Assembly: GCA_016196755.1 (NCBI GenBank) | Contig: JACPXC010000025.1 | Coordinates: 1-64,000 of the forward strand | DNA length: 64,000 nt | Direction: 5' to 3' | DNA from: Elusimicrobiota bacterium | GTDB taxonomy: Bacteria; Elusimicrobiota; Elusimicrobia; UBA1565 | Shown here: piece by piece, positions 1 to 64,000 of the stretch | Layout of the letters: every line of letters begins with the position of its first letter | Numbering within the stretch: position 1 is the stretch's first letter | Notes under the pieces: model-generated | Told to the model about the DNA's origin: nothing | The model's database searches: none | Seen by the model: only the letters and a program-made list of their open reading frames with translations | Program-made: the position numbers and the translations under genes

Positions 1-187
1 AGCCGAACAATGTCTACTAAAACAGACACGGCAACGGCTTGCCGACGGACCTGCGTCCAAGCAACGCAAATCGCACACAAGGGAGGTAACGGCCTAACGG
101 CTCATTGCTTCGGTAACATTCTTAACTGATTTGACAGGGGGCTCCCGGTTGCGGATACGGCGGATGGAGGCTATGCTCAAGCTAGGC

Positions 188-1417
188 ATGGGGAAATTCG
201 CCTACACGGCCCAGGATTCCACGGGCGCGCCGCTGAGCGGGTCGCTCGAGGCGCGCGACGAGGAAGAGGCCGTCGCCGCTTTGCGCGGCCAGGGCCTGTT
301 CATCCTCGCCGTCCACCCCGAGGTCCTCGCGGTGGAGGCCGGGGCGGTAGGCCGGCTGCTGCGCGTCGGCGGCGGCGGGGTCAGCGGGCGGGACCTGGCA
401 TTCCTCGGCGAGCAGCTGGCCACCCTGATCTCCGGCGGGGTGCCCTTGGTGAGCGCGCTCAACCTCCTGTCGCGGCAGTCGGAGTCGCCGGTCTTGGGCC
501 GCGTCCTCGGGGCGGTGGGGCGCGACGTGGCGCGCGGCTCGTCGCTGCACGCCGCTATGGCCAAGGAGGGGGGGGTATTCGACTCGTTCTGGGTCTCGTT
601 GGTCCAGGCCGGCGAGCTGGGCGGAACCCTCCCTAAGTCCCTCCGGCAGATATCCGGTTACCTGAGCGCGCAGGAGTCGCTGAAGTCCCGGGTGCTGACC
701 GCCCTGGCTTATCCGGTCGTCCTTCTCAGCATCAGCATGGCCGTCCTGGCATACTTCATCATCCGCATCGTCCCGACCTTCGCCGAGATCTTCCGCAGCT
801 TCGACATGGACCTCCCGCCGATCACCCAGGCGGTGCTGTTCCTCTCCAACTTCGTCGTCTACAACGGCTGGATCCTGCTGGCCGCGACCTGCGCGGCCGC
901 CGTCGCCGGGAAGGCCTATCTGGCCACGCGGGCGGGGCAGGAGTTCAAGGCGCGCTTCCTCTTCGGGCTGCCGTTCTTCGGCGGCTTCATCAAGAGCATC
1001 CTGCTCGAGCGCTTCCTGACCACCCTGGCCGCCCTCATCCGCAGCGGCGTCAGCATCTTGAACGCCTTGACCCTGCTGGAGTCGCTGTTCGCGAGCAACT
1101 CGGTGTTGGCCGCGGCGATCCACAAGGCCAAGAACGACGTCGCCGGCGGCAAGCCGATCTCCTCGGCCCTGCGCGGGACGTGCACCTTCCCTTATCTGAT
1201 GACGGAGATGATGGGGATGGGCGAGGAGGCGGGCCAGCTTCCCGAGATCCTCGAGACCTTGTCGACCTTCTACCGCGAGCAGATCGACCAGTTCGCCCGG
1301 CGCTTCACCGCCGTCATCGACCCCATCCTCGTGGTCCTCATAGGCGGCATCATCGGCGTGATCGTCATGTCGATCTTCATCCCCATCTTCCAGTTCTCGC
1401 AGCTCGGGATGGGCTAG
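188..1417 (+). CDS. pilC: Type II secretion / type IV pilus inner-membrane platform protein (PilC/GspF family)
   Basis: Polytopic inner-membrane platform protein of a type IV pilus or type II secretion machine; the family couples the assembly ATPase to pilin polymerisation. The 409-residue product has the two tandem T2SSF domains of the family: a cytoplasmic helical half (FLGEQLATLISGGVPL, then AGELGG), a membrane helix near residues 180-200, a second half (ERFLTTLAALIRSGVSIL, then GEEAGQLP) and a final helix ending IPIFQFSQLGMG. The start is uncertain. Family alignment favours ATG 188 (MGKFAYTA), but in-frame ATGs lie at 164 and 173, GGAGG sits at 166-170, and a TTGACA box at 131-136 would place transcription near 165. 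No ATPase or pilin lies next to it, but a prepilin operon begins 9 kb downstream. Confidence 0.88.
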   Translation: MGKFAYTAQDSTGAPLSGSLEARDEEEAVAALRGQGLFILAVHPEVLAVEAGAVGRLLRVGGGGVSGRDLAFLGEQLATLISGGVPLVSALNLLSRQSESPVLGRVLGAVGRDVARGSSLHAAMAKEGGVFDSFWVSLVQAGELGGTLPKSLRQISGYLSAQESLKSRVLTALAYPVVLLSISMAVLAYFIIRIVPTFAEIFRSFDMDLPPITQAVLFLSNFVVYNGWILLAATCAAAVAGKAYLATRAGQEFKARFLFGLPFFGGFIKSILLERFLTTLAALIRSGVSILNALTLLESLFASNSVLAAAIHKAKNDVAGGKPISSALRGTCTFPYLMTEMMGMGEEAGQLPEILETLSTFYREQIDQFARRFTAVIDPILVVLIGGIIGVIVMSIFIPIFQFSQLGMG

Positions 1418-1442
1418 GCGCGCGGAGTCCCGCCGAGTCGGT

Positions 1443-2672
1443 TCAAGATTCCAGGTAGTCGAGGTCCTTGCCGAAGGTCTCCTTGAGGCGGCTCAGGGAG
1501 AACAGCGCGATCGCGAAGCAGACCGCGCCGACCAGCGCGGCGCTGGGAACGATGCCGAGGCCCGGCTTGAGGAGCTGGAAGCTCGAGGTCACGGGGACGG
1601 TGGCGCCGCGCACGAAGTTGGGCGCGGTGGTGGTGACGGTGGCCCGGATGTTGGTGCCGAACTGCTCCGAGGCCACGGTGACGAAGACCGCCCAATAGCC
1701 CGAGCTCAGGCCCAGCAGGCCGCAGAGGCCGTAGAAGACCTCCAACGAGGGCGCGCGCAGGCAGAGGTAGGCGGCGACCACGAGCAGCTTGGCGATGAGG
1801 AAGCCCGCCAGGGTCTTCTTGCGGCTGCGGAGCTTCTGGCTTATGAAGCCCGCGACGAAGTCCCCCAGCGCCGCGCCGATGTAGACGTAGAGGAAGGCCT
1901 TGCCCGCCGTGGGGGGGACGGCCATCCCCAGGGCCTTGCCCATCTCGGGGCTGAAGGTGATGAGGATGCCCAGCACGAACCAGATGGGGAGGCCGATGAG
2001 GATGCAGTAGAGGTAGCGCAGCGCGCGGTCGCGGTCCCGGAAGAGCATCCAGAAGTTGCCGCGCTCCACGTCCTTCTGCTCGAGGACGGCGCTGAACATC
2101 CCGGACTCGTAGACGCCGATGCGCAAGAGGAGCAAGAGCAGGCCCATGGCCCCGCCGACGAAGTACGCGGTGCGCCAGGGGAGCATGTCGCCGGTGACGG
2201 CGGCGAGGATGCCGCCGAAAAAGCCGACCCCGGCCACCACCATGGTGCCGTAGCCGCGCGCCTCCTTGCTCATGAGCTCGCTGACCAAGGTGATCCCCGC
2301 GCCGAGCTCCCCGGCCAGCCCGATGCCCGCGATCAGGCGCACGACGGCGTAGGCGGGGACCGAGTCGACGAAGGCGTTGGCGATGTTGGCCAGGGAATAG
2401 ACCATGATCGAGCCGAACAGCACCGAGAGGCGGCCGCGCTTGTCGCCCAACACCCCCCAGAGGATCCCGCCCACCAGCATCCCGCCCATCTGCATGTTGA
2501 GCAGCAGCACACCGGTGGAGAGCAGTTCCTCGGGGGGCACGCCGATGCCTTCGAGGCTCTTGATCCGGATGATCGAGAACAGGATCAGGTCGTAGATGTC
2601 GACCAGGTAGCCCAGGGCGGCGAGCAGGACGGCGGCGTAGACGCGGCGGTTGGAGGCGGGCGCGACTGTCAT
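1443..2672 (-). CDS. MFS transporter
   Basis: Twelve-helix major facilitator superfamily carrier, 409 residues. The signature loop between helices 2 and 3 reads GVLGDKRGRLSVLFGS, the classic G-x-x-x-D-R/K-x-G-R-R motif, and a second related loop (SQKLRSRKKTLAG) begins the C-terminal half. Overall it resembles the sugar/aromatic-acid porter branch, but the substrate cannot be read from sequence. It is convergent with the pilus gene, with 25 bases between the stops and no clear terminator. It is divergent from the ornithine aminotransferase gene; a TACTAT box on the minus strand lies about 14 bases before the ATG. Given that neighbour, an amino-acid or organic-acid substrate is possible but speculative. 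Confidence 0.85.
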   Translation of the reverse strand: MTVAPASNRRVYAAVLLAALGYLVDIYDLILFSIIRIKSLEGIGVPPEELLSTGVLLLNMQMGGMLVGGILWGVLGDKRGRLSVLFGSIMVYSLANIANAFVDSVPAYAVVRLIAGIGLAGELGAGITLVSELMSKEARGYGTMVVAGVGFFGGILAAVTGDMLPWRTAYFVGGAMGLLLLLLRIGVYESGMFSAVLEQKDVERGNFWMLFRDRDRALRYLYCILIGLPIWFVLGILITFSPEMGKALGMAVPPTAGKAFLYVYIGAALGDFVAGFISQKLRSRKKTLAGFLIAKLLVVAAYLCLRAPSLEVFYGLCGLLGLSSGYWAVFVTVASEQFGTNIRATVTTTAPNFVRGATVPVTSSFQLLKPGLGIVPSAALVGAVCFAIALFSLSRLKETFGKDLDYLES

Positions 2673-2713
2673 GAGCTAGGGCGTGGATAGTACCAAATCG
2701 ACCTCAGAATGGT

Positions 2714-2719
2714 TAGACT
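2714..2719 (+). promoter_or_regulatory. -10-like box TAGACT of the aminotransferase gene
   Basis: TAGACT ends 6 bases before the ATG at 2726, so transcription would start at or next to the initiation codon. No good -35 is visible. It is one of a recurring set of such boxes in this window. Confidence 0.45.
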
Positions 2720-2725
2720 TGGGGC

Positions 2726-3924
<1,199 letters not shown>

Positions 3925-3925
<1 letters not shown>

Positions 3926-4752
3926 TGCCGCTCTCCTGTCCGTCCTGCGCCGAGACCGCCCTCAAAGAACATACCGCCCGCCCCGGCCTCGTCGTGGACT
4001 GCTGTCCGGCCTGCGGGGGGGCCTGGCTCGACATCGGCGAGGTCTACGCCTTCACGAAGGACTCCGTGGCCGCCCGCGACGCGCTCAAGGCCGCCTACGG
4101 GCGTCCGATGCCCAGCGCGCGCTCCTGCCCGCGCTGCGCGCGCGCCATGTCGGCGGTGCGCCTGGAGGCCTCGGGCCTGGTCGTCGAGGCCTGCCCCGGC
4201 TGCGGGGGGAACTGGTTCGACCGCGACGAGGTGGCGCGATTTGCGGCCTCGCTCCTCCCTCCTCCTCCAGCTCCCGCGCCGGAGGACCCCCGCCAGCGCC
4301 TGCTCACCGAAGAGGAGGCAAGCCTCCTCGCCGGCCCGGACATCTCGCTGTTTATCGGCATCGCCGTGGCGCTCTGCGGCGCCGGCGCGCTCGGCGTGCT
4401 CTGGGTCCTGCGCGGCTCCGTCACCGAGCTCAGCGCCGAGGGGGCCGGTCCCTTCCTGCTCGGCGCCGTCGTCGCCGCGGCGACCGCCGTCCTGGCCGCC
4501 CGGACGGCCTCGGCGCGCTCGCGCAAGCTCCACGGCGCCTGGCTGGTGGCGGGGACCGTCTCCGCGCGCTCGGAGCGCGGCGGCGTGCTCGTCGACCTTG
4601 CGGTGGATTATCCCTTCGGCGGCCAGATGCGCACGGTCCGCCTCCAGGTCCCGGCCGGCGCGCCGCTCGACGCCGCGCTCGGGGCGCGCTCCTGGGTGGC
4701 GGTGCGGCCGGAGAGACCGGCCGACGGCGTCGTCGTCGCTAAGCCCGGCTGA
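3925..4752 (+). CDS. Double zinc-ribbon (zf-TFIIB type) membrane protein
   Basis: 275-residue protein of unknown role. Two zf-TFIIB-like ribbons lie in the first 100 residues: CPSC...CCPACGGAWLD and CPRC...CPGCGGNWFDRDE, each with a CxxC pair and the characteristic GGxW(L/F)D tail. A Pro-rich linker follows, then two hydrophobic helices (about residues 135-160 and 170-190) and a C-terminal soluble beta-rich domain that resembles the DUF3592-type barrel after a membrane pair; this last likeness is tentative. The start ATG shares one base with the rocD stop. The end overlaps the convergent S46 peptidase gene by 14 bases. Confidence 0.75.
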
Positions 4753-6760
4753 CGCCGAGCTCCCTCAAGAGCCCCGGCATCCTGTAGATCGCCCGCAGGG
4801 CCTCGCAGATGCCGCCGGCGTGGACCGACACCGCGCGGCCGGGCCCCCCCGGATAGCCGTAGTTGGCCGTCAGGCTCTGGACGTTGCCGTCGAAGATGAG
4901 CCCCACGCAGCGCCCCGCGCGGTCGACCACCGGGCTGCCCGAGTTGCCGCCGATGATGTCGTTGGTCGAGACGAAGTCGAGCGGGGTCTCGAGGCGAATA
5001 CGCCCTTTGGCGGCCCGCACGCGCTCGGGCAGGCGGTAGGCCCCGCGCGCCTGAAACGACGCCGCGCGGTCGAAGAGACCGTGGAAGGTCGTGAACCAGG
5101 GCACCAAGGTCTTGGTCCAGGCGTAGCCCGCCGCCCGGCCGTGGCTCAGGCGCAGGGTGAAGGTGGCGTCGGGATAGCTGGCGCGGCCCCAGAGCTTGAA
5201 GCGCGCCTCGGCGATGCGCCGCCCCTCGAGCCGCTCGACGCCGTCGACGGCGTCCTCGTGCCATTTTCGCTCCGCGCGGTAGAACGGGTCGACCCGGCGC
5301 GCGAGCAGGATGAGCGGGTCGCGCGAGGATTCGACCGCCCGGCGGCCGCCTTCGACGAGCATGCGGCGCACCTTCGGCTCGTCGAGCCGCGTGCCGCGCA
5401 CGGCCAGCCGCGCGGCTTCGCGCGGGCTCCTGCCGGCCAGCGCGGCGCGCAGGCAGGGGTCGCCGGGGCCGAGCTTGGCGGCCATCTCCTCGAGGCAGTG
5501 AGCCAGCATGGCCTCCTCGAAGTCCTTATAGACGGGCGCGGGGGAGTAGAGCCGGTGGCGCAGCGAGTCGAGGCCGGAGTCGCGGAACTCCTCGAAGCGC
5601 TTCTCGTTGGGCTTCTCGACCTCCACGACCCAGCGCACGATCGCGTCGGCGAATCCTGCCAGCCGCCCGCCCGAGAGTCGGCGGTAGACGTGGCGGCCGA
5701 AGCGGCCCTCATAGGCGCGCCGGGCGCGCGCGATGCGCTCCCAGGCCGAGCGGGCCCCGCGCGCGCCCGCGCGCAGGGCGCGCTCCTCGGCGGCCTTGCG
5801 CTCGAGCAGAGCCGGTTCGTTCAAGCCCTCGGCCTCGCCGGTCAGGGCCTTGTCGGCGTTCTCGAGGCTGAAGCGGTGGTCCCGCCCGCGGCGGGCCGCC
5901 TCAGGGCTCCGGGCCTGGAAGGCCTTGGTGGCCTCGAGGCGGCCGCGCACCAGGGCCAGCCGTTCGGGGACGGTGACCCGGCGCTCGAAGTCGAGCTGGG
6001 CCTGGGTCAGCAGGCGGTCGGTGCCGCCCGGGTGGCCCGAGACGAAGAGCGGCCGGCCTTCCACCGGGCCGGCCGGATGGAGCGGCAGGAAGGCCGCGGG
6101 CCGCACCGGGCGGCCGCCCTCGAAGGCCCGGAAGAACGCGAAGTCGAGCGCGTAGCGCGGGTAGGTGAAGTTGTCGTCGTCGCCGCCGTAGAACGCCGCG
6201 CCGACCTCGGGGGCCATGACCAGCCGGATGTCGGTGTACTTCTTGTAGCGGTAGAGCCAGTACTCGCCGCCCTGGTAGAGCTCGATGACGTCCGAGCGCA
6301 GGCCGGTGGCCTCGGCGCTCTCGGCCTCGATGGCGGCCGTGACCGCGCGCCGGGCCGCCGCCGCGGCGGCAGGGGCCATGCCGTCGGGGAGCGCGGCGCG
6401 CACGCGCCGCGTCACGTCCTCGTAGGAGATCAGGACGTTGAGCTCAAGGTCGGGGCAGGGCCGCTCGGCGGCGCGGGTGCGCGCGTAGAAGCCGTCCTTG
6501 ACGAAGTCGCGCGCCGCAGTCGACATCTTCTGGAGCTGGCCCATCGCCACGTGATGATTGGTCAGCACGAGCCCGGAGCGCGAGACGAAGGCCCCGGAGC
6601 CGCCGTCGTTGAAGCGCACCGAGGCCAGGCGCAGGCGGTCGAGCCAGCGCTTGGGCGGCGCCCAGCCGAACTCGCGGCGCAGGGTCTTGAGCGGCGGGTT
6701 GTCGAAGGTCCACATCCCTTCGTCGGGGAGGACCGGGGGGGCGGCGGAGGTTTTCTTCAT
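4739..6760 (-). CDS. S46-family dipeptidyl peptidase (DPP7/DPP11-like)
   Basis: Serine exopeptidase that in characterised members removes N-terminal dipeptides from oligopeptides in the periplasm. The 673-residue protein keeps the catalytic triad motifs: TNHHVAMGQ (His70), an acidic stretch DDDNFTYPRYALDF, and GGNSGSPV (Ser607). Eighteen residues after Ser607 there is a Gly (FDGN). In the Porphyromonas enzymes Gly at this place goes with the broad DPP7 type and Arg with the acid-specific DPP11 type, so DPP7-like specificity is inferred. The start chosen (ATG 6760, MKKTSAAPP) gives no hydrophobic signal peptide, and the mature-type sequence DEGMWTFDN begins only 13 residues in. Extending upstream yields no convincing signal sequence. 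Confidence 0.85.
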   Translation of the reverse strand: MKKTSAAPPVLPDEGMWTFDNPPLKTLRREFGWAPPKRWLDRLRLASVRFNDGGSGAFVSRSGLVLTNHHVAMGQLQKMSTAARDFVKDGFYARTRAAERPCPDLELNVLISYEDVTRRVRAALPDGMAPAAAAAARRAVTAAIEAESAEATGLRSDVIELYQGGEYWLYRYKKYTDIRLVMAPEVGAAFYGGDDDNFTYPRYALDFAFFRAFEGGRPVRPAAFLPLHPAGPVEGRPLFVSGHPGGTDRLLTQAQLDFERRVTVPERLALVRGRLEATKAFQARSPEAARRGRDHRFSLENADKALTGEAEGLNEPALLERKAAEERALRAGARGARSAWERIARARRAYEGRFGRHVYRRLSGGRLAGFADAIVRWVVEVEKPNEKRFEEFRDSGLDSLRHRLYSPAPVYKDFEEAMLAHCLEEMAAKLGPGDPCLRAALAGRSPREAARLAVRGTRLDEPKVRRMLVEGGRRAVESSRDPLILLARRVDPFYRAERKWHEDAVDGVERLEGRRIAEARFKLWGRASYPDATFTLRLSHGRAAGYAWTKTLVPWFTTFHGLFDRAASFQARGAYRLPERVRAAKGRIRLETPLDFVSTNDIIGGNSGSPVVDRAGRCVGLIFDGNVQSLTANYGYPGGPGRAVSVHAGGICEALRAIYRMPGLLRELGVSRA

Positions 6761-6782
6761 GTTGAGCGCGATTCTAGCAGAG

Positions 6783-6788
6783 TATAAT
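6783..6788 (+). promoter_or_regulatory. -10 box TATAAT of the hybrid kinase gene
   Basis: A perfect TATAAT ends 6 bases before the ATG at 6795, placing the transcript start on the initiation codon. TTGAGC at 6762-6767 could serve as a weak -35 (15-base spacer). Confidence 0.65.
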
Positions 6789-6794
6789 CCCGGC

Positions 6795-8913
<2,119 letters not shown>

Positions 8914-8921
<8 letters not shown>

Positions 8922-10173
8922 GGGCGGTGAGCTCGTCGAAGCGCCGGCCCGCCCGGCGCGCCAGCGCCAGCCAGACCAGCGCGAAGACCAGCGCGGCCGC
9001 GCTCAGGCTCCGGGCCGGCCAGCCGGCGGGCGCCAGGACGGTGTTGAAGAGCAGGATCAGCAGGGCGCTGACCCCCTTGCCGGCGCGGAACACGAACATG
9101 TCGATGAAGGCCTTGGCGCGGTATTTCGTCGCCTCGTCGGTGGGGGTGTAGAGGGTCTCCTTCGAGGACTGGTTCATCGAGTAGTGGACGATGGCGTCGC
9201 TCGAGAACAGGGCCAGGATGATCGGGAAGACCGGCAGGGCGAGGAAGAGCGCGCTGCCGGCCGCCAGGACGACCGGCAGGACCAAGACGCCCACCCGCGG
9301 CCCGTGGCGGCGCAGGACGTAGGAGGTGACGACGAGCTGGAACAGGACCGAGAGCGCGATGTTCGCGGTCGAGAGCTTGCCGAGGAACGCGGTGAGCGAG
9401 CCTTCCGCCGTGAAGGCGGCCCCGGCGGCGGCGCTGAACTGGTAGTCGATGAAGTTCGAGACGATCTCGTAGCAGCAGATCATCCCGGCGATGCAGAGCA
9501 GGTACGGCGTGCGCAGGGTGAGGCCGGCGCCGGCCCAGGCCGCCTTCCAGTCGCCTCCGGGCTCGAGGGCGGGAGGGGCGCCGGTCCCCTTCTCCGTCCC
9601 GGCCAGCACGCGCGCCACCCCGGACATGAGCAGCATGACGGCAAAGCAGATGAGGAGCAGGCGCGGCGGGCCGAGGCGTCCGGCCAGCCAGCCGGGCACC
9701 GCGCTGCCGAAGGCGCCGCCCAGGATCCCGCCGGCCCCGACGACGCCGTAGATGCGCCGGGCCTGGTCCGGCGGGGTGATGTCGTTGGCGAAGCTCCAGA
9801 AGACGGCCAGCATCACGGTGATGTAGACGTCGACGTAGAAGAAGAACGCGTAGTGCGCCCAGTCCGGCGAAGGCCCCGAGAACAGTCGCCAGAAGACCAG
9901 CGAGCCGGCGGCAAACAGCACGCAGGCGGCCAGGGCGATCTGCTCGCGGCGCACGCGCCGCGTCAGCGCCGAGTAGCCCAGCATGATGGGCAGGACGATG
10001 AAAGCGGTGCCGAGCTTCGCGTAGGGGAGGTTCTTGGCCCCGATGAAGTGGACGAACTTCGAGGTCCTCAGCGGCTTCTGGATCCAGAACGCGGCGATGA
10101 CGAGGAAGAAGTAGGACGCCAGGAGCAGCGCCTTGCGGCGGTCCTCCTTAGGCAGCGCTAGGGGGTTGATCAA
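8914..10173 (-). CDS. ATP/ADP-translocase-like (Npt/Tlc) membrane carrier
   Basis: 419-residue, about 12-helix carrier resembling the nucleotide transporter-like MFS members (Tlc/Npt group) rather than classical drug or sugar MFS proteins. Seen: KPLRTSKFVHFIGAKNLPYAKL at the N terminus, FWSFANDITPPDQARRIYGVVGAGGILGGAFGS in the middle, and TDEATKYRAKAFIDMFVFRAGKG near the C terminus, the last two being typical of this group. Whether it exchanges nucleotides cannot be told; free-living bacteria carry many homologues of unknown substrate. The only good start is TTG 10173, five bases after the encoded CCA end of tRNA-Tyr, so the two are almost certainly one transcript. The stop overlaps the convergent kinase gene by 8 bases. 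Confidence 0.75.
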
Positions 10174-10178
10174 GAAAG

Positions 10179-10265
10179 TGGTGGTTGGGGAAGGATTCGA
10201 ACCTTCGTAGGGCGTAGCCCGCTGGTTTTACAGACCAGTCCATTTGACCGCTCTGGTACCCAACC
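10179..10265 (-). tRNA. tRNA-Tyr (anticodon GTA)
   Basis: Class II tRNA on the minus strand, 87 nt including an encoded CCA. Acceptor arms GGTTGGG and CCCAACC pair perfectly, the discriminator is A, the anticodon loop is CTGTAAA, and a long variable arm (GCGGGCTACGCCC region) precedes the T arm GGTTCGAATCC. A long variable arm with GTA is diagnostic of bacterial tRNA-Tyr. It lies immediately upstream of the carrier gene. Confidence 0.97.
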
Positions 10266-10271
10266 GTGCGG

Positions 10272-10319
10272 CGTCGCTTGCGCGAAGCGACGGACAGTTT
10301 AGCAAACTGTCCGTCGCTT
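10272..10319. repeat. Nested, mutually exclusive hairpins between tRNA-Tyr and the prepilin operon
   Basis: A perfect 16-bp inverted repeat (10285-10300 with 10304-10319, 3-base loop) overlaps a second hairpin formed by an 8-base copy, cgtcgctt, at 10272-10279. The central segment 10285-10292 can pair with either side. It lies between divergent units, upstream of both, so it is not an ordinary terminator for either. Confidence 0.7.
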
Positions 10320-10337
10320 TCAGGGGACATCATGCCC

Positions 10338-10367
10338 TTGACGCTATAAGGAAGCCGGGCCTATACT
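10338..10367 (+). promoter_or_regulatory. Promoter TTGACG-18-TATACT of the prepilin operon
   Basis: -35 TTGACG at 10338-10343 and -10 TATACT at 10362-10367 with an 18-base spacer. Transcription would start about 10374, on the second codon (GTG) of the first gene. Confidence 0.7.
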
Positions 10368-10370
10368 GCG

Positions 10371-11216
10371 ATGGTGGCGCCTACAAGCGCGAGGGATGGG
10401 TTTTCCCTTGTCGAGGTCCTCGTCGCGATGGTGTTCGTCAGCGTCGCCGCCCAGGGGTTCTGTCAGTTGACCCTTGCCAGCAAACTGTGGCTCACCAAAG
10501 CCTACCTCCGCGCGAAGGCGATGGAGGTCGCTTCCCTGAAGATGGAGGAAGCGCGCGCGAAGTCCTACTCGGGGCTCATGCCGAGCGCGGGCTTGAGGTG
10601 CGTCGGGGCGGACTGGAAGCGCGACGACCTCGGCGAGGCCGGCTGTCTGGAGAGCGGCGGCGTCCCGCTGCGATGGCGGGTCGACGTCTCGCCGCGCACC
10701 ATGAACAGCGTCCCATACAAGAAAGCCTCGGTGAGCGTCTCCTACGACGAGAAAGGGGCGGCGACCGCGCAAGGGACGCAGAGGGGCGTGTCGCTGGAGA
10801 ACTACGTCGTCTACCCGTTTATCCACGTCCTCACCCAGGACGTCGGAAGCAGCGATGCCGAAGCGTCCGCGGGGGGGTGGTCTACCGTCCTGACCCAGGA
10901 TTTCAACTTCCCCGTGAAAAAGAACATCCAAGTCGCCTACAACATCGCCCTCTCCGTCGATGACACCAGCGGCATCATGCCCCTGCACACGCTCTACACC
11001 CGCTGCCGCATCGTGGTCGGGGCGGCGAACCTCGCCAGTTTCCCCGAGACCCGCACCCCCATCCTGACCCAACCGCTCATCAACAACTGGACCCAGATCG
11101 ACAACGTGCCCGCCGGACAAGGCCGACTGATCGTGGAATGGCGGAAAGAGGCGGCGTCCGGGAAGGTGACGCCGCAGTCGGGGAACATCATCGCCGTGGC
11201 GGTCGAGAACCTATGA
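10371..11216 (+). CDS. Prepilin-like protein with type IV N-methylation signal
   Basis: Secreted minor-pilin-like protein, 281 residues. The short leader ends at Gly10, followed by FSLVEVLVAMVFV, with the conserved Glu at +5 of the mature chain: a type III prepilin peptidase site. The large C-terminal part has no family I recognise. Its size (over 250 residues) suits a minor or tip-located pseudopilin rather than a major pilin. The strong promoter predicts transcription from about 10374, so GTG 10374 may be the true leaderless start instead of ATG 10371. It heads a tightly overlapping operon. Confidence 0.82.
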   Translation: MVAPTSARDGFSLVEVLVAMVFVSVAAQGFCQLTLASKLWLTKAYLRAKAMEVASLKMEEARAKSYSGLMPSAGLRCVGADWKRDDLGEAGCLESGGVPLRWRVDVSPRTMNSVPYKKASVSVSYDEKGAATAQGTQRGVSLENYVVYPFIHVLTQDVGSSDAEASAGGWSTVLTQDFNFPVKKNIQVAYNIALSVDDTSGIMPLHTLYTRCRIVVGAANLASFPETRTPILTQPLINNWTQIDNVPAGQGRLIVEWRKEAASGKVTPQSGNIIAVAVENL

Positions 11217-11764
11217 GGCGCGGGGAGCGCGGGCTGACCCTCATCGAAGTGACGATAGCCATGAGCCTGTTCTCGATGCTGCTGGCGGCCATGCTGTATA
11301 TCACCGCCGGCGCCGGGGCCTGGGTGGCCAAAGGCGTCGACGAGGCGCGCCTGAAGACGGAGATGGGCTTCGCGTTGGAGAGCGTCAAGCTCTATTGCGG
11401 GAAAGCCTCCCAGATCGGGGCGGATACGCGTTTTAACCCGGGCGGAGGGGTCCTCCCGGCCTTTCATTTCCGGCGTGAGAGGCTGGTCCGGGTCCCGACC
11501 CCCTCCGTCATCGGCGACGACGTCTGGTACTGGTACTACAAGAACGCCGCCGGCGACATCGTCTTGAAGAACGAGGAGACACAGCAGGAGGAGGTCCTCA
11601 TCGCGGCGATGTTCAAGCCCCAGATCTCGTTCATCTCCGAGCCCGGGTTCGAGCCGGATTTCTTCACCGTCACCGTGACGGGGGAGAGCGGCAAGGGAGC
11701 GGCAAGAAAGCGGGTGGCGAAGACGGCAGGGGTCAGGCTCTGGTATTCGTCGGCGGTCAGATGA
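11213..11764 (+). CDS. Prepilin-like protein
   Basis: 183-residue protein with a six-residue basic leader plus Gly7, then LTLIEVTIAMSLFSMLLAAML. Glu is at mature position 5, giving a clear prepilin peptidase cleavage site followed by the hydrophobic polymerisation helix. The ATG overlaps the previous stop (ATGA), so it is coupled to the first prepilin gene. The C-terminal domain (aromatic-rich VWYWYYKN, then an alternating beta pattern) is not recognised. It is probably a GspJ/PilW-type minor pseudopilin by size and operon position; that assignment is inference. Confidence 0.82.
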   Translation: MRRGERGLTLIEVTIAMSLFSMLLAAMLYITAGAGAWVAKGVDEARLKTEMGFALESVKLYCGKASQIGADTRFNPGGGVLPAFHFRRERLVRVPTPSVIGDDVWYWYYKNAAGDIVLKNEETQQEEVLIAAMFKPQISFISEPGFEPDFFTVTVTGESGKGAARKRVAKTAGVRLWYSSAVR

Positions 11765-12081
11765 TGGGTATGATCTTCGCTCTCGGGCTCTCCACCGCGG
11801 TCCTGCTGGCCGGGTACGCGCAGTTCTCCACGAGCTCGTTTCAGATCCTACGCCGGGATTTCTCGCGAGAGGCCTACGTCAACGAGGCGAACTCCTGCCT
11901 GGTCTATGGGGACCTCCTGGCACGGACCAAGGCGATCGACAACGATGCGGCCACGAAAGCCGTTCCCGGCGCCGTCGAACTGGATATGGCCTGCCGGATC
12001 TCGGAGAACGGCCGCTGCATCGAGCGGCATCGCTGTGCGATCACCATGGTCGGGGCCCAGATCAATGCGACTCTGCGCTGA
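11761..12081 (+). CDS. Small single-helix protein of the prepilin operon
   Basis: 106-residue protein starting with an N-terminal hydrophobic segment (IFALGLSTAVLLAGYAQF) but without the G/F-x-x-x-E prepilin motif. Four Cys residues occur in the C-terminal half. It overlaps its neighbours (ATGA at 11761-11764; the next start lies 17 bases inside). In position and form it resembles PilX/GspK-like accessory minor pilins that have lost or diverged in the leader. The function is not established. Confidence 0.7.
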   Translation: MMGMIFALGLSTAVLLAGYAQFSTSSFQILRRDFSREAYVNEANSCLVYGDLLARTKAIDNDAATKAVPGAVELDMACRISENGRCIERHRCAITMVGAQINATLR

Positions 12082-12457
12082 GCGGGGATTTAGCCTAGTC
12101 GAGCTCCTCATCGTGATGGCCCTCGTCGGCCTGATAGTCGCGATCTCGCTCAAAGGCGGGGACGGCGGCAAGGAGAGGCAGGTCGGCGAGCGCGGGCGGA
12201 TGAACCTGATAACCATCTTCAACTCGGAGAAAAGGCACAAGATCGACACCGGGTCCTATCTCCTGGCGGACGGTCTCGGGCCGCTCAACGCCGGCCTGGG
12301 TCTCGACCTCCGGGACGCCGCCTTCACCTACAAGGTCATGGCGGGCCCGGACGGCTTCGTGGCCAGCGCCCGGCGGGTCGCCGGACGCTGCGCCGGGAAG
12401 GTCATCTCCATCAGCGCCGGCGGCGGCGAGGTGCTCCGAGGGTGCCCGGCATGGTGA
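12065..12457 (+). CDS. Prepilin-like protein
   Basis: 130-residue pilin-like protein. Leader MRLCAERG, then FSLVELLIVMALVGLIVAISL, with Glu at +5: a textbook type IV prepilin site. The small C-terminal domain has two Cys late in the chain (GRCAGK, RGCPAW), like the disulfide-bounded D-region of type IVa pilins. Its size and the strength of the motif make it the best candidate in this cluster for a main pseudopilin (GspG/PilA-like). Confidence 0.82.
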   Translation: MRLCAERGFSLVELLIVMALVGLIVAISLKGGDGGKERQVGERGRMNLITIFNSEKRHKIDTGSYLLADGLGPLNAGLGLDLRDAAFTYKVMAGPDGFVASARRVAGRCAGKVISISAGGGEVLRGCPAW

Positions 12458-13665
12458 GCTTCGCGGGCCTGCTGTTTAGGCTGCTCCTGGCGGCCGGCGC
12501 GGCGCTCCATGCCGTGGAATCCACGGACCTGCCCCGCAACGAGGAGGTCGAGAGCGTCTTCGACTCTTCGATCTTGGTCCTCTCGGAGATCCCCTGCCCG
12601 GCGGTGGACTCCATCCTGCACCGGTTCCGGCTCTGCCAGGAATGCATGCTGCTGAAGGTGAACTGCCCGAACACCTGCTTGGCGAGCCCCAGCGCGTCCC
12701 AGCCGTTCGAGGCGGTGAAATGCGCGCCCCGGGACGATCCGTACGGGACCGATCCTAACTTCAATTGCAGGGCCGCGTTCCGCTTCGACGAGAGCTGCGT
12801 CCCCGCCCGGTTCACCGCTCCGGAATGGTCCCTGTTCCTCAACCTCAACACGCCGAACATCCCCCGCGGGCAGCGGAGGGGCTGTCCCGGGCTGACGGCG
12901 GATCCCGCGAGCAGCCCGGTCGAGCCGCTCTTCCCGGGCTGCGGTCCCTATCTGTCGACGTTCGAAGGCACGGACATGTTCCTCCCTGTCGGCGCTCCGC
13001 CGGTCTATCAGAGGACCGCCGACTACTCGGATTTCGTCTTCCAATGCGTCGCGGACGCCGACGGTCGGGAGTCGTGCGCGAAGCGGTCCGCCATCTGCCG
13101 GCGCCAGTTCAACAACAGCGGCTGCGTGCTCGAGACCTGCAAGAAGCGCGTGTCCGAATGGGAGAAGAGGAATCAGACCGTGCTCACCGTGAGCGGGGGA
13201 ACGCGGGAGTGCCACATGCTGGCCACCGCCGACTGCCTGAAGCTGAGCAAGCTGGCCCGGAACTGCCTCAACGGCGTCAACCAGGATTGTTTCAACTGCT
13301 TTCGCAAGGTGTATCCGGATGACCGCTTCCAGTACCGGTTCGTGGCCAAGAGCGGCCAAAAGGCGATCTTCCTTTGGAAGCTCCATGCCGACGTCGCCGG
13401 GTCGACCTCCCAGTCCGCCTATTTCTACAGCAAGATCCAGGTCGAGGACGCCGCCGGGGTGTTGGTCTATTCCAGTCCGGTCCACCAGAAGGTCTTTGAA
13501 GGGAGCTTCAGCATCTTCAGCACCATAGCCGTCCCGCCGTCATTGCTGAGGACCGGGGAGGAATACTTCGCCCGGTTGTACTACTTCATCGCCACGGACC
13601 CGGGGCTGGACCTTAAGATGCGGACGTCCGGGGCGGAGATCACCGCCATAAAGGTAAGGGAATAG
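12451..13665 (+). CDS. Cys-rich secreted protein of the prepilin operon
   Basis: 404-residue protein with a signal peptide (LLFRLLLAAGAALHAVES) and about 20 Cys residues in the first 290 positions, several in CxxC spacing (RLCQEC, NCPNTC, DCFNC). A Cys-free beta-rich C-terminal third follows. No known family recognised. It is translationally joined to the prepilin upstream; ATG 12451 was chosen over GTG 12442 or 12454, the last giving a GTGA overlap. The disulfide-rich extracellular character and final place in a pilin operon suggest a tip adhesin or pilus-associated protein, in the position PilY1 holds elsewhere, but there is no sequence likeness to PilY1 that I can see. Confidence 0.7.
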   Translation: MVSFAGLLFRLLLAAGAALHAVESTDLPRNEEVESVFDSSILVLSEIPCPAVDSILHRFRLCQECMLLKVNCPNTCLASPSASQPFEAVKCAPRDDPYGTDPNFNCRAAFRFDESCVPARFTAPEWSLFLNLNTPNIPRGQRRGCPGLTADPASSPVEPLFPGCGPYLSTFEGTDMFLPVGAPPVYQRTADYSDFVFQCVADADGRESCAKRSAICRRQFNNSGCVLETCKKRVSEWEKRNQTVLTVSGGTRECHMLATADCLKLSKLARNCLNGVNQDCFNCFRKVYPDDRFQYRFVAKSGQKAIFLWKLHADVAGSTSQSAYFYSKIQVEDAAGVLVYSSPVHQKVFEGSFSIFSTIAVPPSLLRTGEEYFARLYYFIATDPGLDLKMRTSGAEITAIKVRE

Positions 13666-13729
13666 TAAGAGAGGCTGGCGTCTTGGAGCTTTACGCCTAT
13701 GCTTTGAGGAAGGCGAAAAGGAGAATCCG

Positions 13730-14443
13730 ATGACGAGAGAAATCTCAGCTTTCTTGGCCGCGGCGCTCCTTTATACGGGGACCCCGGCCGCCGCTCAGCA
13801 GTCGGCCGCCAACGCCTCTCCGACCCCCGTCTCCCTAAACGTGCAGGGCGTCGGTCTGGCGACCTACGGCGTCACGACCTATCCCAAGTTCGGGGCCTCG
13901 ACGAGCGACAACGAGGCCTGCGCCAACGGGCTGAGACAGAACGTCAGCGGGACGTTCTTGGACGGCGAGCCCGAGCCGCGCGCGATCTTGGCCAAGAAGG
14001 TGGGCTTCTCGAGCTTGGGGTTGAAGGCCTATAACAAGACGGCGAAGGTCATCATCTCGTGGACGGCCCGCATCGAGGCGCAGAAAGGGCCGGTCGTCAA
14101 TCCGTGGACGAACCGCCCGCGCTTGTGCCATCCCTGGCACGGCACGATCGAGTCGATCTTCCCGGGCGGGGACGTGGAGCTGAGGCTCTACGTCGACGGA
14201 GTCCCGGTGGGGCGCAACGCCGTCATGACCTTCCCGGCGATGGGCACCGGGTCGAGCGTCAATATCAGCGACCCGACGATCACGAGCAGCGTCACGCTGA
14301 GCGCCGCGGACTTCAAGGCGAAGCGCATACCGGACTCGTTCCAGGTCGAGCTGCGGTGGGTCAATAGGACGATCGGGTCCTCGATCTCGAGCGAAGCGGA
14401 CTTCCGCAGCATGACCATCCTGATCGTTCCTTCCGTCACCTAA
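13730..14443 (+). CDS. Secreted hypothetical protein
   Basis: 237-residue protein with a clear signal peptide (ISAFLAAALLYTGTPAAAQ) and a purine-rich ribosome site (aaaaggag) ahead of the ATG. The rest is a beta-rich domain, with Cys in CANGLRQ and RLCHPWH that could form one disulfide. Not recognised. It lies 64 bases after the Cys-rich protein on the same strand and probably belongs to the same surface or pilus module. Confidence 0.65.
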   Translation: MTREISAFLAAALLYTGTPAAAQQSAANASPTPVSLNVQGVGLATYGVTTYPKFGASTSDNEACANGLRQNVSGTFLDGEPEPRAILAKKVGFSSLGLKAYNKTAKVIISWTARIEAQKGPVVNPWTNRPRLCHPWHGTIESIFPGGDVELRLYVDGVPVGRNAVMTFPAMGTGSSVNISDPTITSSVTLSAADFKAKRIPDSFQVELRWVNRTIGSSISSEADFRSMTILIVPSVT

Positions 14444-14760
14444 GTTCAGGGGTCCAGGCGGGAGACGGTCGACGCCGCGCAGCCCACTATCCCAGTTGGG
14501 ATTGAATTTACGCGCTTCGGGCGCGTGGATCCGTGAATCGCCGACGGCGGCGATTCGCGGATCTCGAACGGCAAACGGAAAAACCAGGGCGAAGCGTGCA
14601 CGCAGATGGCCGCAAATTAGAGCCGGCCAGCTTCGCCTCGGCGCGGCCGAAAAGGAACAGGCGGCGCTTGGCGGGGTCTAGCGCCCCGACCCGGCCGCTC
14701 AGGCCCGCCGCCGCATTGGTGTAGAGCGTCCCTAGGCGGCGGCTAGGAGGGCCGCGCCGG
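14444..14760. other. Intergenic region with two adjacent hairpins
   Basis: 317 bases between convergent genes; no coding signal seen. It holds a hairpin with a TTCGG loop (stem 14510-14515 with 14521-14526) directly followed by a 15-bp stem (14528-14542 with 14549-14563, one G-T pair). Neither is followed by a T tract, so if they terminate transcription it is not by the standard intrinsic mechanism. Confidence 0.6.
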
Positions 14761-17058
<2,298 letters not shown>

Positions 17059-17066
17059 GCCCTTGG

Positions 17067-17072
17067 ATTATA
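17067..17072 (-). promoter_or_regulatory. -10 box TATAAT of the TPR kinase gene
   Basis: A perfect TATAAT on the minus strand with 8 bases to the GTG start at 17058. TTGCGC 16 bases further upstream is a possible -35. Predicts a leaderless transcript. Confidence 0.6.
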
Positions 17073-17107
17073 ATCGCGGGGCGCGAACGCGCAAGGGTAC
17101 TATTGTT

Positions 17108-17773
17108 TCAGCCCGCCGGCACCGGCAGGGGCTGCCGCGACCAGTAGTCGATGAGGGACCGGTAGCCCTTTTCGGACGAATCCTGCTCCGCTTCAGCGAG
17201 ATCAATGGCGACCGGGGACGTGCCGTTGATGTTTCTGTGTGCTTTACGCAGGGCGCCATCGCGGGTAATCCCGTAGACATGCGTCACACCTGACTCGACC
17301 AGCTTGTGCACGACGGCGACATGAGCATCGCCGCGTCCAGCGTCGGTCAGGACCATAAGGGTCCTGGTCGCCCCTTCCTCGGTGAGGAAGCGGCTTTTGC
17401 CAATGCATCGACCGTCTCCGGGGGGGGCGTCGAAATACCGGGCGCAAACGGAACGGAAAAGCTGGAAGGGAGCGCCGCGCTCCTCAATGTCCTGAAGCTG
17501 GCGCCCGAAAGACTCCGGCGCCGCCACGATTGTAGCCGCCGGGCCCTTAATCTCACCGCCCTTCGGCATCGGCACCGTCCGGGTAGCCTGGTCGACCGTC
17601 TGCTGGGACGTCACCCACCCCGCCCCGCTGAGGCTCTGGATCCGCGCCGGGATGTCCACCACCGCCGCATAACCGCCCATGTCGGCCGGCAGGAAGGCCG
17701 TTCCCAGCATCAAAGTGGAAAGAAAAGAAAACGCCGCCCGCGGCTTGGCTATTTGTTGAGCTCTCATGACCAT
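17108..17773 (-). CDS. Secreted hypothetical protein
   Basis: 221 residues from ATG 17773 (ATG 17767 is equally possible). An N-terminal signal peptide (AAFSFLSTLMLGTAFLPA) is followed by a mostly soluble domain with two Cys (SVCARYF, GRCIGK). A segment LMVLTDAGRGDAHVAVVHKLVESGVTHVYGIT looks like an alpha/beta nucleotide- or substrate-binding strand-turn-helix. No family recognised. It stands alone between the kinase and the end of the Pel operon, same strand as both. Confidence 0.6.
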   Translation of the reverse strand: MVMRAQQIAKPRAAFSFLSTLMLGTAFLPADMGGYAAVVDIPARIQSLSGAGWVTSQQTVDQATRTVPMPKGGEIKGPAATIVAAPESFGRQLQDIEERGAPFQLFRSVCARYFDAPPGDGRCIGKSRFLTEEGATRTLMVLTDAGRGDAHVAVVHKLVESGVTHVYGITRDGALRKAHRNINGTSPVAIDLAEAEQDSSEKGYRSLIDYWSRQPLPVPAG

Positions 17774-17881
17774 TAGTTTGCCAAAGAGTCCCAATCCGCG
17801 CCTAGGCCACCGGGGCCGTACTCCCCTTGGGAAACGGCCTATCCCTAATAGGACCCTTCGGCCCATAAGTTAAGAAGTTAA

Positions 17882-17894
17882 GGTGCCTGGCACC
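17882..17894. repeat. REP-like palindrome GGTGCCTGGCACC
   Basis: A perfect 13-bp palindrome just downstream of the pelG stop. Short GGTGYC-type palindromes of this kind occur as intergenic REP elements in several phyla. A related core occurs in the long palindrome at 32386-32438. Confidence 0.5.
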
Positions 17895-17896
17895 GA

Positions 17897-19309
17897 TTAG
17901 ATGATGTCGCTTTCGGCGTCGTCGGCTACTACGACGGGGTCGGGGAAGGGCTGGCGGTTGAAGGTCCAGAAGTGGAGCAGGCGGAGGCGTTCGTTGAGGT
18001 AGTACATGCCCAGGGCCACGGTGAGGAGGGCGGAGAGGGCGTAGCCGTAGCCGTAGGCGGGGAGGCCGATCTTAAGGGTGACCGCGGTCAGGACGATGTT
18101 CGAGATACAGAAGAGGCCGGAGACCTTCAGCGCCTCGTCTTGGTGGTCGAAGTAGAGCAGGATGTTCTGGACGATGAGGGCTCCGCCCTGGAGGAAGGCG
18201 CCGAAGATACCTAAGCGGAGGATGCTCATCTGCAGGGGGTTCATCTTGGAGACCTCGACGAACCAGGGGCAGAGCAGGAGGGCGACGACGCTGACCAGGC
18301 CTTGGGCGAGCAGGACGCGCTTTAGGTTGTGGCGCAGCGAGCGCACGATGTCGTCCCGGCGGCGCTCTAGGGTGGCCAGGCTCTCCTGCTCCTGGATGGC
18401 CGAGTAGTAGTCGTGGTACTTGAAGAAGAAGTCGGTCTCGATGAGGAGGAAGAAGTAGACGAAGGCGGGCAGGATGCTGATGTAGGCGAAGAACATCGGG
18501 GAGTCGTAGATCGGGCAGTAGCGGAGGCGGGCGTCGAGCCAGTCGCCCTCTTTCGAGGCCCAGAAGATGAACTTGTCGGCCCAGATGCCGAGGTTGTAGA
18601 AGAAGCCGATGCCGGCCAGCTTGGGGTATAGGCGGAAGTAGCGCACCCAGTTGTGGTCCCTGGGCTCCCAGTAGCCGAACTCGCGGATGAGGGTGTTGAT
18701 GAGACTGCCCAGGACGACGGCCTGGCCGAGCACGAAGCCGAGGAAGTAGCCGGGCATGCCGCGCGCCTCGCCCAGGACCCAGGCGCCGACCAGGCTGGCG
18801 GCCAGGCCCCAGAGGAAAGCGCGGCTGACCGCCCACCAGTCTTGGGCGGCGGAGAGGAAGACCATCGCCAGCCACATCCCGGTGGCCATGGCGTAGAGCA
18901 GGAAGGCGCCTAAGCGAACGTCCCAGCCCGCGCTGATTCCCGAGAAGTACCAGAACACCAGCGGCCCCCAGACGGCCAGGTTGATCGTGTAGGCCGAGAA
19001 GAACGCGGCCGAGAAGCTCGTCACGTGGCCGCGGTAATACTCGTCGGCGACGTAGCGGGTCAGGACCAGGAAGGACGGGCCTACCGTCACCAGCGAGAAG
19101 GCGTAGCCGTAGGTGATCAGGGACTGGAGATACGCCATCCCGCGGTCGGTCAGGGTCAGGCGGGAGACGGCCTGGATGAAGAGGACGAGGATGATCGTGA
19201 TGAGAAACGGGCCCGCGGTGATGAGCGTCGAGAAGCCGAACGCCTTCACGGCGCTGGTGTAGTCCTCGCCGGAGAGCAGCTTCTGGAGCCGAAAGCCTAT
19301 GCCCGCCAT
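17897..19309 (-). CDS. pelG: PelG, Pel polysaccharide flippase-like membrane protein
   Basis: Twelve-helix inner-membrane protein of the MOP (Wzx-like) type, thought to move the Pel polymer across the inner membrane together with PelD, PelE and PelF. The 470-residue length matches PelG (about 456 in Pseudomonas). Distinctive PelG features are MAGIGFRLQKLL at the start, FSTLITAGPFLITI, VADEYYRGH, KFIFWAS and a large cytoplasmic loop ending SIRHN-like RSLRHNLKR. The ATG shares one base with the pelF stop (TGATG). Last gene of the ten-gene Pel operon; a REP-like palindrome lies two bases after its stop. Confidence 0.93.
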   Translation of the reverse strand: MAGIGFRLQKLLSGEDYTSAVKAFGFSTLITAGPFLITIILVLFIQAVSRLTLTDRGMAYLQSLITYGYAFSLVTVGPSFLVLTRYVADEYYRGHVTSFSAAFFSAYTINLAVWGPLVFWYFSGISAGWDVRLGAFLLYAMATGMWLAMVFLSAAQDWWAVSRAFLWGLAASLVGAWVLGEARGMPGYFLGFVLGQAVVLGSLINTLIREFGYWEPRDHNWVRYFRLYPKLAGIGFFYNLGIWADKFIFWASKEGDWLDARLRYCPIYDSPMFFAYISILPAFVYFFLLIETDFFFKYHDYYSAIQEQESLATLERRRDDIVRSLRHNLKRVLLAQGLVSVVALLLCPWFVEVSKMNPLQMSILRLGIFGAFLQGGALIVQNILLYFDHQDEALKVSGLFCISNIVLTAVTLKIGLPAYGYGYALSALLTVALGMYYLNERLRLLHFWTFNRQPFPDPVVVADDAESDII

Positions 19310-20778
19310 CAGCGCATCATCTGTTCGTAGAGGTTCAGGTAGCGGCTGATGAGGTCGTCCTGATCGTAGAAGCGCGCGGTCCGGGCGCGGCCGGCCTCGC
19401 CCATGGCGTTCCAGAGCCCGGGCTCGCGCAGCAGGCGCAGGACGGCGTCGGCCGTCGAGTCGGGGTCGGAGACCGAGGTCAACAGGCCGCTCGGGCCGAT
19501 GGTCTTATCGTCCTCGGTCCGCCCCTCGAGGAGCTCGCGGCAGGCGCCGACGTTGGAGGCCACGACGGGGATGCCCACGGCGTTGGCCTCCAGGATGGCG
19601 TATGGCTGGGCCTCGGAGAGGCTGGTCAGGACCACGAGGTCGATCTTCGAGTACCACTCCTTGAGGTCGACCTTGCCGACGAACCTGACGGCGTGCTCGA
19701 GGCTGAGGACGGCGGCCAGCTCGCGGCACTCCTGGGTGTACTCGGGCTCCTCGTCGGTCGGCCCCAGGATCAGGAACTCCGTACCCGGGCGCTTGCCGAG
19801 CACGATGCGGGCCGCGTGCAGGAAGGTCTTCACGTCCTTGATGGGGACGACGCGGCCGATGAAGGCCACGGTCTTGGCGTCGCCCTGGGGCTTGCGCTGG
19901 ATCTCGCGGTAGTGGATGAGGTCTATGCCGTTGGGGATGATCGAGGTCCGTTCCGGAGGGGCGCCGGCCATGATCTGCTTGACCCGGTTGCCCTCGTAGA
20001 GCGTCAGGATGCGGTCGGCGTTGCGGTAGGTGAGCCGCCCCATCAGGTCGAAGAAGCCCAGCCAGAAGCGCTTGAAGAACGAGAGCTCGCGCTGGACCCG
20101 GAAGCGCTCGCGGTGCGGCGAGTAGATCCAGGTCGACTGGGAGATCTCGAGCAGGCGCTCGTGGGTGTAGACCCCGTGCTCGGTCAGGAGCATCCCGGCG
20201 TCCTGGGTCAGGCGCGCCACGGCGGCCAAGACGCCGGCGTAGCCGGTCGACACGGTATGGTAGAGGCGCGCCGGCGGCAGGGGGCACTGCAGGGTCTTGA
20301 TGAGCGGCAGGTAGATCGAGCGCCAGGTCCAGAAGAAGTCGAGGAAGGAGACCTCCTCGCCGCGCGCCGCGTAGAAGCGGGTCAGGGTCTTCCAGGAGTC
20401 CTCGGAGACGAACAGGTCGTGGAAGCTCAGCGCGGCCGCGGGGTCGCGGAAATAGGGCAGGGCCTCGGCGAAGGCGTCGAGCTTGCCGTCGAAGAGCGCC
20501 TCGTGCACCGCGGCCAGGCGCTCGAGCCCTTGGCGGCGCGCCGCGCCCGAGGAGGGGCGGCCGCGGGGCATCGGCTCGTGGAGGTAGAGGTCCTGGATCG
20601 AGACCACGTTCGAGGGCAGGCGGTACTTGTACTCCCGGCGCGGGTTGGGATACGGCGAGATATGCACCACCGAGAAGCGGATGTCGGGCATCGCCTTGAC
20701 GAGCTGGTGGATCCATGTCGACACGCCGCCCGCCACGAACGGGTAGGTGCCCTCGAGGATCAGGCAGACGTCGCTCAT
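19309..20778 (-). CDS. pelF: PelF, cytosolic UDP-GalNAc-type glycosyltransferase
   Basis: GT4-family retaining glycosyltransferase that polymerises Pel in the cytosol. 489 residues. The N-terminal DUF3492-type half begins DVCLILEGTYPFVAGGVSTWIHQL. The C-terminal Rossmann half contains IIPNGID, AFIGRVVPIKDVKTF and the nucleotide-sugar E-x7-E motif in SEAQPYAILEANAVGIPVVASNVG. The strong PelF signature and the position beside PelG make the call secure. It overlaps the HEAT-repeat gene by ATGA. Confidence 0.95.
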   Translation of the reverse strand: MSDVCLILEGTYPFVAGGVSTWIHQLVKAMPDIRFSVVHISPYPNPRREYKYRLPSNVVSIQDLYLHEPMPRGRPSSGAARRQGLERLAAVHEALFDGKLDAFAEALPYFRDPAAALSFHDLFVSEDSWKTLTRFYAARGEEVSFLDFFWTWRSIYLPLIKTLQCPLPPARLYHTVSTGYAGVLAAVARLTQDAGMLLTEHGVYTHERLLEISQSTWIYSPHRERFRVQRELSFFKRFWLGFFDLMGRLTYRNADRILTLYEGNRVKQIMAGAPPERTSIIPNGIDLIHYREIQRKPQGDAKTVAFIGRVVPIKDVKTFLHAARIVLGKRPGTEFLILGPTDEEPEYTQECRELAAVLSLEHAVRFVGKVDLKEWYSKIDLVVLTSLSEAQPYAILEANAVGIPVVASNVGACRELLEGRTEDDKTIGPSGLLTSVSDPDSTADAVLRLLREPGLWNAMGEAGRARTARFYDQDDLISRYLNLYEQMMR

Positions 20779-22736
20779 GCTGAGGCCTTCGTTAGGAAGC
20801 GGCGCATGAGCGCCGCCCCGCGCGTCCCCACTTCGGGGTCCTTCTCGCGGGCCAGCGCGGCGGCCAGCGCCGAGACCGACTCGACCCGGCCGTCGGTGGC
20901 CAGCATGGCGTGCCAGAGCCCGCGCAGCTGGGGGTCGCCGGCGCCGGCGCGCAGGGCCAGAAACTCGAGCGGCAGCGGGGGGAAGCGCCGGTGGGTGTCG
21001 AACATGAAGGAGGTCAGCAGGCGCAAAAACAGCGCGCGCTGGCCGTCGTCGGCCAGCCCCTCCCAGATCCCCTGCAGGGTCACCGCGCCGTGGCTGTAGA
21101 GGTGGGCGCAGACGCTGAGGTAGGTCTCGGGGCGGCTGTCGAGCAAGGAGAGCGGCGGCTCGCGCAGCAGGTCGAGCAGGACCGGGGCCAGGACCGGGTC
21201 CCAGCTCTGGGCGGTCAAGAGGCGCACCGCGTGGCCCATCAGGCCGGCGCGCTCGGGATGGGTGGTCAGCGCCAGCGCCAGCGGGATGGGGTCGCGGCCC
21301 AGGCCGTGGAGGATCTGCTTGGAGACCGTGGCCACCACCTCGACGTCGGCCTCCGAGGCGAGCACGGAGAGCAGGGCGTCGAGCTTCCCCGCCAGCGGGA
21401 ACCAGGCCAGGATCTGGAGGGCCAGGTAGCGGATGTTGATGACCGCGCTGGTCAGCGAGCCGAGGAGGAGAGGGGTGAGCCGGCCTTGGAGCGCCTCGTC
21501 GGGGCCGCGCTTGGCCCAGTGCGAGAGCACCGCCTGGCGGACCGTGGGCGAGACTTTATCGTCGGAGACGATCTCGAGCAGGAGCTCGCCGTGGCCGCGC
21601 ATGCGCGCCAGCGCCCCCGCGGCGGTGAAGGCCACCAGGCGCGAGCGCTTGACCGCGGCGCGCAACTCGGCGGCGGCCTCGGGACCGCCCAAGGCGCGCA
21701 GGACCTCGACGAGCTCGACGGCCCCGCGCTCGTCGGCCCCGCGCCACTCGGCCAGGAGCCGCTCGCGCACGGCGGGGTCCTTGCCGCAGAGCTCGGCTAG
21801 GAACACGGCGGCCTGATGGCGCGGCCCGAGCTCGGGATCGGACAGCATCGGCAGGAGTCCGGCGCGCAGCTCCTCGGGGGGATAGCCCCGGAGGGCCACC
21901 TCGACGGCCAGGCGCATCGACGGAGAGTCGGAGGCCGCGGCCAGCGCGCAGAGCGGCTTGACCCAGCGGCGCGACGGGAAGCCCGCCAGCGCGCGCACCG
22001 CGCGGTCGCGCGACTCCTCGGGCTCCTCCGGGTCCATGGCCTGCGCGAGGATGAGCTCGGCCACCTTGCGCGTCGGGTAGGAGTGCAGGGCCTCGAGCGC
22101 CGCGCGGCGGATGCGCTCGGAGGGGTCGTGGGTGAGCTTGAGGAAGAAGGACGCCGGCAGGCTGCCGACCCGGCCCTGGAGCTGGGAGAGCACCTCGACG
22201 GCCAAGTAGCGGACCGTTTCCTCCTTGGCGTCCGCCAGCGGCGTCAGCGCGGCGGCGGCGCGCCGGTCGGGCAGAAAGCGCAGGCCCTCGATCATCTCGC
22301 TCTGGACCTGTCCCGTCCGCTCCGGCAGCTCGCGGATGATGAGGGGGAGGATCTCCATGAAGCCGGCGCGCGAGAGCGTGCGGACGGCGAAGCGGCAAGC
22401 GCGGTCGCTGCGCGAGAGCACCAGGCGCTTGAGCAGGCGCGGCTTGCCCGGGTAGTGGCTGCGCTTGTAGGCGCCCATCGCCGCGCGCGAGACCACCTCG
22501 TTGCCGCGCTCGATGAGGTGGAGGATGCCCTCCATCGCGCGCTTCTCGGGAAGGTCCTCTAGGTACTGCAGGATGATGAGCGGGACCAGCGCGTCGCGCC
22601 CGGAGAGCATCGCGGCCAAGATGCGGCGGTCGGCGCCCTCCTGGGAGTGGTAAAGGCGCAGGAAGGCGTCGTAGCGCTCGACCTCGCTGAGGAAGGAGAA
22701 CTCGAGGATGGTGGATTGGATCCGCTCTTCAATCAT
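20775..22736 (-). CDS. HEAT-repeat protein inserted in the Pel operon
   Basis: 653-residue soluble all-helical protein made of HEAT/armadillo-like repeats across its length. The repeat pattern (paired helices with RRAALEALHSYPTRKVAELIL, SPTVRQAVLSHWAKRG and similar) recurs about every 35-40 residues. No signal peptide, no membrane helix and no catalytic motif were seen. It is locked into the operon by an ATGA overlap with pelF and an 8-base overlap with pelE. It is probably a scaffold for the cytoplasmic Pel synthase complex. HEAT-type units also occur in the neighbouring PelE, which suggests a shared origin by duplication. Not a known Pel gene. Confidence 0.8.
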   Translation of the reverse strand: MIEERIQSTILEFSFLSEVERYDAFLRLYHSQEGADRRILAAMLSGRDALVPLIILQYLEDLPEKRAMEGILHLIERGNEVVSRAAMGAYKRSHYPGKPRLLKRLVLSRSDRACRFAVRTLSRAGFMEILPLIIRELPERTGQVQSEMIEGLRFLPDRRAAAALTPLADAKEETVRYLAVEVLSQLQGRVGSLPASFFLKLTHDPSERIRRAALEALHSYPTRKVAELILAQAMDPEEPEESRDRAVRALAGFPSRRWVKPLCALAAASDSPSMRLAVEVALRGYPPEELRAGLLPMLSDPELGPRHQAAVFLAELCGKDPAVRERLLAEWRGADERGAVELVEVLRALGGPEAAAELRAAVKRSRLVAFTAAGALARMRGHGELLLEIVSDDKVSPTVRQAVLSHWAKRGPDEALQGRLTPLLLGSLTSAVINIRYLALQILAWFPLAGKLDALLSVLASEADVEVVATVSKQILHGLGRDPIPLALALTTHPERAGLMGHAVRLLTAQSWDPVLAPVLLDLLREPPLSLLDSRPETYLSVCAHLYSHGAVTLQGIWEGLADDGQRALFLRLLTSFMFDTHRRFPPLPLEFLALRAGAGDPQLRGLWHAMLATDGRVESVSALAAALAREKDPEVGTRGAALMRRFLTKASA

Positions 22737-23760
22737 GGACCCACCAGCGCACCGCGGCGTCCCACTCGGCGTCGCCCGAGGAGCCCGGGACGGCGGCGCG
22801 CCGCGCGCGCATGGCGGCGGCCACCTCGCCGTGGCGGCCGAGCTCGAAGAGCAGTTCGACGCGCTCCCTGAGCCAGCGCGTCCCGCGGTCGGGGTCGAGC
22901 CGCTCGAGCCGCTCCAGGGCGGGGAAGGCGGCGGCGGGGTCGATGGCGCGCTCGACGAGATAGGCCAGGCGCGCGGCACCCGGCTCGCGCTCGGCGGCCG
23001 CGGCCGCGCGCTTGCGGCACTCGAGGAGGAGCGCCTCGCGCGCCGGCCCGTCGATCATCCCCGACACCGCGTACTCGTAGCGGACGCGCTCGAGGGTCAG
23101 GCGCAGGGAGGCGTCGCCGGGGTGGAGCACGGTTTCCTGCTCGGCGGCGCGGATCGACAGCTCGAAGTCGCGCTTGAGCTGGGTCAGGGCCGAGGTGGCG
23201 TAGAAGCGCACCTCGGGGTCGGCGTCGGTCCGGGCGCGCAGGATCCAGTCCACCGAGGCCGAGGTCCGGATGCGGGCCAGGGTCTCTATGGCGCCGCGCT
23301 TGAGCGCGGGGTCGCGGCTGAGCAGGGCGTCGGCCGCCGGCAGGACGTCGAGCGCGTCGGCCAGCTCGCGCTTGATGGCCTGCGGGGTGCCCAGGGCGGC
23401 CAGCGGGTTGGCGCTCTCGGACTCGTCCTGGTCGAAGCGGTAGGACTCCTTCTGGACCGTGGCGTCCCAGCGCTGCCAGAGCAGCCAGCCGCCCGCCAGC
23501 CAACCCAGGCCGGGGACGAGGAACGCGCACAGGGCCAGGGGCTCGCCCCAATGCCGGGTGGGCTGGAACCAACCCTTCTCGCGCGGCGGGACGAGGAACA
23601 TGACGGCGGCGGCCAGGACGTGGAGCGCGGCGATGAGCGGGCCGGGGACGGGCGGGCGCAGGCCGGCCAGGACGGCCAGGACGGGCAGCTCGAGGAGGCC
23701 CGCCGCGGCCCAGAGCAGCGCCGAGCGCGGCTTACCGGATTTCGTCGCGGGCTTGGGCAA
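22729..23760 (-). CDS. pelE: PelE-like membrane scaffold (two TM helices plus helical repeats)
   Basis: 343 residues, close to Pseudomonas PelE (about 330). N-terminal hydrophobic pairs (ALLWAAAGLLELPVLAVLAGL; IAALHVLAAAVMFLV; LALCAFLVPGLGWLAGGWLLW) are followed by a cytoplasmic HEAT/TPR-like solenoid (LKRGAIETLARIRTSASVDWIL, DADPEVRFYATSALTQL). PelE joins PelD, PelF and PelG in the inner-membrane synthase complex. Assignment rests on architecture and on its place directly after pelD; sequence likeness to PelE is weak. TTG start with a good GAGGAG site 4 bases upstream, 29 bases inside pelD. Confidence 0.75.
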   Translation of the reverse strand: MPKPATKSGKPRSALLWAAAGLLELPVLAVLAGLRPPVPGPLIAALHVLAAAVMFLVPPREKGWFQPTRHWGEPLALCAFLVPGLGWLAGGWLLWQRWDATVQKESYRFDQDESESANPLAALGTPQAIKRELADALDVLPAADALLSRDPALKRGAIETLARIRTSASVDWILRARTDADPEVRFYATSALTQLKRDFELSIRAAEQETVLHPGDASLRLTLERVRYEYAVSGMIDGPAREALLLECRKRAAAAAEREPGAARLAYLVERAIDPAAAFPALERLERLDPDRGTRWLRERVELLFELGRHGEVAAAMRARRAAVPGSSGDAEWDAAVRWWVHD

Positions 23761-25132
23761 TGAGCTCCTCGGGCTCCTTCATGGTATGGGCGAAGGCGCC
23801 CACACCCAGGCGCAGGCCCTCGGGCAGGCCGGCGCGCGCGCAGGCGCCGGCCATGCGCAGGCGCACCTCCTGGGCCACCTCGCGCGTGGCCGTGATGACG
23901 ATGGCCCCGAACGGGGCGTCGTCGAACGGCGTGCGCGCCACGACGTCGACCTCGCGGACCGACTCGCGCAGGATCCGGCAGAGGGCCTGCAGGTAGTGGA
24001 CCCGGCGGTCGGCCGGCAGGGTCTCGAGGTCGGCCGGCCGGGCCAGGATTACGGAGAACGGCAGGGCGTAGCGCCGGCTGCGCTGGAACTCCTGGAGGAC
24101 GCGGGAGGTGAAGTAGCCGGCGCTGTGGACGCCGTACTCCTCGTCGAGCAGGGAGCGAGACTTGAGCTCCTCGATGCTAAGGCATTTGGCATAGGCCTCG
24201 CTGCCCCAGTCGGCCAGCAGGGTCAGGAGGTTGAGGCTGGCGCTGTTGAAGCGCAAGAACGGCATGGCCTGGACCGCGAAGACCGCCGCCGGCTCGCCGT
24301 CAGGACCGAGCAGGGGCGCGGCCATGATGGCGTCGGTCTTGTCGGGCAGTTCGGCGCCGGTCTCGAAGGAGCCGACCAGCCAGTCGCGCAGGCTGGCCGG
24401 GCGCTTCTCGGAGCCGGCCCGGCCCACGATCCCCTGCCCGAGCTCGATTGTCTTCGGGTAGGTGTCCTTGTCGGTCCAGCCGCGCGAGCCCTTGAGCACC
24501 CAGCGCCCGTCCTCGGGGACGTAGAGCGCGGTCTTGGCGGCCTGCAGGGCGCGGGTGAAGAAGTCGAGCACGGCCTCGTAGAGGTCGGCGCGTTGGAGCG
24601 TGCCCAGGCGCCGCGAGCCGTGGTAGAGCGTCACCACCGACGACATCTGCGATACCACCTGCTGCTCGACGGCGCGCATGGCCTTCTGCTGGCTCAGGAC
24701 CTGCTCCTGCAGGCCGCGCGCGCGGTCCTTGGCGTCGTCGAGGCGGTTGGCCTGGTCGGCGATGCGCAGCATATAGCCGTCGGCGGCGCCGCCCACCGCC
24801 GCGCCGATGATGACGAACAGGCCGGGCGCTACGTAGTAGTCGGCGTCGCCGAAGACGTAGCCCTCGCCGGCCAGGTGGACGCCCCAGGCCGACAGGGCCG
24901 CCGAGGCCGCGCCGGAGACCAGGCCGCTGAGCATGCCGTAGCGCAGGCCGAAGAGCAGGATGCCCGCCCAGTAGGGGCTGGGCTGGACCCCGTGCCAATA
25001 GGGGTAGTCGGAGAAGGCCAGGTGTTGGAGCGCCACCAGCGCCGCGTAGAAGACCGGGGCTTCGTAGAGCCAGCTGAGCCTGCCGCGCCGCGCCGGGTCG
25101 GCTTTGGCGGGAGGTTGCGCGCCGGTCGTCAC
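23732..25132 (-). CDS. pelD: PelD, cyclic-di-GMP receptor of Pel synthesis
   Basis: 466 residues: an N-terminal membrane region of four helices (about 20-125), a coiled-coil linker (QEQVLSQQKAMRAVEQQVVSQM), a GAF domain (about 165-310) and a degenerate GGDEF domain. The I-site is intact as RxxD (Arg393-Asp396 in VREVDVV). The position of the GGDEF active-site motif reads PFDDA, so it should bind but not make cyclic-di-GMP, exactly the PelD arrangement. This predicts post-translational control of polymer synthesis by cyclic-di-GMP. GTG start overlaps the preceding stop (GTGA). No diguanylate cyclase gene is present in the window. Confidence 0.93.
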   Translation of the reverse strand: MTTGAQPPAKADPARRGRLSWLYEAPVFYAALVALQHLAFSDYPYWHGVQPSPYWAGILLFGLRYGMLSGLVSGAASAALSAWGVHLAGEGYVFGDADYYVAPGLFVIIGAAVGGAADGYMLRIADQANRLDDAKDRARGLQEQVLSQQKAMRAVEQQVVSQMSSVVTLYHGSRRLGTLQRADLYEAVLDFFTRALQAAKTALYVPEDGRWVLKGSRGWTDKDTYPKTIELGQGIVGRAGSEKRPASLRDWLVGSFETGAELPDKTDAIMAAPLLGPDGEPAAVFAVQAMPFLRFNSASLNLLTLLADWGSEAYAKCLSIEELKSRSLLDEEYGVHSAGYFTSRVLQEFQRSRRYALPFSVILARPADLETLPADRRVHYLQALCRILRESVREVDVVARTPFDDAPFGAIVITATREVAQEVRLRMAGACARAGLPEGLRLGVGAFAHTMKEPEELIAQARDEIR

Positions 25133-26976
25133 CGGGCCTCCCGCTCGGGCCAGCGCGGCGCCCAGCGCCAGAGCGCGGCCAGGCGCCCGGAATGCGAGCG
25201 CCCGCCGATGCCGAGGGCGCTCTCCTGGGTCTGGTCGTAGGAGGCCGAGAGGCCGAGCGGGCCCGTCTGCCATTCCCAGCTCGTGCCGAACCCGAACAGG
25301 TTGCCCTGGCCGAAGCTCAGGCCGCGCTCGGGCTCGTGGCCGTTGAAGGCGTAGGCCTCGCCCTTGAGCCGGCCCTGGAGCCAGCGTCCGCCGGCCGAGA
25401 GCGAGGCGTAATGGGTCCGGGTGCGGCGGATGAGGGGGAGGGTGGCGAAGAACGCGGCGTCGCCCGAGGCGTCGACGGCGACGAAGCGGTAGCCGGCGCC
25501 GACGTAGAGCGGGGCGTCCAAGAGCACCAGCACGGCCTCCGGTGCGAACAAGGTCTGGCCGGCGCGGCCGCCGGCCCGCGCCGAGAGGCCATTGTAGCGG
25601 GCCTGGGCGCCGAGCGCCAGGCGGCGCAGGGGGCGGGCGCGCGCCCTGGCGTCGAGCTCGTCGGTCAGGACGCCCGCGGCGGCGGCGTCGGCGGAATCGG
25701 TCCAGAGCCGGCGGACCGCGCCCCGGGCGGAGGCGCTCCAGCCGGAGTCCGCGGCCCACGAGGCGAACAGGCCCGGCGAGAGCGCGGACCGGACGCCCCC
25801 GGCGCGCAGGTCGAGGTCGGCGCCGGCCTCCCAACGCGCCGCGGTACGGGCCGCCTCGAGCCAGCCGCCGGACACCGTCGCCGCCGTCCCGCGCGAGCGG
25901 CTGGCGTAGCGGGCCCGGGAGGCCTCGGCCGCGGTCCGCCAGTACGGGCGCGGGACGCCGCGGTAAGTGGCGCCGGTCTCGAGAGTCCGCGTCCCTTGGG
26001 ACTGGCTCAAGCGCATGAACGGCCCGGCATGGTGCCAGCCCCGCCCGCGGGCGTCGGCTAGGAGCTCGGCGGCCGCGGAGGCGTAGGACGGCGAGGAGGA
26101 CAGGCGCAGGGCCGCGCGCTCGGAGAGGTCCCAGCGCTTGCGGCGCGCCTGGCCCTCGGCCTCGGCGTAGAGGAAGTCGGGCTCGTCGGGATGGAGCCTC
26201 AGGCTATCGGCCAGATGGGAGGCCCGCGCCTCGTCGTCGCCGAGCCGGCGCAGGCGGTCGGACTCGAGGCGGCGGCGCTCGAGGTCTTTCTCCGGGAAGC
26301 GCTCGCGCAGGAGCGCCAGCGGCTCGGCGGCCTCCCGCACGGCCCCGGCGCGCAGCAGGGCTCCGGCCCAGTCGAAGAGGATCTCCTCCTCCTTGGGGAA
26401 ACGCTCGGCCAGGGCCCCGTATTCGGAGTTGAGCGCGTCGTCGAAGCCCAGGCGGCTCTTCATGCGCAGGCGCATGCGGGCGTAGGACGGCTGGGAGGCG
26501 GGGGGGAGCTCCTTTAAGGCCGTCTCGGCCCAGCGCTTCCCGGCGCCCTTGTCGCCGGCGCCGAACTCGAGCTCGGCTAAGTGGTAGGGGATGGCGGGGT
26601 CGGAGCTCTTGGCGCGGGCGGCCTCGAGGACCTTGCGCGCCTCGGCGGGCCGGCCGGCGGCCTCCTCCTGCAGGCCGAGCTGGAGCATGAGGCCGGAGTC
26701 CTCCGGCGAGGCGGCCAGGAGCTCCCGGTAGAGCGCGGCGGACTCGGCGTGGCGGCGCTGGGACGCGCGCAGGCGGGCCCGGCGGACGGTCCAGGCCGCG
26801 GTGTCGAGTCCCAGGGCGTAGCGCTCGTCGAGGAATGCCTCGGCGTCGGGGAAGCGCCCCTCCTCGATGAGCAGGTCGGCCAACAGCAGCGCCCGGCGGC
26901 GGTCGTCGTCGGAGAGCCGGGAGGGGGCGGCGGCGTGGACGGAGAGCGCCAGGCAGAGCAGGAGCGCCCCCGTCAT
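25129..26976 (-). CDS. pelB: PelB C-terminal half: TPR plus outer-membrane beta-barrel
   Basis: 615-residue exported protein. Signal peptide LLLCLALSVHAAAP, TPR-like helices to about residue 330, then a long alternating beta pattern rich in Tyr/Trp/Arg with short turns (GATYRGVPRPYWRTAAEAS; AGYRFVAVDA; ASLSAGGRWLQGRLKGEAYAF; GTSWEWQTGPLGLSASYDQTQ) ending WRWAPRWPEREAR. In Pseudomonas one PelB protein holds the inner-membrane anchor, periplasmic TPRs and export barrel; here the barrel part is its own gene. It should form the outer-membrane pore for Pel. ATGA overlap with the anchor half upstream. Confidence 0.82.
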   Translation of the reverse strand: MTGALLLCLALSVHAAAPSRLSDDDRRRALLLADLLIEEGRFPDAEAFLDERYALGLDTAAWTVRRARLRASQRRHAESAALYRELLAASPEDSGLMLQLGLQEEAAGRPAEARKVLEAARAKSSDPAIPYHLAELEFGAGDKGAGKRWAETALKELPPASQPSYARMRLRMKSRLGFDDALNSEYGALAERFPKEEEILFDWAGALLRAGAVREAAEPLALLRERFPEKDLERRRLESDRLRRLGDDEARASHLADSLRLHPDEPDFLYAEAEGQARRKRWDLSERAALRLSSSPSYASAAAELLADARGRGWHHAGPFMRLSQSQGTRTLETGATYRGVPRPYWRTAAEASRARYASRSRGTAATVSGGWLEAARTAARWEAGADLDLRAGGVRSALSPGLFASWAADSGWSASARGAVRRLWTDSADAAAAGVLTDELDARARARPLRRLALGAQARYNGLSARAGGRAGQTLFAPEAVLVLLDAPLYVGAGYRFVAVDASGDAAFFATLPLIRRTRTHYASLSAGGRWLQGRLKGEAYAFNGHEPERGLSFGQGNLFGFGTSWEWQTGPLGLSASYDQTQESALGIGGRSHSGRLAALWRWAPRWPEREAR

Positions 26977-28406
26977 CGCGGGGCCGCCCCGGCGCGCGGC
27001 GGCGGGCGGAAATAGCCGCGCAGCAGCTCGATGGCCTTGCGGCGCTCGCCGAGCTCGACGTAAAGCCCGGCCAGCTTCTCGAGCGACTTGGAGTCGTCGG
27101 GGAAGCGCTCGAGGTAGCGCTCGTAGAGGGAGGCCGCCCCGCGGTGGTCGTTTAAGGTCTCGCGCAGGGTGGCGGCCTCGAGCCAGGTCTTCGGGTCGTC
27201 GGGCGCCAAGGCCAGGACGGCCTCGACCTGCACCACGGCCTCCGCGAGGCGCTCCTCCTCGATGAGCAAGGCGGCCAGCGTCGCGCGCCGCTCGGCGTCG
27301 CGCGGGGCGGTCTTGGCGCGGCGCTGGAGCAAGGTGATGGCCAGGTCGACGCGTCCCGCGGCCTGGCGCTCCGAGACCAGGGCGTCGAGGGCCTCGAGGT
27401 CGCCGGGGAAGCGCGCCAGCAGGCGCTCGAGACGGGCGGCGGCCTCCTCGTGGCGCCGGCGGTCGGAGTAGACGTAGACCAGGTCCCACCAGCGCCGGCG
27501 GTCGGCGGGGTCCTTGGCGAGCAGCGCGTCGTAGACCGCCACGCCCTCCTCGAAGCGGCCGCGCTCGATGAGGACGCGCGCCAGCTCGCGAGTCCAGCCT
27601 TCTTCCTGGGGCTCGAGCTTCATGAGCAGGCGCAGGTCGGGCTCGGCCTTGTCCCAGCGCTTGGCGTCGAGGTGGATGTCGGCGCGCTCGGCGATGAGGC
27701 CGGGGTTGCGAGGCAGCAGGACAAGGCCGGTCTCGACCTCGCGGAGGGCCGCGGCGGCGTCGCCGCGCGCCCGGTGGACCCTCGACACGGTTCGGCGCAG
27801 GTCGACGTTCTTGGGCGCGGCGCGCAGGTCCTCGCGCAGGACGGCCAGCGCGCGCTCGAGCAGGCGCCGCGAGAGCAGGAGCCGGATCATCTGCTCGCGG
27901 TAGGAGGGCCCGTCCTCGGACTGGGCGGCCAGGATCGCCATCGCGCGCAGGGCGCGCTCATCGTCCTGGGAGGCCACCGCGCGCTGGAGGGCCTCGTAGA
28001 GCACCTCCTCGAGGCGCTTGCGCCCGGCCGGCGGCTGGACGCGCAGGTCCTCGATGAGCTCCCAGCGGAAGTCCTCGGCGCGCGCCAACTGCTGGCTGCG
28101 CTCGAGCAAGGTGATGGCGGCGCGGGCCGCCTCCAGGTCCCCGCGCCGCAGGCGGTAGAACTCGAGCAGGGGCTCGATGGCCTCCTCGGGGACTCCCGCC
28201 GCCTCGCAGGAGGCCGCCAGGCCCAGGGTGGCGCCCTTGTGCCCGGGGTGGCGGGCGAGGTAGCTCCGGTAGAGCTTGATCGACTCGCTGCGGTCGCCCT
28301 CGTCGCGGTACATCTTCCCGCGCGTGTACTCGTCGGGATAGAGCAGCCAGGCGCCGGCCGTCATCGCGGCGAGGAAGAATACGACCTGGAGCCAGGAGAA
28401 GATCAC
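26973..28406 (-). CDS. pelB: PelB N-terminal half: membrane anchor plus TPR array
   Basis: 477 residues. One N-terminal membrane helix (FSWLQVVFFLAAMTAGAWLLY) then about eleven TPR units filling the rest (for example KGATLGLAASCEAAGVPEEAIEPL and the closing SKSLEKLAGLYVELGERRKAIELL). This corresponds to the anchored periplasmic TPR part of PelB, which in Pseudomonas binds PelA and guides the polymer to the barrel. GTG start in a GTGA overlap with the deacetylase gene, and its stop overlaps the barrel gene by ATGA. Splitting of PelB into two genes is therefore clean and not a frameshift: each half has its own start and export signal. Confidence 0.8.
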   Translation of the reverse strand: MIFSWLQVVFFLAAMTAGAWLLYPDEYTRGKMYRDEGDRSESIKLYRSYLARHPGHKGATLGLAASCEAAGVPEEAIEPLLEFYRLRRGDLEAARAAITLLERSQQLARAEDFRWELIEDLRVQPPAGRKRLEEVLYEALQRAVASQDDERALRAMAILAAQSEDGPSYREQMIRLLLSRRLLERALAVLREDLRAAPKNVDLRRTVSRVHRARGDAAAALREVETGLVLLPRNPGLIAERADIHLDAKRWDKAEPDLRLLMKLEPQEEGWTRELARVLIERGRFEEGVAVYDALLAKDPADRRRWWDLVYVYSDRRRHEEAAARLERLLARFPGDLEALDALVSERQAAGRVDLAITLLQRRAKTAPRDAERRATLAALLIEEERLAEAVVQVEAVLALAPDDPKTWLEAATLRETLNDHRGAASLYERYLERFPDDSKSLEKLAGLYVELGERRKAIELLRGYFRPPPRAGAAPR

Positions 28407-30457
28407 TCGACGAGCACCTGGCGGGCCGGCCCGCCGCGCTCGGAGTCGGGGAACGAGAGGGTCAGCCTTCCTGCGGCGTCGGCGGGGAGGCTGGTCTCGA
28501 GGCCCGCGCCGCTGACCTTGTAGGTCTTGCCGGGGGTGAGGCCGGCGAGGACGCACTCCGAGGTCCACCAGCCGCGCTTCATGAAGCGCGCGCCGTCGCG
28601 CCGCGGCTCCCAGGCGTCTACCTCGAAGTTGGCCTGCTCGAGGTAGGGCCGCCGCGGCGGTCGCGGCGAGAGGGCCACCTCGCGCCGCGCGGAGCCGTCG
28701 AGGTGGACGTAGAGGCTGCCCAGTTCGCGCCGGAACCCGATGACCCCGCTCGAGACGGCGAGGTCGGGCTCGCCGGCCTCGTCGTCGAAGCGCACGGTGC
28801 GCAGGTCCGGGCCGCCCTCGAGGCGGAAGCGCCGGGGGCCGAGGCGGACCACCCTCATCGCGAAGAAGTCGCGCGCCGCGCGCGCGTAGGCCCCCGCGAA
28901 GACCGGGGTCAGCGGCTGGGCGTAGGCCCAGTCGTAGACCTTGCGCAAAGCGCCCAGCGCGGCGTGCTTCTCGGCGCTGTAGAAGTGGACGTAGACGTCG
29001 ACCGGCTTGAGCCGGCGCGGCGCGCCGCTGCGCTCGAAGGTGACGATGGCGTCCCGGTAGCCGTAGTAGGGCCCCGACCACAGGTTCGTGAACTCGTTCT
29101 CGTTGTTGGCCGGGGCGTAGAGCTGACGCGCCCCGCCGACGCGGCGGCTCAGCGGCATGAGATAGGCGACGCTGGGGTGCAGGGCGTCGATGCGGCCGCC
29201 GCCGCCGTTGAGGTTGAGCAGGCCGGCGCGCTCCGCGGCCAAGACGGCGTCGGCGCCGGGCAGGCAGTCCCCGGTCCAGAGCATGAGCCCGACCGTCTTG
29301 CCGGGAGGCAGGATGCGCTCGTCGATGATCTTGGCGGCGCCCGCGGTCTCCTTCATGGCGCTGACCCGGTAGCCGGGCAGCTTCAGGGCCGCCGCGCCGG
29401 TCCGCCAGATGAGCGGATGGGCGTAGCCGTGGACGGCGGGCTCCACGTTGCGCCGGTCCATCGCCGCGCGGCTCAGGCGGATGGAGTCGGGGTCCTGGTA
29501 GAGCGCCATGTCGTAGTAGCCGGCGATCAGCGACATCGTAAACGGGCTGTCCGGGCGCTTGGCGAGGAACTCGTCGACGTAGACCTGGCCGCTGAGCTTG
29601 CGGCGGTCGAACTCGGCCAGGTTGAAGAAGCCGTCGCCGTCGACGTGGCTCATGTACATGCGGCGTCCGTTGAGCGTCGTGGGGTCGGGTCGGGGCAGGC
29701 CTTCGACGGCGAAGGCGGCGGCGAAGAAGACGAACGGGTCGATGACCCAGGCGTAGCGGGCCGGCGAGATCTGCTCGTTGCTGTAGAGCAAGAACGGGTC
29801 GAGCGCCACGGCGCCGCGCGGCGTCACGCCCACCGGCTCCGTGGGGTTGGTGGCGTCGTGGTCGAGGATCAGGCGCAGGTAGGTAGTCGAGCCGGCGGCC
29901 AGCCGGACCCGCGAGACCGTCCCGTGCTCGGTGGGGTCGGGCTTGCGCTCGAAGCCGACGATGGGGTGCTGGAGCGCGATCTCGGTCCCGAGCGGGTCGG
30001 CGTAGTAGAGCCCTCGGTAGGAGACGCCCAGAGTCGAGAGGGTCTCGCGGCATTCGGGGTCGAGCTCCTCGGGCGGGGGCGCGCCCTTGCGCTGGAGGCC
30101 GAGCTGGCCTAGGAGGACGACGCGCGCGCCGCCGCGCATCGCCGCGCTCAGCCAGCGGCAGACCGGGCGCGGGTCCTCGAAGGCGTGGGTGCTGGCGGGC
30201 CAGAGCAGGACGCCGCGCGCGCCCGAGAGCTTGGCGGGCGCGGGCAGGCCGGCCTCGACGTCGACGTACTCGGCCTCGAGGCCGAGCCAGTTGAGCGGCA
30301 TCTCGGCGTGCTGGTGGAGGTTCAGGAAGAACGGGTCCTTGACGTCGCCGGGGATCTGCGAGGCGCGGTAGAGGACCAGCACCCTGCGCGGGACTTCCAC
30401 CTGGCCTATGGCGGGGGACGCGCAGAGCGCCGCCAGCGCCAGCAGGGCCGCTCTCAT
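28403..30457 (-). CDS. pelA: PelA deacetylase portion
   Basis: 684-residue periplasmic protein with signal peptide ALLALAALCASPAIGQ. It matches the central and C-terminal parts of PelA: an alpha/beta reductase-like domain (RRVLVLYRASQIPGDVKDPFF), then a polysaccharide deacetylase with the metal ligands Asp-x-Asp in HVDGDGFFN and His-x3-His in VHGYAHPLIW, then a beta-rich C-terminal domain. It should remove acetyl groups from Pel, giving the polymer its positive charge. The hydrolase domain that is N-terminal in Pseudomonas PelA is a separate gene just upstream, joined by an ATGA overlap. Confidence 0.87.
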   Translation of the reverse strand: MRAALLALAALCASPAIGQVEVPRRVLVLYRASQIPGDVKDPFFLNLHQHAEMPLNWLGLEAEYVDVEAGLPAPAKLSGARGVLLWPASTHAFEDPRPVCRWLSAAMRGGARVVLLGQLGLQRKGAPPPEELDPECRETLSTLGVSYRGLYYADPLGTEIALQHPIVGFERKPDPTEHGTVSRVRLAAGSTTYLRLILDHDATNPTEPVGVTPRGAVALDPFLLYSNEQISPARYAWVIDPFVFFAAAFAVEGLPRPDPTTLNGRRMYMSHVDGDGFFNLAEFDRRKLSGQVYVDEFLAKRPDSPFTMSLIAGYYDMALYQDPDSIRLSRAAMDRRNVEPAVHGYAHPLIWRTGAAALKLPGYRVSAMKETAGAAKIIDERILPPGKTVGLMLWTGDCLPGADAVLAAERAGLLNLNGGGGRIDALHPSVAYLMPLSRRVGGARQLYAPANNENEFTNLWSGPYYGYRDAIVTFERSGAPRRLKPVDVYVHFYSAEKHAALGALRKVYDWAYAQPLTPVFAGAYARAARDFFAMRVVRLGPRRFRLEGGPDLRTVRFDDEAGEPDLAVSSGVIGFRRELGSLYVHLDGSARREVALSPRPPRRPYLEQANFEVDAWEPRRDGARFMKRGWWTSECVLAGLTPGKTYKVSGAGLETSLPADAAGRLTLSFPDSERGGPARQVLVE

Positions 30458-31287
30458 CGGGCCGGGTCGACCAGCCCCAGGCGGTCGAGGGTGGGGGAGG
30501 AGAGGTAGGAGAAGAAGCCCAGCTTCTTGCCGCGCGCGACGGCCCGGCGCACCCAGCGCGCGGAGCGCTCGCCGAGGCGCGAGTAGAGGAAGACGAAGAC
30601 CGGCTTGCGGGTCCGCTTGGAAAAGCGCAGCAGGCGCTCCTCCTTCGCGCGCGACTCGCTTTTTGGGGAGGGGCCGCAGGGCGTGGTGCCGGGCATGCAG
30701 CGGGTGTAGAGGTCCTCGACCATGACGCCGTCGATGGCGCCGCCGCCCTTCTCCAGGAGGGCAAGGCCGTTGTTGAGCAGGATGAGGGCGGAGGGATGTT
30801 TGGCGCGCAGCTCGATTAGGAGGCCCGCGGCGGCGTCGACGCTGCCGATGAAGCGCGCCGGGGCGCTCGACTCCAGATACTCGGCCACATCCATCGTGTC
30901 GAGGAAGACTCCGTCGTAGCCTTTGGCCATGGCCGAGGAGACGGCCAGCCCGACCTCGGCGCGCCAGGCCGGGTCGCGCAGGTCGACGCGGTGGGCGCTC
31001 GGCCACTCGGGGTTGGGCTCGATCACGTAGGGCTTGCCGGCGACGCGGTCCCAGGAGAGCCGGCGCTCGTCGGCCTCGCCGGCGCTGACGTAGGCGAGCC
31101 TCAGCGGGCCGCTCGAGAGCGGGCCTGTGTAGTTGTCGGGGTCGACGATGACGAGGTCGAGGGAATGCCAGGCCTCGGAGGAGAGCTGGGCCCCGTAGAA
31201 GCAGGCCCAGCGCTTGGCGCCCGACAAGGAGGGAGGCGCCGCGTATGCGGACGCTGCGAGGAGAAGGGCCAGGGCCCCGGTCGTCAC
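30454..31287 (-). CDS. pelA: PelA hydrolase portion (GH114/GH166-like TIM barrel)
   Basis: 277-residue secreted TIM-barrel protein. Signal peptide ALALLLAASAYA, mature start WACFYG. It then shows barrel strands LDLVIVDPDNY, LRLAYVSAGE, YDGVFLDTMDVAEY, ALILLNNGL, DGVMVEDLY and PVFVFLYS. The Glu in GVMVEDLY and the Asp in FLDTMD lie where the catalytic acids are expected in GH114/GH166 enzymes. In Pseudomonas this domain is the N-terminal glycosidase of PelA, which trims Pel and limits its length. Here it is a separate polypeptide. GTG start in a GTGA overlap with the first operon gene. Confidence 0.85.
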   Translation of the reverse strand: MTTGALALLLAASAYAAPPSLSGAKRWACFYGAQLSSEAWHSLDLVIVDPDNYTGPLSSGPLRLAYVSAGEADERRLSWDRVAGKPYVIEPNPEWPSAHRVDLRDPAWRAEVGLAVSSAMAKGYDGVFLDTMDVAEYLESSAPARFIGSVDAAAGLLIELRAKHPSALILLNNGLALLEKGGGAIDGVMVEDLYTRCMPGTTPCGPSPKSESRAKEERLLRFSKRTRKPVFVFLYSRLGERSARWVRRAVARGKKLGFFSYLSSPTLDRLGLVDPAR

Positions 31288-32345
31288 TGCGGGCAGCGGA
31301 CTCCCGTGATCTGCGAGCGCCTCTCGATGAAAGCCTTGACCCAGTCGTCGACGGTCAGCGGGCGAGACTTGCCGTTGGCCCCGATGAACGGCGGCTCCCG
31401 CCGGGCGAGATGGTCGAAGCGCGCTCCCAGGAACAGATCCTTGACCTGGGACTCGGAGAGCTTGCCCAGTAGGTCGGCCAGGAGCTTGCGGCCGCCCTCG
31501 GAGATGACCGGGTCCTTGTACTTGTTGTCGGTGCCCGAGAAGTCGAGGACGCACCGCGCGGAGTCCTTCCAGAGCTTGGGGCGCCTGGTCCAGTGCTTAT
31601 ACGAGGTGAAGTAGCCCTTGCCGCCGAACACCCCGCCCACGTCGGTGATGTACATGGCCGGGCTCTTGCACTCGGGGTCGCCTTCGAGGCAGACCAGGCG
31701 CTGCTGGTTGGCGGTGTTGTCGCCGTGGTTCATGAAGGCGGCCAGGAGCTTGAGCGCGTCGGTGTCGGCGCGCGAGGCCCCGCCGAGCTCGGGGTTGACC
31801 AGGTCGAGGTCGCCGAAGGTCCAGGCCTCGCCCGCGGCGCGCTCGATCTCGGCTCCCTTGAGGCGCTCCTGCACCGTGGCCGGCTCGAAGGCGCGCTTGT
31901 TGCGCGGCGACGAGGCCGTGGCGGTCCAGGGGTCGGCCGGGCAGTTCTCGCACATGATCTTGACCGAGGACATGCTGTCGGCGTAGAAGCCCAGGGCCCA
32001 GAGCAGACGCGCCCCGACGACCTCGCCGTAGACCTCGGGGTTGGCCTCGCCCTTGTACTTGACCTTAAGGCGGCGGCCGTCCGGGGTCACGCAGGGGAAC
32101 TTCGGAGAGTGGCCGCCCAGGGGGTGGAGGGAGTCCTTCTCCTCGTATTTGCAGCCCACCTCGGCGCCTAGCGGGTAGGTTCCCGGTCCCTGGGGGCCGT
32201 TGCGCAGGTCTAAAGTGGAGGGGTCGACGGCTACGCGCACCTGGGCGCGACGGACATGGTCGAGGAACATCTCGTTGGAGACGACCTTGGCGTAGGCGAG
32301 GGACGGCAGGGCGGCCAGAAGGAGGCTTATAAGGAGAATAGGCAT
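31284..32345 (-). CDS. Secreted protein leading the Pel operon, possible atypical kinase fold
   Basis: 353 residues with signal peptide ILLISLLLAALPSLAYA and seven Cys. Not a known Pel gene. Motifs hint at the atypical kinase superfamily that includes HipA and Fam20-type secreted kinases: a Lys in RRLKVKYKGE, a Glu-bearing helix YGEVVGARLLWALGF, a catalytic-loop-like FMNHGDNTANQQ, and a metal-loop-like YITDVGGVFGG. The Asp-to-Asn spacing is one residue shorter than in HipA, so this is a hypothesis, not an assignment. Leaderless start: TATAAT lies 6 bases before the ATG. It overlaps the hydrolase gene by GTGA. Confidence 0.72.
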   Translation of the reverse strand: MPILLISLLLAALPSLAYAKVVSNEMFLDHVRRAQVRVAVDPSTLDLRNGPQGPGTYPLGAEVGCKYEEKDSLHPLGGHSPKFPCVTPDGRRLKVKYKGEANPEVYGEVVGARLLWALGFYADSMSSVKIMCENCPADPWTATASSPRNKRAFEPATVQERLKGAEIERAAGEAWTFGDLDLVNPELGGASRADTDALKLLAAFMNHGDNTANQQRLVCLEGDPECKSPAMYITDVGGVFGGKGYFTSYKHWTRRPKLWKDSARCVLDFSGTDNKYKDPVISEGGRKLLADLLGKLSESQVKDLFLGARFDHLARREPPFIGANGKSRPLTVDDWVKAFIERRSQITGVRCPQ

Positions 32346-32351
32346 GGGCGG

Positions 32352-32357
32352 ATTATA
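32352..32357 (-). promoter_or_regulatory. -10 box TATAAT of the Pel operon
   Basis: A perfect TATAAT on the minus strand ends 6 bases before the ATG at 32345. No good -35 is seen; repeated CCGGTGT units and a long palindrome lie just upstream, so activation by a bound regulator is plausible. Confidence 0.65.
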
Positions 32358-32362
32358 CATAT

Positions 32363-32438
32363 CCGGTGTTACCCGGTGTCTACCCGGTGTCAGGTGTTGA
32401 CTTGTTGACTTCAAGTCAACAAGTCAACACCTGACACC
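32363..32438. repeat. 53-bp perfect palindrome with flanking CCGGTGT repeats
   Basis: Left arm 32386-32411 and right arm 32413-32438 are exact 26-bp inverted copies around a single central C. Each arm contains nested GTTGACTT units. Three CCGGTGT units (from 32363, 32373 and 32384) precede it. It sits between the divergent Pel and pyrimidine operons, about 30 bases upstream of the Pel -10 box. Could be an operator, a REP element or a recombination site. Confidence 0.85.
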
Positions 32439-32503
32439 AACGCATCATCCTTAAGTCTGGCACTAGTCTTTCGACCCAGACCAAATCGGGTCCCCTGTCC
32501 GGC

Positions 32504-32534
32504 TTGACACCTTTCGCGCGGAGCGTGGTACAAT
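32504..32534 (+). promoter_or_regulatory. Promoter TTGACA-19-TACAAT of the pyrimidine operon
   Basis: TTGACA at 32504-32509 and TACAAT at 32529-32534. The -10 overlaps the first possible ATG (32533), so the start codon used must lie downstream, most likely GTG 32545. Confidence 0.65.
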
Positions 32535-32544
32535 GGGCTCCGTC

Positions 32545-33954
32545 GTGCCTAAGCCCAAGTCCCAGCCGAAGACGATCGCCGACTTCCCCGGCCTCCAGGA
32601 GATGGTTCCTGCGATGCGCAAGGAAGAGGCCCGCGTGGAGTCCTCGCGCTGTCTGACCTGCTTCGACGCGCCCTGCGTGACGGCCTGTCCGACCCATATC
32701 GACATCCCGCGCTTCATCCGCCAGATCAACTCCGCCGACCCCATCGGGTCGGCGGTGACCATTCTAGAGGCCAATCCGCTCGGCCACTCCTGCGCGCGGG
32801 TCTGCCCCGTCGAAGCTTTGTGCGAGGGCTCCTGCGTCTACATGGGCTGGCACGAGAAGCCCATCCAGATCGGCCGGCTCCAGCGCTACGCCACCGACGT
32901 GCTCCACGGGGAGCGCATCCAGCCTTTCACCCCGGGCAAGGACGCGGGCAAGAAGGCCGCCGTCATCGGCGCCGGCCCCTCGGGCCTGTCCTGCGCGGCC
33001 TACCTGCGCCGCCTCGGCGTCGCCGTCACGGTCTTCGAGGCGAAGCCCATGCCGGGCGGGCTCAACACCTACGGCATCGCCGAGTACAAGCTCTCGAAGC
33101 CCCAGTCGCTCGAGGAGACCGAGCTGGTCTTGGATCTAGGCGCGGATGTGCGCTTTGGCGTCAGGATCGGAAAAGACATCCAATTCGATAAGATCGTGCG
33201 CGAATTCGACGCCGTGTTCCTCGGCGTCGGCCTCGGCGCCGGCCAGGCCCTGGGCGTCCCCGGCGAGCACCTCCCCGGTGTCTACGAGGCCCTGCCCTTC
33301 ATCGAGCGCATCAAGGCCCACGACTTCTCGGCCATCCCGACCGGCTCGACGACGGTCTGCATCGGCGCCGGCAACACCGCCGTCGACGTGGTCACCCAGG
33401 CCAAGCGCCTCGGCACCCCGAAGGTCGTCATGGCCTACCGCCGCGGCCCCGAGGACATGCCGGCCTACGAGTACGAGTACGACCTGGCCAAGGGCGACGC
33501 CGTCGAGTTCCTCTGGCACGTGGTGCCGGTGCAGGTTCTCGGGACCAAGGCCGTCACGGGTATCCGCTTCGCGCGCGTGACGGAGAAAGGCGGGAAGCTC
33601 GTCCCGGTGCCCAAGTCCGAGTTCGACGTGCCCTGCGACCGCATCGTGAAGGCCATCGGTCAGAAAGCCCAGGGCGACACCCTGCGCGCGCTCTCGGGCC
33701 TCGACCTCGACCCCAAGGGCCGGGTCGTCGTCGATGCCAAGACCCTGGCCACCTCCAACAAGAAGGTCTGGGCCGGCGGCGACGCCATCAACGGCGGCAA
33801 GGAGGTCGTCAACGCCGCCGCCGACGGCAAGCGTGCCGCGCTCTCGATCTATAAGGCCGTGACCGGGCGTCAGCCGGTCCCCGAGCATGGGTATTGGATC
33901 TCGACTATCGAAGGAAGGGGGAAAGGTGGCGCCGCGAAAGCACTCTCCTATTAA
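32545..33954 (+). CDS. preT: NAD-dependent dihydropyrimidine dehydrogenase, FAD/Fe-S subunit (PreT)
   Basis: Small subunit of dihydropyrimidine dehydrogenase, passing electrons between NAD(H) and PreA during reduction of uracil/thymine. About 469 residues. The N-terminal Fe-S region has CLTCFDAPCVTACPTHIDI and CARVCPVEALCEGSC. The FAD Rossmann motif is GAGPSGLSCA and the NAD motif GAGNTAVDV, with AGGDAINGG near the end; this is the GltD/PreT layout. An ATG at 32533 is in frame but coincides with the -10 hexamer, so GTG 32545 is preferred. Its 3' end overlaps preA by 29 bases. Confidence 0.9.
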   Translation: MPKPKSQPKTIADFPGLQEMVPAMRKEEARVESSRCLTCFDAPCVTACPTHIDIPRFIRQINSADPIGSAVTILEANPLGHSCARVCPVEALCEGSCVYMGWHEKPIQIGRLQRYATDVLHGERIQPFTPGKDAGKKAAVIGAGPSGLSCAAYLRRLGVAVTVFEAKPMPGGLNTYGIAEYKLSKPQSLEETELVLDLGADVRFGVRIGKDIQFDKIVREFDAVFLGVGLGAGQALGVPGEHLPGVYEALPFIERIKAHDFSAIPTGSTTVCIGAGNTAVDVVTQAKRLGTPKVVMAYRRGPEDMPAYEYEYDLAKGDAVEFLWHVVPVQVLGTKAVTGIRFARVTEKGGKLVPVPKSEFDVPCDRIVKAIGQKAQGDTLRALSGLDLDPKGRVVVDAKTLATSNKKVWAGGDAINGGKEVVNAAADGKRAALSIYKAVTGRQPVPEHGYWISTIEGRGKGGAAKALSY

Positions 33955-35314
33955 GCACGGCCGTAAGCCCCTCAAGCCCATCGCCCCCGAGCCGGACCTG
34001 ACCGCCAACTGCGGCGGCATCAAGTCCCCGAACCCCTTCTGGCTGGCCAGCGCCCCGCCGACTAACTCCGGCCCGCAGATCATGCGCGCCTTCGACTACG
34101 GCTGGGGCGGCGCGGTCTGGAAGACCTTGGGCGAGGACCCGGCGGTCATCAACGTCACCTCGCGCTACGGCGCCATCGACTTAGGCGGCCAGAAGATCGC
34201 CGGCTTCAACAACGTCGAGCTGATCACCGACCGCCCGCTGGCCGACAACCTCAAGGAGATGTACGAGGTCAAGAAGCGCTACCCCAAGCACGCCGTCATC
34301 GCCAGCCTGATGGTGCCCTGCGAGCGCAAGAACTGGCACGACATCGTCAAGCGCACCGAAGACACCGGCTGCGACGGCCTGGAGCTCAACTTCGGCTGTC
34401 CGCACGGGATGTCCGAGCGCGGGATGGGCTCGGCCGTCGGGCAGGTCCCCGAGTACATCAAGATGGTCTCGGAGTTCGTCAAGGAAGTGGCGCGCACGCC
34501 CGTCTTGGTCAAGCTCACCCCCAACATCACCGACATCCGCTACGGCGCCCGGGCCGCGAAGGCCGGCGGCGCCGACGGGGTCAGCCTCATCAACACCATC
34601 AACTCGGTCATGGGCGTGGACTTAGACACCATGGTCCCCAAGTTCGCCATCGACGGCTACGGCGCCCACGGCGGCTACTGCGGCCCGGCGGTCAAGCCCA
34701 TCGCCCTGAACATGGTCTCCCAGATCGCCACCGACCCCGAGACCCGCGGCCTGCCGATCTCGGGCATCGGCGGGGTCTCCGACTGGCGCGACGCCGTCGA
34801 GTTCATGCTGCTGGGCTCCTCGAACGTCCAGGTCTGCACCGCCGTCATGCACTACGGCTTCCGGATCGTCGAGGACATGCGTTCCGGGCTCATCAACTGG
34901 ATGCGCTCCCAGAACTTCACCAAGCTCGACGACTTCGTGGGCAAGACCGCCCCTAGGATCGTCGAGTGGAAGAAGCTCAACCTCCACCACAAGACGATCG
35001 CCAAGATCGACGCCTCCAAGTGCATCGAGTGCGACCTCTGCCACGTGGCCTGCCAGGACACGGCCCACCAATGCATCGTCCGCCCGATGGACATGGGCGG
35101 CAAGGGTCGGCTCCCCACGGTCATCGAGGAGGACTGCGTCGGCTGCAACCTCTGCTCGCTGGTCTGCCCGGTCGAGAGCTGCATCACGATGGAGGCCGTC
35201 CCCACCGGCCACGCCCCTTTCACCTGGGAGCAGTACACCAAGAACGGCTTTAAGGGCTACAAGGAAGTCTACAAGCGCTACCACGAGCCCCAGAAGACCG
35301 GAAAGAAGAGCTAG
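33926..35314 (+). CDS. preA: NAD-dependent dihydropyrimidine dehydrogenase, catalytic subunit (PreA)
   Basis: Reduces uracil and thymine to 5,6-dihydro products, with PreT. 462 residues. FMN-binding dihydroorotate-dehydrogenase-type barrel (LASAPPTNSGPQIMRAF, ELNFGCPHGMSERGMGSAVGQ with the active-site Cys region, VLVKLTPNITD, ISGIGGVSDWRDA), then a C-terminal two-cluster ferredoxin (CIECDLCHVAC and CVGCNLCSLVCPVESC). The start is GTG 33926, because a strong site aaggaaggggg lies just upstream; an in-frame ATG at 33887 would add residues unlike the family. Confidence 0.93.
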   Translation: MAPRKHSPIKHGRKPLKPIAPEPDLTANCGGIKSPNPFWLASAPPTNSGPQIMRAFDYGWGGAVWKTLGEDPAVINVTSRYGAIDLGGQKIAGFNNVELITDRPLADNLKEMYEVKKRYPKHAVIASLMVPCERKNWHDIVKRTEDTGCDGLELNFGCPHGMSERGMGSAVGQVPEYIKMVSEFVKEVARTPVLVKLTPNITDIRYGARAAKAGGADGVSLINTINSVMGVDLDTMVPKFAIDGYGAHGGYCGPAVKPIALNMVSQIATDPETRGLPISGIGGVSDWRDAVEFMLLGSSNVQVCTAVMHYGFRIVEDMRSGLINWMRSQNFTKLDDFVGKTAPRIVEWKKLNLHHKTIAKIDASKCIECDLCHVACQDTAHQCIVRPMDMGGKGRLPTVIEEDCVGCNLCSLVCPVESCITMEAVPTGHAPFTWEQYTKNGFKGYKEVYKRYHEPQKTGKKS

Positions 35315-35326
35315 GAGAAAATCCCT

Positions 35327-36198
35327 ATGGCACGAATCGTCCGCTGCGGCCTCATCCAGACCTCCTGCGACTGGTCGCCCAAGAAGCACTCCTTGGCCGA
35401 CATCAAAAAGAAGATGATCGCCAAGCACGTGAAGCTCATCGAGGCCGCCGGCAAGAAGAAGGTCCAGATCCTCTGCCTGCAGGAGATCTTCTACGGGCCG
35501 TACTTCTGCTGCGAGCAGGACATCCGCTGGTACGACACCGCCGAGCCGATCCCGGGCCCGACCACCAAGCTCATGCAGAAGCTGGCCAAGAAGCACAAGA
35601 TGGTCATCGTGCTCCCGATCTACGAGACGCCCCAGACCGGCACCTACTACAACACCGCCGCCGTCATCGACGCGGACGGGTCCCTGGCCGGCATCTACCG
35701 CAAGAACCACATCCCCCATTGCGGCCCGGGCTTCTACGAGAAGTTCTACTTCAAGCCCGGCAACACCGGCTACCCGGTCTTCAAGACCAAGTACGGCACG
35801 GTGGGCGTCTACATCTGCTACGACCGGCACTTCCCCGACGGGGCGCGCATCCTGGGCCTCAAGGGCGCCGAGATCGTCTTCAACCCCTCGGCCACGGTGG
35901 CCGGCCTCTCCGAGTACCTCTGGAAGCTGGAACAGCCCGCCCATGCGGTGGCCAACCAGTACTTCGTCGGCGCCATCAACCGGGTCGGCTGGGAGGAGCC
36001 CTGGAAGTTCGGGGAGTTCTACGGCCAGAGCTACTTCTGCGACCCGCGCGGCCAGATGGTCACCGTCGGCCCGCGCGATAAGGACGCCCTGATCACCGCC
36101 GACCTCGACTTCGACAAGATCCTCGAGGTGCGCAAGGTCTGGCAGTTCTTCCGCGACCGCCGGCCCGACTCCTACGGAGAGCTCGTCGAGCAGCTGCC

Positions 36199-36202
<4 letters not shown>
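35327..36202 (+). CDS. Beta-ureidopropionase-type nitrilase-superfamily amidase
   Basis: Last step of reductive pyrimidine degradation: cleaves N-carbamoyl-beta-alanine to beta-alanine, CO2 and ammonia. 291 residues. The nitrilase triad is Glu53 (LQEIFYG), Lys126 (YRKNHIPH) and Cys164 (VYICYDRHFPDG). Also seen are FNPSATVAGLSEYLWKLEQPAHAVANQYFVGAINR and the C-terminal DLDFDKILEVRKVWQFFRDRRPD, features shared with beta-ureidopropionase and N-carbamoylputrescine amidase. Context, between preA and a pyrimidine permease and dihydropyrimidinase, decides for beta-ureidopropionase. 12-base gap after preA with a site ctaggag. Confidence 0.9.
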
Positions 36203-37727
<1,525 letters not shown>

Positions 37728-37731
<4 letters not shown>

Positions 37732-39125
37732 GATACGACCTGATCGTCAAGGGCGGCACGGTCGTCACCCCGTCGGACTCCTACAAGGCCGACATCGGCA
37801 TCCGCAACCGGAAGATCGCCGTCATCGGGGAATTGGAGAAGGCCGAGGGCGAGGTCGTAGACGCCAAGGGGATGCACGTGGTCCCCGGCGGCATCGACGT
37901 GCACACTCATTTCGACATGCCCTTCATGGGCGCGACGACGGCCGACGACTTCGCCACGGGCTCCCTCTCGGCGGTCTGCGGCGGGACGACCTCGATCGTC
38001 GACTTCGCCATCCAGACCCGCGGGAAGTCCTTGATGCACGGCCTCGAGGACTGGCACAAGCGCGCCCAGGGGAAGTCCCTGGTCGACTACGGCTTCCACA
38101 TGATCATCGTCGACCTGCCCGAGAACCGGGTCAAGGAGATGGACGAGGTCGTAAGAGAAGGCTCGCCCACCTTCAAGCTCTTCATGGCCTACCCGGGCAT
38201 CTTCATGTCCGACGACGCCACCATATTCCGCGCGATGATGCGCACCCGCGAGAACGGCGGGACGATCTGCATGCACGCCGAGAACGGCGGGGTCATCGAG
38301 GTCTTGGTCAAGAAGGCCTTGGCCGAAGGCAAGATCGACCCCAAGTACCACGCCTTGACCCGCCCGATGACGGCCGAGGCCGAAGCCACCGGACGGGCCA
38401 TCGCCTTGGCCGAGATGGCCGGGGTCCCGCTCTACATCGTCCACCTGTCGGCCGGCGACGCCATGGAGAAGGTGCGCGACGCCCGGGCCCGCGGCCTGCC
38501 GGTCTACGCCGAGACCTGCCCGCAGTACCTCTACCTCAACTACGACGACTACGAGCGGCCCGACTTCGAGGGCGCCAAGTTCGTGATGTCGCCGCCTTTG
38601 CGCCCCAAGGGCAACGAGGACCGGCTCTGGAACGGCCTGCGCCAGAACTGGCTGCAGGTGGTGTCCACCGACCATTGCTCTTTCTGCATGAAGGACGGCG
38701 TGGGCGGCAAGCCGGGCAAGGTCCTGGGCAAGAAGGACTTCTCCAAGATCCCCAACGGCGCCCCCGGGGTCGAGACCCGGCTGCCCCTGCTCTGGGACGC
38801 GGTCCAGGCCGGGAAGCTCACCGAGAACCGCTTCGTCGAGATCACCGCGGCCTCGCCGGCCAAGATCATGGGGCTCTACCCCAAAAAGGGCCTGATCGCC
38901 CCCGGAGCGGACGCGGACCTGGTCGTCATCGACTCCAAGAAGAAGCACACCATCTCGGCCAAGACCCACCACGCCAACGTGGACTACAACCCCTACGAGG
39001 GGCGCGTGGTGCGCTGCTCCATCAAAGAAGTCATGGTCCGGGGCCGCCGGGTCGTGAAGGACTACAAGCCCCTGGCCACCCCGCCGCACGGTTCTTTCGT
39101 CAAGCGCGACGCCCGCTCCAATTAA
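37728..39125 (+). CDS. Dihydropyrimidinase (hydantoinase family)
   Basis: Opens dihydrouracil/dihydrothymine to N-carbamoyl-beta-alanine or its methyl analogue. 465 residues, standard length. Dinuclear zinc site: HTHFDMPF, the carbamylated Lys in TFKLFMAYPG, His in CMHAENG, His in YIVHLSAG, Asp in VVSTDHCSF. AETCPQYLYLNYDDYERPDFEGAKFVMSPPLR is the family-specific segment. ATGA overlap with the permease gene. D-hydantoinases have the same motifs; the operon decides the role. Confidence 0.93.
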
Positions 39126-39135
39126 GAGGACAATC

Positions 39136-40653
39136 ATGCCCACCATCACGAAGAACGGAAAGGCCCCGGTGAAGACGGCCAAGCTCCAGCAGTTCATCGC
39201 CGGCAAGTGGCGCGACGGCACCGGCAAACGCCGGGTGAGCTCGACGAGCCCCACCGATTCCCGCATCGTCCTGGCCGAAGGCCCCGGCGGCTGCAAGGAA
39301 GACGCCTTGGCGGCCATCGCCGCGGCCTATGCCGCCTTCCCGGCCTGGAAGGCCACGCCGGCCCCGGCTAGAGCCAGAGTCTTGGACAAGGTCGTCAAGC
39401 TGGCCCGCGAGCGCAAGGAAGAGTTGGGCCGCATCCTGGCTCAGGAAGAGGGCAAGATCCTCCCCGAGGCCTTGGGCGAGCTCGAGAAGGGCATCAACCT
39501 GCTCGAGTGGTACGCCGGCGAGGGCCTCAGATTCATGGGTGACACCGCGCCTTCTGAACTCCCCAAGAACCTCCTGTTCACCATCCGCGAGCCCCTGGGC
39601 CCGGTCTCCATCATCACGCCCTGGAACTTCCCGTGGGCGATCCCTTGTTGGAAGATGGCCCCGGCGCTGGTGGCCGGCAACACGGTGGTCTTTAAGCCCG
39701 CCTCCAATACGCCGCTCCTCGCTCAGGAGCTCGTGAAGCTCTTCGAAGAGGCCGGCCTCCCGGCCGGCGTCCTCAACATCGTGGTGGGCGCGGGCTCCGA
39801 GATCGGCGACGTGCTCGTCGAAGACGAGCGCATCCAGGCGGTCTCTTTCACCGGCTCCAACGAGATCGGTGTGCGGGTCCATACCATCTGCGGCAAGCGC
39901 GGCATCAAGGTCACCTGCGAGATGGGCGGCAAGAACCCGGCCATCGTCTGGGACGACGCCGACCTGGACCTGGCCTTGGCCGGGGTGCTCAAGGGCGCGT
40001 TCGGCTCGACGGGCCAGCGCTGCACGGCCACGAGCCGCCTGATCGTCCAGGAGAAGGTCTACGACGAGTTCGTCGGCAAGGTGGTCGACGCGGCCAAGAA
40101 GATGAAGCTGGGCGACCCGCTGGACGCCTCCACCAACATGGGACCGGCCGTCGACGAGGGCCAGCTCGAGGTGGACCTGCAGGCCATCGCCACCGCCAAG
40201 AAAGAGGGCGCCAGACTGCTCTGCGGGGGGGAACGTCCAATGAAGGACGGCCTCCAGCACGGCTGGTTCGTGGAGCCGACGGTGTTCGACCAGGTGACGC
40301 CGACGATGAACCTCTGGAAAGAAGAGGTCTTCGGGCCGGTGTTGGCCGTCGTGAGGGTGAAGACCTACGAAGAGGCCGTGAAGGCCGCCAACGACACCCG
40401 CTTCGGCCTGACCTGCGCCTTCTACACCCAGGACATCACCTTGGCCATGCGCTACGTGGAAGACGCAGAGGTGGGCATGGTCCACATCAACTCCCCGACC
40501 ATCGGCGGCGAGGCCCAGGTGCCCTTCGGCGGCGTGAAGGGCTCCGGCGTGGGCGACCGCGAGATGGCGAAAGACGGGATCAACTTCTTCTCGAAGCCCA
40601 AGACGGTGTTCCTCGACTACACCGGCCAGAAGCGCACGTCGAACATCTACTAG
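39136..40653 (+). CDS. Aldehyde dehydrogenase, probably malonate/succinate-semialdehyde type
   Basis: NAD(P)-dependent aldehyde dehydrogenase, 505 residues. Seen: TPWNFPWAIPCWKMAPALVAGNTVVFKPA (cofactor and oxyanion Asn), the general base Glu in VTCEMGGKNPA, the catalytic Cys in GSTGQRCTATSRL, and EEVFGPVLAVV. It resembles the alpha-ketoglutaric-semialdehyde / succinate-semialdehyde branch. In this operon it would oxidise malonate semialdehyde made from beta-alanine by the next gene; the CoA-acylating MmsA type is not indicated. Substrate is inference from context. 10-base gap after the hydantoinase gene. Confidence 0.85.
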   Translation: MPTITKNGKAPVKTAKLQQFIAGKWRDGTGKRRVSSTSPTDSRIVLAEGPGGCKEDALAAIAAAYAAFPAWKATPAPARARVLDKVVKLARERKEELGRILAQEEGKILPEALGELEKGINLLEWYAGEGLRFMGDTAPSELPKNLLFTIREPLGPVSIITPWNFPWAIPCWKMAPALVAGNTVVFKPASNTPLLAQELVKLFEEAGLPAGVLNIVVGAGSEIGDVLVEDERIQAVSFTGSNEIGVRVHTICGKRGIKVTCEMGGKNPAIVWDDADLDLALAGVLKGAFGSTGQRCTATSRLIVQEKVYDEFVGKVVDAAKKMKLGDPLDASTNMGPAVDEGQLEVDLQAIATAKKEGARLLCGGERPMKDGLQHGWFVEPTVFDQVTPTMNLWKEEVFGPVLAVVRVKTYEEAVKAANDTRFGLTCAFYTQDITLAMRYVEDAEVGMVHINSPTIGGEAQVPFGGVKGSGVGDREMAKDGINFFSKPKTVFLDYTGQKRTSNIY

Positions 40654-40662
40654 GAGACCATC

Positions 40663-41994
40663 ATGTCCAAGACCGCCACCATCGACACCGAGACCTACGA
40701 CGGCCCCAGCGCCGCCGAAGTCCTTAAGGCCCGGGAGCAGAACTGCTTCCCGATGATGTCCTACTACAAAGAGCCGATGCTGATCGCCAGAGGCAAGGGG
40801 CAGTACGTTTGGGACGATAAGGGGCGCAAGTACTTGGACGGCTTCGCGGGCGTGGTGACGGTATCCGTCGGTCACTGCCACCCGGTGGTCGTCGAGCGCA
40901 CCAAGAAGCAGCTCGAGAAGCTCTGGCATACGACCTCGCTCTACCTCTACCCCGAGCTGCCCCGCTACGCCGAGAAGCTCTTAAAGAAGCTCAAGCCCGC
41001 CAACCCGAAGCTCGACGCGGTGTTCTTCACCAACTGCGGCACCGAAGCCACCGAGCTGGCCGCCATCCTCTGCAAGGCCTACACGGGACGCTCCGAGTTC
41101 ATTGGCCTGCGCCACTCCTTCCATGGAAGGACGATGATGTCGATGACGCTGACCGGCCAGTCGACCTGGCGCCACTCGACGCCGTACCTCCCCGGGGTCA
41201 ATCTGGCTCCGTCGAACTACACCTACAGAAGGCCCTCCTCCATGAACCCCACGCAGTACGCCGAGTGGTGCGCCGACGAGGTCAAGAACATCATCGACCA
41301 CGCGACCCCGGGCAAGATCGCGGGCTACATCGCCGAGCCCATCCAGGGCAACGGCGGCTGCATCATGCCCGAGCCGGAGTATTTCCCGCGCGTCTACAAG
41401 CACGTGAAGGACGCCGGCGGCCTCTACATCACCGACGAGGTGCAGTGCGGCGTGGGCCGGACCGGCAACGTCTTCCTGGGCATCGAGAACTGGGGCGTCC
41501 AGCCCGACATCGTCGACATGGCCAAGGGCCTGGGCAACGGCTACCCGATGGGCGCCGTGGCGACGACCAGAGAGATCGCCGACTCCCTCAAGGGCAGGCT
41601 CCACTTCAATACCTTCGGCGGCAACCCGGTGGCCTGCACGGTGGGCGAGGCGGTCTTGGACGTGCTCGAGTCCGAGAAGCTCCCGCAGAACGCCAAGGTC
41701 CAGGGCGACTACCTCATCGCCAAGCTCAAGCAGCTTCAGACCAAGGACGAGCGCATCGGCGAGGTCCGCGGTCTGGGCCTGATGCTGGGCGTGGAGCTGG
41801 TCAAGGACGCGAAGTCCAAGACGGCCGACGCGGTGCTGGCCACCGACGTCCTCGAGAAGATGAAGGCCGAGGGCGTCCTCATCGGCAAGGGCGGGCAGGC
41901 CGGGAACGTCCTGCGCATCAAGCCGCCGATGTGCATCACCAAGGAGAACGCCGACCAGCTGGTGGACGCGTTCGAGAAGGCGCTGAAGCGCTGA
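40663..41994 (+). CDS. Class III aminotransferase, probably beta-alanine/aminoisobutyrate transaminase
   Basis: PLP enzyme, 443 residues, of the AGXT2-like group (alanine-glyoxylate aminotransferase 2, (R)-3-amino-2-methylpropionate--pyruvate transaminase). The PLP lysine is in DIVDMAKGLGNGYPMGAV; the aspartate is in ITDEVQCGVGRTG; NCGTEATELA binds phosphate. Together with its neighbours it should transaminate beta-alanine and beta-aminoisobutyrate, the products of uracil and thymine degradation. Last gene of the operon; a strong intrinsic terminator follows 21 bases after the stop. Confidence 0.87.
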   Translation: MSKTATIDTETYDGPSAAEVLKAREQNCFPMMSYYKEPMLIARGKGQYVWDDKGRKYLDGFAGVVTVSVGHCHPVVVERTKKQLEKLWHTTSLYLYPELPRYAEKLLKKLKPANPKLDAVFFTNCGTEATELAAILCKAYTGRSEFIGLRHSFHGRTMMSMTLTGQSTWRHSTPYLPGVNLAPSNYTYRRPSSMNPTQYAEWCADEVKNIIDHATPGKIAGYIAEPIQGNGGCIMPEPEYFPRVYKHVKDAGGLYITDEVQCGVGRTGNVFLGIENWGVQPDIVDMAKGLGNGYPMGAVATTREIADSLKGRLHFNTFGGNPVACTVGEAVLDVLESEKLPQNAKVQGDYLIAKLKQLQTKDERIGEVRGLGLMLGVELVKDAKSKTADAVLATDVLEKMKAEGVLIGKGGQAGNVLRIKPPMCITKENADQLVDAFEKALKR

Positions 41995-42015
41995 GCCGTC
42001 CTCCTTCCGCAGCTG

Positions 42016-42048
42016 AAAACCCGCCCAAAAGGCGGGTTTTTTGTTTTT
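42016..42048 (+). terminator. Rho-independent terminator of the pyrimidine operon
   Basis: 10-bp perfect stem (aaaacccgcc at 42016-42025 with 42031-42040), 5-base loop, then TTTTTTGTTTTT. It is the clearest intrinsic terminator in the window. Confidence 0.95.
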
Positions 42049-42053
42049 AGTAG

Positions 42054-42059
42054 TACAAT
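42054..42059 (+). promoter_or_regulatory. -10 box TACAAT of the BNR-repeat gene
   Basis: TACAAT starts within 6 bases of the terminator's T tract and ends 8 bases before the ATG at 42068. No -35 is visible. Predicts a leaderless transcript. Confidence 0.55.
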
Positions 42060-42067
42060 CGCGCACT

Positions 42068-43118
42068 ATGCGAAAAACCTCATTGCTCCTCTGGACGGCC
42101 GCCCTGCTCGCCCCGGTCTCCCTCCAGGCCCAAACCCGCGAGTGGATCGCCGTGAAGGACGCCGCCCAGGTCCCCGTCCGCGCTCATGCTTTTAAGCCGA
42201 TCGAGCCCTATTTCGTGCCGCACCCCCGGAACGCCTCCTGGCTCTACACGATAGACCGGGGCCGCGTCGGTAAAGAGGCCTCGAGGTCCCATGGCTACCG
42301 GCTCATGCGCAGCATGGACCATGGCGCCACGTGGGCCAAGCTCGGCGACCTCCCGCCTTTCGCGAAGCCTGACGCCTCGTGGGATTACGGGCGCTTGTAT
42401 CTTGGTCCGGGCGATGACGTGATCGCGACCAGCGGCCAGGGCGCGCCCGGAAAGTACGGGTTGAGCAAGGACGGGTCGCTGGTTCGGCAAAGGCGGCTCC
42501 CCCGACAAGGACTACTACTACTACGTCACCAGCGAGGACGGGGAGCGTTGGTCGAGCGCGCTCAAGGACGGCCGGGACCGGCGCGTCCCCCAGAACTCCA
42601 GCGGCGACGCCGATCATGTGCAGTTGCGGCTCTGTCATCCGGACGCGGGGCCGTGGGAAGCCAACGCCGTGGGCTGGCTGGTGAAGACGTCGGCGGCCGC
42701 CAAGAAGAAGAATCGCGACCACCTTTGGGTCCTGGAGCGCGCGGCTCCCGAGCCGGACGTCCGCTACGTCGTGGTCGCCGCCTTCCCCGACGCCTGGGTC
42801 CTGCGCTCCGACGACCGCGGCGCGCGCTGGAAGGAGCTCCTTCACGTCACCGATCCCGCCATCGTCGAAGGCAACCTGTCCCTCGTGAAGATGCGGACCT
42901 TCTGCGGGCGCCCCGAGCTCTTCATCGGCGCCTACCGGAAGCTGTACTTCAGCCCGGACCGGGGGGAGACGAAGAAGGTGGTCAAAGACGTGGGGCCGCC
43001 CACGACCGCGGACGGCGAACAGCCGGCCTTCAGCGAACTGCGCGGGTCCGCGGGCAGTCCGAGGACGGTCTACGCGGAAGTGATGGACCTTAGAGAGTTC
43101 GAAGCGACGGCCGATTAG
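42068..43118 (+). pseudogene. Secreted BNR/Asp-box (sialidase-like propeller) protein, frameshifted
   Basis: Two reading frames form one protein. From ATG 42068 (signal peptide SLLLWTAALLAPVSLQA) the frame reads well to about 42478 (YGLSKDGS). From about 42480 the good sequence (WFGKGGSPDKDYYYYVTSEDG) continues one frame over and runs to the stop at 43118. Removing one base near 42470-42480 joins them into about 350 residues. Asp-box motifs occur in both parts (SMDHGATWAKL, RSDDRGARWKEL), pointing to a beta-propeller like those of sialidases or photosynthesis/stability-type BNR proteins; no catalytic assignment is possible. Either a real pseudogene or a single-base sequence error. Confidence 0.7.
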
Positions 43119-43194
43119 CGGGATGCGGTTTCCCTGAAGTCACTCCAAGACTTGCGTCGACAAAAGGACGGTCTCGCGATGGCGGCAACCTGAG

Positions 43195-43299
43195 ATGTGC
43201 ACCATGGATTGTCGGCCGGGGACCATGGACTGCGGCATGGGCTCCTGCGTGGTCGTGGAAGGGCGATGCGAAGTGAAGTGGCGCGAGGGCGGGGGCTGA
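43195..43299 (+). CDS. Possible small Cys-rich ORF
   Basis: 34-codon frame with five Cys in a regular pattern (C-T-M-D-C, M-D-C-G-M-G-S-C, R-C) ending 3 bases before the next gene. No ribosome site; the frame is open upstream to 43138 without a start. May be the C-terminal remnant of a secreted metal-binding protein or a genuine small peptide. Confidence 0.3.
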   Translation: MCTMDCRPGTMDCGMGSCVVVEGRCEVKWREGGG

Positions 43300-43302
43300 C
43301 TG

Positions 43303-43626
43303 ATGTTCTGGGTCAAGACGGCTTTGTCGGCTCTGCTGATCGCGGGTTCATCGGAAGTGGCGAAGCGCTCTACGGTGCTGGGGGCGTTGATCGCTTCGCT
43401 GCCGCTGACGTCGGTGTTGGCGATGGTTTGGCTTTATGCGGAGACGAAGGATAAGGGGGCGGTGGCGGGGTTTTCGATGTCGGTGTTCTGGGCGGTGTTG
43501 GTGTGTTTGCCGATGTTCCCGGTTTTATCCTGGCTGCTTAAGAGGGGGGTGGGGTTTGCTCCGGCTCTGCTCGCGTCCTGCGGGGTGGCGGTGGTGGGGT
43601 ACTGGGGCTATCTGGCATCGAAGTAG
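43303..43626 (+). CDS. DUF3147-like small membrane protein
   Basis: 107 residues with four predicted helices and almost no loops (MFWVKTALSALLIAGSSEVAKRS; GALIASLPLTSVLAMVWLY; SVFWAVLVCLPMFPVLSWLL; APALLASCGVAVVGYWGYL). The sequence pattern, including the early SEVAKRS and PLTSVLAMVWLY, fits DUF3147 membrane proteins, whose role is unknown. It is isolated between the BNR gene and the toxin-antitoxin island. Confidence 0.75.
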   Translation: MFWVKTALSALLIAGSSEVAKRSTVLGALIASLPLTSVLAMVWLYAETKDKGAVAGFSMSVFWAVLVCLPMFPVLSWLLKRGVGFAPALLASCGVAVVGYWGYLASK

Positions 43627-43666
43627 CCGCGCTTCGCGAGGTAGCCCATTGCTGTGAAGAAGGCCA

Positions 43667-43822
43667 ATGGCCCTATTACCCCTCCTCCGCTCCGAAATCC
43701 TCCGCCTCCGCGACCCCAAAAAAGCCGCCGGCATGGCCGCCTACATGAAGTCCAGCCTCAGCCTCTTGACCGAAAAATTACTACATGTTATACTTTCACC
43801 ATCCAGTGAAAATAGATACTAA
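43667..43822 (+). pseudogene. Truncated AlkD-like DNA alkylation repair gene
   Basis: A short frame of 51 codons whose first 28 residues include RDPKKAAGMAAYMKS, the characteristic N-terminal helix of AlkD-type DNA glycosylases. After about 43757 the likeness stops and the sequence becomes AT-rich promoter DNA of the AbiE-like pair. The rest of alkD is not found in the window. Marks the left edge of the inserted island. Confidence 0.55.
43766..43794 (+). promoter_or_regulatory. Promoter TTGACC-17-TATACT of the AbiE-like operon
   Basis: -35 TTGACC at 43766-43771 and -10 TATACT at 43789-43794, spacer 17. It lies across an in-frame ATG at 43785, which therefore cannot be the start; GTG 43806 is the first usable one. 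Confidence 0.75.
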
Positions 43823-43829
43823 AGTGAAA
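43794..43829 (+). promoter_or_regulatory. Probable autoregulatory operator (TTTCAC-N6-GTGAAA plus extra half-site)
   Basis: Inverted repeat TTTCAC (43794-43799) and GTGAAA (43806-43811), with another GTGAAA at 43824-43829. It covers the end of the -10 and the transcript start. AbiEi antitoxins are known to repress their own promoters through inverted repeats, so this is the likely site. Confidence 0.55.
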
Positions 43830-44909
43830 TTTGCTACGGGCAGAAAAAAACCCCTTATCGAACGGGCGAATTCGCAGCTCCAGACTCTATTCCAGTCATT
43901 GGGGCTCTCAGCGGTTCAAATGCCCAGGCGCATTTCGAAAAAGTATTTCTGGGATCGTGCTTATTACAGCAGCTTAAAGGGCCTGTCATTCGAGTTGGGA
44001 CTCTGCGCTAGGCCGACGTCGGAGCCTCGCCGCATCTACGAATTGATGGGGCAGCTTCAACTTCTCGCAGATGAGGAGGAGAAGAGAGCCCACCCGCTTT
44101 TTTTCGCCCCTTATATCGGAGAGCGCTCGGCGCAGCTCTGCCGCCAGGCCGGGATAGGTTATTTCGATGAGATGGGAAACTGTTGGATCAGCTATAAGAC
44201 CATTCTGATTTCTAGATCCGTCGATGTGAAGCCGACCGCTCCGCGTCGACAGAGCCGGCAGTTGTTCGCGCCCAAGTCCACGAGAGTCGTCCGCGCCCTG
44301 TTATCCGACCCAGCCAAGGGATGGCATCAAAGCGAACTCGCCAAAGAGGTGGGAATCAGTCTGGGTTTGGTCAATCGGGTCGTGCAGCGCCTCTTGGGGG
44401 AGGCGTATATCAAGATGGCGGAGAACCGCATCCATCTGAAAGACCCGAAAGCCCTCCTCAATGAGTGGGTGAAAGCCGTCGCCTTGCAGGATACTCCCGC
44501 CACCGAGTATTATTCGCCCGAGCCGCTTCAACAGCTCGAGCAGCGCATGGATGAGCTCAGCAAGAAAGAGGGATTCCAATATGCCTTGACGCTGTTCGCG
44601 GGAGCCCGTTACCGGGCACCATTCGTTCGGATCAATAGGCTCCATGCCTATGTCCAGGGGGACGTCGAATCCATCACCCGAGAACTGGGACTGAAGCCGG
44701 TTTCCTCGGGCGGGAACGTCTTGCTTATCCCGACTCCCGATGAGGGCGTTTTCTTCAAGATGTCGCGCGTCCAGGACCGGAACATCGTTTCCGATGTGCA
44801 GTTGTATGTGGATTTGAAGAACGCGCACGGCCGAGGCGAAGAGCAGGCCGAAGCCGTCGCGCAGCGCTGCCTGCGGCCGATCATGGGTGACGGAGCCGCC
44901 GCGCAGTGA
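43806..44909 (+). CDS. AbiEi-like antitoxin / winged-helix transcriptional regulator
   Basis: About 367 residues. The middle contains a winged helix (TRVVRALLSDPAKGWHQSELAKEVGISLGLVNRVVQRLLGEAYI), as in AbiEi-family antitoxins of type IV systems; the C-terminal half resembles the AbiEi C-terminal domain in length. The partner gene overlaps it by GTGA and encodes a nucleotidyltransferase, the usual AbiEii arrangement. The start is moved to GTG 43806 because an upstream ATG (43785) lies within the promoter. GC content is visibly lower than in the neighbours, suggesting horizontal origin. Confidence 0.75.
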   Translation: MKIDTKVKFATGRKKPLIERANSQLQTLFQSLGLSAVQMPRRISKKYFWDRAYYSSLKGLSFELGLCARPTSEPRRIYELMGQLQLLADEEEKRAHPLFFAPYIGERSAQLCRQAGIGYFDEMGNCWISYKTILISRSVDVKPTAPRRQSRQLFAPKSTRVVRALLSDPAKGWHQSELAKEVGISLGLVNRVVQRLLGEAYIKMAENRIHLKDPKALLNEWVKAVALQDTPATEYYSPEPLQQLEQRMDELSKKEGFQYALTLFAGARYRAPFVRINRLHAYVQGDVESITRELGLKPVSSGGNVLLIPTPDEGVFFKMSRVQDRNIVSDVQLYVDLKNAHGRGEEQAEAVAQRCLRPIMGDGAAAQ

Positions 44910-45748
44910 ACAGAAACGAGTACCCCGCGGACGAGACTCAAGCCGCCATCATGGTCCTGGCCGAGCTGTTGACCTATCTTGGTCCCTATCGCAACGACAT
45001 CGTCGTCATCGGCGGCTGGGTCCCATTTTTTCTGACCCAGAACGTAGTGGTTGATGAGCCGCATGTCGGCTCGTTAGACGTGGATCTCGCCTTGAATATC
45101 GCCAGGATCGCGGATGCCGCCTACGCCCGCATCGAAGAGATACTTGACGAACGCGGCTTCAAGCATCGTCTGGACGCCAAGGGCAGCGTCATCCCGCACA
45201 GCTACGTCCGGCAGGTCAAAAATGCCGCCGGCCAGGAGTTCGACGTTCAGGTCGATTTTCTCGCGCCTGAATACGGCGGGACCGCGAGATCCAAGCGACA
45301 TCAACGGGTTCAGGGCCTTCTCGCGCATAAGGCGCGCGGCAGCGACCTGGTCTTCGAGAATTTTGAGGAGAGGGATATCGAGGCGGTGCTTCCCAATGGA
45401 GCCAAGCGCCTGGTCAAGGCCAAGATCGCCGACCCTCTATCCTGCGTGGTGATGAAGGCGATCGCCTTTCGAGAGAGGGCGCATGAGAAGGACGCCTACG
45501 ATCTATACATCGTCTGCAAATACTGCCCCGACGGCAAGGAGCGGATCGCGGAGGGGATGAGGCAGAACAAGGACAGCAAGCTCGTCCAAGAGGCGCTTGT
45601 GGTCTTGCGCAAGGAGTTTGCCGCCATGGACTCCTTGGGACCTGTTTCGGCGGCTGATTTCATGCAGGAAACCGACGCGACGGCCCGGGCCGTTCGTTGC
45701 AGAGATGTGCTCGAAACCATTCAGGCAGTCTTGGCTCTTGTTGAGTGA
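44906..45748 (+). CDS. AbiEii-like nucleotidyltransferase toxin
   Basis: 280 residues with a nucleotidyltransferase (MNT/DNA-pol-beta) fold: IVVIGGWVPFF followed by SLDVDLALN carrying the metal-binding D-x-D, then a third Asp in FDVQVDFLAPEY. KDAYDLYIVCKY near residue 190 is the K-x-x-D-x-x-D motif typical of AbiEii/MenT-type toxins. Type IV toxins of this class block growth by NMP-adding to tRNA or similar targets, with phage defence in some. GTGA overlap with the antitoxin gene. The assignment as a toxin depends on pairing as well as motif. Confidence 0.75.
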   Translation: MNRNEYPADETQAAIMVLAELLTYLGPYRNDIVVIGGWVPFFLTQNVVVDEPHVGSLDVDLALNIARIADAAYARIEEILDERGFKHRLDAKGSVIPHSYVRQVKNAAGQEFDVQVDFLAPEYGGTARSKRHQRVQGLLAHKARGSDLVFENFEERDIEAVLPNGAKRLVKAKIADPLSCVVMKAIAFRERAHEKDAYDLYIVCKYCPDGKERIAEGMRQNKDSKLVQEALVVLRKEFAAMDSLGPVSAADFMQETDATARAVRCRDVLETIQAVLALVE

Positions 45749-45769
45749 TTGCGGGAAGAATCAGGGATG

Positions 45770-46987
45770 CTACAGCTTCGGGAAGGAGGAGGCGATCTCG
45801 CGCATCCCGGCCGCCGAGACGCCGGCCTCGCGGGCGAACTCCTCCCAGCGGCCGACGGCGGCCCGGACTTCGTCGATGACGGTCGCGGTCCGGGGCCGTG
45901 CCACCCCCACAGTCTCGGCCAGGCGGAGGATGTGGGCCCGCCCGGGGTTCTTACCCTCGCCGGCGAGGGTCATCGTGTGCTCCGCGCCGGGGCCGGCGGC
46001 GTAGACGAGGTCATAGGCGGGGGACAGGTTCCATTCGCTGCGGGCATCGTCAAAGACGAAGGCGAAGTTCTTCACATGGTCGTCGCGGTTGTGCGCGAGG
46101 ACGTTGAACGTCATCCGGCGCAGGACCCGGATGACATCCCGGTGGTCACGCGTCAGCGCCGACGCGGCCTTGAAGAGGTCGGCGTAGTCGGCGGAGGGAA
46201 TCCGGAAATTCGACTGAATGAGGTTCCCGAAGGTGTGGACGTGGAAGCGCCTGTTCCCGTCCCGGTCGAAGCGCTTGACGCCGAAAAATCGGCCCGCGGC
46301 GGTCTCGAAGAGGCGGGTCGGCGGCATGTCGATGCCGGCCGCGGCGGCCATGAGGGCGTAGGCGTACTCGACGGGCCCGGCGTCGGCCAGGTCCGCCCTG
46401 GCGGGGAACTTGACCAGCCAGGCCTCAAAGCCCTCGGGCAGGTCGTCGACCCCCGAGAGGATGCGCTCACCCTGGACGCCGACCAGGACCTTGGGGCGCG
46501 CCCCTCCGGGGGAGCCGCCCGCCCGCAATAGCTGCGGCAGGACCTCGCCGGCGTCTCCGGCCAAGAGCTGCTGCGACCGGCGGGCGAGCTCCGCCAGGTC
46601 GAGGGCGGCCGCGTCCCCCGCGCCGCTTTCGGCCGGCGGGTGGTAGGTCAGGGCCCCCATCGTTCGCGTGCCCAGCCAGGCGAGGCGCTCGAGGGGACCG
46701 ATCTCGGCGGGTCTCTTTCCGAGTGAACGGAAATGCCGGTCCATCAGCAAGAGGCCCCAGCCGTCGGGGAGCGAGTCGTCGAAGAGGCCCGGCAGCGGAC
46801 CGAACTCGAGGTCCCGGTGCTCGAAGAGCGCCTCTTCGAATGGGAGGCGCCGGGGAGAGAGGTTCCAGCCGGAGGCAAGGAACCCCCGGTCGTACTCAAA
46901 GTAGACGCGCCCGCGCTCCGAAGCCAGGGTCCCGACGGCGAGCGACTCGGCGGGGGTGCGAGTGAAGCGGACGGAGAGTTTCCTCAA
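45770..46987 (-). CDS. hipA: HipA-family serine/threonine kinase toxin
   Basis: 405 residues. N-terminal HipA_N-type domain (GLFDDSLPDGWGLLLMDRHF), an ATP-binding region with SPGGARPKVLVG and AWLVKFPA (catalytic Lys), FFGVKRFDRDGNRRFHVHTF, the catalytic loop VLAHNRDDHVKNFAF and the metal loop LSPAYDLV. HipA kinases phosphorylate aminoacyl-tRNA synthetases and induce dormancy. Convergent with the AbiE-like pair (21 bases between stops) and overlaps its antitoxin gene by ATGA. All kinase residues look intact, so it is probably active. Confidence 0.9.
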   Translation of the reverse strand: MRKLSVRFTRTPAESLAVGTLASERGRVYFEYDRGFLASGWNLSPRRLPFEEALFEHRDLEFGPLPGLFDDSLPDGWGLLLMDRHFRSLGKRPAEIGPLERLAWLGTRTMGALTYHPPAESGAGDAAALDLAELARRSQQLLAGDAGEVLPQLLRAGGSPGGARPKVLVGVQGERILSGVDDLPEGFEAWLVKFPARADLADAGPVEYAYALMAAAAGIDMPPTRLFETAAGRFFGVKRFDRDGNRRFHVHTFGNLIQSNFRIPSADYADLFKAASALTRDHRDVIRVLRRMTFNVLAHNRDDHVKNFAFVFDDARSEWNLSPAYDLVYAAGPGAEHTMTLAGEGKNPGRAHILRLAETVGVARPRTATVIDEVRAAVGRWEEFAREAGVSAAGMREIASSFPKL

Positions 46988-47301
46988 ACCCGCCCCCGTC
47001 GGCGCGGGGGTTTCGCGGCCCTTTCTTCGAGTTCGGCTAGGCTGCGCGCGGCCGTCGGCTGCAAGAGCCCTTTGAAATCATCGAGGCGGGACAGAGAGTG
47101 GGCGGCCTTGAGGAGCAAATCCAGGGAAGCCTTGCCAGTGTTTTCGAAGCGTTTAAGGGATGCCGGCGAGATGCCGGAGCGCTCCGCCAGCGTGTTGCGC
47201 GTCCACCCCTTCGACAGGCGCAGGGACCGCAAGCGGCTAGCTAAAGCCAATCCAGCCTCTGCGGGATCTTCCGTGTTAATAGTGTTTAATATATTGTCCA
47301 T
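46984..47301 (-). CDS. hipB: HipB-like helix-turn-helix antitoxin
   Basis: 105 residues with an XRE-type HTH (LASRLRSLRLSKGWTRNTLAERSGISPASLKRFENTGKASLDLLLKAAHSL) and a basic, Arg-rich tail. It precedes and overlaps hipA. HipB neutralises HipA and represses the operon. The upstream 47302-47345 DNA is strongly AT-rich in an otherwise GC-rich region and holds the palindrome TAGATATCTA, a likely part of its operator. Confidence 0.85.
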   Translation of the reverse strand: MDNILNTINTEDPAEAGLALASRLRSLRLSKGWTRNTLAERSGISPASLKRFENTGKASLDLLLKAAHSLSRLDDFKGLLQPTAARSLAELEERAAKPPRRRGRV

Positions 47302-47345
47302 TAAATCATAAAATTAGTAATAAAAGATAATTAGATATCTATATT
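47302..47345 (-). promoter_or_regulatory. AT-rich hipBA promoter/operator region
   Basis: About 44 bases nearly free of G and C, with TAGATATCTA (47332-47341) and several TATAAT-like stretches on the minus strand. The exact -10 cannot be chosen. It abuts the broken DUF5670 frame. Confidence 0.5.
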
Positions 47346-47411
47346 GTAAACCGCAAGCGCATCCCCGTCAAGAGCCCGACGAGGGAGACGAGCTGGATCG
47401 GGGGCTTCTCC

Positions 47412-47504
47412 ATGCAGTTGGGGGGGAACCTCATCCATCTCCTGGTCGTCGTCGCCTTGGTCAGCCTGATATTCAGGATATTCAGCGGCGGTAAGATCCC
47501 TTAG
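47412..47504 (+). pseudogene. DUF5670-like small membrane protein remnant
   Basis: 30 residues from ATG 47412: GGNLIHLLVVVALVSLIFRIF plus a short tail, the second helix and C terminus of DUF5670 (lmo0937-like) stress membrane proteins, which are normally about 48 residues with an extra N-terminal helix. The frame is open upstream to 47331 but has no start codon and no first helix; it runs into the hipBA promoter. Suggests the 5' end was lost at the right edge of the toxin-antitoxin island. It overlaps the stop of the convergent lipoprotein gene by 4 bases. Confidence 0.5.
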
Positions 47505-48538
47505 GGCTTCAGGCGTAGGCGCAGCTCCGCCACGGCCTTGGCGTCCACCGAGCCCACTCGGATGGCGTCCAAGGCCGCTTTGGCTCCCGCCATGTCGCCG
47601 GCTTTGATGAGCGCCCTGGCGAGCTCCATAGCCGCCGCCCCCGCGTCCTCCTCGATGCCGTTGGTCTTGTCGCCGTTGGCCGCGACTTCTTCGATAGCCT
47701 GCTCATGGAACGCCAGGACCCCTTTCCAGACCTCGGCGGCCTTGCCGGGCTGTTTCGAGTGTTCCAAAGCCCTGGCCAGTCCCTTCTGAGTCTCCAAAGA
47801 AGCGTCCGGGAGAGCCGCCGCTCTCTGATAGGCCGCTAGACTCTCCGTCGGCTTGCCCAGCTCTCTCAAGAGCTCGCCCTGGGCCATCACCAGATCCTCG
47901 CCCTCGGGAAGCTTGGCCAACTCCGCCAATGCCTCCTCCCTTCGTCCCGCCTTGCGATAGGTGTCGACCACCTCGGACACCAGGTGTCCGTGATGAGGAT
48001 CGAGCGTCAAAGCCTTGTTGAGGTACTTGAGCGACTCGCTCAAGTCCTTGTCGAAGGATTTGTGGAGGAAGGCCAGCTCTCTCCACGCCTCGCGGTCGGT
48101 GGGGTCGATGCTCACCCGCTGTTCGAGCTTCGCCGAGGCTTCCGCGACCTTGCCCTTGCCCAGCAGCTTGTGGATGCTCTGGAAGTCCGGCAGGGCTTTT
48201 CTTTTGGCGGTGGCCTGGTCGATGCTCTTGGAGAGCTTGTGGGCCCCGTCCAAGGCTGACTTGGCCGCCTTCAAGGCCGCGTCGAAGTCCTTCTCGGTGT
48301 GGGGGCCCTTCCCGGCCGCACCGATCCTCAGACCCAGCGAAGGGACCGTCGTCGATAAGGCCGGCGCGGCCACGGCGGGAGGTCTCGCGGGCCTGAGCGA
48401 CATGATGGGCGCCGTCGAAACGGGTTGGTCTTCCGTCAACGCCGCCGAGAGCGGAGGAAGCGTCGTCTCTTCCATCGGAGGGGGTTCTTTCTTGGAACAG
48501 GCGGTGAGGAGGAGAAGGAGGGGGAGTACTTTCCTCAT
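47501..48538 (-). CDS. TPR lipoprotein of the carbamoyltransferase/GT2-GH2 operon
   Basis: 345 residues. Lipoprotein signal MRKVLPLLLLLTAC with Cys14 in the lipobox LTAC, then a Pro/Thr-rich linker and a TPR array from about residue 120 (REAWRELAFLHKSFDKDLSESLKYLNKAL; KAGRREEALAELAKLPEG; KPTESLAAYQRAAAL). An earlier in-frame start exists, but only ATG 48538 gives the lipobox and an ATGA overlap with the SGNH gene. In polysaccharide export systems (AlgK, PelB, BcsC) TPR proteins of this kind scaffold the periplasmic machinery; it is the only such component in this operon. Confidence 0.8.
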   Translation of the reverse strand: MRKVLPLLLLLTACSKKEPPPMEETTLPPLSAALTEDQPVSTAPIMSLRPARPPAVAAPALSTTVPSLGLRIGAAGKGPHTEKDFDAALKAAKSALDGAHKLSKSIDQATAKRKALPDFQSIHKLLGKGKVAEASAKLEQRVSIDPTDREAWRELAFLHKSFDKDLSESLKYLNKALTLDPHHGHLVSEVVDTYRKAGRREEALAELAKLPEGEDLVMAQGELLRELGKPTESLAAYQRAAALPDASLETQKGLARALEHSKQPGKAAEVWKGVLAFHEQAIEEVAANGDKTNGIEEDAGAAAMELARALIKAGDMAGAKAALDAIRVGSVDAKAVAELRLRLKP

Positions 48539-49596
48539 AGCTTGTCCTTGAGCAACCCGTAGAGCGCCTCGCCGGCCACGCGATGGCCTTTCTCGGTCCA
48601 ATGCCCGTCCACCGGGTAGATGTAGTGGCCGGTCAGCTCGAACTTGGGACGGATGTCGAGGAAGCGCACCCCCGACTTCTTGGCCGTTTCCCAGGAGTAG
48701 TCATAACCCCCGCGGTTGGGGCCGCCGTTCTCGGTGAAGGATGTCGCATAGAGGTTCGGGGCTTCTTTCTTCATCTCGGCCAGGAGGTAGGGGAACAATC
48801 TCTCCGCATAGGCGTTGTCGACCTTCTGCTCGAAGGAGGCCGTCGGGCTGAGCTTCACGTAGTAGAAGTCCTCGAAGTACTTGTAGAAGAACGAGTGCTT
48901 TCTCATCCACGCGAACGCCCCGCCGGCCTTGGCCTGCCCGGAGACCGTTCTACACCCGCCCTCGCAGTCGATGTACTCGAAGTACTCCAGGTCGAACTTG
49001 CCGGCCGGGATGTTGGTCGGTCTGAGCTTCCCGTCTTCGAGGAAGAACGCCGGCTTGCTGTAGAGGCGATGGCGGTTCTTGACCGTCACCACGTCCGGGA
49101 AGTCGTTGTCCGAGAACATGTAGAGGACGAGATCGGGTTTGAGTCTGGGGACCAGTCTCTTTACGAGGAGATACACCTGGTCCGCCCCGTAGCCCCTCAC
49201 CCCGGCGTTGTAGACCTTTACCGGCTTGCCGGCTTCAGCGAAGGAGCGCTCAAGGACCGCCGGGTAGGTCTCGTTGTCGTCGACCTCCTGGCCTACCGTC
49301 GTCGAGTCGCCCACGATGAGGATCTTCTTGGCGTTAGCGGGGGGCTGTCCACCCGTGCTCCTAAAGCCCTGCTCGTCGAAGGAGACCTCGCCCTTGTAGC
49401 CGTGCTGGCGGCTGTGGAAGGTGCCCTTGGAGCCCGGCACGTGGAACCAGCCGAGCTCCGCGTCGTAGGTCCAGAACTTGCTCTCCGCGCTCTCGGCGTC
49501 CTGGGCCGGGAACATCTTGATGGTGGCCTCGGCCAATGCCAAGGGTAGGATGATCGTTAAGAGACCACGGAGGAACCGTCCTACCAGCTGTGCCAT
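48535..49596 (-). CDS. SGNH/GDSL-family hydrolase or acyltransferase, membrane anchored
   Basis: 353 residues. An N-terminal hydrophobic helix (LLTIILPLALAEATI) anchors the protein outside the cytoplasm. SGNH blocks: nucleophile Ser in IVGDSTTVG, Gly in YNAGVRGYGADQ, Asn in MFSDNDFPD, and Asp-x-x-His as PVDGHWTEKGH. Proteins of this form next to carbamoyltransferase and DUF5989 genes are common in other genomes and are thought to act on surface glycans or lipids; whether as esterase or acetyltransferase cannot be told. It overlaps both neighbours. Confidence 0.85.
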   Translation of the reverse strand: MAQLVGRFLRGLLTIILPLALAEATIKMFPAQDAESAESKFWTYDAELGWFHVPGSKGTFHSRQHGYKGEVSFDEQGFRSTGGQPPANAKKILIVGDSTTVGQEVDDNETYPAVLERSFAEAGKPVKVYNAGVRGYGADQVYLLVKRLVPRLKPDLVLYMFSDNDFPDVVTVKNRHRLYSKPAFFLEDGKLRPTNIPAGKFDLEYFEYIDCEGGCRTVSGQAKAGGAFAWMRKHSFFYKYFEDFYYVKLSPTASFEQKVDNAYAERLFPYLLAEMKKEAPNLYATSFTENGGPNRGGYDYSWETAKKSGVRFLDIRPKFELTGHYIYPVDGHWTEKGHRVAGEALYGLLKDKL

Positions 49597-50012
49597 TCTT
49601 CCTCTTCTTGGACGGCGGATGTTTTGGGAGGGGGACCGCCTTTTCTATAGAACTGCGCTATGACGATGCCCGTCACCGCTCCCGTGGCCACCGCGTTGAC
49701 CGCGGCCAGGATGAAGGGGAAGTCCAGCGGCACCCACCAGACCGCGCGGATGGAGAGCCCGATAGGCACGAACTTCATGAGCCCCATCAGCGCCCCGAAG
49801 CGCGCTCCTTCCACCACCCAATGACGCCCCTTGTAGCCCATCGGGAAGATGATGGCCATCAGCCCCCCGTAGATCAGGTGATGGAGGAAGATCAGCTCCT
49901 TGATCGGCTCGGGCCGGGCGAAATCCACCACGTGCATCTGCCAGGTCAGGGAGTAGAAGGCCGTGTCCAAGAAGAACGAGACGGCCGCGGCGGCTAAAGC
50001 GGCGGATATCAT
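49581..50012 (-). CDS. Small polytopic membrane protein
   Basis: 143 residues with four predicted helices (SAALAAAAVSFFLDTAFYSL; ELIFLHHLIYGGLMAIIFPM; GALMGLMKFVPIGLSI; FPFILAAVNAVATGAVTGIVIAQF) and an acidic tail EEEEWHSW. Two His in helix 2 (LHHLIYGG) and a Trp-rich loop are notable. No family recognised. Tied into the operon by ATGA overlap with the GT2-GH2 gene and a 16-base overlap with the SGNH gene, so it should work with them. Confidence 0.7.
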   Translation of the reverse strand: MISAALAAAAVSFFLDTAFYSLTWQMHVVDFARPEPIKELIFLHHLIYGGLMAIIFPMGYKGRHWVVEGARFGALMGLMKFVPIGLSIRAVWWVPLDFPFILAAVNAVATGAVTGIVIAQFYRKGGPPPKTSAVQEEEEWHSW

Positions 50013-53000
50013 GAGCGGGGCGCCACGATCACGGGTTCCTCCAGCGCGATGTCCTTGTCGAAGATGGAGCGGCGCAGGTCGCGCCTAAAGGTAAGGATGT
50101 ACGGCCCCGGGGCCAGGTCCTTGAGCGGCAGGAGCTGTTCCTGGTACGGCAGGTCCTCGGGGATGTCCAAGGTCCGCACCGTGCTTCCGGTGGGCGCGTG
50201 GGAGAGCTCCACGCGCCGCGAGCGCAGGCCGGCGAGGATGAGGAGCGCCTCCGGGTTTATCTCGGTCAGCATGAAGCGCAATCTTACCTCGCCGTCGGCA
50301 AGCGCCGCCGGTGCGAAGGGTCCCCAGTCCGAGCCGGCTACCGAAGCCTGGAGGCCGGTCAGCGAATAATTCTTGGAGATCGGGGGGGCGGCGAATCTCG
50401 CCCACGAAACGGCGGCCAGGCCGCGGTGGGTCGTGTAGTCGAGGCGGATGAGGGCTTCTTTCGGCAGGCCTTTGAGCGTCTTCTTGCCATGGGGGGCGAG
50501 GTCGCCCAAGTCGGTCGGCGCCGAGCCCCAGCCCGTCATGGTGACCGCGCGCAGCCAATAGGGCCGGCGGTTCGTGAAGGTGGTGCTCCCGTCCTTCCGG
50601 GTCAGCTCCACGTCCGAATAGATGTCCCTCAAGCGCTCGGCTTCCAGCCCGGCCTCGCCGTATCTATCCCACACCCCGCGCTTGTCGTCCGGGGTGTCGG
50701 CCGAGAACGGGTCGGTGACGCGCTTGAACTGCGGCTGGGCCCAGTTGTCGTGCGACTCGAAGAACACCCCGCCCACCGCCCCGCCGGCCAAGAGCATCCG
50801 CCACTGGTCGACGAAGCGCGCCGTCCGGTACCAGGAAGGAACCACCTCGGCCGCGCCCAGGAAGCCCCCGAACTCGCCGGCCAGGAAGGGGACTCGACGA
50901 GAGAGCGCGGTGGGAAGCCCCTTCTCCCAGTAGTGGCGCCCCGTGTCGAGCATGTTCACCGAGCGCACGGCGGTCTGGAAGTCCACGTCCAGGCGGTGCG
51001 AGGCGTAGGAGGCCGGCACCTCGCCGCCGTCGGCGCTTCCCAGGCCTCGGGTCAGCTCCTTGAGCGGCTCCTTCCATTTGGCGTCGGGCAGGGCCAGGTC
51101 CAGCTCGTTGCCCAGGTTGTGGATGAGGGCGTAGGCGAAGCCGTGGTTCTGTTTCTTGAGCTTGTGGAAGCGGCGTCGCAGCCCGTTGCGGTCGCCGCGG
51201 TCGGAGAGGTCCATGTCGTCCCAGGTCGAGGCCTCGGCCTGGTCGATGACCAGCAGTTGGGCCGCGGCGGCTTCTTTGCGCAGGGCGTCGTTGGGGGAGT
51301 GGTAGAGCCTGATGGCGTTGGCGCCCAGGTCTTTGATGAGGCGGTAGCCTTGTCCTAGGTCCACGCCTAGCGTCGGATGCGAGAACGAAGGCACCATCCC
51401 TTTGACGAGGAAGGGTTCGCCATTCACAAGCAGGTTTCTTCCGGAGACTTCTTTGAAGTCGGTGGAGAACTTCTCCACGCTCTCACAGCGGAAGCCCTTC
51501 CCGGTGATGCGCGCCCGCAGTTCCTTGGACTCCCAGCCCAGAGGGAACCGCAGGTGCGTGGAGACGATGCGGTAGTCTTCTAGTAGCGTCGTGGACGACA
51601 CCAGGGCCCCGCCCAGCCAGAACTCCACGGCCAGCTCTCGTTCGGGCTTGGTCTGGATGACCTCGGCCGTCAGGATGACCCGGACGTCGTCTTTGCCCTC
51701 TCGGCGCTTCTCGGTCCAGGTGTAGAACTCGAGAGGCGACGAGCGCAGGTCGAAGAACGGCCGTTCCCTCAGCGGCCCGCCCTTGCCGCAGGTCTGGTAG
51801 TAGGCGTAGTCATGCGCCAACAGCGGCGGCATCATGAGGAGGAGCGCAACCCAGACCACGCTGGCCGGGCGCACCGGGAAGCGCAGGGCCGCCGGTTTTC
51901 CCGTAAACGCCGCCGCGCCCCCGTCCAAAGCCGCCGTCCCCGAGCGCCGCACCGCCTTCCAGAGCTTCATCCCGCTCAGCCAGTCCGAGAGCCCCAAGAG
52001 GCCCCCGTAGATGTCGAGGAACAAGATGACCGGGAAGCTCACCGCCCCGGCCAGGAGGTGCCAGCCGCTCATGACATGCAGGCGCAGGGCCCCGGCCCCC
52101 AGCATGGCCAGCGGCGCCCCGATCCCCGCCGCGCAGAGCGCCGCGAAGGTCTTCTCGTGGGGGAACGGGATCATATAGAGGAAGGCCACGTCCCCCGACC
52201 AGCGCATCGCCAAGGCGGCCGCCAGCGCCGCCACCGGCGCGCTCCAGAGCCAGCCCACTACGAAGTCGAACCCGCGCGCGCTCCAGGGCGCCCCGCTCTG
52301 GCGGGAAGACAGCAGGCCCGAGACCAGGGCCCCGGCCAGGGCGATGGCCAGCTGGCGCGAGGGCGGCATCTGGAGGAAGAAGTACGAACCGAGGAGAAGG
52401 TGCAGGGCCGCTATGGCCAGCGTGGCCAGATAGAACTGCCCGTGGACGATGAACTGGGCCTTCACGCGGCGTCCGGTCTTCTCGGAGGCTAGGATGGGCC
52501 TCAAGTGCGCGAAGAAGGCCCGGGTATGGCCGTGGCTCCAGCGCCGTCGCCTGGCCACGAAGCTGTGCAGGTCCGGCGAGAGGTCCTCGCTCGAGCCGTA
52601 GAACGGGTTGTAGGCCACCTTCTCGCCGTCCTGCAGGAGCCGGTAGAACAGGTCGGTGTCCTCGGTCAGGGTATGGCCGAACGGATAGCGCTCGAGGACC
52701 TCGCGGCGGAACAGCGCCGTCGTGCCGGTGAACTGGGCCGGCACCCCGAGGCGCCGATAGACGAAGTTCAGGACCTGGTTGCCCACATGGTGCTGGAGCG
52801 AGTCCCAGAGCCGGTAGATCCCCGCCGCCGAGAGCGGCCAGCGCCGGGCTTGAACGGCGGCGGCCCCGGTCTCGTTGAGGATCGCCAACGACGAGCGCAG
52901 CCAGCTGTGGTGGGCCAGGTGGTCGGCGTCGAGGAAAGCTACGAAGGCTTCTTTGACGTGGGGCAGTTCGGAGTTGAGCTTGTCGGCCTTCGAGGTCAGG

Positions 53001-53383
53001 CCGGTGAAGACCAGCTCGAGCTTCCGGCCGGAGGCCGAAGAGAGCGTCCGCCGTCCGCCGACTTCCGGGCCGGCGTCCGGGAAGGCGGCCAGCAGGTGGG
53101 GGACCGACGTGTCCTCTCCGTCTTTGATGAGGATGCGCGCCGACACCGGCCCCGTATGGTCCTGGTCGAGCAGGGAGAGCGCGCAGCCGACCAGGCCCGG
53201 GCCCTCGTTGAGCGCCGGCACCAGGGCGGCGACGGGTTCCGCTCCGCCGCCCTCGAAGCGGCGGCGCTCCTTGCCGACCAAGAACAGGAACGCGGTTGCC
53301 GTGGCCGCGTAGACCAAGGCGAAGCCCATGAGGTAGGCGCTGCAGGCGTAGGCCGCGGCGAGGAAGAGGTGGGTCAGCGTCAA
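50009..53383 (-). CDS. GT2 synthase fused to a periplasmic GH2-like glycosidase domain
   Basis: 1124 residues. Part 1 (1-about 350): membrane helix, then a family-2 glycosyltransferase with ALVPALNE, the D-x-D-like FLDADH, acceptor-site TLTEDTD and RRRRW in place of QxxRW, as in cellulose-synthase-like enzymes. Part 2 (about 300-560): several membrane helices ending VVWVALLLMMPPLLA. Part 3 (about 570-1124): a beta-sandwich, then a GH2-type TIM barrel (NGEPFLVKGMVPSF; GANAIRLYHSP) with both expected catalytic acids: Glu760 in HNLGNEL and Glu837 in LAGEFGG. The chain thus joins polymer synthesis to a periplasmic glycosidase or transglycosylase. The frame is continuous with no sign of a missed stop. 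ATGA overlap downstream. Confidence 0.88.
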   Translation of the reverse strand: MTLTHLFLAAAYACSAYLMGFALVYAATATAFLFLVGKERRRFEGGGAEPVAALVPALNEGPGLVGCALSLLDQDHTGPVSARILIKDGEDTSVPHLLAAFPDAGPEVGGRRTLSSASGRKLELVFTGLTSKADKLNSELPHVKEAFVAFLDADHLAHHSWLRSSLAILNETGAAAVQARRWPLSAAGIYRLWDSLQHHVGNQVLNFVYRRLGVPAQFTGTTALFRREVLERYPFGHTLTEDTDLFYRLLQDGEKVAYNPFYGSSEDLSPDLHSFVARRRRWSHGHTRAFFAHLRPILASEKTGRRVKAQFIVHGQFYLATLAIAALHLLLGSYFFLQMPPSRQLAIALAGALVSGLLSSRQSGAPWSARGFDFVVGWLWSAPVAALAAALAMRWSGDVAFLYMIPFPHEKTFAALCAAGIGAPLAMLGAGALRLHVMSGWHLLAGAVSFPVILFLDIYGGLLGLSDWLSGMKLWKAVRRSGTAALDGGAAAFTGKPAALRFPVRPASVVWVALLLMMPPLLAHDYAYYQTCGKGGPLRERPFFDLRSSPLEFYTWTEKRREGKDDVRVILTAEVIQTKPERELAVEFWLGGALVSSTTLLEDYRIVSTHLRFPLGWESKELRARITGKGFRCESVEKFSTDFKEVSGRNLLVNGEPFLVKGMVPSFSHPTLGVDLGQGYRLIKDLGANAIRLYHSPNDALRKEAAAAQLLVIDQAEASTWDDMDLSDRGDRNGLRRRFHKLKKQNHGFAYALIHNLGNELDLALPDAKWKEPLKELTRGLGSADGGEVPASYASHRLDVDFQTAVRSVNMLDTGRHYWEKGLPTALSRRVPFLAGEFGGFLGAAEVVPSWYRTARFVDQWRMLLAGGAVGGVFFESHDNWAQPQFKRVTDPFSADTPDDKRGVWDRYGEAGLEAERLRDIYSDVELTRKDGSTTFTNRRPYWLRAVTMTGWGSAPTDLGDLAPHGKKTLKGLPKEALIRLDYTTHRGLAAVSWARFAAPPISKNYSLTGLQASVAGSDWGPFAPAALADGEVRLRFMLTEINPEALLILAGLRSRRVELSHAPTGSTVRTLDIPEDLPYQEQLLPLKDLAPGPYILTFRRDLRRSIFDKDIALEEPVIVAPRS

Positions 53384-53393
53384 GGCGCCGCGC

Positions 53394-53597
53394 TCAGAAC
53401 AGGGAGTACACGAAGGGCGCCAGCGGCGAGACCAGGTTGATGAAGTAGAGCACGATGCCGGCCATATAGAGGGCGATCATGACCGGGATGAGGCCGCCCA
53501 TGCGCCGCGAGCGCAGGTCCTTGGCCACTCCGAAGGCCGCCCCGCCTACGAGTTGGAAACCGGCGTACCACGGCCTGCCTTTGGCGGAACTGGTCAT
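53394..53597 (-). CDS. DUF5989-like small membrane protein
   Basis: 67 residues: a basic amphipathic front and one membrane helix ending MIALYMAGIVLYFINLVSPLAPFVYSLF. The closing SPLAPFVYSLF is the hallmark of DUF5989, a family that accompanies carbamoyltransferase and SGNH genes in many genomes. ATGA overlap with the carbamoyltransferase gene and 10 bases before the GT2-GH2 gene. Role unknown; likely a small subunit or anchor of a membrane complex. Confidence 0.78.
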   Translation of the reverse strand: MTSSAKGRPWYAGFQLVGGAAFGVAKDLRSRRMGGLIPVMIALYMAGIVLYFINLVSPLAPFVYSLF

Positions 53598-55417
53598 GTC
53601 TTCCTCACCACGAGCCCGTTGTAGACCAGCAGGTCCATGGCCGTGCGGGCGTACATGGCCAGGGCCTCGAGCGGCGTGCCCACGATGGGGTAGCCGCTCT
53701 CGTTAAAAGAGGTGTTGAGGACGGCGGAGAGGCCGGTGCGGCGCCCCACGGCCTTGAGCAACGAGTGGTAGCGCTCGTTGTCCTCGCGCGAGCAGACCTG
53801 GGGGCGCGTCGTGCCGTCGACGTGCATGGCGGCGCGGACCGAGGCCTGCGCTTCGGGGCGCACCGGGGCGCTTAGCTGCATCCAGCGATGGGGGGTCTGG
53901 ACGGCTTTGGTGAGGGAGAGGACCTTGCCCGCCTCCTCCTCGGCGATGGAGAGCGCGTAGGGGCGGTAGGGTTCGCGCAGTTTGACCTGGGTGCTGAGGC
54001 GGCGGGCCGTCTCGAGCCGGTCAGGACGGATGAGGATCGAACGGTTGCCCAGCGCGCGCGGGCCGCTCTCGGCCGCGCCCTGGCACCAGCCCACGATCTT
54101 GCCGTCGGCGATGGCCGCGGCGGCCTCCTCGATGACGGCCCCGAAGTCGGCCGGGCGCTCCGAGGTCCAGGTCTCGCCGGGGCGGGGCTGCCAGCCGCGG
54201 ACGGCGAAGCGCCGGTAGCGGCCGGGCTTGGCATGGGGCAGGAGGGCCGCGTCGCGGGTCTCGTCGAAGGCCGCGCCCGTGTAGGGGCCGTAGCCGACCT
54301 TGCCCGGGGTCCGCCCGCCCTGCAGGGCGTCGCCGTAGAGCGCCGCGCCCACCGAGGCCCCGCCGTCGCCGGGGTCGGGGGGGACGTAGAGGCGCTCGAT
54401 CCAAGGCTGTTTGAGCAGGCTGGCGTTAGCCACGCAGTTGAGCGCCCCGCCGCCGGCCAGGCAGAGATTGGCAGAGCCGGCCGACTCATGCGCGCGCTTG
54501 GCCAGGCCCACCATCAGCTCCTCGAAGACCAGCTGGATGCTGGCCGCCACGTCGGCGTAGAAATTCATGTCGGCCGGGGCCTCCGAAGGACCATCTGCCA
54601 GGCAGTCGAAGGGCAGGCGGTCCTTGAAGCTCCGGGGTTTGCCGCCGAGCGCGGCCAGGAAGCGCGGCGTGAAGGGGTCGGCGTAGAAGTTGCGGAAGTT
54701 GAAGTAGTCCTGGTCGACGCGGATGAGGCCTTCCGGGTCGAGCCGGACCATCTTGCGGACCTCGTCGGCGAAGACCGGCCGGCCGAAGGCGGCCAGCGCC
54801 ATCGTGCTGCACTCGCCGTCCATCGGAACGAAGCCCAGGAAGGCCGTGAAGGTGGAGTAGACCAAGCCCAAGGAGTCCGGGAACTCGGCCCGGGCCAGGG
54901 GCTTGAGCGCCGGCCGGCCGCCCTCGTAGGTGGCATGGGTGATGGCGGCCGTCTCCCACTCGCCCACCGAGTCGACGCTGAGCACCGCCGCCTCGGAGAA
55001 AGGCGAGCCCAAAAAAGCCTGGGCGGCATGGGTCTGGTGGTGGCGCAGGGTCCGCACCAGGTCGGGGTGGACGTCGAGGCGCTTGGAGATATCGTTGCGC
55101 ACCCAGAGCTTCTTGCCCAGCCAGACCTTGAGGCCGGCCACGAACTCGCGGCGCGTGTCCGGAAAGCCGGCCAGGCTCGAGGCCAGGACGCGCGTGAACG
55201 TGGCGGCGGGGTCCTCGTGGTAGACGATAGCGTCGAGCTCGGAGGCCGCCACGCCGGCCTTCTCCAGGCACCAGCGCACCGAGAGCGCGGGGAAGTTCGG
55301 GTCGTGCTTCTGGCGCGAGAAGCGCTCCTCGGCCGCCGCGGCCACCAGGACACCGTCGACGACCAACGCCGCCGAGGCGTCGTGGAAGCCGTAGGAGAGG
55401 CCGAGGGTCCGCCTCAC
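53594..55417 (-). CDS. Carbamoyltransferase (NodU/HypF-type)
   Basis: 607 residues. Transfers a carbamoyl group from carbamoyl phosphate via carbamoyl-adenylate to a hydroxyl of a sugar or other metabolite. The N-terminal Kae1-like domain has LGLSYGFHDASAALV, RHHQTHAAQAF (metal-binding His pair), SVDSVGEW and LCLAGGGALNCVAN. The C-terminal YrdC-like catalytic part has CQGAAESGPRALGNRSIL, REPYRPYALSI and NTSFNESGYPIVGTP. The start is GTG 55417 (GTGA overlap with the ferritin-like gene). In this operon the acceptor is probably the glycan made by the GT2-GH2 protein or its lipid precursor; this is inference. Confidence 0.92.
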   Translation of the reverse strand: MRRTLGLSYGFHDASAALVVDGVLVAAAAEERFSRQKHDPNFPALSVRWCLEKAGVAASELDAIVYHEDPAATFTRVLASSLAGFPDTRREFVAGLKVWLGKKLWVRNDISKRLDVHPDLVRTLRHHQTHAAQAFLGSPFSEAAVLSVDSVGEWETAAITHATYEGGRPALKPLARAEFPDSLGLVYSTFTAFLGFVPMDGECSTMALAAFGRPVFADEVRKMVRLDPEGLIRVDQDYFNFRNFYADPFTPRFLAALGGKPRSFKDRLPFDCLADGPSEAPADMNFYADVAASIQLVFEELMVGLAKRAHESAGSANLCLAGGGALNCVANASLLKQPWIERLYVPPDPGDGGASVGAALYGDALQGGRTPGKVGYGPYTGAAFDETRDAALLPHAKPGRYRRFAVRGWQPRPGETWTSERPADFGAVIEEAAAAIADGKIVGWCQGAAESGPRALGNRSILIRPDRLETARRLSTQVKLREPYRPYALSIAEEEAGKVLSLTKAVQTPHRWMQLSAPVRPEAQASVRAAMHVDGTTRPQVCSREDNERYHSLLKAVGRRTGLSAVLNTSFNESGYPIVGTPLEALAMYARTAMDLLVYNGLVVRKT

Positions 55418-56085
55418 GACCACCCCGCGGACGAGGCGGTGCGGCGCCGCCGGGCGATTCCGGCTCCCAGGGGGGCCAGGACCCAGTAGACGGCCGAGAG
55501 GAAGCCGGTCGAGGCCAGGTCGGTGACGTTGCGGCCGGTCCTCAGCCAGGCTTCCCAGCGCCGGCGCCAGCGGATGAGGCCCGACTCCCGCTGGAACTGT
55601 TCCTCGCTGATGCCGAGCTCGTTGATGAACTCCCTGGCGCCGTGCACGTGGCCGACTTCGTCTGCCAGGATACTGTCCAGCGTCTTTATGAGCCGGGGGT
55701 CGGTGGCGGCGTCGCGGATGTGGGTGAAGCGCGTGGCCGCGGCGTCCTCGCCCACGTAGCAGTAGATGAAGAACTTCCACATCTCGGCCTTGTCCCAGTA
55801 GAGCGCCTCGCGCTCGTACTTGGCCGGAACCAGGGGAGAGGCGCTGTCCTCGTTGTAGAGCCCCTTGAACAGCTCGGCGTGATGGGTCTCTTCCAAGACC
55901 TGGCCCAGCAGGTCGGCGCGCTGGGCGGGGTCGTCGACCTTGTCGGCGGCGTAGAGCAGCTGCCAGGCGCTGTCGGCCTCGGTGGCCGAGAACAGGCGCA
56001 GGGAGTCTAGGTAGCGGCTCTTGGAGAGGCCCCAGGCGAGGCGGACGAGGAGCTTGACGCGCAAAGCTTCCAGCCAGGTGGGCAT
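55414..56085 (-). CDS. Ferritin-like diiron-fold protein
   Basis: 223 residues, mainly helical. Two E-x-x-H motifs on separate helices (VLEETHHAELF and ILADEVGHVHGA), with other acidic residues between them (TEADSAWQLLY, EREALYWDKAEMW), fit a ferritin-like four-helix diiron site. The C terminus has a hydrophobic stretch (TGFLSAVYWVLAPLGAGIA) that may bind the membrane. Possible roles are an oxygenase or hydroxylase acting on the glycan or lipid substrate of this operon. First gene of the operon; an extended -10 (TGGTACACT) lies 10 bases upstream of its ATG. Confidence 0.75.
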   Translation of the reverse strand: MPTWLEALRVKLLVRLAWGLSKSRYLDSLRLFSATEADSAWQLLYAADKVDDPAQRADLLGQVLEETHHAELFKGLYNEDSASPLVPAKYEREALYWDKAEMWKFFIYCYVGEDAAATRFTHIRDAATDPRLIKTLDSILADEVGHVHGAREFINELGISEEQFQRESGLIRWRRRWEAWLRTGRNVTDLASTGFLSAVYWVLAPLGAGIARRRRTASSAGWS

Positions 56086-56118
56086 CGGCCTGTAAAGTGT
56101 ACCACGAGCGGACGCCGT

Positions 56119-56451
56119 CTAAAGGCGGCCGAGGTGCGCCAGGATCCTGCCGCTCTCGGTCAGCTTCTTGCGCAGGATCTCCGAGATCGGGCGCAGGACG
56201 TTGAAGATGTCCTTGTCGCGGATGGTATAGAAGACCATGACCTTCTCCTGGCGCGAGCGCAGGATGCCCGACTGCTTCAGGAGGGCGAGATGCTTGGAAA
56301 GCGCCGACTGCTCGATCCCGAGCCTCTTGACCATCTCGCCGACCGAGGACTCCCGGGTCTTGAGGTACTCGATGATCTCCAGCCGCGCCGGGTGGGCGAG
56401 GGATTTGAGGAAGTCGGCCTTGATCTTGAAGACCAGCTTCTCCTGAGCCAC
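56119..56451 (-). CDS. ArsR-type winged-helix regulator
   Basis: 110 residues: KADFLKSLAHPARLEIIEYLKTRESSVGEMVKRLGIEQSALSKHLALLKQSGILRSRQEKVMVFYTI is the ArsR fold with recognition helix at QSALSKHLALL. None of the Cys metal-site residues of ArsR/SmtB is present, so it senses something other than a classical thiol-bound metal. The GTG start shares its G with the pckG stop (TAGTG), so the two are translated together, which suggests that it may regulate this gluconeogenic locus. Confidence 0.85.
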   Translation of the reverse strand: MAQEKLVFKIKADFLKSLAHPARLEIIEYLKTRESSVGEMVKRLGIEQSALSKHLALLKQSGILRSRQEKVMVFYTIRDKDIFNVLRPISEILRKKLTESGRILAHLGRL

Positions 56452-58268
56452 TAAGAGGCCAGGCGCTGGCCGAGCGCGTCCAGCTGGCGCCCCAGCTCCT
56501 TGGGCAGACGGTCTCCGAAGCGGTCGAAGAACTCCCGGACGCCCGGGAGCTCCGCCAGCCACTCGTCCTTCTTGACCTCCAAGAGCTTGTCCATCGCGCC
56601 GGCGGACAGCTCGAGACCGGTCAGGTCGACGGCCCCCTTGGCGGGCACGAAGCCGATGGGCGTCTCCGTCGCCTGCCCTTCTCCGCGGGTCCGCGCGAGG
56701 ATCCACTCCAGCACGCGCAGGTTCTCGCCGTAGCCGGGCCACAGGAACTTGCCGTGCTCGTCCTTGCGGAACCAGTTCACGTGGAAGATCTTGGGCGGCT
56801 TCGGTGTCTTGGCCCCCATCTCCAGCCAGTGCCCGAAATAATCGCCCATGTTGTAGCCGCAGAAGGGCAGCATGGCCATCGGGTCGCGGCGGACCTCGCC
56901 GACCTTGCCCACCGCGGCGGCGGTACGCTCGGAGGCCACGGTGGCCCCGACGTAGACCCCGTGCTCCCAGCCCAACGACTCGAATACCAGCGGCGCCAGG
57001 CGTTCGCGGCGCCCTCCGAAGATGATCGCCGAGATCGGCACGCCGGAGGGGCTGTCCCAGTTCGCCGCGATCGAAGGGCACTGTCCGGCCGGGGCGGTGA
57101 AGCGGCTGTTGGGATGGGCACCTAGCAGCGGCTTGCCGTCCGGGCCCTTGAACTCCGGCTTCCAAGGCTTGCCCTCCCAATTGGTGCCCGAGGCGGGGGG
57201 GGCGCCCTCGCCGTCCTCCCACCAGACGGTGAGGTCGTCGCCGAGCAGGACGTTGGTGAAGATGGTGTCCCTGCTCACGGTGGCGATCGCGTTGGGGTTC
57301 GACTTGGAGTTGGTGCCCGGAGCGACGCCGAAGAAGCCCGCCTCGGGGTTGCAGGCCCAAAGACGGCCGTCGGGGCCGACGCGCAGCCAGGCGATGTCGT
57401 CTCCGAGGGTCCAGATCCGATAGCCCTTGGCCTTGAGGCCTTGCGGCGGTATCAGCATCGCCAGGTTGGTCTTGCCGCAGGCCGAGGGGAACGCGGCGGT
57501 CACGTATTCGACCTTGCCGTCCGGGTGCTCGACGCCGAGGATGAGCATGTGCTCGGCCAGCCAGCCCTCCTTGCGCGCCTGCCAGGACGCGATGCGCAGG
57601 GCCAGGCATTTCTTGCCCAGGAGCGCGTTGCCGCCGTAGGCGGAGCCCACCGACCAGATGGTGTTGTCCTGGGGGAAGTGCAGGATCATGCGCTTGGAGA
57701 CGTCGAGGTCGGCCTTCGAGTGCAGGCACTTCACGAACTCGCCGTCGGCCCCCAGCTGGTCGAGCACCGGCCGGCCGATGCGGGTCATGATGCGCATGTT
57801 GAGGACCACGTAGATGGAGTCGGTCAGCTCGACGCCGATCTTCGAGAACGGGGAGCCCACCGGACCCATCGAGAAGGGCACCACATACAGCGTGTGGCCC
57901 CTCATGGAGCCCTTGAGGACCTCGCGCGCCTTCTTGTAGCCCTCCTCCGGCGCCATCCAGTTGTTGGTCGGGCCGGCGTCCTCCTTCTTCTCGGTGCAGA
58001 TGTAGGTGAGATGCTCGGTCCGGGCCACGTCGTTGGGGTTGGAGCGGCTGTAGAAGCAGCCCGGGAAGCGTTCCGGGTCGAGAGGAATCAGCTGGCCGCG
58101 GGCGACGCCGCGCTTCTCCAGGCGCTTCTTCTCCGCCTCCGAACCGTCAACCCATACCACGGAATCCGGCTTGCAGATCCCGGCGATCTCGTCGACCCAG
58201 GCGGCCAGCCCGGCATGGGCGGGCGCGCCGGACCCGGCGCGGTCTGTTCTCTGCTGTTCGGTGAGCAT
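56451..58268 (-). CDS. pckG: Phosphoenolpyruvate carboxykinase (GTP)
   Basis: Converts oxaloacetate and GTP to PEP, CO2 and GDP: gluconeogenesis or, in reverse, anaplerosis. 605 residues, normal for the GTP type. Signatures are AAFPSACGKTNLAMLIPP (P-loop with the reactive Cys), GDDIAWLR (metal and OAA binding), NPEAGFFGVAPGTN, RFTAPAGQCPSI and the C-terminal FHVNWFRKDEHGKFLWPGYGENLRVLEWI. ATG with GGAG upstream and a leader of about 100 AT-rich bases (58270-58370), unlike most other starts in this window. Confidence 0.96.
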   Translation of the reverse strand: MLTEQQRTDRAGSGAPAHAGLAAWVDEIAGICKPDSVVWVDGSEAEKKRLEKRGVARGQLIPLDPERFPGCFYSRSNPNDVARTEHLTYICTEKKEDAGPTNNWMAPEEGYKKAREVLKGSMRGHTLYVVPFSMGPVGSPFSKIGVELTDSIYVVLNMRIMTRIGRPVLDQLGADGEFVKCLHSKADLDVSKRMILHFPQDNTIWSVGSAYGGNALLGKKCLALRIASWQARKEGWLAEHMLILGVEHPDGKVEYVTAAFPSACGKTNLAMLIPPQGLKAKGYRIWTLGDDIAWLRVGPDGRLWACNPEAGFFGVAPGTNSKSNPNAIATVSRDTIFTNVLLGDDLTVWWEDGEGAPPASGTNWEGKPWKPEFKGPDGKPLLGAHPNSRFTAPAGQCPSIAANWDSPSGVPISAIIFGGRRERLAPLVFESLGWEHGVYVGATVASERTAAAVGKVGEVRRDPMAMLPFCGYNMGDYFGHWLEMGAKTPKPPKIFHVNWFRKDEHGKFLWPGYGENLRVLEWILARTRGEGQATETPIGFVPAKGAVDLTGLELSAGAMDKLLEVKKDEWLAELPGVREFFDRFGDRLPKELGRQLDALGQRLAS

Positions 58269-58374
58269 GGGAGTCTCCGGGGTGCGTCCATGGAGCGGCG
58301 GGTCGGACGCTGTCTCTGTATATATGATAAAAGTAGCATATAGTAAATCAATGATGCGGCCGTGTCAGAATTTG

Positions 58375-58851
58375 TCAGACGGGACGGCGGAGCTTTAAGA
58401 CGACGGCGGCGGCCAGGCCCGAGGCCGCGCAGGCCAGGTGCAAGGCGCCCAGCCCGACGGCTCCCAGCAGGGGGTTGGCGGGGCTCCAGGGGGAAAACGG
58501 GGCGGCGTCGGGATGCATGACGGCATCGAGGATGACGTGCGAGACCGAGGCGAACAGGCAGGACAGCGCCGCGGTGGAGCGCGGCAGGTCCTTGGCCAGG
58601 CGCCCGCCGGCCAAGGACGCCAGGGCGCGCCAGAGCGGGGGGGCGAGGAGCGCGCCCGCGGCGGTGACGAGGGGGACCGAGGCGAAGCTGTGGAAGAAGC
58701 CGTGGAGGGGGTACTGCCGGCGCAGGATGTTGAGGGCGGTCTCCACGTCGATGGCGACGTTGGCGGCCATGAAGACGATGAAGCTGAGGCGGCGGGGGAA
58801 CAGGACCGTCCCCAGCGCGCCCGGCCCGAAGTGAAACGGAGTCACCGGCAC
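58375..58851 (-). CDS. Small membrane protein, possible YdjM/DUF4184-like hydrolase family
   Basis: 158 residues and about four helices. MPVTPFHFGPGAL at the start and FASVSHVILDAVMHPD and LHGFFHSF in the middle give several conserved His/Asp near membrane helices, the pattern of membrane-bound metal-dependent hydrolase-like proteins (YdjM or DUF4184). The GTG start has TATACT 6 bases upstream (58858-58863), so the mRNA is probably leaderless. Stands 106 bases upstream of pckG on the same strand. Confidence 0.6.
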   Translation of the reverse strand: MPVTPFHFGPGALGTVLFPRRLSFIVFMAANVAIDVETALNILRRQYPLHGFFHSFASVPLVTAAGALLAPPLWRALASLAGGRLAKDLPRSTAALSCLFASVSHVILDAVMHPDAAPFSPWSPANPLLGAVGLGALHLACAASGLAAAVVLKLRRPV

Positions 58852-58857
58852 GCGGCT

Positions 58858-58863
58858 AGTATA
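58858..58863 (-). promoter_or_regulatory. -10 box TATACT of the small membrane protein gene
   Basis: TATACT on the minus strand ends 6 bases before the GTG at 58851; leaderless start predicted. It overlaps the stop region of the gene behind it. Confidence 0.55.
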
Positions 58864-59523
58864 TCAGCAGTCGTCGACGTGGATGAACCAGACGCTCAGC
58901 TTGCCGGCGGCGTCGTGGATAGGCAGCCAGCCCAGCGGCACTGCGGGTGCTTCCCTGTCGGAGTCCCCGACGACCTTGATGTAGTCCCCGCGCTGTTCCA
59001 CGACGCGCAGGAGGGAGGTGGCTCCGCGCCGCAGGGAGGCGCAGGCCTCCATCATGCCGGGAGCCGGACAGACCGGACGCGATTGGCCGCCCCAAAGGAA
59101 GAAGGGGTCGAGCCTCAGGGTGGCCGACGAGACGGCATCGAGCGGCACGGCGCTGACGCTCCAGGACGAGTTCCGGAGCTCGTCTAGATCGACCCAGACC
59201 CCGCCGCCGGAGTACGGGTTGGTCACCAGGCGCGCCTTGGGCCCGTCGAGCTCGCTCACGAGAAAGCGTTTATGGACGCCGGAGCCGCTGATGGGCGTCA
59301 GGCCGCCGATATCCATCGCCCCCAGCGGGGCAAACCCCGAGTAGGCGCGGCGATAGGTGCCGACGACGCTGGTCGTCGACCGGGTCGGCGCGAGCGTCAG
59401 GATGGCCTTGGCCTCGCGGAGGACGCTCTCGGAGACCGCCGAGGCCACGACCTGATACGACTCTCCCGGCGCGTCGGCCCAGGCCGGTATGGACAAGCTC
59501 AAGAGCAGCGCCAGGAGCCTCAC
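58864..59523 (-). CDS. Secreted protein with C-terminal SH3-like domain
   Basis: 219 residues with signal peptide LLALLLSLSIPAWA. The last 55 residues (ATSLLRVVEQRGDYIKVVGDSD, then VPLGWLPI) fit a bacterial SH3 domain, used to bind peptidoglycan or other wall polymers. A second similar half earlier (KRFLVSELDGPKARLVTNPYSGGGVWVDLDEL) suggests a repeat of this fold. The start is GTG 59523 with GAGGAGG immediately before it; TATAGA a few bases further up offers a promoter. Confidence 0.65.
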   Translation of the reverse strand: MRLLALLLSLSIPAWADAPGESYQVVASAVSESVLREAKAILTLAPTRSTTSVVGTYRRAYSGFAPLGAMDIGGLTPISGSGVHKRFLVSELDGPKARLVTNPYSGGGVWVDLDELRNSSWSVSAVPLDAVSSATLRLDPFFLWGGQSRPVCPAPGMMEACASLRRGATSLLRVVEQRGDYIKVVGDSDREAPAVPLGWLPIHDAAGKLSVWFIHVDDC

Positions 59524-59574
59524 CTCCTCTATACGCCCCTGGCGGCGTTGTTATTTCAGCCCCACACTCTGGCC

Positions 59575-59984
59575 ATGGCGCCCGCCGCCCCGTTCCGCCG
59601 GCCGCTCCTCTGGACCGGCCTGTTCATGTACGCGCTGTCCTGGCGCGCCTGGACCTACCAGGAGGTCTATCCCGCGATTCCATTCTTCTCGTGGATCCCC
59701 TATCTCGGCCCCGTGCCGGCCTGGCTGTTGTTTGCGGCGATGCTGGCGGGCTTCGCGCTGTGCCTGAGCGGGGTCCGGAGCCGCGACCGGCTTCGCGCTC
59801 TGGGTGCCGCGGCGCGGAGGCGCGCGCCCTCTACCGCCGCTCGATCGACCTCTACAAGAAGCTCCTGCCCTATCATCCCGGCGTCGGCGACGGCTTGGCC
59901 GGGCTGGCCGCGCTGGCGGCCGGGGAGAAGAAGGACGCCGAGGCCGTCGTCCTCGAGACGCGCGCGGCCCACCTCCGGAGATAG
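59575..59984 (+). pseudogene. Small membrane-TPR protein, frameshifted
   Basis: From ATG 59575 the frame encodes two membrane helices (PLLWTGLFMYALSWRAW; VPAWLLFAAMLAGFALCL) to about 59800 and then turns into low-complexity Arg/Ala/Pro sequence. From about 59811 a different frame reads AEARALYRRSIDLYKKLLPYHPGVGDGLAGLAAL, a convincing TPR, up to the stop at 59984. A shift within 59795-59815 joins them into about 135 residues. Decay or a sequencing error in a GC-rich run are both possible. Confidence 0.5.
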
Positions 59985-60024
59985 AGCGGCGCAGCCACGC
60001 TCTCGGTCCGGCGCTAAAAAACCG

Positions 60025-60030
60025 TAGAAT
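60025..60030 (+). promoter_or_regulatory. -10 box TAGAAT
   Basis: TAGAAT ends 6 bases before the GTG start at 60037; no -35 seen. Leaderless start predicted. Confidence 0.55.
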
Positions 60031-60036
60031 CGGAGT

Positions 60037-60501
60037 GTGTCGGTAAACTACGACTTCGCCCATCGCGAACTGCGCGAGTTGGCCCTCGAGGACCCGAGGA
60101 CCATGCTCGGCATGCTCTCCGACCCCGCGGGGCTGGCCGCGATGGCCCGGGTCTGGAACAAGATCTCGGAGCTCGGCGGCAGCGCCAGCGGGGTGACCTC
60201 CCGGGACTTCGTCCCCGCGGTCCGGGCCCTGCCCGACGGGACCCAGGTCGGCATCGTCGGCCTGCCGAAGGCCGCGGCCATGTGCGAGGCGCTGATGGTC
60301 GCCGTCGTCATGGGGCCCAGCCCGCGCTACTTCACTCTCGAGGTGACGATGCGCGGCCCCGAGCTCGACAGGCGGGGGAACGTACTCTGCGAGTGGCGGC
60401 GCGAAGAGAAGGGGTACGGGCACGCCAACCACGGCGCCGAGGTCATGCCCGAGGACGCCGAGGGCTTCCTCAAGGCCATCGCGGCCCTCCTGCCCGGCTA
60501 G
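60037..60501 (+). CDS. Hypothetical cytoplasmic protein
   Basis: 154-residue soluble protein without a signal or membrane helix. The front is helical (FAHRELRELALEDPRTMLGMLSDPAGLAAMARVWNKI) and the back alpha/beta (RYFTLEVTMRGPELDRRGNVLCEWRREE). No family recognised. GTG start fixed by the TAGAAT box 6 bases upstream. Convergent with the DUF962 gene (stops 4 bases overlapping). Confidence 0.65.
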   Translation: MSVNYDFAHRELRELALEDPRTMLGMLSDPAGLAAMARVWNKISELGGSASGVTSRDFVPAVRALPDGTQVGIVGLPKAAAMCEALMVAVVMGPSPRYFTLEVTMRGPELDRRGNVLCEWRREEKGYGHANHGAEVMPEDAEGFLKAIAALLPG

Positions 60502-60941
60502 GCCTTCAGGCGCAGGGCCTTGGCCAGGATCCAGGCCGGGCCCACGAGCAGGTGGAGCAGGTTGTTCTGGAACGCCGCCCGCTTCTTCTCGTAGACGGCA
60601 TGGCCGACCAGCTGGAAGACCCAGCCTGCCGCGAAGACCGCCGTGCCCGCCGCCATAGACATAGTGCCCGCCAACCAGGCGCAGGCGGCCAGCAGCGCGG
60701 CCATCGCGGCGGCCAGGCGCAGGTCCCAGAACAGGTAGACCGGCCAGAGCGCCGCTACGAGGGGGGCGGGGGCGATGACCTCGAACTGCGTCAGGCGCAC
60801 CAGGCCGAGGACGATGAGCGGGATGCCGACCAGGTGGCAGGCCTGGTTCCCCGGCGTGCGATGGTAGGCGGCGTAGTCGGCGGCCGCGGCGTCCCAGGCG
60901 GGGAACGGGGCGCGTTTCGATAAAGCTAAGATATCGGCCAT
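60498..60941 (-). CDS. DUF962/Mpo1-like membrane protein
   Basis: 147 residues from ATG 60941. FPAWDAAAADYAAYHRTPGNQACHLVGIPLIVLGL and FVFQLVGHAVYEKKRAAFQNNLLHLLVGPAWILAK-like C terminus carry the conserved His residues of DUF962 (yeast Mpo1 is an iron-dependent dioxygenase of 2-hydroxy fatty acids). About five short helices. Several earlier in-frame starts exist, but they lie inside the divergent gene; the ATG chosen overlaps that gene's ATG on the other strand (CATG). Confidence 0.8.
   Translation of the reverse strand: MADILALSKRAPFPAWDAAAADYAAYHRTPGNQACHLVGIPLIVLGLVRLTQFEVIAPAPLVAALWPVYLFWDLRLAAAMAALLAACAWLAGTMSMAAGTAVFAAGWVFQLVGHAVYEKKRAAFQNNLLHLLVGPAWILAKALRLKA
60927..60932 (+). promoter_or_regulatory. 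-10-like box TAAGAT of the DUF6941-like gene
   Basis: TAAGAT ends 7 bases before the ATG at 60940; it lies inside the coding start of the divergent DUF962 gene. Confidence 0.4.
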
Positions 60942-61374
60942 GAAAGTGACCATGCTCCTGTCGGATTTCGCCCAGGTCATCCAGGGCAAGCTCTACATCA
61001 TGGGCGGCGGCTGGTCGCTGACCGGCCCCGTGCCGTCGCTCTCGGCCATCGCGGTCAAGATCGAGGTCCCGTGGACCCAAACCAACCGCAAGCACGAGTT
61101 CCGGGTCGAGCTCATCGACGCCGACGGCCACCCCGTCGTCATGGTCCCGCCCACGGGGGAGGGACCGGTCGTCCTGGACGGCCATTTCGAGGTCGGCCGC
61201 CCGCCGGGCATGCCGCCGGGGACCCCGCTCGACGTCCCGCTGGCGATGACGATCCCCCCGATGCCGCTGGCGCCCGGCCGCTACGTCTGGCGGCTCTCGA
61301 TAGACGGCGCCTCCCATGATGACTGGGAGGTCGCCTTCACCGTACGGGCCCAAGCGCCAGCGGCGCCGGGTTGA
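60940..61374 (+). CDS. DUF6941-like protein
   Basis: 144 residues. MKVTMLLSDFAQVIQGKLYIMGGGWSLTGP at the N terminus matches the conserved opening of DUF6941 proteins, followed by a beta-sandwich-like body with LAPGRYVWRLSIDG near the end, as in bacterial Ig-like or C2-like folds. Function unknown. Start codon overlaps that of the divergent DUF962 gene by two bases. Confidence 0.7.
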   Translation: MKVTMLLSDFAQVIQGKLYIMGGGWSLTGPVPSLSAIAVKIEVPWTQTNRKHEFRVELIDADGHPVVMVPPTGEGPVVLDGHFEVGRPPGMPPGTPLDVPLAMTIPPMPLAPGRYVWRLSIDGASHDDWEVAFTVRAQAPAAPG

Positions 61375-61386
61375 TCCTTAGGGGGA

Positions 61387-61635
61387 TTACTTCAGGTGCT
61401 TGGAGACCAGCGCCGTCATCTCGAACATCGAGACCTGCTTCTTGCCGCCGAAGACTTTGACGAGCTTGTCGTCCGCGTTGATGTTGCGCTTGTTCTTCTT
61501 GTCCTGCAGGCCGTTCTTCTTGATGTAGTCCCAGAGCTTCTTGGTGACCTCGGTGCGGGGGATCGGCTTCGCGCCGACCACGGCCGACAGGTCCGCCGAG
61601 GGCTGAACGGGCTTCATGAAAGTGCTGGTAGCCAT
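61387..61635 (-). CDS. SWIB/MDM2-domain protein
   Basis: 82 residues, almost entirely one SWIB domain (IPRTEVTKKLWDYIKKNGLQDKKNKRNINADDKLVKVFGGKKQVSMFEMTALVSKHL). In eukaryotes the fold sits in chromatin remodellers; in bacteria it is mostly known from Chlamydiae, some Bacteroidetes and a few others, often with histone-like tails, and its role is poorly known. It has a proper leader with GAGGAGAC before the ATG and a TATGAT box at 61668-61673, suggesting solid expression. Confidence 0.9.
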   Translation of the reverse strand: MATSTFMKPVQPSADLSAVVGAKPIPRTEVTKKLWDYIKKNGLQDKKNKRNINADDKLVKVFGGKKQVSMFEMTALVSKHLK

Positions 61636-61708
61636 GATTTTGTCTCCTCTGTATGCGTCGTTGGGACATCATACCGTTTTTTAGGGGCTTCATGAGAGGG
61701 GGGATGGC

Positions 61709-61900
61709 ATGATTCGCGACTCGATCGTCGACCAGCTCGTCACCGTGACTTGGGGAGCGGCCCTCCTGGGGCAGGAGGTCTGGCGCTGGAAGGCCGGACT
61801 GGTCGGCGACCCCCTGCCGGTGGGGGTCATGGCCGCCACGGCCGTCGCCTACGGCGCTTGGCGCCTCGTCCGGCTCGTGCCGCTCTGGCGCGCGGCCTGA
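61709..61900 (+). CDS. Small hypothetical protein
   Basis: 63 residues with one or two weak helices (VTVTWGAALLGQEVWRW; VMAATAVAYGAWRLVRLVPL). A purine-rich site gagaggggggatggc precedes the ATG. Its last 52 bases overlap the convergent methyltransferase gene. No family recognised. Confidence 0.45.
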   Translation: MIRDSIVDQLVTVTWGAALLGQEVWRWKAGLVGDPLPVGVMAATAVAYGAWRLVRLVPLWRAA

Positions 61901-62649
61901 AGGACGAAGGTGGCATCGCGCGCGTTCTCATCTAAAGGAATAGGCTTGCGCCAGGCCGAATAGGCCGCGGCCACCGTGAAGCCGGCGGCGCGGGCGGTCC
62001 CCAGCCACTGCCTGATGTCGTAGGCGCGCAGGTCGTACTCGGATTTATAGAGCCCGGAGGTCTTGGGCGTGCGGACGCTCAGGAAATGGACGATTCTTTC
62101 CCGGCGGGGGCGGCGCTCGGGGGGCAGGGAGACCACCAGGTCGTCTAGCGTCAGGCCGCCCCGCCGCGCCTTCCAGTCATCCTCGCCGGGCTCCGGCCAG
62201 CGCCAATCCACGAGGTCCAGCCCCACGACGTAGACGCCCCCCGGCTTGAGAGAGCGCCGGGTCAGCTCCAGGTGGCGGCGCGCCGAGCGCTCATCGAGGA
62301 GATGACGGAAGGAGCCCAGCAGGCAGAAGGCCAGGTCGTAGGCGCCTGGGCGGACGAAGCTCGTCATGTCGGCCTCGAGGGCCTCGGTCCCGCGCGGCAG
62401 GCGCCGGCGCGCGTAGGCCAGCGCCCCGGGATGGGAGTCGTAGCCGGTGACGCGCAGGCCGCGCCGGCCCAGGACGCGCAGGAAGCGGCCGGTCCCGCAG
62501 GCCGGCTCGAGCCAGCGCGGCCCGCCCGTGCCGTGGCGCCGGCCCAGGCGCAGGAGGAAGTCCGCCCAGGACGCCGTGCCCTCCGCGTGGAGAGCGTCGT
62601 ACCAGGCGGGCCGGTCGTAGAGCGCCAACGGCGTCGGCTCCCGGGTCAT
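61849..62649 (-). CDS. Class I SAM-dependent methyltransferase
   Basis: 266 residues. Motif I WLEPACGTGRFLRVL (AdoMet glycine loop), motif II GYDSHPGALAYARRRL, then ALEADMTSF and YDLAFCLLGSFRHLLDERSARRHLELTRRSLKPGGVYVVGLDL, typical of the methyltransferase 25/11-type fold. Substrate cannot be told. Begins 8 bases after a TATTAT box shared with the divergent kinase gene, so its mRNA is probably leaderless. Confidence 0.85.
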   Translation of the reverse strand: MTREPTPLALYDRPAWYDALHAEGTASWADFLLRLGRRHGTGGPRWLEPACGTGRFLRVLGRRGLRVTGYDSHPGALAYARRRLPRGTEALEADMTSFVRPGAYDLAFCLLGSFRHLLDERSARRHLELTRRSLKPGGVYVVGLDLVDWRWPEPGEDDWKARRGGLTLDDLVVSLPPERRPRRERIVHFLSVRTPKTSGLYKSEYDLRAYDIRQWLGTARAAGFTVAAAYSAWRKPIPLDENARDATFVLQAARQSGTSRTRRQAP

Positions 62650-62656
62650 TGAATGT

Positions 62657-62663
62657 CATAATA
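62657..62663. promoter_or_regulatory. Bidirectional -10 element between methyltransferase and kinase
   Basis: On the plus strand CATAAT (62657-62662) lies 7 bases before ATG 62670; on the minus strand the overlapping TATTAT (62663-62658) lies 8 bases before ATG 62649. One symmetric AT core appears to serve both divergent leaderless genes. Confidence 0.6.
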
Positions 62664-62669
62664 GGAAAC

Positions 62670-63650
62670 ATGTCCGTGTTCGCGTTCTTGGAGCAGGTCT
62701 CCGCGTTCGGCGTCGTCGTCATCGACCCCGAGGCGCGCGTCGTCCTGTTCAACCGGGCCGCCGAGGAGCAGTTCCAGCGCCAGGCCGCGGAGGTCCAGGG
62801 GCGGCCGCTGGCGGAACTCCTGGTCCAGGCGGGCGCCGAGACCCTCGGCCGCCGTCGCGACGGCGCCCAGTTTCCCGCCGAGGCCGCGCGCAGCCCCTTC
62901 TCGCACGACGGGCGGACCTATACCGTCCTGTTCGTGCGCGACATAAGCCTCCGCCGTCAGGTCGAGAGCCGCAAGGACGAGGCCGTGGCGCTGGCCAGCC
63001 ATGAGATCCGGGCGCCCATCACCTCGATCGGCGTGGCGCTGGGGATCATGGCCCAGACCCCCGACCTGGCCCTGCCCGACAACGTGCGCCGCCTGCTCAT
63101 CATCGCCGATCGCGAGTGCCGGCGCCTGCGCCGCTTGGTCGAGGATTATCTCAGCTTGGCCAAGATGGAGTCCGGGGGGGCGCCGTTCACGGTGGCGCGC
63201 GCCGAACTGGCCCCGCTGGTGCTCCAGGCCCTGGAGGCGGTGCGCCCGTCGGCCGACAACGAGCGCGTGGGCCTCGAGTTCGTCGACGAGGCCCACGGCG
63301 CCGCCGCGGTGGTCGACGCCGACCGCTTCGTCCAGGCCGCCGTCAACCTGTTCTCCAACGCGGTCAAGTTCTCGCCGCCGGGCGCCGCCGTGACGGCGAC
63401 GCTGTCTTGCCGGGACGGGCGCGTCCGCCTGGGCGTCCGCGACCGCGGGCCGGGGATTCCGGCCGCCTTCCGCGAGCGCATCTTCCGCAAGTTCGCCCAG
63501 GCCGTCGATTCGGAGGCCATACGCAAGAAGGGCACCGGCCTCGGCCTCAGCATCGTGAAGGCCATCTGCGAGCGCCTGGGCGGCAACGTGGGCTTCGAGA
63601 GCGTCCCCGGCGACGGGGCCACCTTTCACATCGAGTTTCCGGCCGCCTGA
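62670..63650 (+). CDS. PAS-domain sensor histidine kinase
   Basis: 326-residue cytosolic kinase. PAS-like sensor (AFGVVVIDPEARVVLFNRAAEEQF, ending VLFVRDISLRRQVE), HisKA with His in ASHEIRAPITSI, HATPase with LFSNAVKFSPPG, RDRGPGIP and GTGLGLSIVKAICERLGG. All catalytic motifs are intact. No response regulator is adjacent in the window. The start at ATG 62670 is set by the -10 element 7 bases upstream; an earlier in-frame ATG (62649) lies outside the predicted transcript. Confidence 0.88.
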   Translation: MSVFAFLEQVSAFGVVVIDPEARVVLFNRAAEEQFQRQAAEVQGRPLAELLVQAGAETLGRRRDGAQFPAEAARSPFSHDGRTYTVLFVRDISLRRQVESRKDEAVALASHEIRAPITSIGVALGIMAQTPDLALPDNVRRLLIIADRECRRLRRLVEDYLSLAKMESGGAPFTVARAELAPLVLQALEAVRPSADNERVGLEFVDEAHGAAAVVDADRFVQAAVNLFSNAVKFSPPGAAVTATLSCRDGRVRLGVRDRGPGIPAAFRERIFRKFAQAVDSEAIRKKGTGLGLSIVKAICERLGGNVGFESVPGDGATFHIEFPAA

Positions 63651-63797
63651 GGGTAGCCGTCCTAGGCTCTTTGGCCGCCGCCGCTGCCGCTCCGCCGCCG
63701 GTCCCCGTCTCAAGAGACTAGGTCCTTTGGGTAAGGTAGGGCCCAGGGCCTCGGTCCTTTGCGGCTTCCCGTTCAAGGCGCGATAATATCCGCAGGC

Positions 63798-64000
63798 GTG
63801 CGGGAGGTGGGGATGCTGGCAGCGATCTTGGCGGTGATGACGGGCTGGACGTCGGCGGCCCAGGCGGCGGTGGCGCCGGTCCCTGGGGTTCCGATGATCC
63901 GCGGCGGCGCGGCTGTGGCGGAGGCTCCCCCGCAGTTCGACTATACCGCCACGGTACCGCTCAGCGCCGAGGACCTCAAAGGCGACAGGTTCATGGAGAC
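63798..64000 (+). CDS. Secreted protein, truncated by the window edge
   Basis: The first 67 codons only. GTG 63798 gives a basic front and signal peptide (MLAAILAVMTGWTSAAQA); ATG 63813 is an alternative start. The mature sequence begins AVAPVPGVPMIRGG and runs off the window. TAATAT at 63784-63789 lies 8 bases before the GTG, as for other leaderless genes here. The 147 bases before it show no gene. Confidence 0.55.
   Translation, partial: MREVGMLAAILAVMTGWTSAAQAAVAPVPGVPMIRGGAAVAEAPPQFDYTATVPLSAEDLKGDRFME

Follow-up and report, generated by a model that had tools for sequence, protein, structure and literature searches.

Seven tightly packed genes in the genome of an Elusimicrobiota bacterium raise the question of whether they constitute a single recurring system for a carbamoylated glycan, as the original prediction proposed, or an assembly of separable parts. 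The genes fill positions 47501–56085 of the analyzed window, a stretch of 64,000 nucleotides on contig JACPXC010000025.1, and all of them lie on the minus strand. The coordinates, order, and spacings of the overlapping genes proved correct, the spacings being −4, −4, +10, −4, −16, and −4 from the first gene to the last. The GC content at the third codon position (GC3) is 0.82–0.94 in all seven genes, against 0.40–0.69 at the first and second positions, and because of this large excess all seven look coding. The array is a true operon, and we infer that its genes are co-transcribed.

Upstream of the operon, and on its strand, are a PEPCK gene and a gene for an ArsR-type HTH regulator (56119..56451, minus strand) that ends 33 bases upstream of the array. 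No terminator-like site was found on the minus strand between the PEPCK and TPR genes, and the array may start further upstream, beyond the ferritin-like gene. The ArsR-type gene is possibly either a regulator of the operon or a read-through neighbor. A Shine–Dalgarno sequence is absent before the first ATG of the ferritin-like gene, and an extended −10-like element, TGGTACACT (56096..56104, minus strand), lies about 11 bases 5′ of this ATG; judged by its sequence, it is possibly a leaderless promoter.

The array consists of two modules and is not one recurring system. Module 1 comprises the ferritin-like protein, the carbamoyltransferase, and DUF5989, and module 2 comprises the GT2–GH2 fusion, a membrane protein, the SGNH enzyme, and the TPR lipoprotein. 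The domains originally assigned to these proteins were supported by Pfam, phmmer, the ligand residues, and the catalytic glutamates.

Module 1 includes an O-carbamoyltransferase of the NodU/TobZ/GdmN type (607 aa; 53594..55417, minus strand), which begins with GTG and overlaps the upstream stop codon by 4 bases. It matches PF02543 in its N-terminal part (E 3.5e-56) and PF16861 in its C-terminal part (E 2.7e-54), reaches E 2.8e-67 with the best of the solved carbamoyltransferases, and carries GFHDAS, HHQTHA, and ESGPRALGNRSI, so that the conserved motifs FHDA, HHxxHA, and GPRALGNRSI are all found. Its gene adjoins, with a 4-base overlap, that of a DUF5989 (SxtK-like) small membrane protein (67 aa; 53394..53597, minus strand), whose match to PF19451 (E 2.6e-5) is slightly under the Pfam gathering score and whose C-terminal motif is the same as that of the neighbors' DUF5989 proteins.

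The ferritin-like protein (223 aa; 55414..56085, minus strand) remains under every family threshold, the DUF455 match having an E value of 0.037. We call it ferritin-like because the six candidate diiron ligands, E36, E66xxH69, E113, and E143xxH146, are invariant in an alignment of three homologs. It shares the E, ExxH, E, ExxH pattern and four helices with the diiron families DUF455, COQ7, and AurF, but reaches the threshold of none and, unlike them, appears to bear an SxtJ-like membrane tail. A structure model built from two sequences, with the Sphingobium row left out, placed the helices in ferritin-like order at low confidence (pLDDT 54), and Foldseek returned no match below E 0.5 with this model. 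Residues ~165–223 resemble the C-terminal membrane half of SxtJ. A profile of that half matched the Sphingobium ferritin-like protein with an E value of 1.6e-10; the window protein matched weakly (E 0.02–0.08) before the Sphingobium tail joined the profile, and ranked directly below the SxtJ-like frames among ~3250. The tails from the window, from G219 (another genome of the order), and from Sphingobium all scored above 1000 of 1000 shuffles, and a profile–profile comparison gave an E value of 2.2e-5. On this resemblance, an SxtJ-type tail can be assigned firmly in Sphingobium and more weakly in the window. With such a tail, the ferritin-like protein would occupy the SxtJ slot of a carbamoyltransferase/SxtJ/DUF5989 cassette, which would explain its presence here and was missed by the original prediction. 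A putative diiron ferritin-like protein carrying an SxtJ-like membrane tail appears to be the novel point of the locus.

The wider distribution of such cassettes is consistent with this assignment. In other genomes of the order, carbamoyltransferase genes neighbor those of short SxtJ-like proteins, usually with DUF5989 as well, and in L063 the Pfam SxtJ family spans the same half as that shared with the ferritin-like tail. Carbamoyltransferase/SxtJ/DUF5989 cassettes occur in at least three bacterial phyla (that of the window, Pseudomonadota, and Planctomycetota), and SGNH genes lie beside them in S. meliloti, Methylosinus, and Azospirillum. SxtI has been reported to work together with SxtJ and SxtK (PMC2679770); a search of the open literature found no paper that names DUF5989 or an "SxtJ family". 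Compared with sxtI-J-K-L and the loci of Aquisphaera, Methylosinus, and an S. meliloti plasmid, the window shares a carbamoyltransferase gene adjoining DUF5989, a putative SxtJ-like membrane segment, and an SGNH gene, the last being present in several of these loci. It differs in that the SxtJ slot would be taken by a diiron-domain fusion, the SGNH gene is placed behind the glycan synthase, and the membrane protein of 143 aa does not correspond to SxtJ. None of the seven operon proteins matches PF19588 (SxtJ), so a stand-alone SxtJ gene is absent.

G219 and a Sphingobium plasmid also carry the triad of module 1, each time without the other four genes of the operon; no GT, GH, SGNH, or TPR gene adjoins it. 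Its neighbors are a fatty-acid-hydroxylase-type gene in G219 and methyltransferase and cupredoxin genes in Sphingobium. The carbamoyltransferases of the window and G219 are sisters in the tree (support 100/100), and the sequences weakly favor a single origin of all three triads (support 67/88).

Module 2 is built around the GT2–GH2 fusion (1124 aa; 50009..53383, minus strand), in which a GT2 domain (Pfam, E 6.4e-15) is followed by several transmembrane segments and then by a GH2-like half. The GT2 motifs are KDGE, DAD, TED, and RRRRW, the last with R in place of the Q of QxxRW. The GH2 half has no Pfam match and was recognized by phmmer against the GH2 beta-galacturonidase 6ncw (E 1.9e-5). Its putative catalytic glutamates, the acid/base E760 (LGNE) and the nucleophile E837 (AGEF), align with those of most relatives. 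In a Foldseek search with a low-confidence model of this half (pLDDT 40), the best match had an E value of 5.8e-5, and every match below 0.001 was of the GH2 type. The full-length fusion was absent from the other genomes of the phylum that were searched (340 others in the search with the GH part). It appears unique among the genomes examined.

Behind the fusion gene follow three further genes. A small membrane protein (143 aa; 49581..50012, minus strand) has three to four transmembrane helices; we considered it as a candidate SxtJ and rejected it, as direct comparison gave no similarity. An SGNH/GDSL hydrolase (353 aa, E 3.4e-11; 48535..49596, minus strand) has an N-terminal membrane anchor and the motifs GDST at 96, SDND at 162, and DGH at 330. 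A TPR lipoprotein (345 aa, TPR E 1.7e-14; 47501..48538, minus strand) has a signal peptide and the lipobox LTAC, with Ser at +2, which is of the outer-membrane type under the E. coli rule.

A neighborhood search of the phylum genomes (up to 340 others) and of plasmids found no recurrence of the seven-gene set, and the idea of one recurring system was abandoned. Scattering of homologs, which the original prediction had named as contrary evidence, was seen in part: the triad occurs alone, the SGNH relatives are dispersed, and the relatives of the small membrane protein are distant and in unrelated contexts. The parts are of known kinds, and their union was met in no other genome examined, as had been supposed. 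Scans of a genome contig collection with GT2–GH2 and with the ferritin-like alignment gave no relative, a result that excludes close relatives only because the scans were based on short peptide patterns. Mis-binning of the contig, with PEPCK at 86% to another family, was considered as a cause of the absence from genus mates, and was rejected because the aminotransferase encoded close to the operon shares 82% identity with its counterpart in a genus mate. A synteny search for an empty site found that the flanks are not conserved.

Two kinds of known machinery resemble module 2. The GT2–GH17 proteins Orphan and NdvB of pseudomonads are cyclic beta-glucan synthases, proposed to polymerize a chain that a periplasmic GH then cuts and cyclizes (PMC10237404). 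Like them, the window fusion would combine a cytoplasmic GT2, membrane helices, and a periplasmic TIM-barrel hydrolase on one polypeptide, but its hydrolase is GH2-like and C-terminal, whereas theirs is GH17 and N-terminal. The synthase-dependent exopolysaccharide systems, such as those for alginate, PNAG, Pel, and cellulose (PMC9384988), share with module 2 a GT2 synthase, a polymer-processing hydrolase, an SGNH-type modifying enzyme, and an outer-membrane TPR protein, which in the window is a separate lipoprotein, like AlgK. Unlike these systems, the seven proteins of the operon include neither an outer-membrane beta-barrel porin domain (Pfam) nor a c-di-GMP receptor (PilZ or GGDEF). Carbamoyl and diiron chemistry is not known from such systems.

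We tentatively favor the explanation that the operon unites two functionally linked modules, a diiron–SxtJ carbamoyl cassette and a synthase-dependent glycan machine. Module 1 would be a variant of the carbamoyltransferase/SxtJ/DUF5989 membrane cassette with the SxtJ partner fused to a diiron domain, which would oxidize a substrate associated with the membrane and likely to be a sugar precursor. The carbamoyltransferase would cap a hydroxyl with the carbamoyl group of carbamoyl phosphate, and the small membrane proteins would keep its complex at the inner membrane. In module 2, the GT2 would polymerize the glycan and send the chain through its own membrane channel, and the GH2 domain fused to it would cut or transglycosylate this chain in the periplasm; the anchored SGNH enzyme would remove or transfer ester groups, and the TPR lipoprotein would serve as a scaffold for these parts at the outer membrane. 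That the two share an operon suggests a role for module 1 in decorating a sugar precursor or lipid that module 2 uses. What we infer comprises the catalytic activities, the substrate, the sequence of the steps, and the connection of one module with the other. A carbamoylated glycan is a plausible product, as originally named, though one among several substrates open to the carbamoyltransferase family. Against the explanation of linked modules, it is hard to see where a cytoplasmic carbamoyltransferase could act on a polymer that its synthase extrudes directly. The weakness of the SxtJ-like tail in the window, the lack of fold matches for the ferritin-like model, the absence of a porin or c-di-GMP receptor among the seven genes, and the R in place of the Q of QxxRW also weigh against it. 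It seems unlikely that an oxidase–carbamoyltransferase membrane complex, formed through the diiron–SxtJ fusion, makes an oxidized and carbamoylated sugar or lipid from which GT2–GH2 builds an envelope polymer, which would be new chemistry for synthase-dependent glycans.

Since the triad occurs elsewhere without synthase genes, the modules may be functionally unrelated. The two cassettes would then share the operon by chance, the triad modifying a lipid or small molecule and GT2–GH2/SGNH/TPR making a carbamoyl-free envelope glycan. The solitary triads of G219 and Sphingobium and the kinds of genes beside them favor this reading, but the gap between DUF5989 and GT2 is only 10 bases and carbamoyltransferase cassettes elsewhere have SGNH genes; we regard it as possible though doubtful. 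The activities also resemble those of sxtI, J, K, and L, the substrates of the solved carbamoyltransferase relatives are antibiotics, and RRRRW deviates from QxxRW, all of which would suit a pathway for a carbamoylated, oxidized secondary metabolite in which SGNH strips carbamoyl and GT2–GH2 is non-processive with a trimming domain. However, none of the seven genes is scaffold-building (no PKS, NRPS, or amidinotransferase) and the TPR lipoprotein better suits envelope polymer export, making such a pathway rather improbable. Still more improbable, in our judgment, is a cyclic-glucan-type synthase with the other genes as accessory decoration, in which GT2 polymerizes and the periplasmic GH cuts and cyclizes: as in the GT2–GH17 proteins, a cytoplasmic GT2 and a transmembrane region are joined to a TIM-barrel hydrolase whose glutamate pair is intact, but the hydrolase is of another family and the domain order is inverted.

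The GT2–GH2 fusion brings a second hydrolase family into the polymerize-then-trim design proposed for GT2–GH17 proteins. A natural fusion between the membrane half of SxtJ and a diiron domain would point to SxtJ as a docking subunit through which another enzyme is recruited to the carbamoyltransferase, an idea that extends to the whole class.

The ferritin-like protein encoded by the first gene of the operon probably consists of a diiron domain and a divergent SxtJ-type tail, and would thereby fill the SxtJ slot of the known carbamoyltransferase/SxtJ/DUF5989 cassette; for its homologue on the plasmid of Sphingobium sp. TomTYG65, the same architecture can be assigned firmly from the sequence. 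The protein gave no family match above threshold. E36, E66, H69, E113, E143 and H146 are invariant in all three ferritin-like homologues and constitute a diiron pattern, and a two-sequence AlphaFold model of poor quality (pLDDT 54) places these six residues on four helices; a fold search with this model returned nothing significant. In other genomes of the order, a gene adjoining the carbamoyltransferase gene encodes a short protein resembling the C-terminal half of SxtJ, usually together with DUF5989; in genome G205, Pfam's SxtJ model aligns with the short protein over this half. A profile of 12 such short C-termini, from which all ferritin-like proteins were left out, matched the end of the Sphingobium protein (1.6e-10) and ranked the window protein as the top frame below the SxtJ-like ones among approximately 3250 frames (0.077). 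With a 22-sequence version, the window tail reached 0.023, and that of G219, a genome of the window's order, was weaker (0.44). Each of the three tails outscored all 1000 shuffles; profile-profile comparison gave an E value of 2.2e-5, calculated for this one comparison, at a probability of 76%. Across loci L063-L080, the carbamoyltransferases of the order nearly always adjoin a short protein, SxtJ-like and 80-140 aa long, which has often diverged too far to be matched by Pfam's SxtJ model.

The carbamoyltransferase clearly belongs to its family. Its best relatives within the order and among plasmids are found in G219 (51%) and on the Sphingobium plasmid (41%), which are exactly the two other sites of the ferritin-like gene: besides the window's genome, this gene was detected only in G219 among 341 genomes of the phylum and only in Sphingobium among 72,556 plasmid records. 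At both sites, the ferritin-like, carbamoyltransferase and DUF5989 genes are consecutive, with the order and packing seen in the window. Neither the synthase nor the SGNH and TPR genes were found adjoining these triads, and in G219 the contig ends 3 kb past the cassette on that side, beyond opposite-strand genes. A tree grouped the window and G219 with full support and is compatible with a single origin of all three triads, which it favours weakly (67/88). On the Sphingobium plasmid (AP027331.1), the triad (11555-15651) lies between an upstream cupredoxin-like gene and a downstream SAM methyltransferase gene, all annotated as hypothetical, one bearing the gene name nolO.

In the second part of the operon, the GT2-GH2 protein comprises a GT2 half with KDGE, DAD and TED motifs and RRRRW where QxxRW is expected, several transmembrane segments, and a 600-residue half, for which a GH2 beta-galacturonidase was the top sequence hit among solved structures (1.9e-5). 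E760 (LGNE) and E837 (AGEF) align with the glutamates of relatives. Below E 0.001, a fold search with a low-confidence model of this half returned GH2-type enzymes only, although the model's alignment included two GH2-type rows and these matches are not fully independent. The phylum genomes searched yielded no full-length relative. Like the GT2-GH17 synthases (PMC10237404), the protein fuses GT2 to a hydrolase, but the hydrolase family differs and the order is reversed. Secreted TIM-barrel glycosidase-like proteins of the phylum (L128-L130), in which GNE and EWG/EYG/EFG motifs occur, are similar to the GH2 half and, by eye, also to GH72 glucanosyltransferases. The relatives of the small membrane protein are all distant and sit in unrelated contexts; the SGNH protein is anchored at its N terminus and carries GDST, SDND and DGH motifs, and the TPR protein has a lipobox (LTAC) followed by Ser.

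The seven minus-strand genes (47501-56085) lie exactly where the original prediction had placed them, with intergenic spacings of -4, -4, +10, -4, -16 and -4 bases and third-position GC of 0.82-0.94 throughout. An ArsR-type regulator gene, which abuts the PEPCK gene (56451-58268, minus strand), ends 33 bases upstream of the first gene. Since the extended -10-like sequence TGGTACACT lies approximately 11 bases ahead of the first ATG, itself without a Shine-Dalgarno sequence, a putative promoter at the predicted operon border is plausible. From the PEPCK start to the TPR gene end, we found neither a minus-strand terminator-like site nor a sigma-70-like site, so transcription might possibly read through from PEPCK. 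The operon is probably accessory, since two genus mates had no carbamoyltransferase match at 1e-20 even though the contig's aminotransferase (82%) assigns it to their genus. Directly downstream lie an AbiEi/AbiEii-like pair (43785-45748, plus strand) and HipA with a HipB-like frame upstream (45770-47301, minus strand; 199 bases past the last operon gene), which suggests a variable, accessory region. The PEPCK shares 86% identity with copies from another family of the order, as against 78-80% with its genus mates' copies, which might reflect transfer within the order; a second copy in the genome (73%) lies on another contig. A tRNA-Tyr gene (10179-10265, minus strand) is approximately 37 kb from the operon.

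Each part of the operon is of a known kind; as far as our tools reach, the diiron-SxtJ fusion within a carbamoyltransferase cassette and the GT2-GH2 fusion are new. A search of the open literature, which takes in only a minority of subscription journals, turned up no paper naming DUF5989 or an "SxtJ family". SxtI has been reported to work jointly with SxtJ and SxtK, and the GDSL enzyme SxtL has been proposed to cleave off the carbamoyl group (PMC2679770). By analogy, the triad would form a membrane-held carbamoyltransferase complex to which an oxidase has been added, and the SGNH protein may edit the product. The shared operon suggests that the molecule modified by the triad may be a precursor or lipid partner of the GT2-GH2 glycan; the main point against this proposed link is that the triad stands independently elsewhere.

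Follow-up and report, generated by a model that had tools for sequence, protein, structure and literature searches.

One gene in the genome of an Elusimicrobiota bacterium encodes a single protein of 1124 amino acids that joins a GT2 synthase, through a block of membrane helices, to a glycosidase of clan GH-A. The gene lies on the minus strand at positions 50009–53383 of the window, i.e., the whole 64,000-nucleotide stretch of contig JACPXC010000025.1 (assembly GCA_016196755.1) analysed here; all features mentioned below are on the same strand and in the same coordinates. This architecture follows from the reading frame itself and from a full-length homologue in another phylum. The protein is probably a self-contained membrane synthase of a polysaccharide or oligosaccharide, combined with a processing enzyme of its own that faces outwards.

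The reading frame, its homologue and its neighbours

The gene consists of one frame of 1124 codons plus the stop, with a TTG start and without any internal stop codon. Measured from stop to stop, the frame comprises 1155 codons, and the chance of finding so many open codons at the local base composition is about 7e-12. The GC3 values of the GT2 and glycosidase (GH) halves are 0.93 and 0.89, respectively, and those of the neighbouring genes are similar. The original prediction, made from the sequence alone, described a single uninterrupted frame of this length, with the GT2 motifs LDADH, TEDTD, and RRRRW and two presumed catalytic glutamates, Glu760 in GNE and Glu837 in GEFGG, 77 residues apart; all of this is confirmed, the motifs being located at residues 151–155, 240–244, 278–282, 758–760, and 836–840, respectively.

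The search for the same domain pair in other genomes gave, among the matches listed, a full-length homologue, L037, a protein of 1211 residues from Parcubacteria group bacterium Athens0714_26. It was retrieved by scanning genome contigs with an alignment as the query; the genome scan queried with the single protein gave no match. L037 is aligned with residues 4–1004 in a single frame (34% identity, E 2e-174) and keeps the DxD, ED, and RRRRW motifs, E760, E837, D879, and W881, as well as Cys532 and Cys633. The GT2 core (43% identity) and the barrel of the GH domain (39%) are better conserved between the two proteins than the membrane block (28%) and the linker (22%), which argues that both enzyme parts are constrained. 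A homologue in an unrelated phylum shows the pairing to be real and maintained by selection. An assembly chimera, or adjacent genes read as one, would fit with the absence of the fusion from both other genomes of this genus, but this explanation deserves practically no credence: an independent one-frame homologue is present at full length in a second phylum, so the fusion is no artefact, and the codon signature is uniform across both halves.

The fusion is rare. At least two such proteins were found among the matches listed, and further ones may exist beyond them; L037 itself is located on a MAG contig of only 8.3 kb, so mis-binning of this contig is possible. No second copy was detected in 341 Elusimicrobiota genomes or in the other two genomes that belong to the genus, and searches of 244 genomes from the order of L037, 176 from its class, and 380 from Patescibacteria, three partly overlapping samples, gave no further one. 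Likewise, none was found in 285 genomes of the phylum represented by an Omnitrophota contig (L039), in a search that had no positive control. Viral contigs yielded no fusion, and plasmids gave only GT2-only or remote GH2 matches. Two candidate fusions were rejected, one (L003) being an ordinary three-domain GH2 enzyme and the other (L004) a GT2-PilZ synthase. Such a patchy spread suggests horizontal transfer.

The gene belongs to a tightly packed, operon-like run on the minus strand. Upstream, a NodU-type carbamoyltransferase is encoded at 53594–55447 (PF02543, 4e-56; PF16861, 3e-54), and its stop codon is overlapped (ATGA) by the gene for a 67-aa DUF5989-like membrane protein at 53394–53597 (PF19451, 2.6e-5, just under the cut-off). 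The end of the fusion gene is in turn overlapped by the ATG of a gene for a 143-aa membrane protein (49581–50012), and an SGNH/GDSL hydrolase is encoded at 48535–49596 (PF13472, 3.4e-11); a gene for a TPR protein also belongs to the run. In other genomes of the family, carbamoyltransferase genes adjoin DUF5989 or SGNH genes with no GT2-GH gene among them; the fusion thus appears to have been added to a pre-existing cassette. The carbamoyltransferase and the SGNH enzyme may decorate the product of the fusion protein.

The GT2 half and the membrane topology

The N-terminal half scores above the cut-off in four Pfam models, among them PF13641 (6e-15, 56 bits against a cut-off of 27) and PF13632 (9e-13, 49 bits against a cut-off of 27). 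The GT2 core, residues 46–300 (52484–53248), is presumably cytosolic and is delimited by these two models together with PF00535 and by the conservation in the homologue. Within the core, the DxD motif (LDADH, 52919–52933) and the TED motif (TEDTD, 52652–52666) are kept in both fusion proteins, and Q(Q/R)xRW is replaced in both of them by RRRRW (52538–52552), which makes the processivity of the GT2 domain uncertain. Among proteins of solved structure, the best sequence match to the N-terminal half is BcsA. A sub-threshold match of the GT2 half to MftF, the mycofactocin glycosyltransferase, has also been found.

By plain hydropathy, six hydrophobic segments follow the GT2 core. If all six crossed the membrane, the GH domain would be placed inside the cell, unless one of the segments corresponds to the interface helix IF3. 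A suitable candidate exists, since the segment starting at about residue 372 can be aligned through its residues 374–380 with the stretch FWSEIYETVLAWYI of E. coli BcsA, which we take to be the IF3 interface helix. Judged from this alignment and from the hydropathy of both homologues, the membrane block (residues 301–470, 51974–52483) would comprise four membrane helices plus the IF3-like segment. With four crossings in the block, the K/R-rich linker 466–503 would stay inside, and the last membrane helix, residues 504–522 (51818–51874; sequence and hydropathy), would lead outside. Moreover, the C-terminal half contains no cysteines other than Cys532 and Cys633, and both are conserved in the homologue, which fits a disulfide formed outside the cytosol; the candidate disulfide spans positions 51485–51790. 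Since the BcsA-like topology, the positive linker, and the cysteine pair agree, the C-terminal half is most likely extracytoplasmic, in line with the periplasmic domain originally predicted.

The glycosidase half and its place among known families

The C-terminal half alone has no Pfam match above the cut-off, and its fold was judged from models and from comparison with relatives. An AlphaFold model of residues 525–1124 was built from an alignment of eight rows, loci from the genome searches being excluded, and is of moderate confidence, with a mean pLDDT of 68 and a pTM of 0.68; the pLDDT is about 65–71 in the blocks around E760 and E837, as compared with only 37 for a single-sequence model of the full protein. 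The model, numbered with an offset of 524, contains the barrel of the original prediction, with the two glutamates at two of its strands: strand 4 comprises model residues 228–235, directly followed by Glu 236 (E760), and strand 7 comprises residues 309–315 with Glu 313 (E837). A barrel with catalytic glutamates at the ends of strands 4 and 7 is the arrangement expected of clan GH-A.

Three regions can be delineated in this half. An Ig-like β-sandwich at residues 552–653 (51425–51730; model strands 28–129) precedes the barrel as domain II does in GH2 enzymes and falls within the regions aligned with GH2 structures. The (β/α)8 barrel occupies approximately residues 654–922 (50618–51424), as judged from the model, fold comparison, and the conservation in the homologue, and is followed by a C-terminal β-sandwich region at residues 925–1101 (50081–50611), modelled with mixed confidence. 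Six barrel residues, R692, N759, E760, E837, D879, and W881, are invariant in an alignment of 18 sequences of relatives. They include the presumed acid/base E760 of GNE (51104–51112), the presumed nucleophile E837 of GEFGG (50864–50878), and, at strand 8, the D879 and W881 of FFESHDNW (50741–50764).

By fold, the solved structures most similar to the model are those of GH2 glucuronidases (Z up to 27, over about 350 aligned residues), followed by GH157 (Z 23); Foldseek also gives a GH2 match (E 8e-21), and phmmer a match to a GH2 β-galacturonidase (2e-5). The domain was initially described as GH2-type, and the GH2-like architecture of the model bears this out. However, the Pfam model of the GH2 TIM barrel, PF02836, gives only 11–13 bits against a cut-off of 21, and the GH2 jelly-roll is missing: PF02837 gave no match, and the Ig-like domain begins only about 30 residues after the last membrane helix. 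When the relatives are taken together as a profile, GH157, GH158, GH2, and GH72 structures are matched. In this profile, the E837 column is aligned with E224 of LaGH157, which was replaced by alanine for the structure with laminaritriose. The GH72 Pfam family is matched by 11 of the 18 wider relatives, though not by the fusion protein itself. The label "GH2-type" is therefore too narrow, as the domain is about as close to GH157, GH158, and GH72.

In BuGH158, N136, E137, and E220 are essential (PMC7157763); given the shared clan layout, they would be the motif equivalents of N759, E760, and E837. Overall, the GH half is remote from each known family and may found a new one among β-glucan-active enzymes. 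Free secreted proteins related to the GH half also abound in Elusimicrobiota; they are often clustered and bear the motifs GNE, E(F/Y/W)G, and FEW.DEWW.

Proposed function and comparison with known systems

The closest functional precedent comes from pseudomonads, where GH17-GT2 proteins combine a periplasmic GH17 domain, a membrane region, and a cytosolic GT2 domain; their GH17 domain transglycosylates β-1,3-glucan, and these proteins have been proposed both to make and to remodel this glucan, with a cyclic glucan as the suggested product (PMC10237404; PMC11005184). On this precedent, we propose that the chain is synthesised, exported through a GT2 pore, and then cut or re-joined on the outside. 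The outside location, chain export, catalysis, and reaction type that we infer for the fusion protein would be combined as follows. The cytosolic GT2 domain would extend a β-linked sugar chain from a nucleotide sugar, and the chain would exit through the BcsA-like membrane block and, on the outer surface, meet the clan GH-A domain tethered there. At this site, E837 would attack the chain with E760 as the acid/base in a retaining mechanism, and the chain would be cut or re-joined, resulting in length control, branching, or cyclisation; of the two outcomes, re-joining is perhaps more likely. The best single guess at the polymer would be β-1,3-glucan since, of the four GH groups nearest to the domain, GH157, GH158, and GH72 act on this substrate; in particular, GH157 and GH158 are endo-β-1,3-glucanases (PMC10229575, PMC7157763).

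Several other readings have to be weighed against this one. The GH domain might be a plain editing hydrolase which, like BcsZ, trims or releases chains and has no transferase role. We regard this as a real, if somewhat improbable, possibility: plain hydrolases of GH2, GH157, and GH158 are among the closest solved relatives (PMC7157763, PMC10229575), and the many secreted relatives in Elusimicrobiota resemble free glycosidases, but the GH17-GT2 proteins, functionally the nearest precedent for such a fused GH domain, transglycosylate (PMC10237404), and tethering a pure hydrolase at the exit would seem wasteful. It is rather unlikely that the GT2 domain is non-processive and makes a short oligosaccharide or glycolipid, which the GH domain then moves onto another acceptor. 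The RRRRW motif of both homologues and the sub-threshold similarity to MftF would agree with such a scheme, as would the neighbouring carbamoyltransferase and SGNH genes, which suggest glycan decoration; the DxD, TED, and RW motifs together with the BcsA-like membrane block, however, match processive synthases. Finally, a catalytically dead GH domain serving as a carbohydrate-binding guide is very improbable. Although by sequence the domain is far from all curated GH families and has lost two motifs, HD and NEEWW, which its relatives bear after strand 8, no change is seen in either phylum or in the relatives at the two glutamates or at their clan GH-A partners R692, N759, and W881, and the barrel is better conserved than the membrane block.

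The preferred reading, a synthase with its own processing enzyme, can be taken further, to a model that we consider doubtful as a whole. Such fusions would form a class of one-protein synthase-transglycosylases not described before, where the chain is cyclised or branched by a new clan GH-A family placed behind a GT2 pore; the class would have spread horizontally between Elusimicrobiota and Patescibacteria and would make a glycan, possibly carbamoylated, unlike the products of known synthases. The finding hints at surface glycan synthesis in a reduced Parcubacterium as well as in Elusimicrobiota, which are poorly known, and the protein is small enough to be expressed and tested. A search of the literature found no description of a GT2-GH2 fusion in the open papers covered, which is weak evidence.

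Compared with BcsA, the protein shares a GT2 core with the DxD, TED, and RW motifs and the membrane block, but it has no PilZ domain and fewer N-terminal helices, and its glycosidase is fused and of another fold than the separate BcsZ. BcsZ belongs to GH8. With GH2 β-glucuronidases and β-galactosidases, the fusion has in common the Ig-like domain followed by a TIM barrel with catalytic glutamates at strands 4 and 7, while it differs from them in lacking the N-terminal jelly-roll, in falling under the Pfam GH2 cut-off, and in being tethered through the membrane to GT2. The GH157 and GH158 endo-β-1,3-glucanases and the GH72 glucanosyltransferases give the best profile matches to the wider GH group, with aligned catalytic positions; in contrast to the fusion, they are free secreted enzymes, and its own barrel is remote from each of them.

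It was originally stated that synthase and hydrolase are normally encoded by separate genes. They are indeed fused here, but this is not without precedent, since the GH17-GT2 proteins "Orphan" and NdvB (Glt1, Glt3, and Glt7 of Pseudomonas and Azotobacter) likewise unite GT2, membrane helices, and a clan GH-A glycosidase in one chain. Their GH17 domain is at the N-terminus, whereas the protein described here has no GH17 match in Pfam and bears a C-terminal GH2/GH157/GH158-like domain, with an Ig-like domain and trailing β-sandwiches; furthermore, the former are found in pseudomonads and Azotobacter and the latter in Elusimicrobiota and Parcubacteria. The different GH families and the opposite domain order suggest that GT2 synthases became coupled to periplasmic glycosidases more than once, and such repeated coupling points to a general advantage of acting on the chain as it leaves the pore.

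Relatives of the fusion protein in Elusimicrobiota

Secreted GH2/GH72/GH158-like proteins are grouped in Elusimicrobiota three to six per cluster (loci L010, L011, L028, L030, L031, L033, L040, and G023:C1:745930-752122), and these clusters represent a family expansion. Part of the clustered proteins are 650-720 residues in length and bear an additional N-terminal region. In a genome of the same phylum, a match to the wider relatives of the glycosidase half (G029:C7:125626-126099) lies within an open frame of 8368 codons.

In a related genome of the same family, L004:442-2925 encodes an 827-aa, BcsA-like synthase that pairs GT2 with PilZ and lacks a glycosidase.

Other genes in the window

Directly upstream of the NodU-type carbamoyltransferase gene and overlapping it, a gene at window 55414-56085 encodes a 223-aa protein, for which no Pfam family was found, with DUF455 appearing only below the threshold.

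The AbiEi-like antitoxin (PF09952, 4.5e-11) and the adjoining nucleotidyltransferase (PF12281) at window 43785-45748 likely constitute an AbiE-type toxin–antitoxin pair. It is immediately adjoined, on the opposite strand, by a HipA-family kinase gene (window 45770-46987; PF07804, 2.9e-48).
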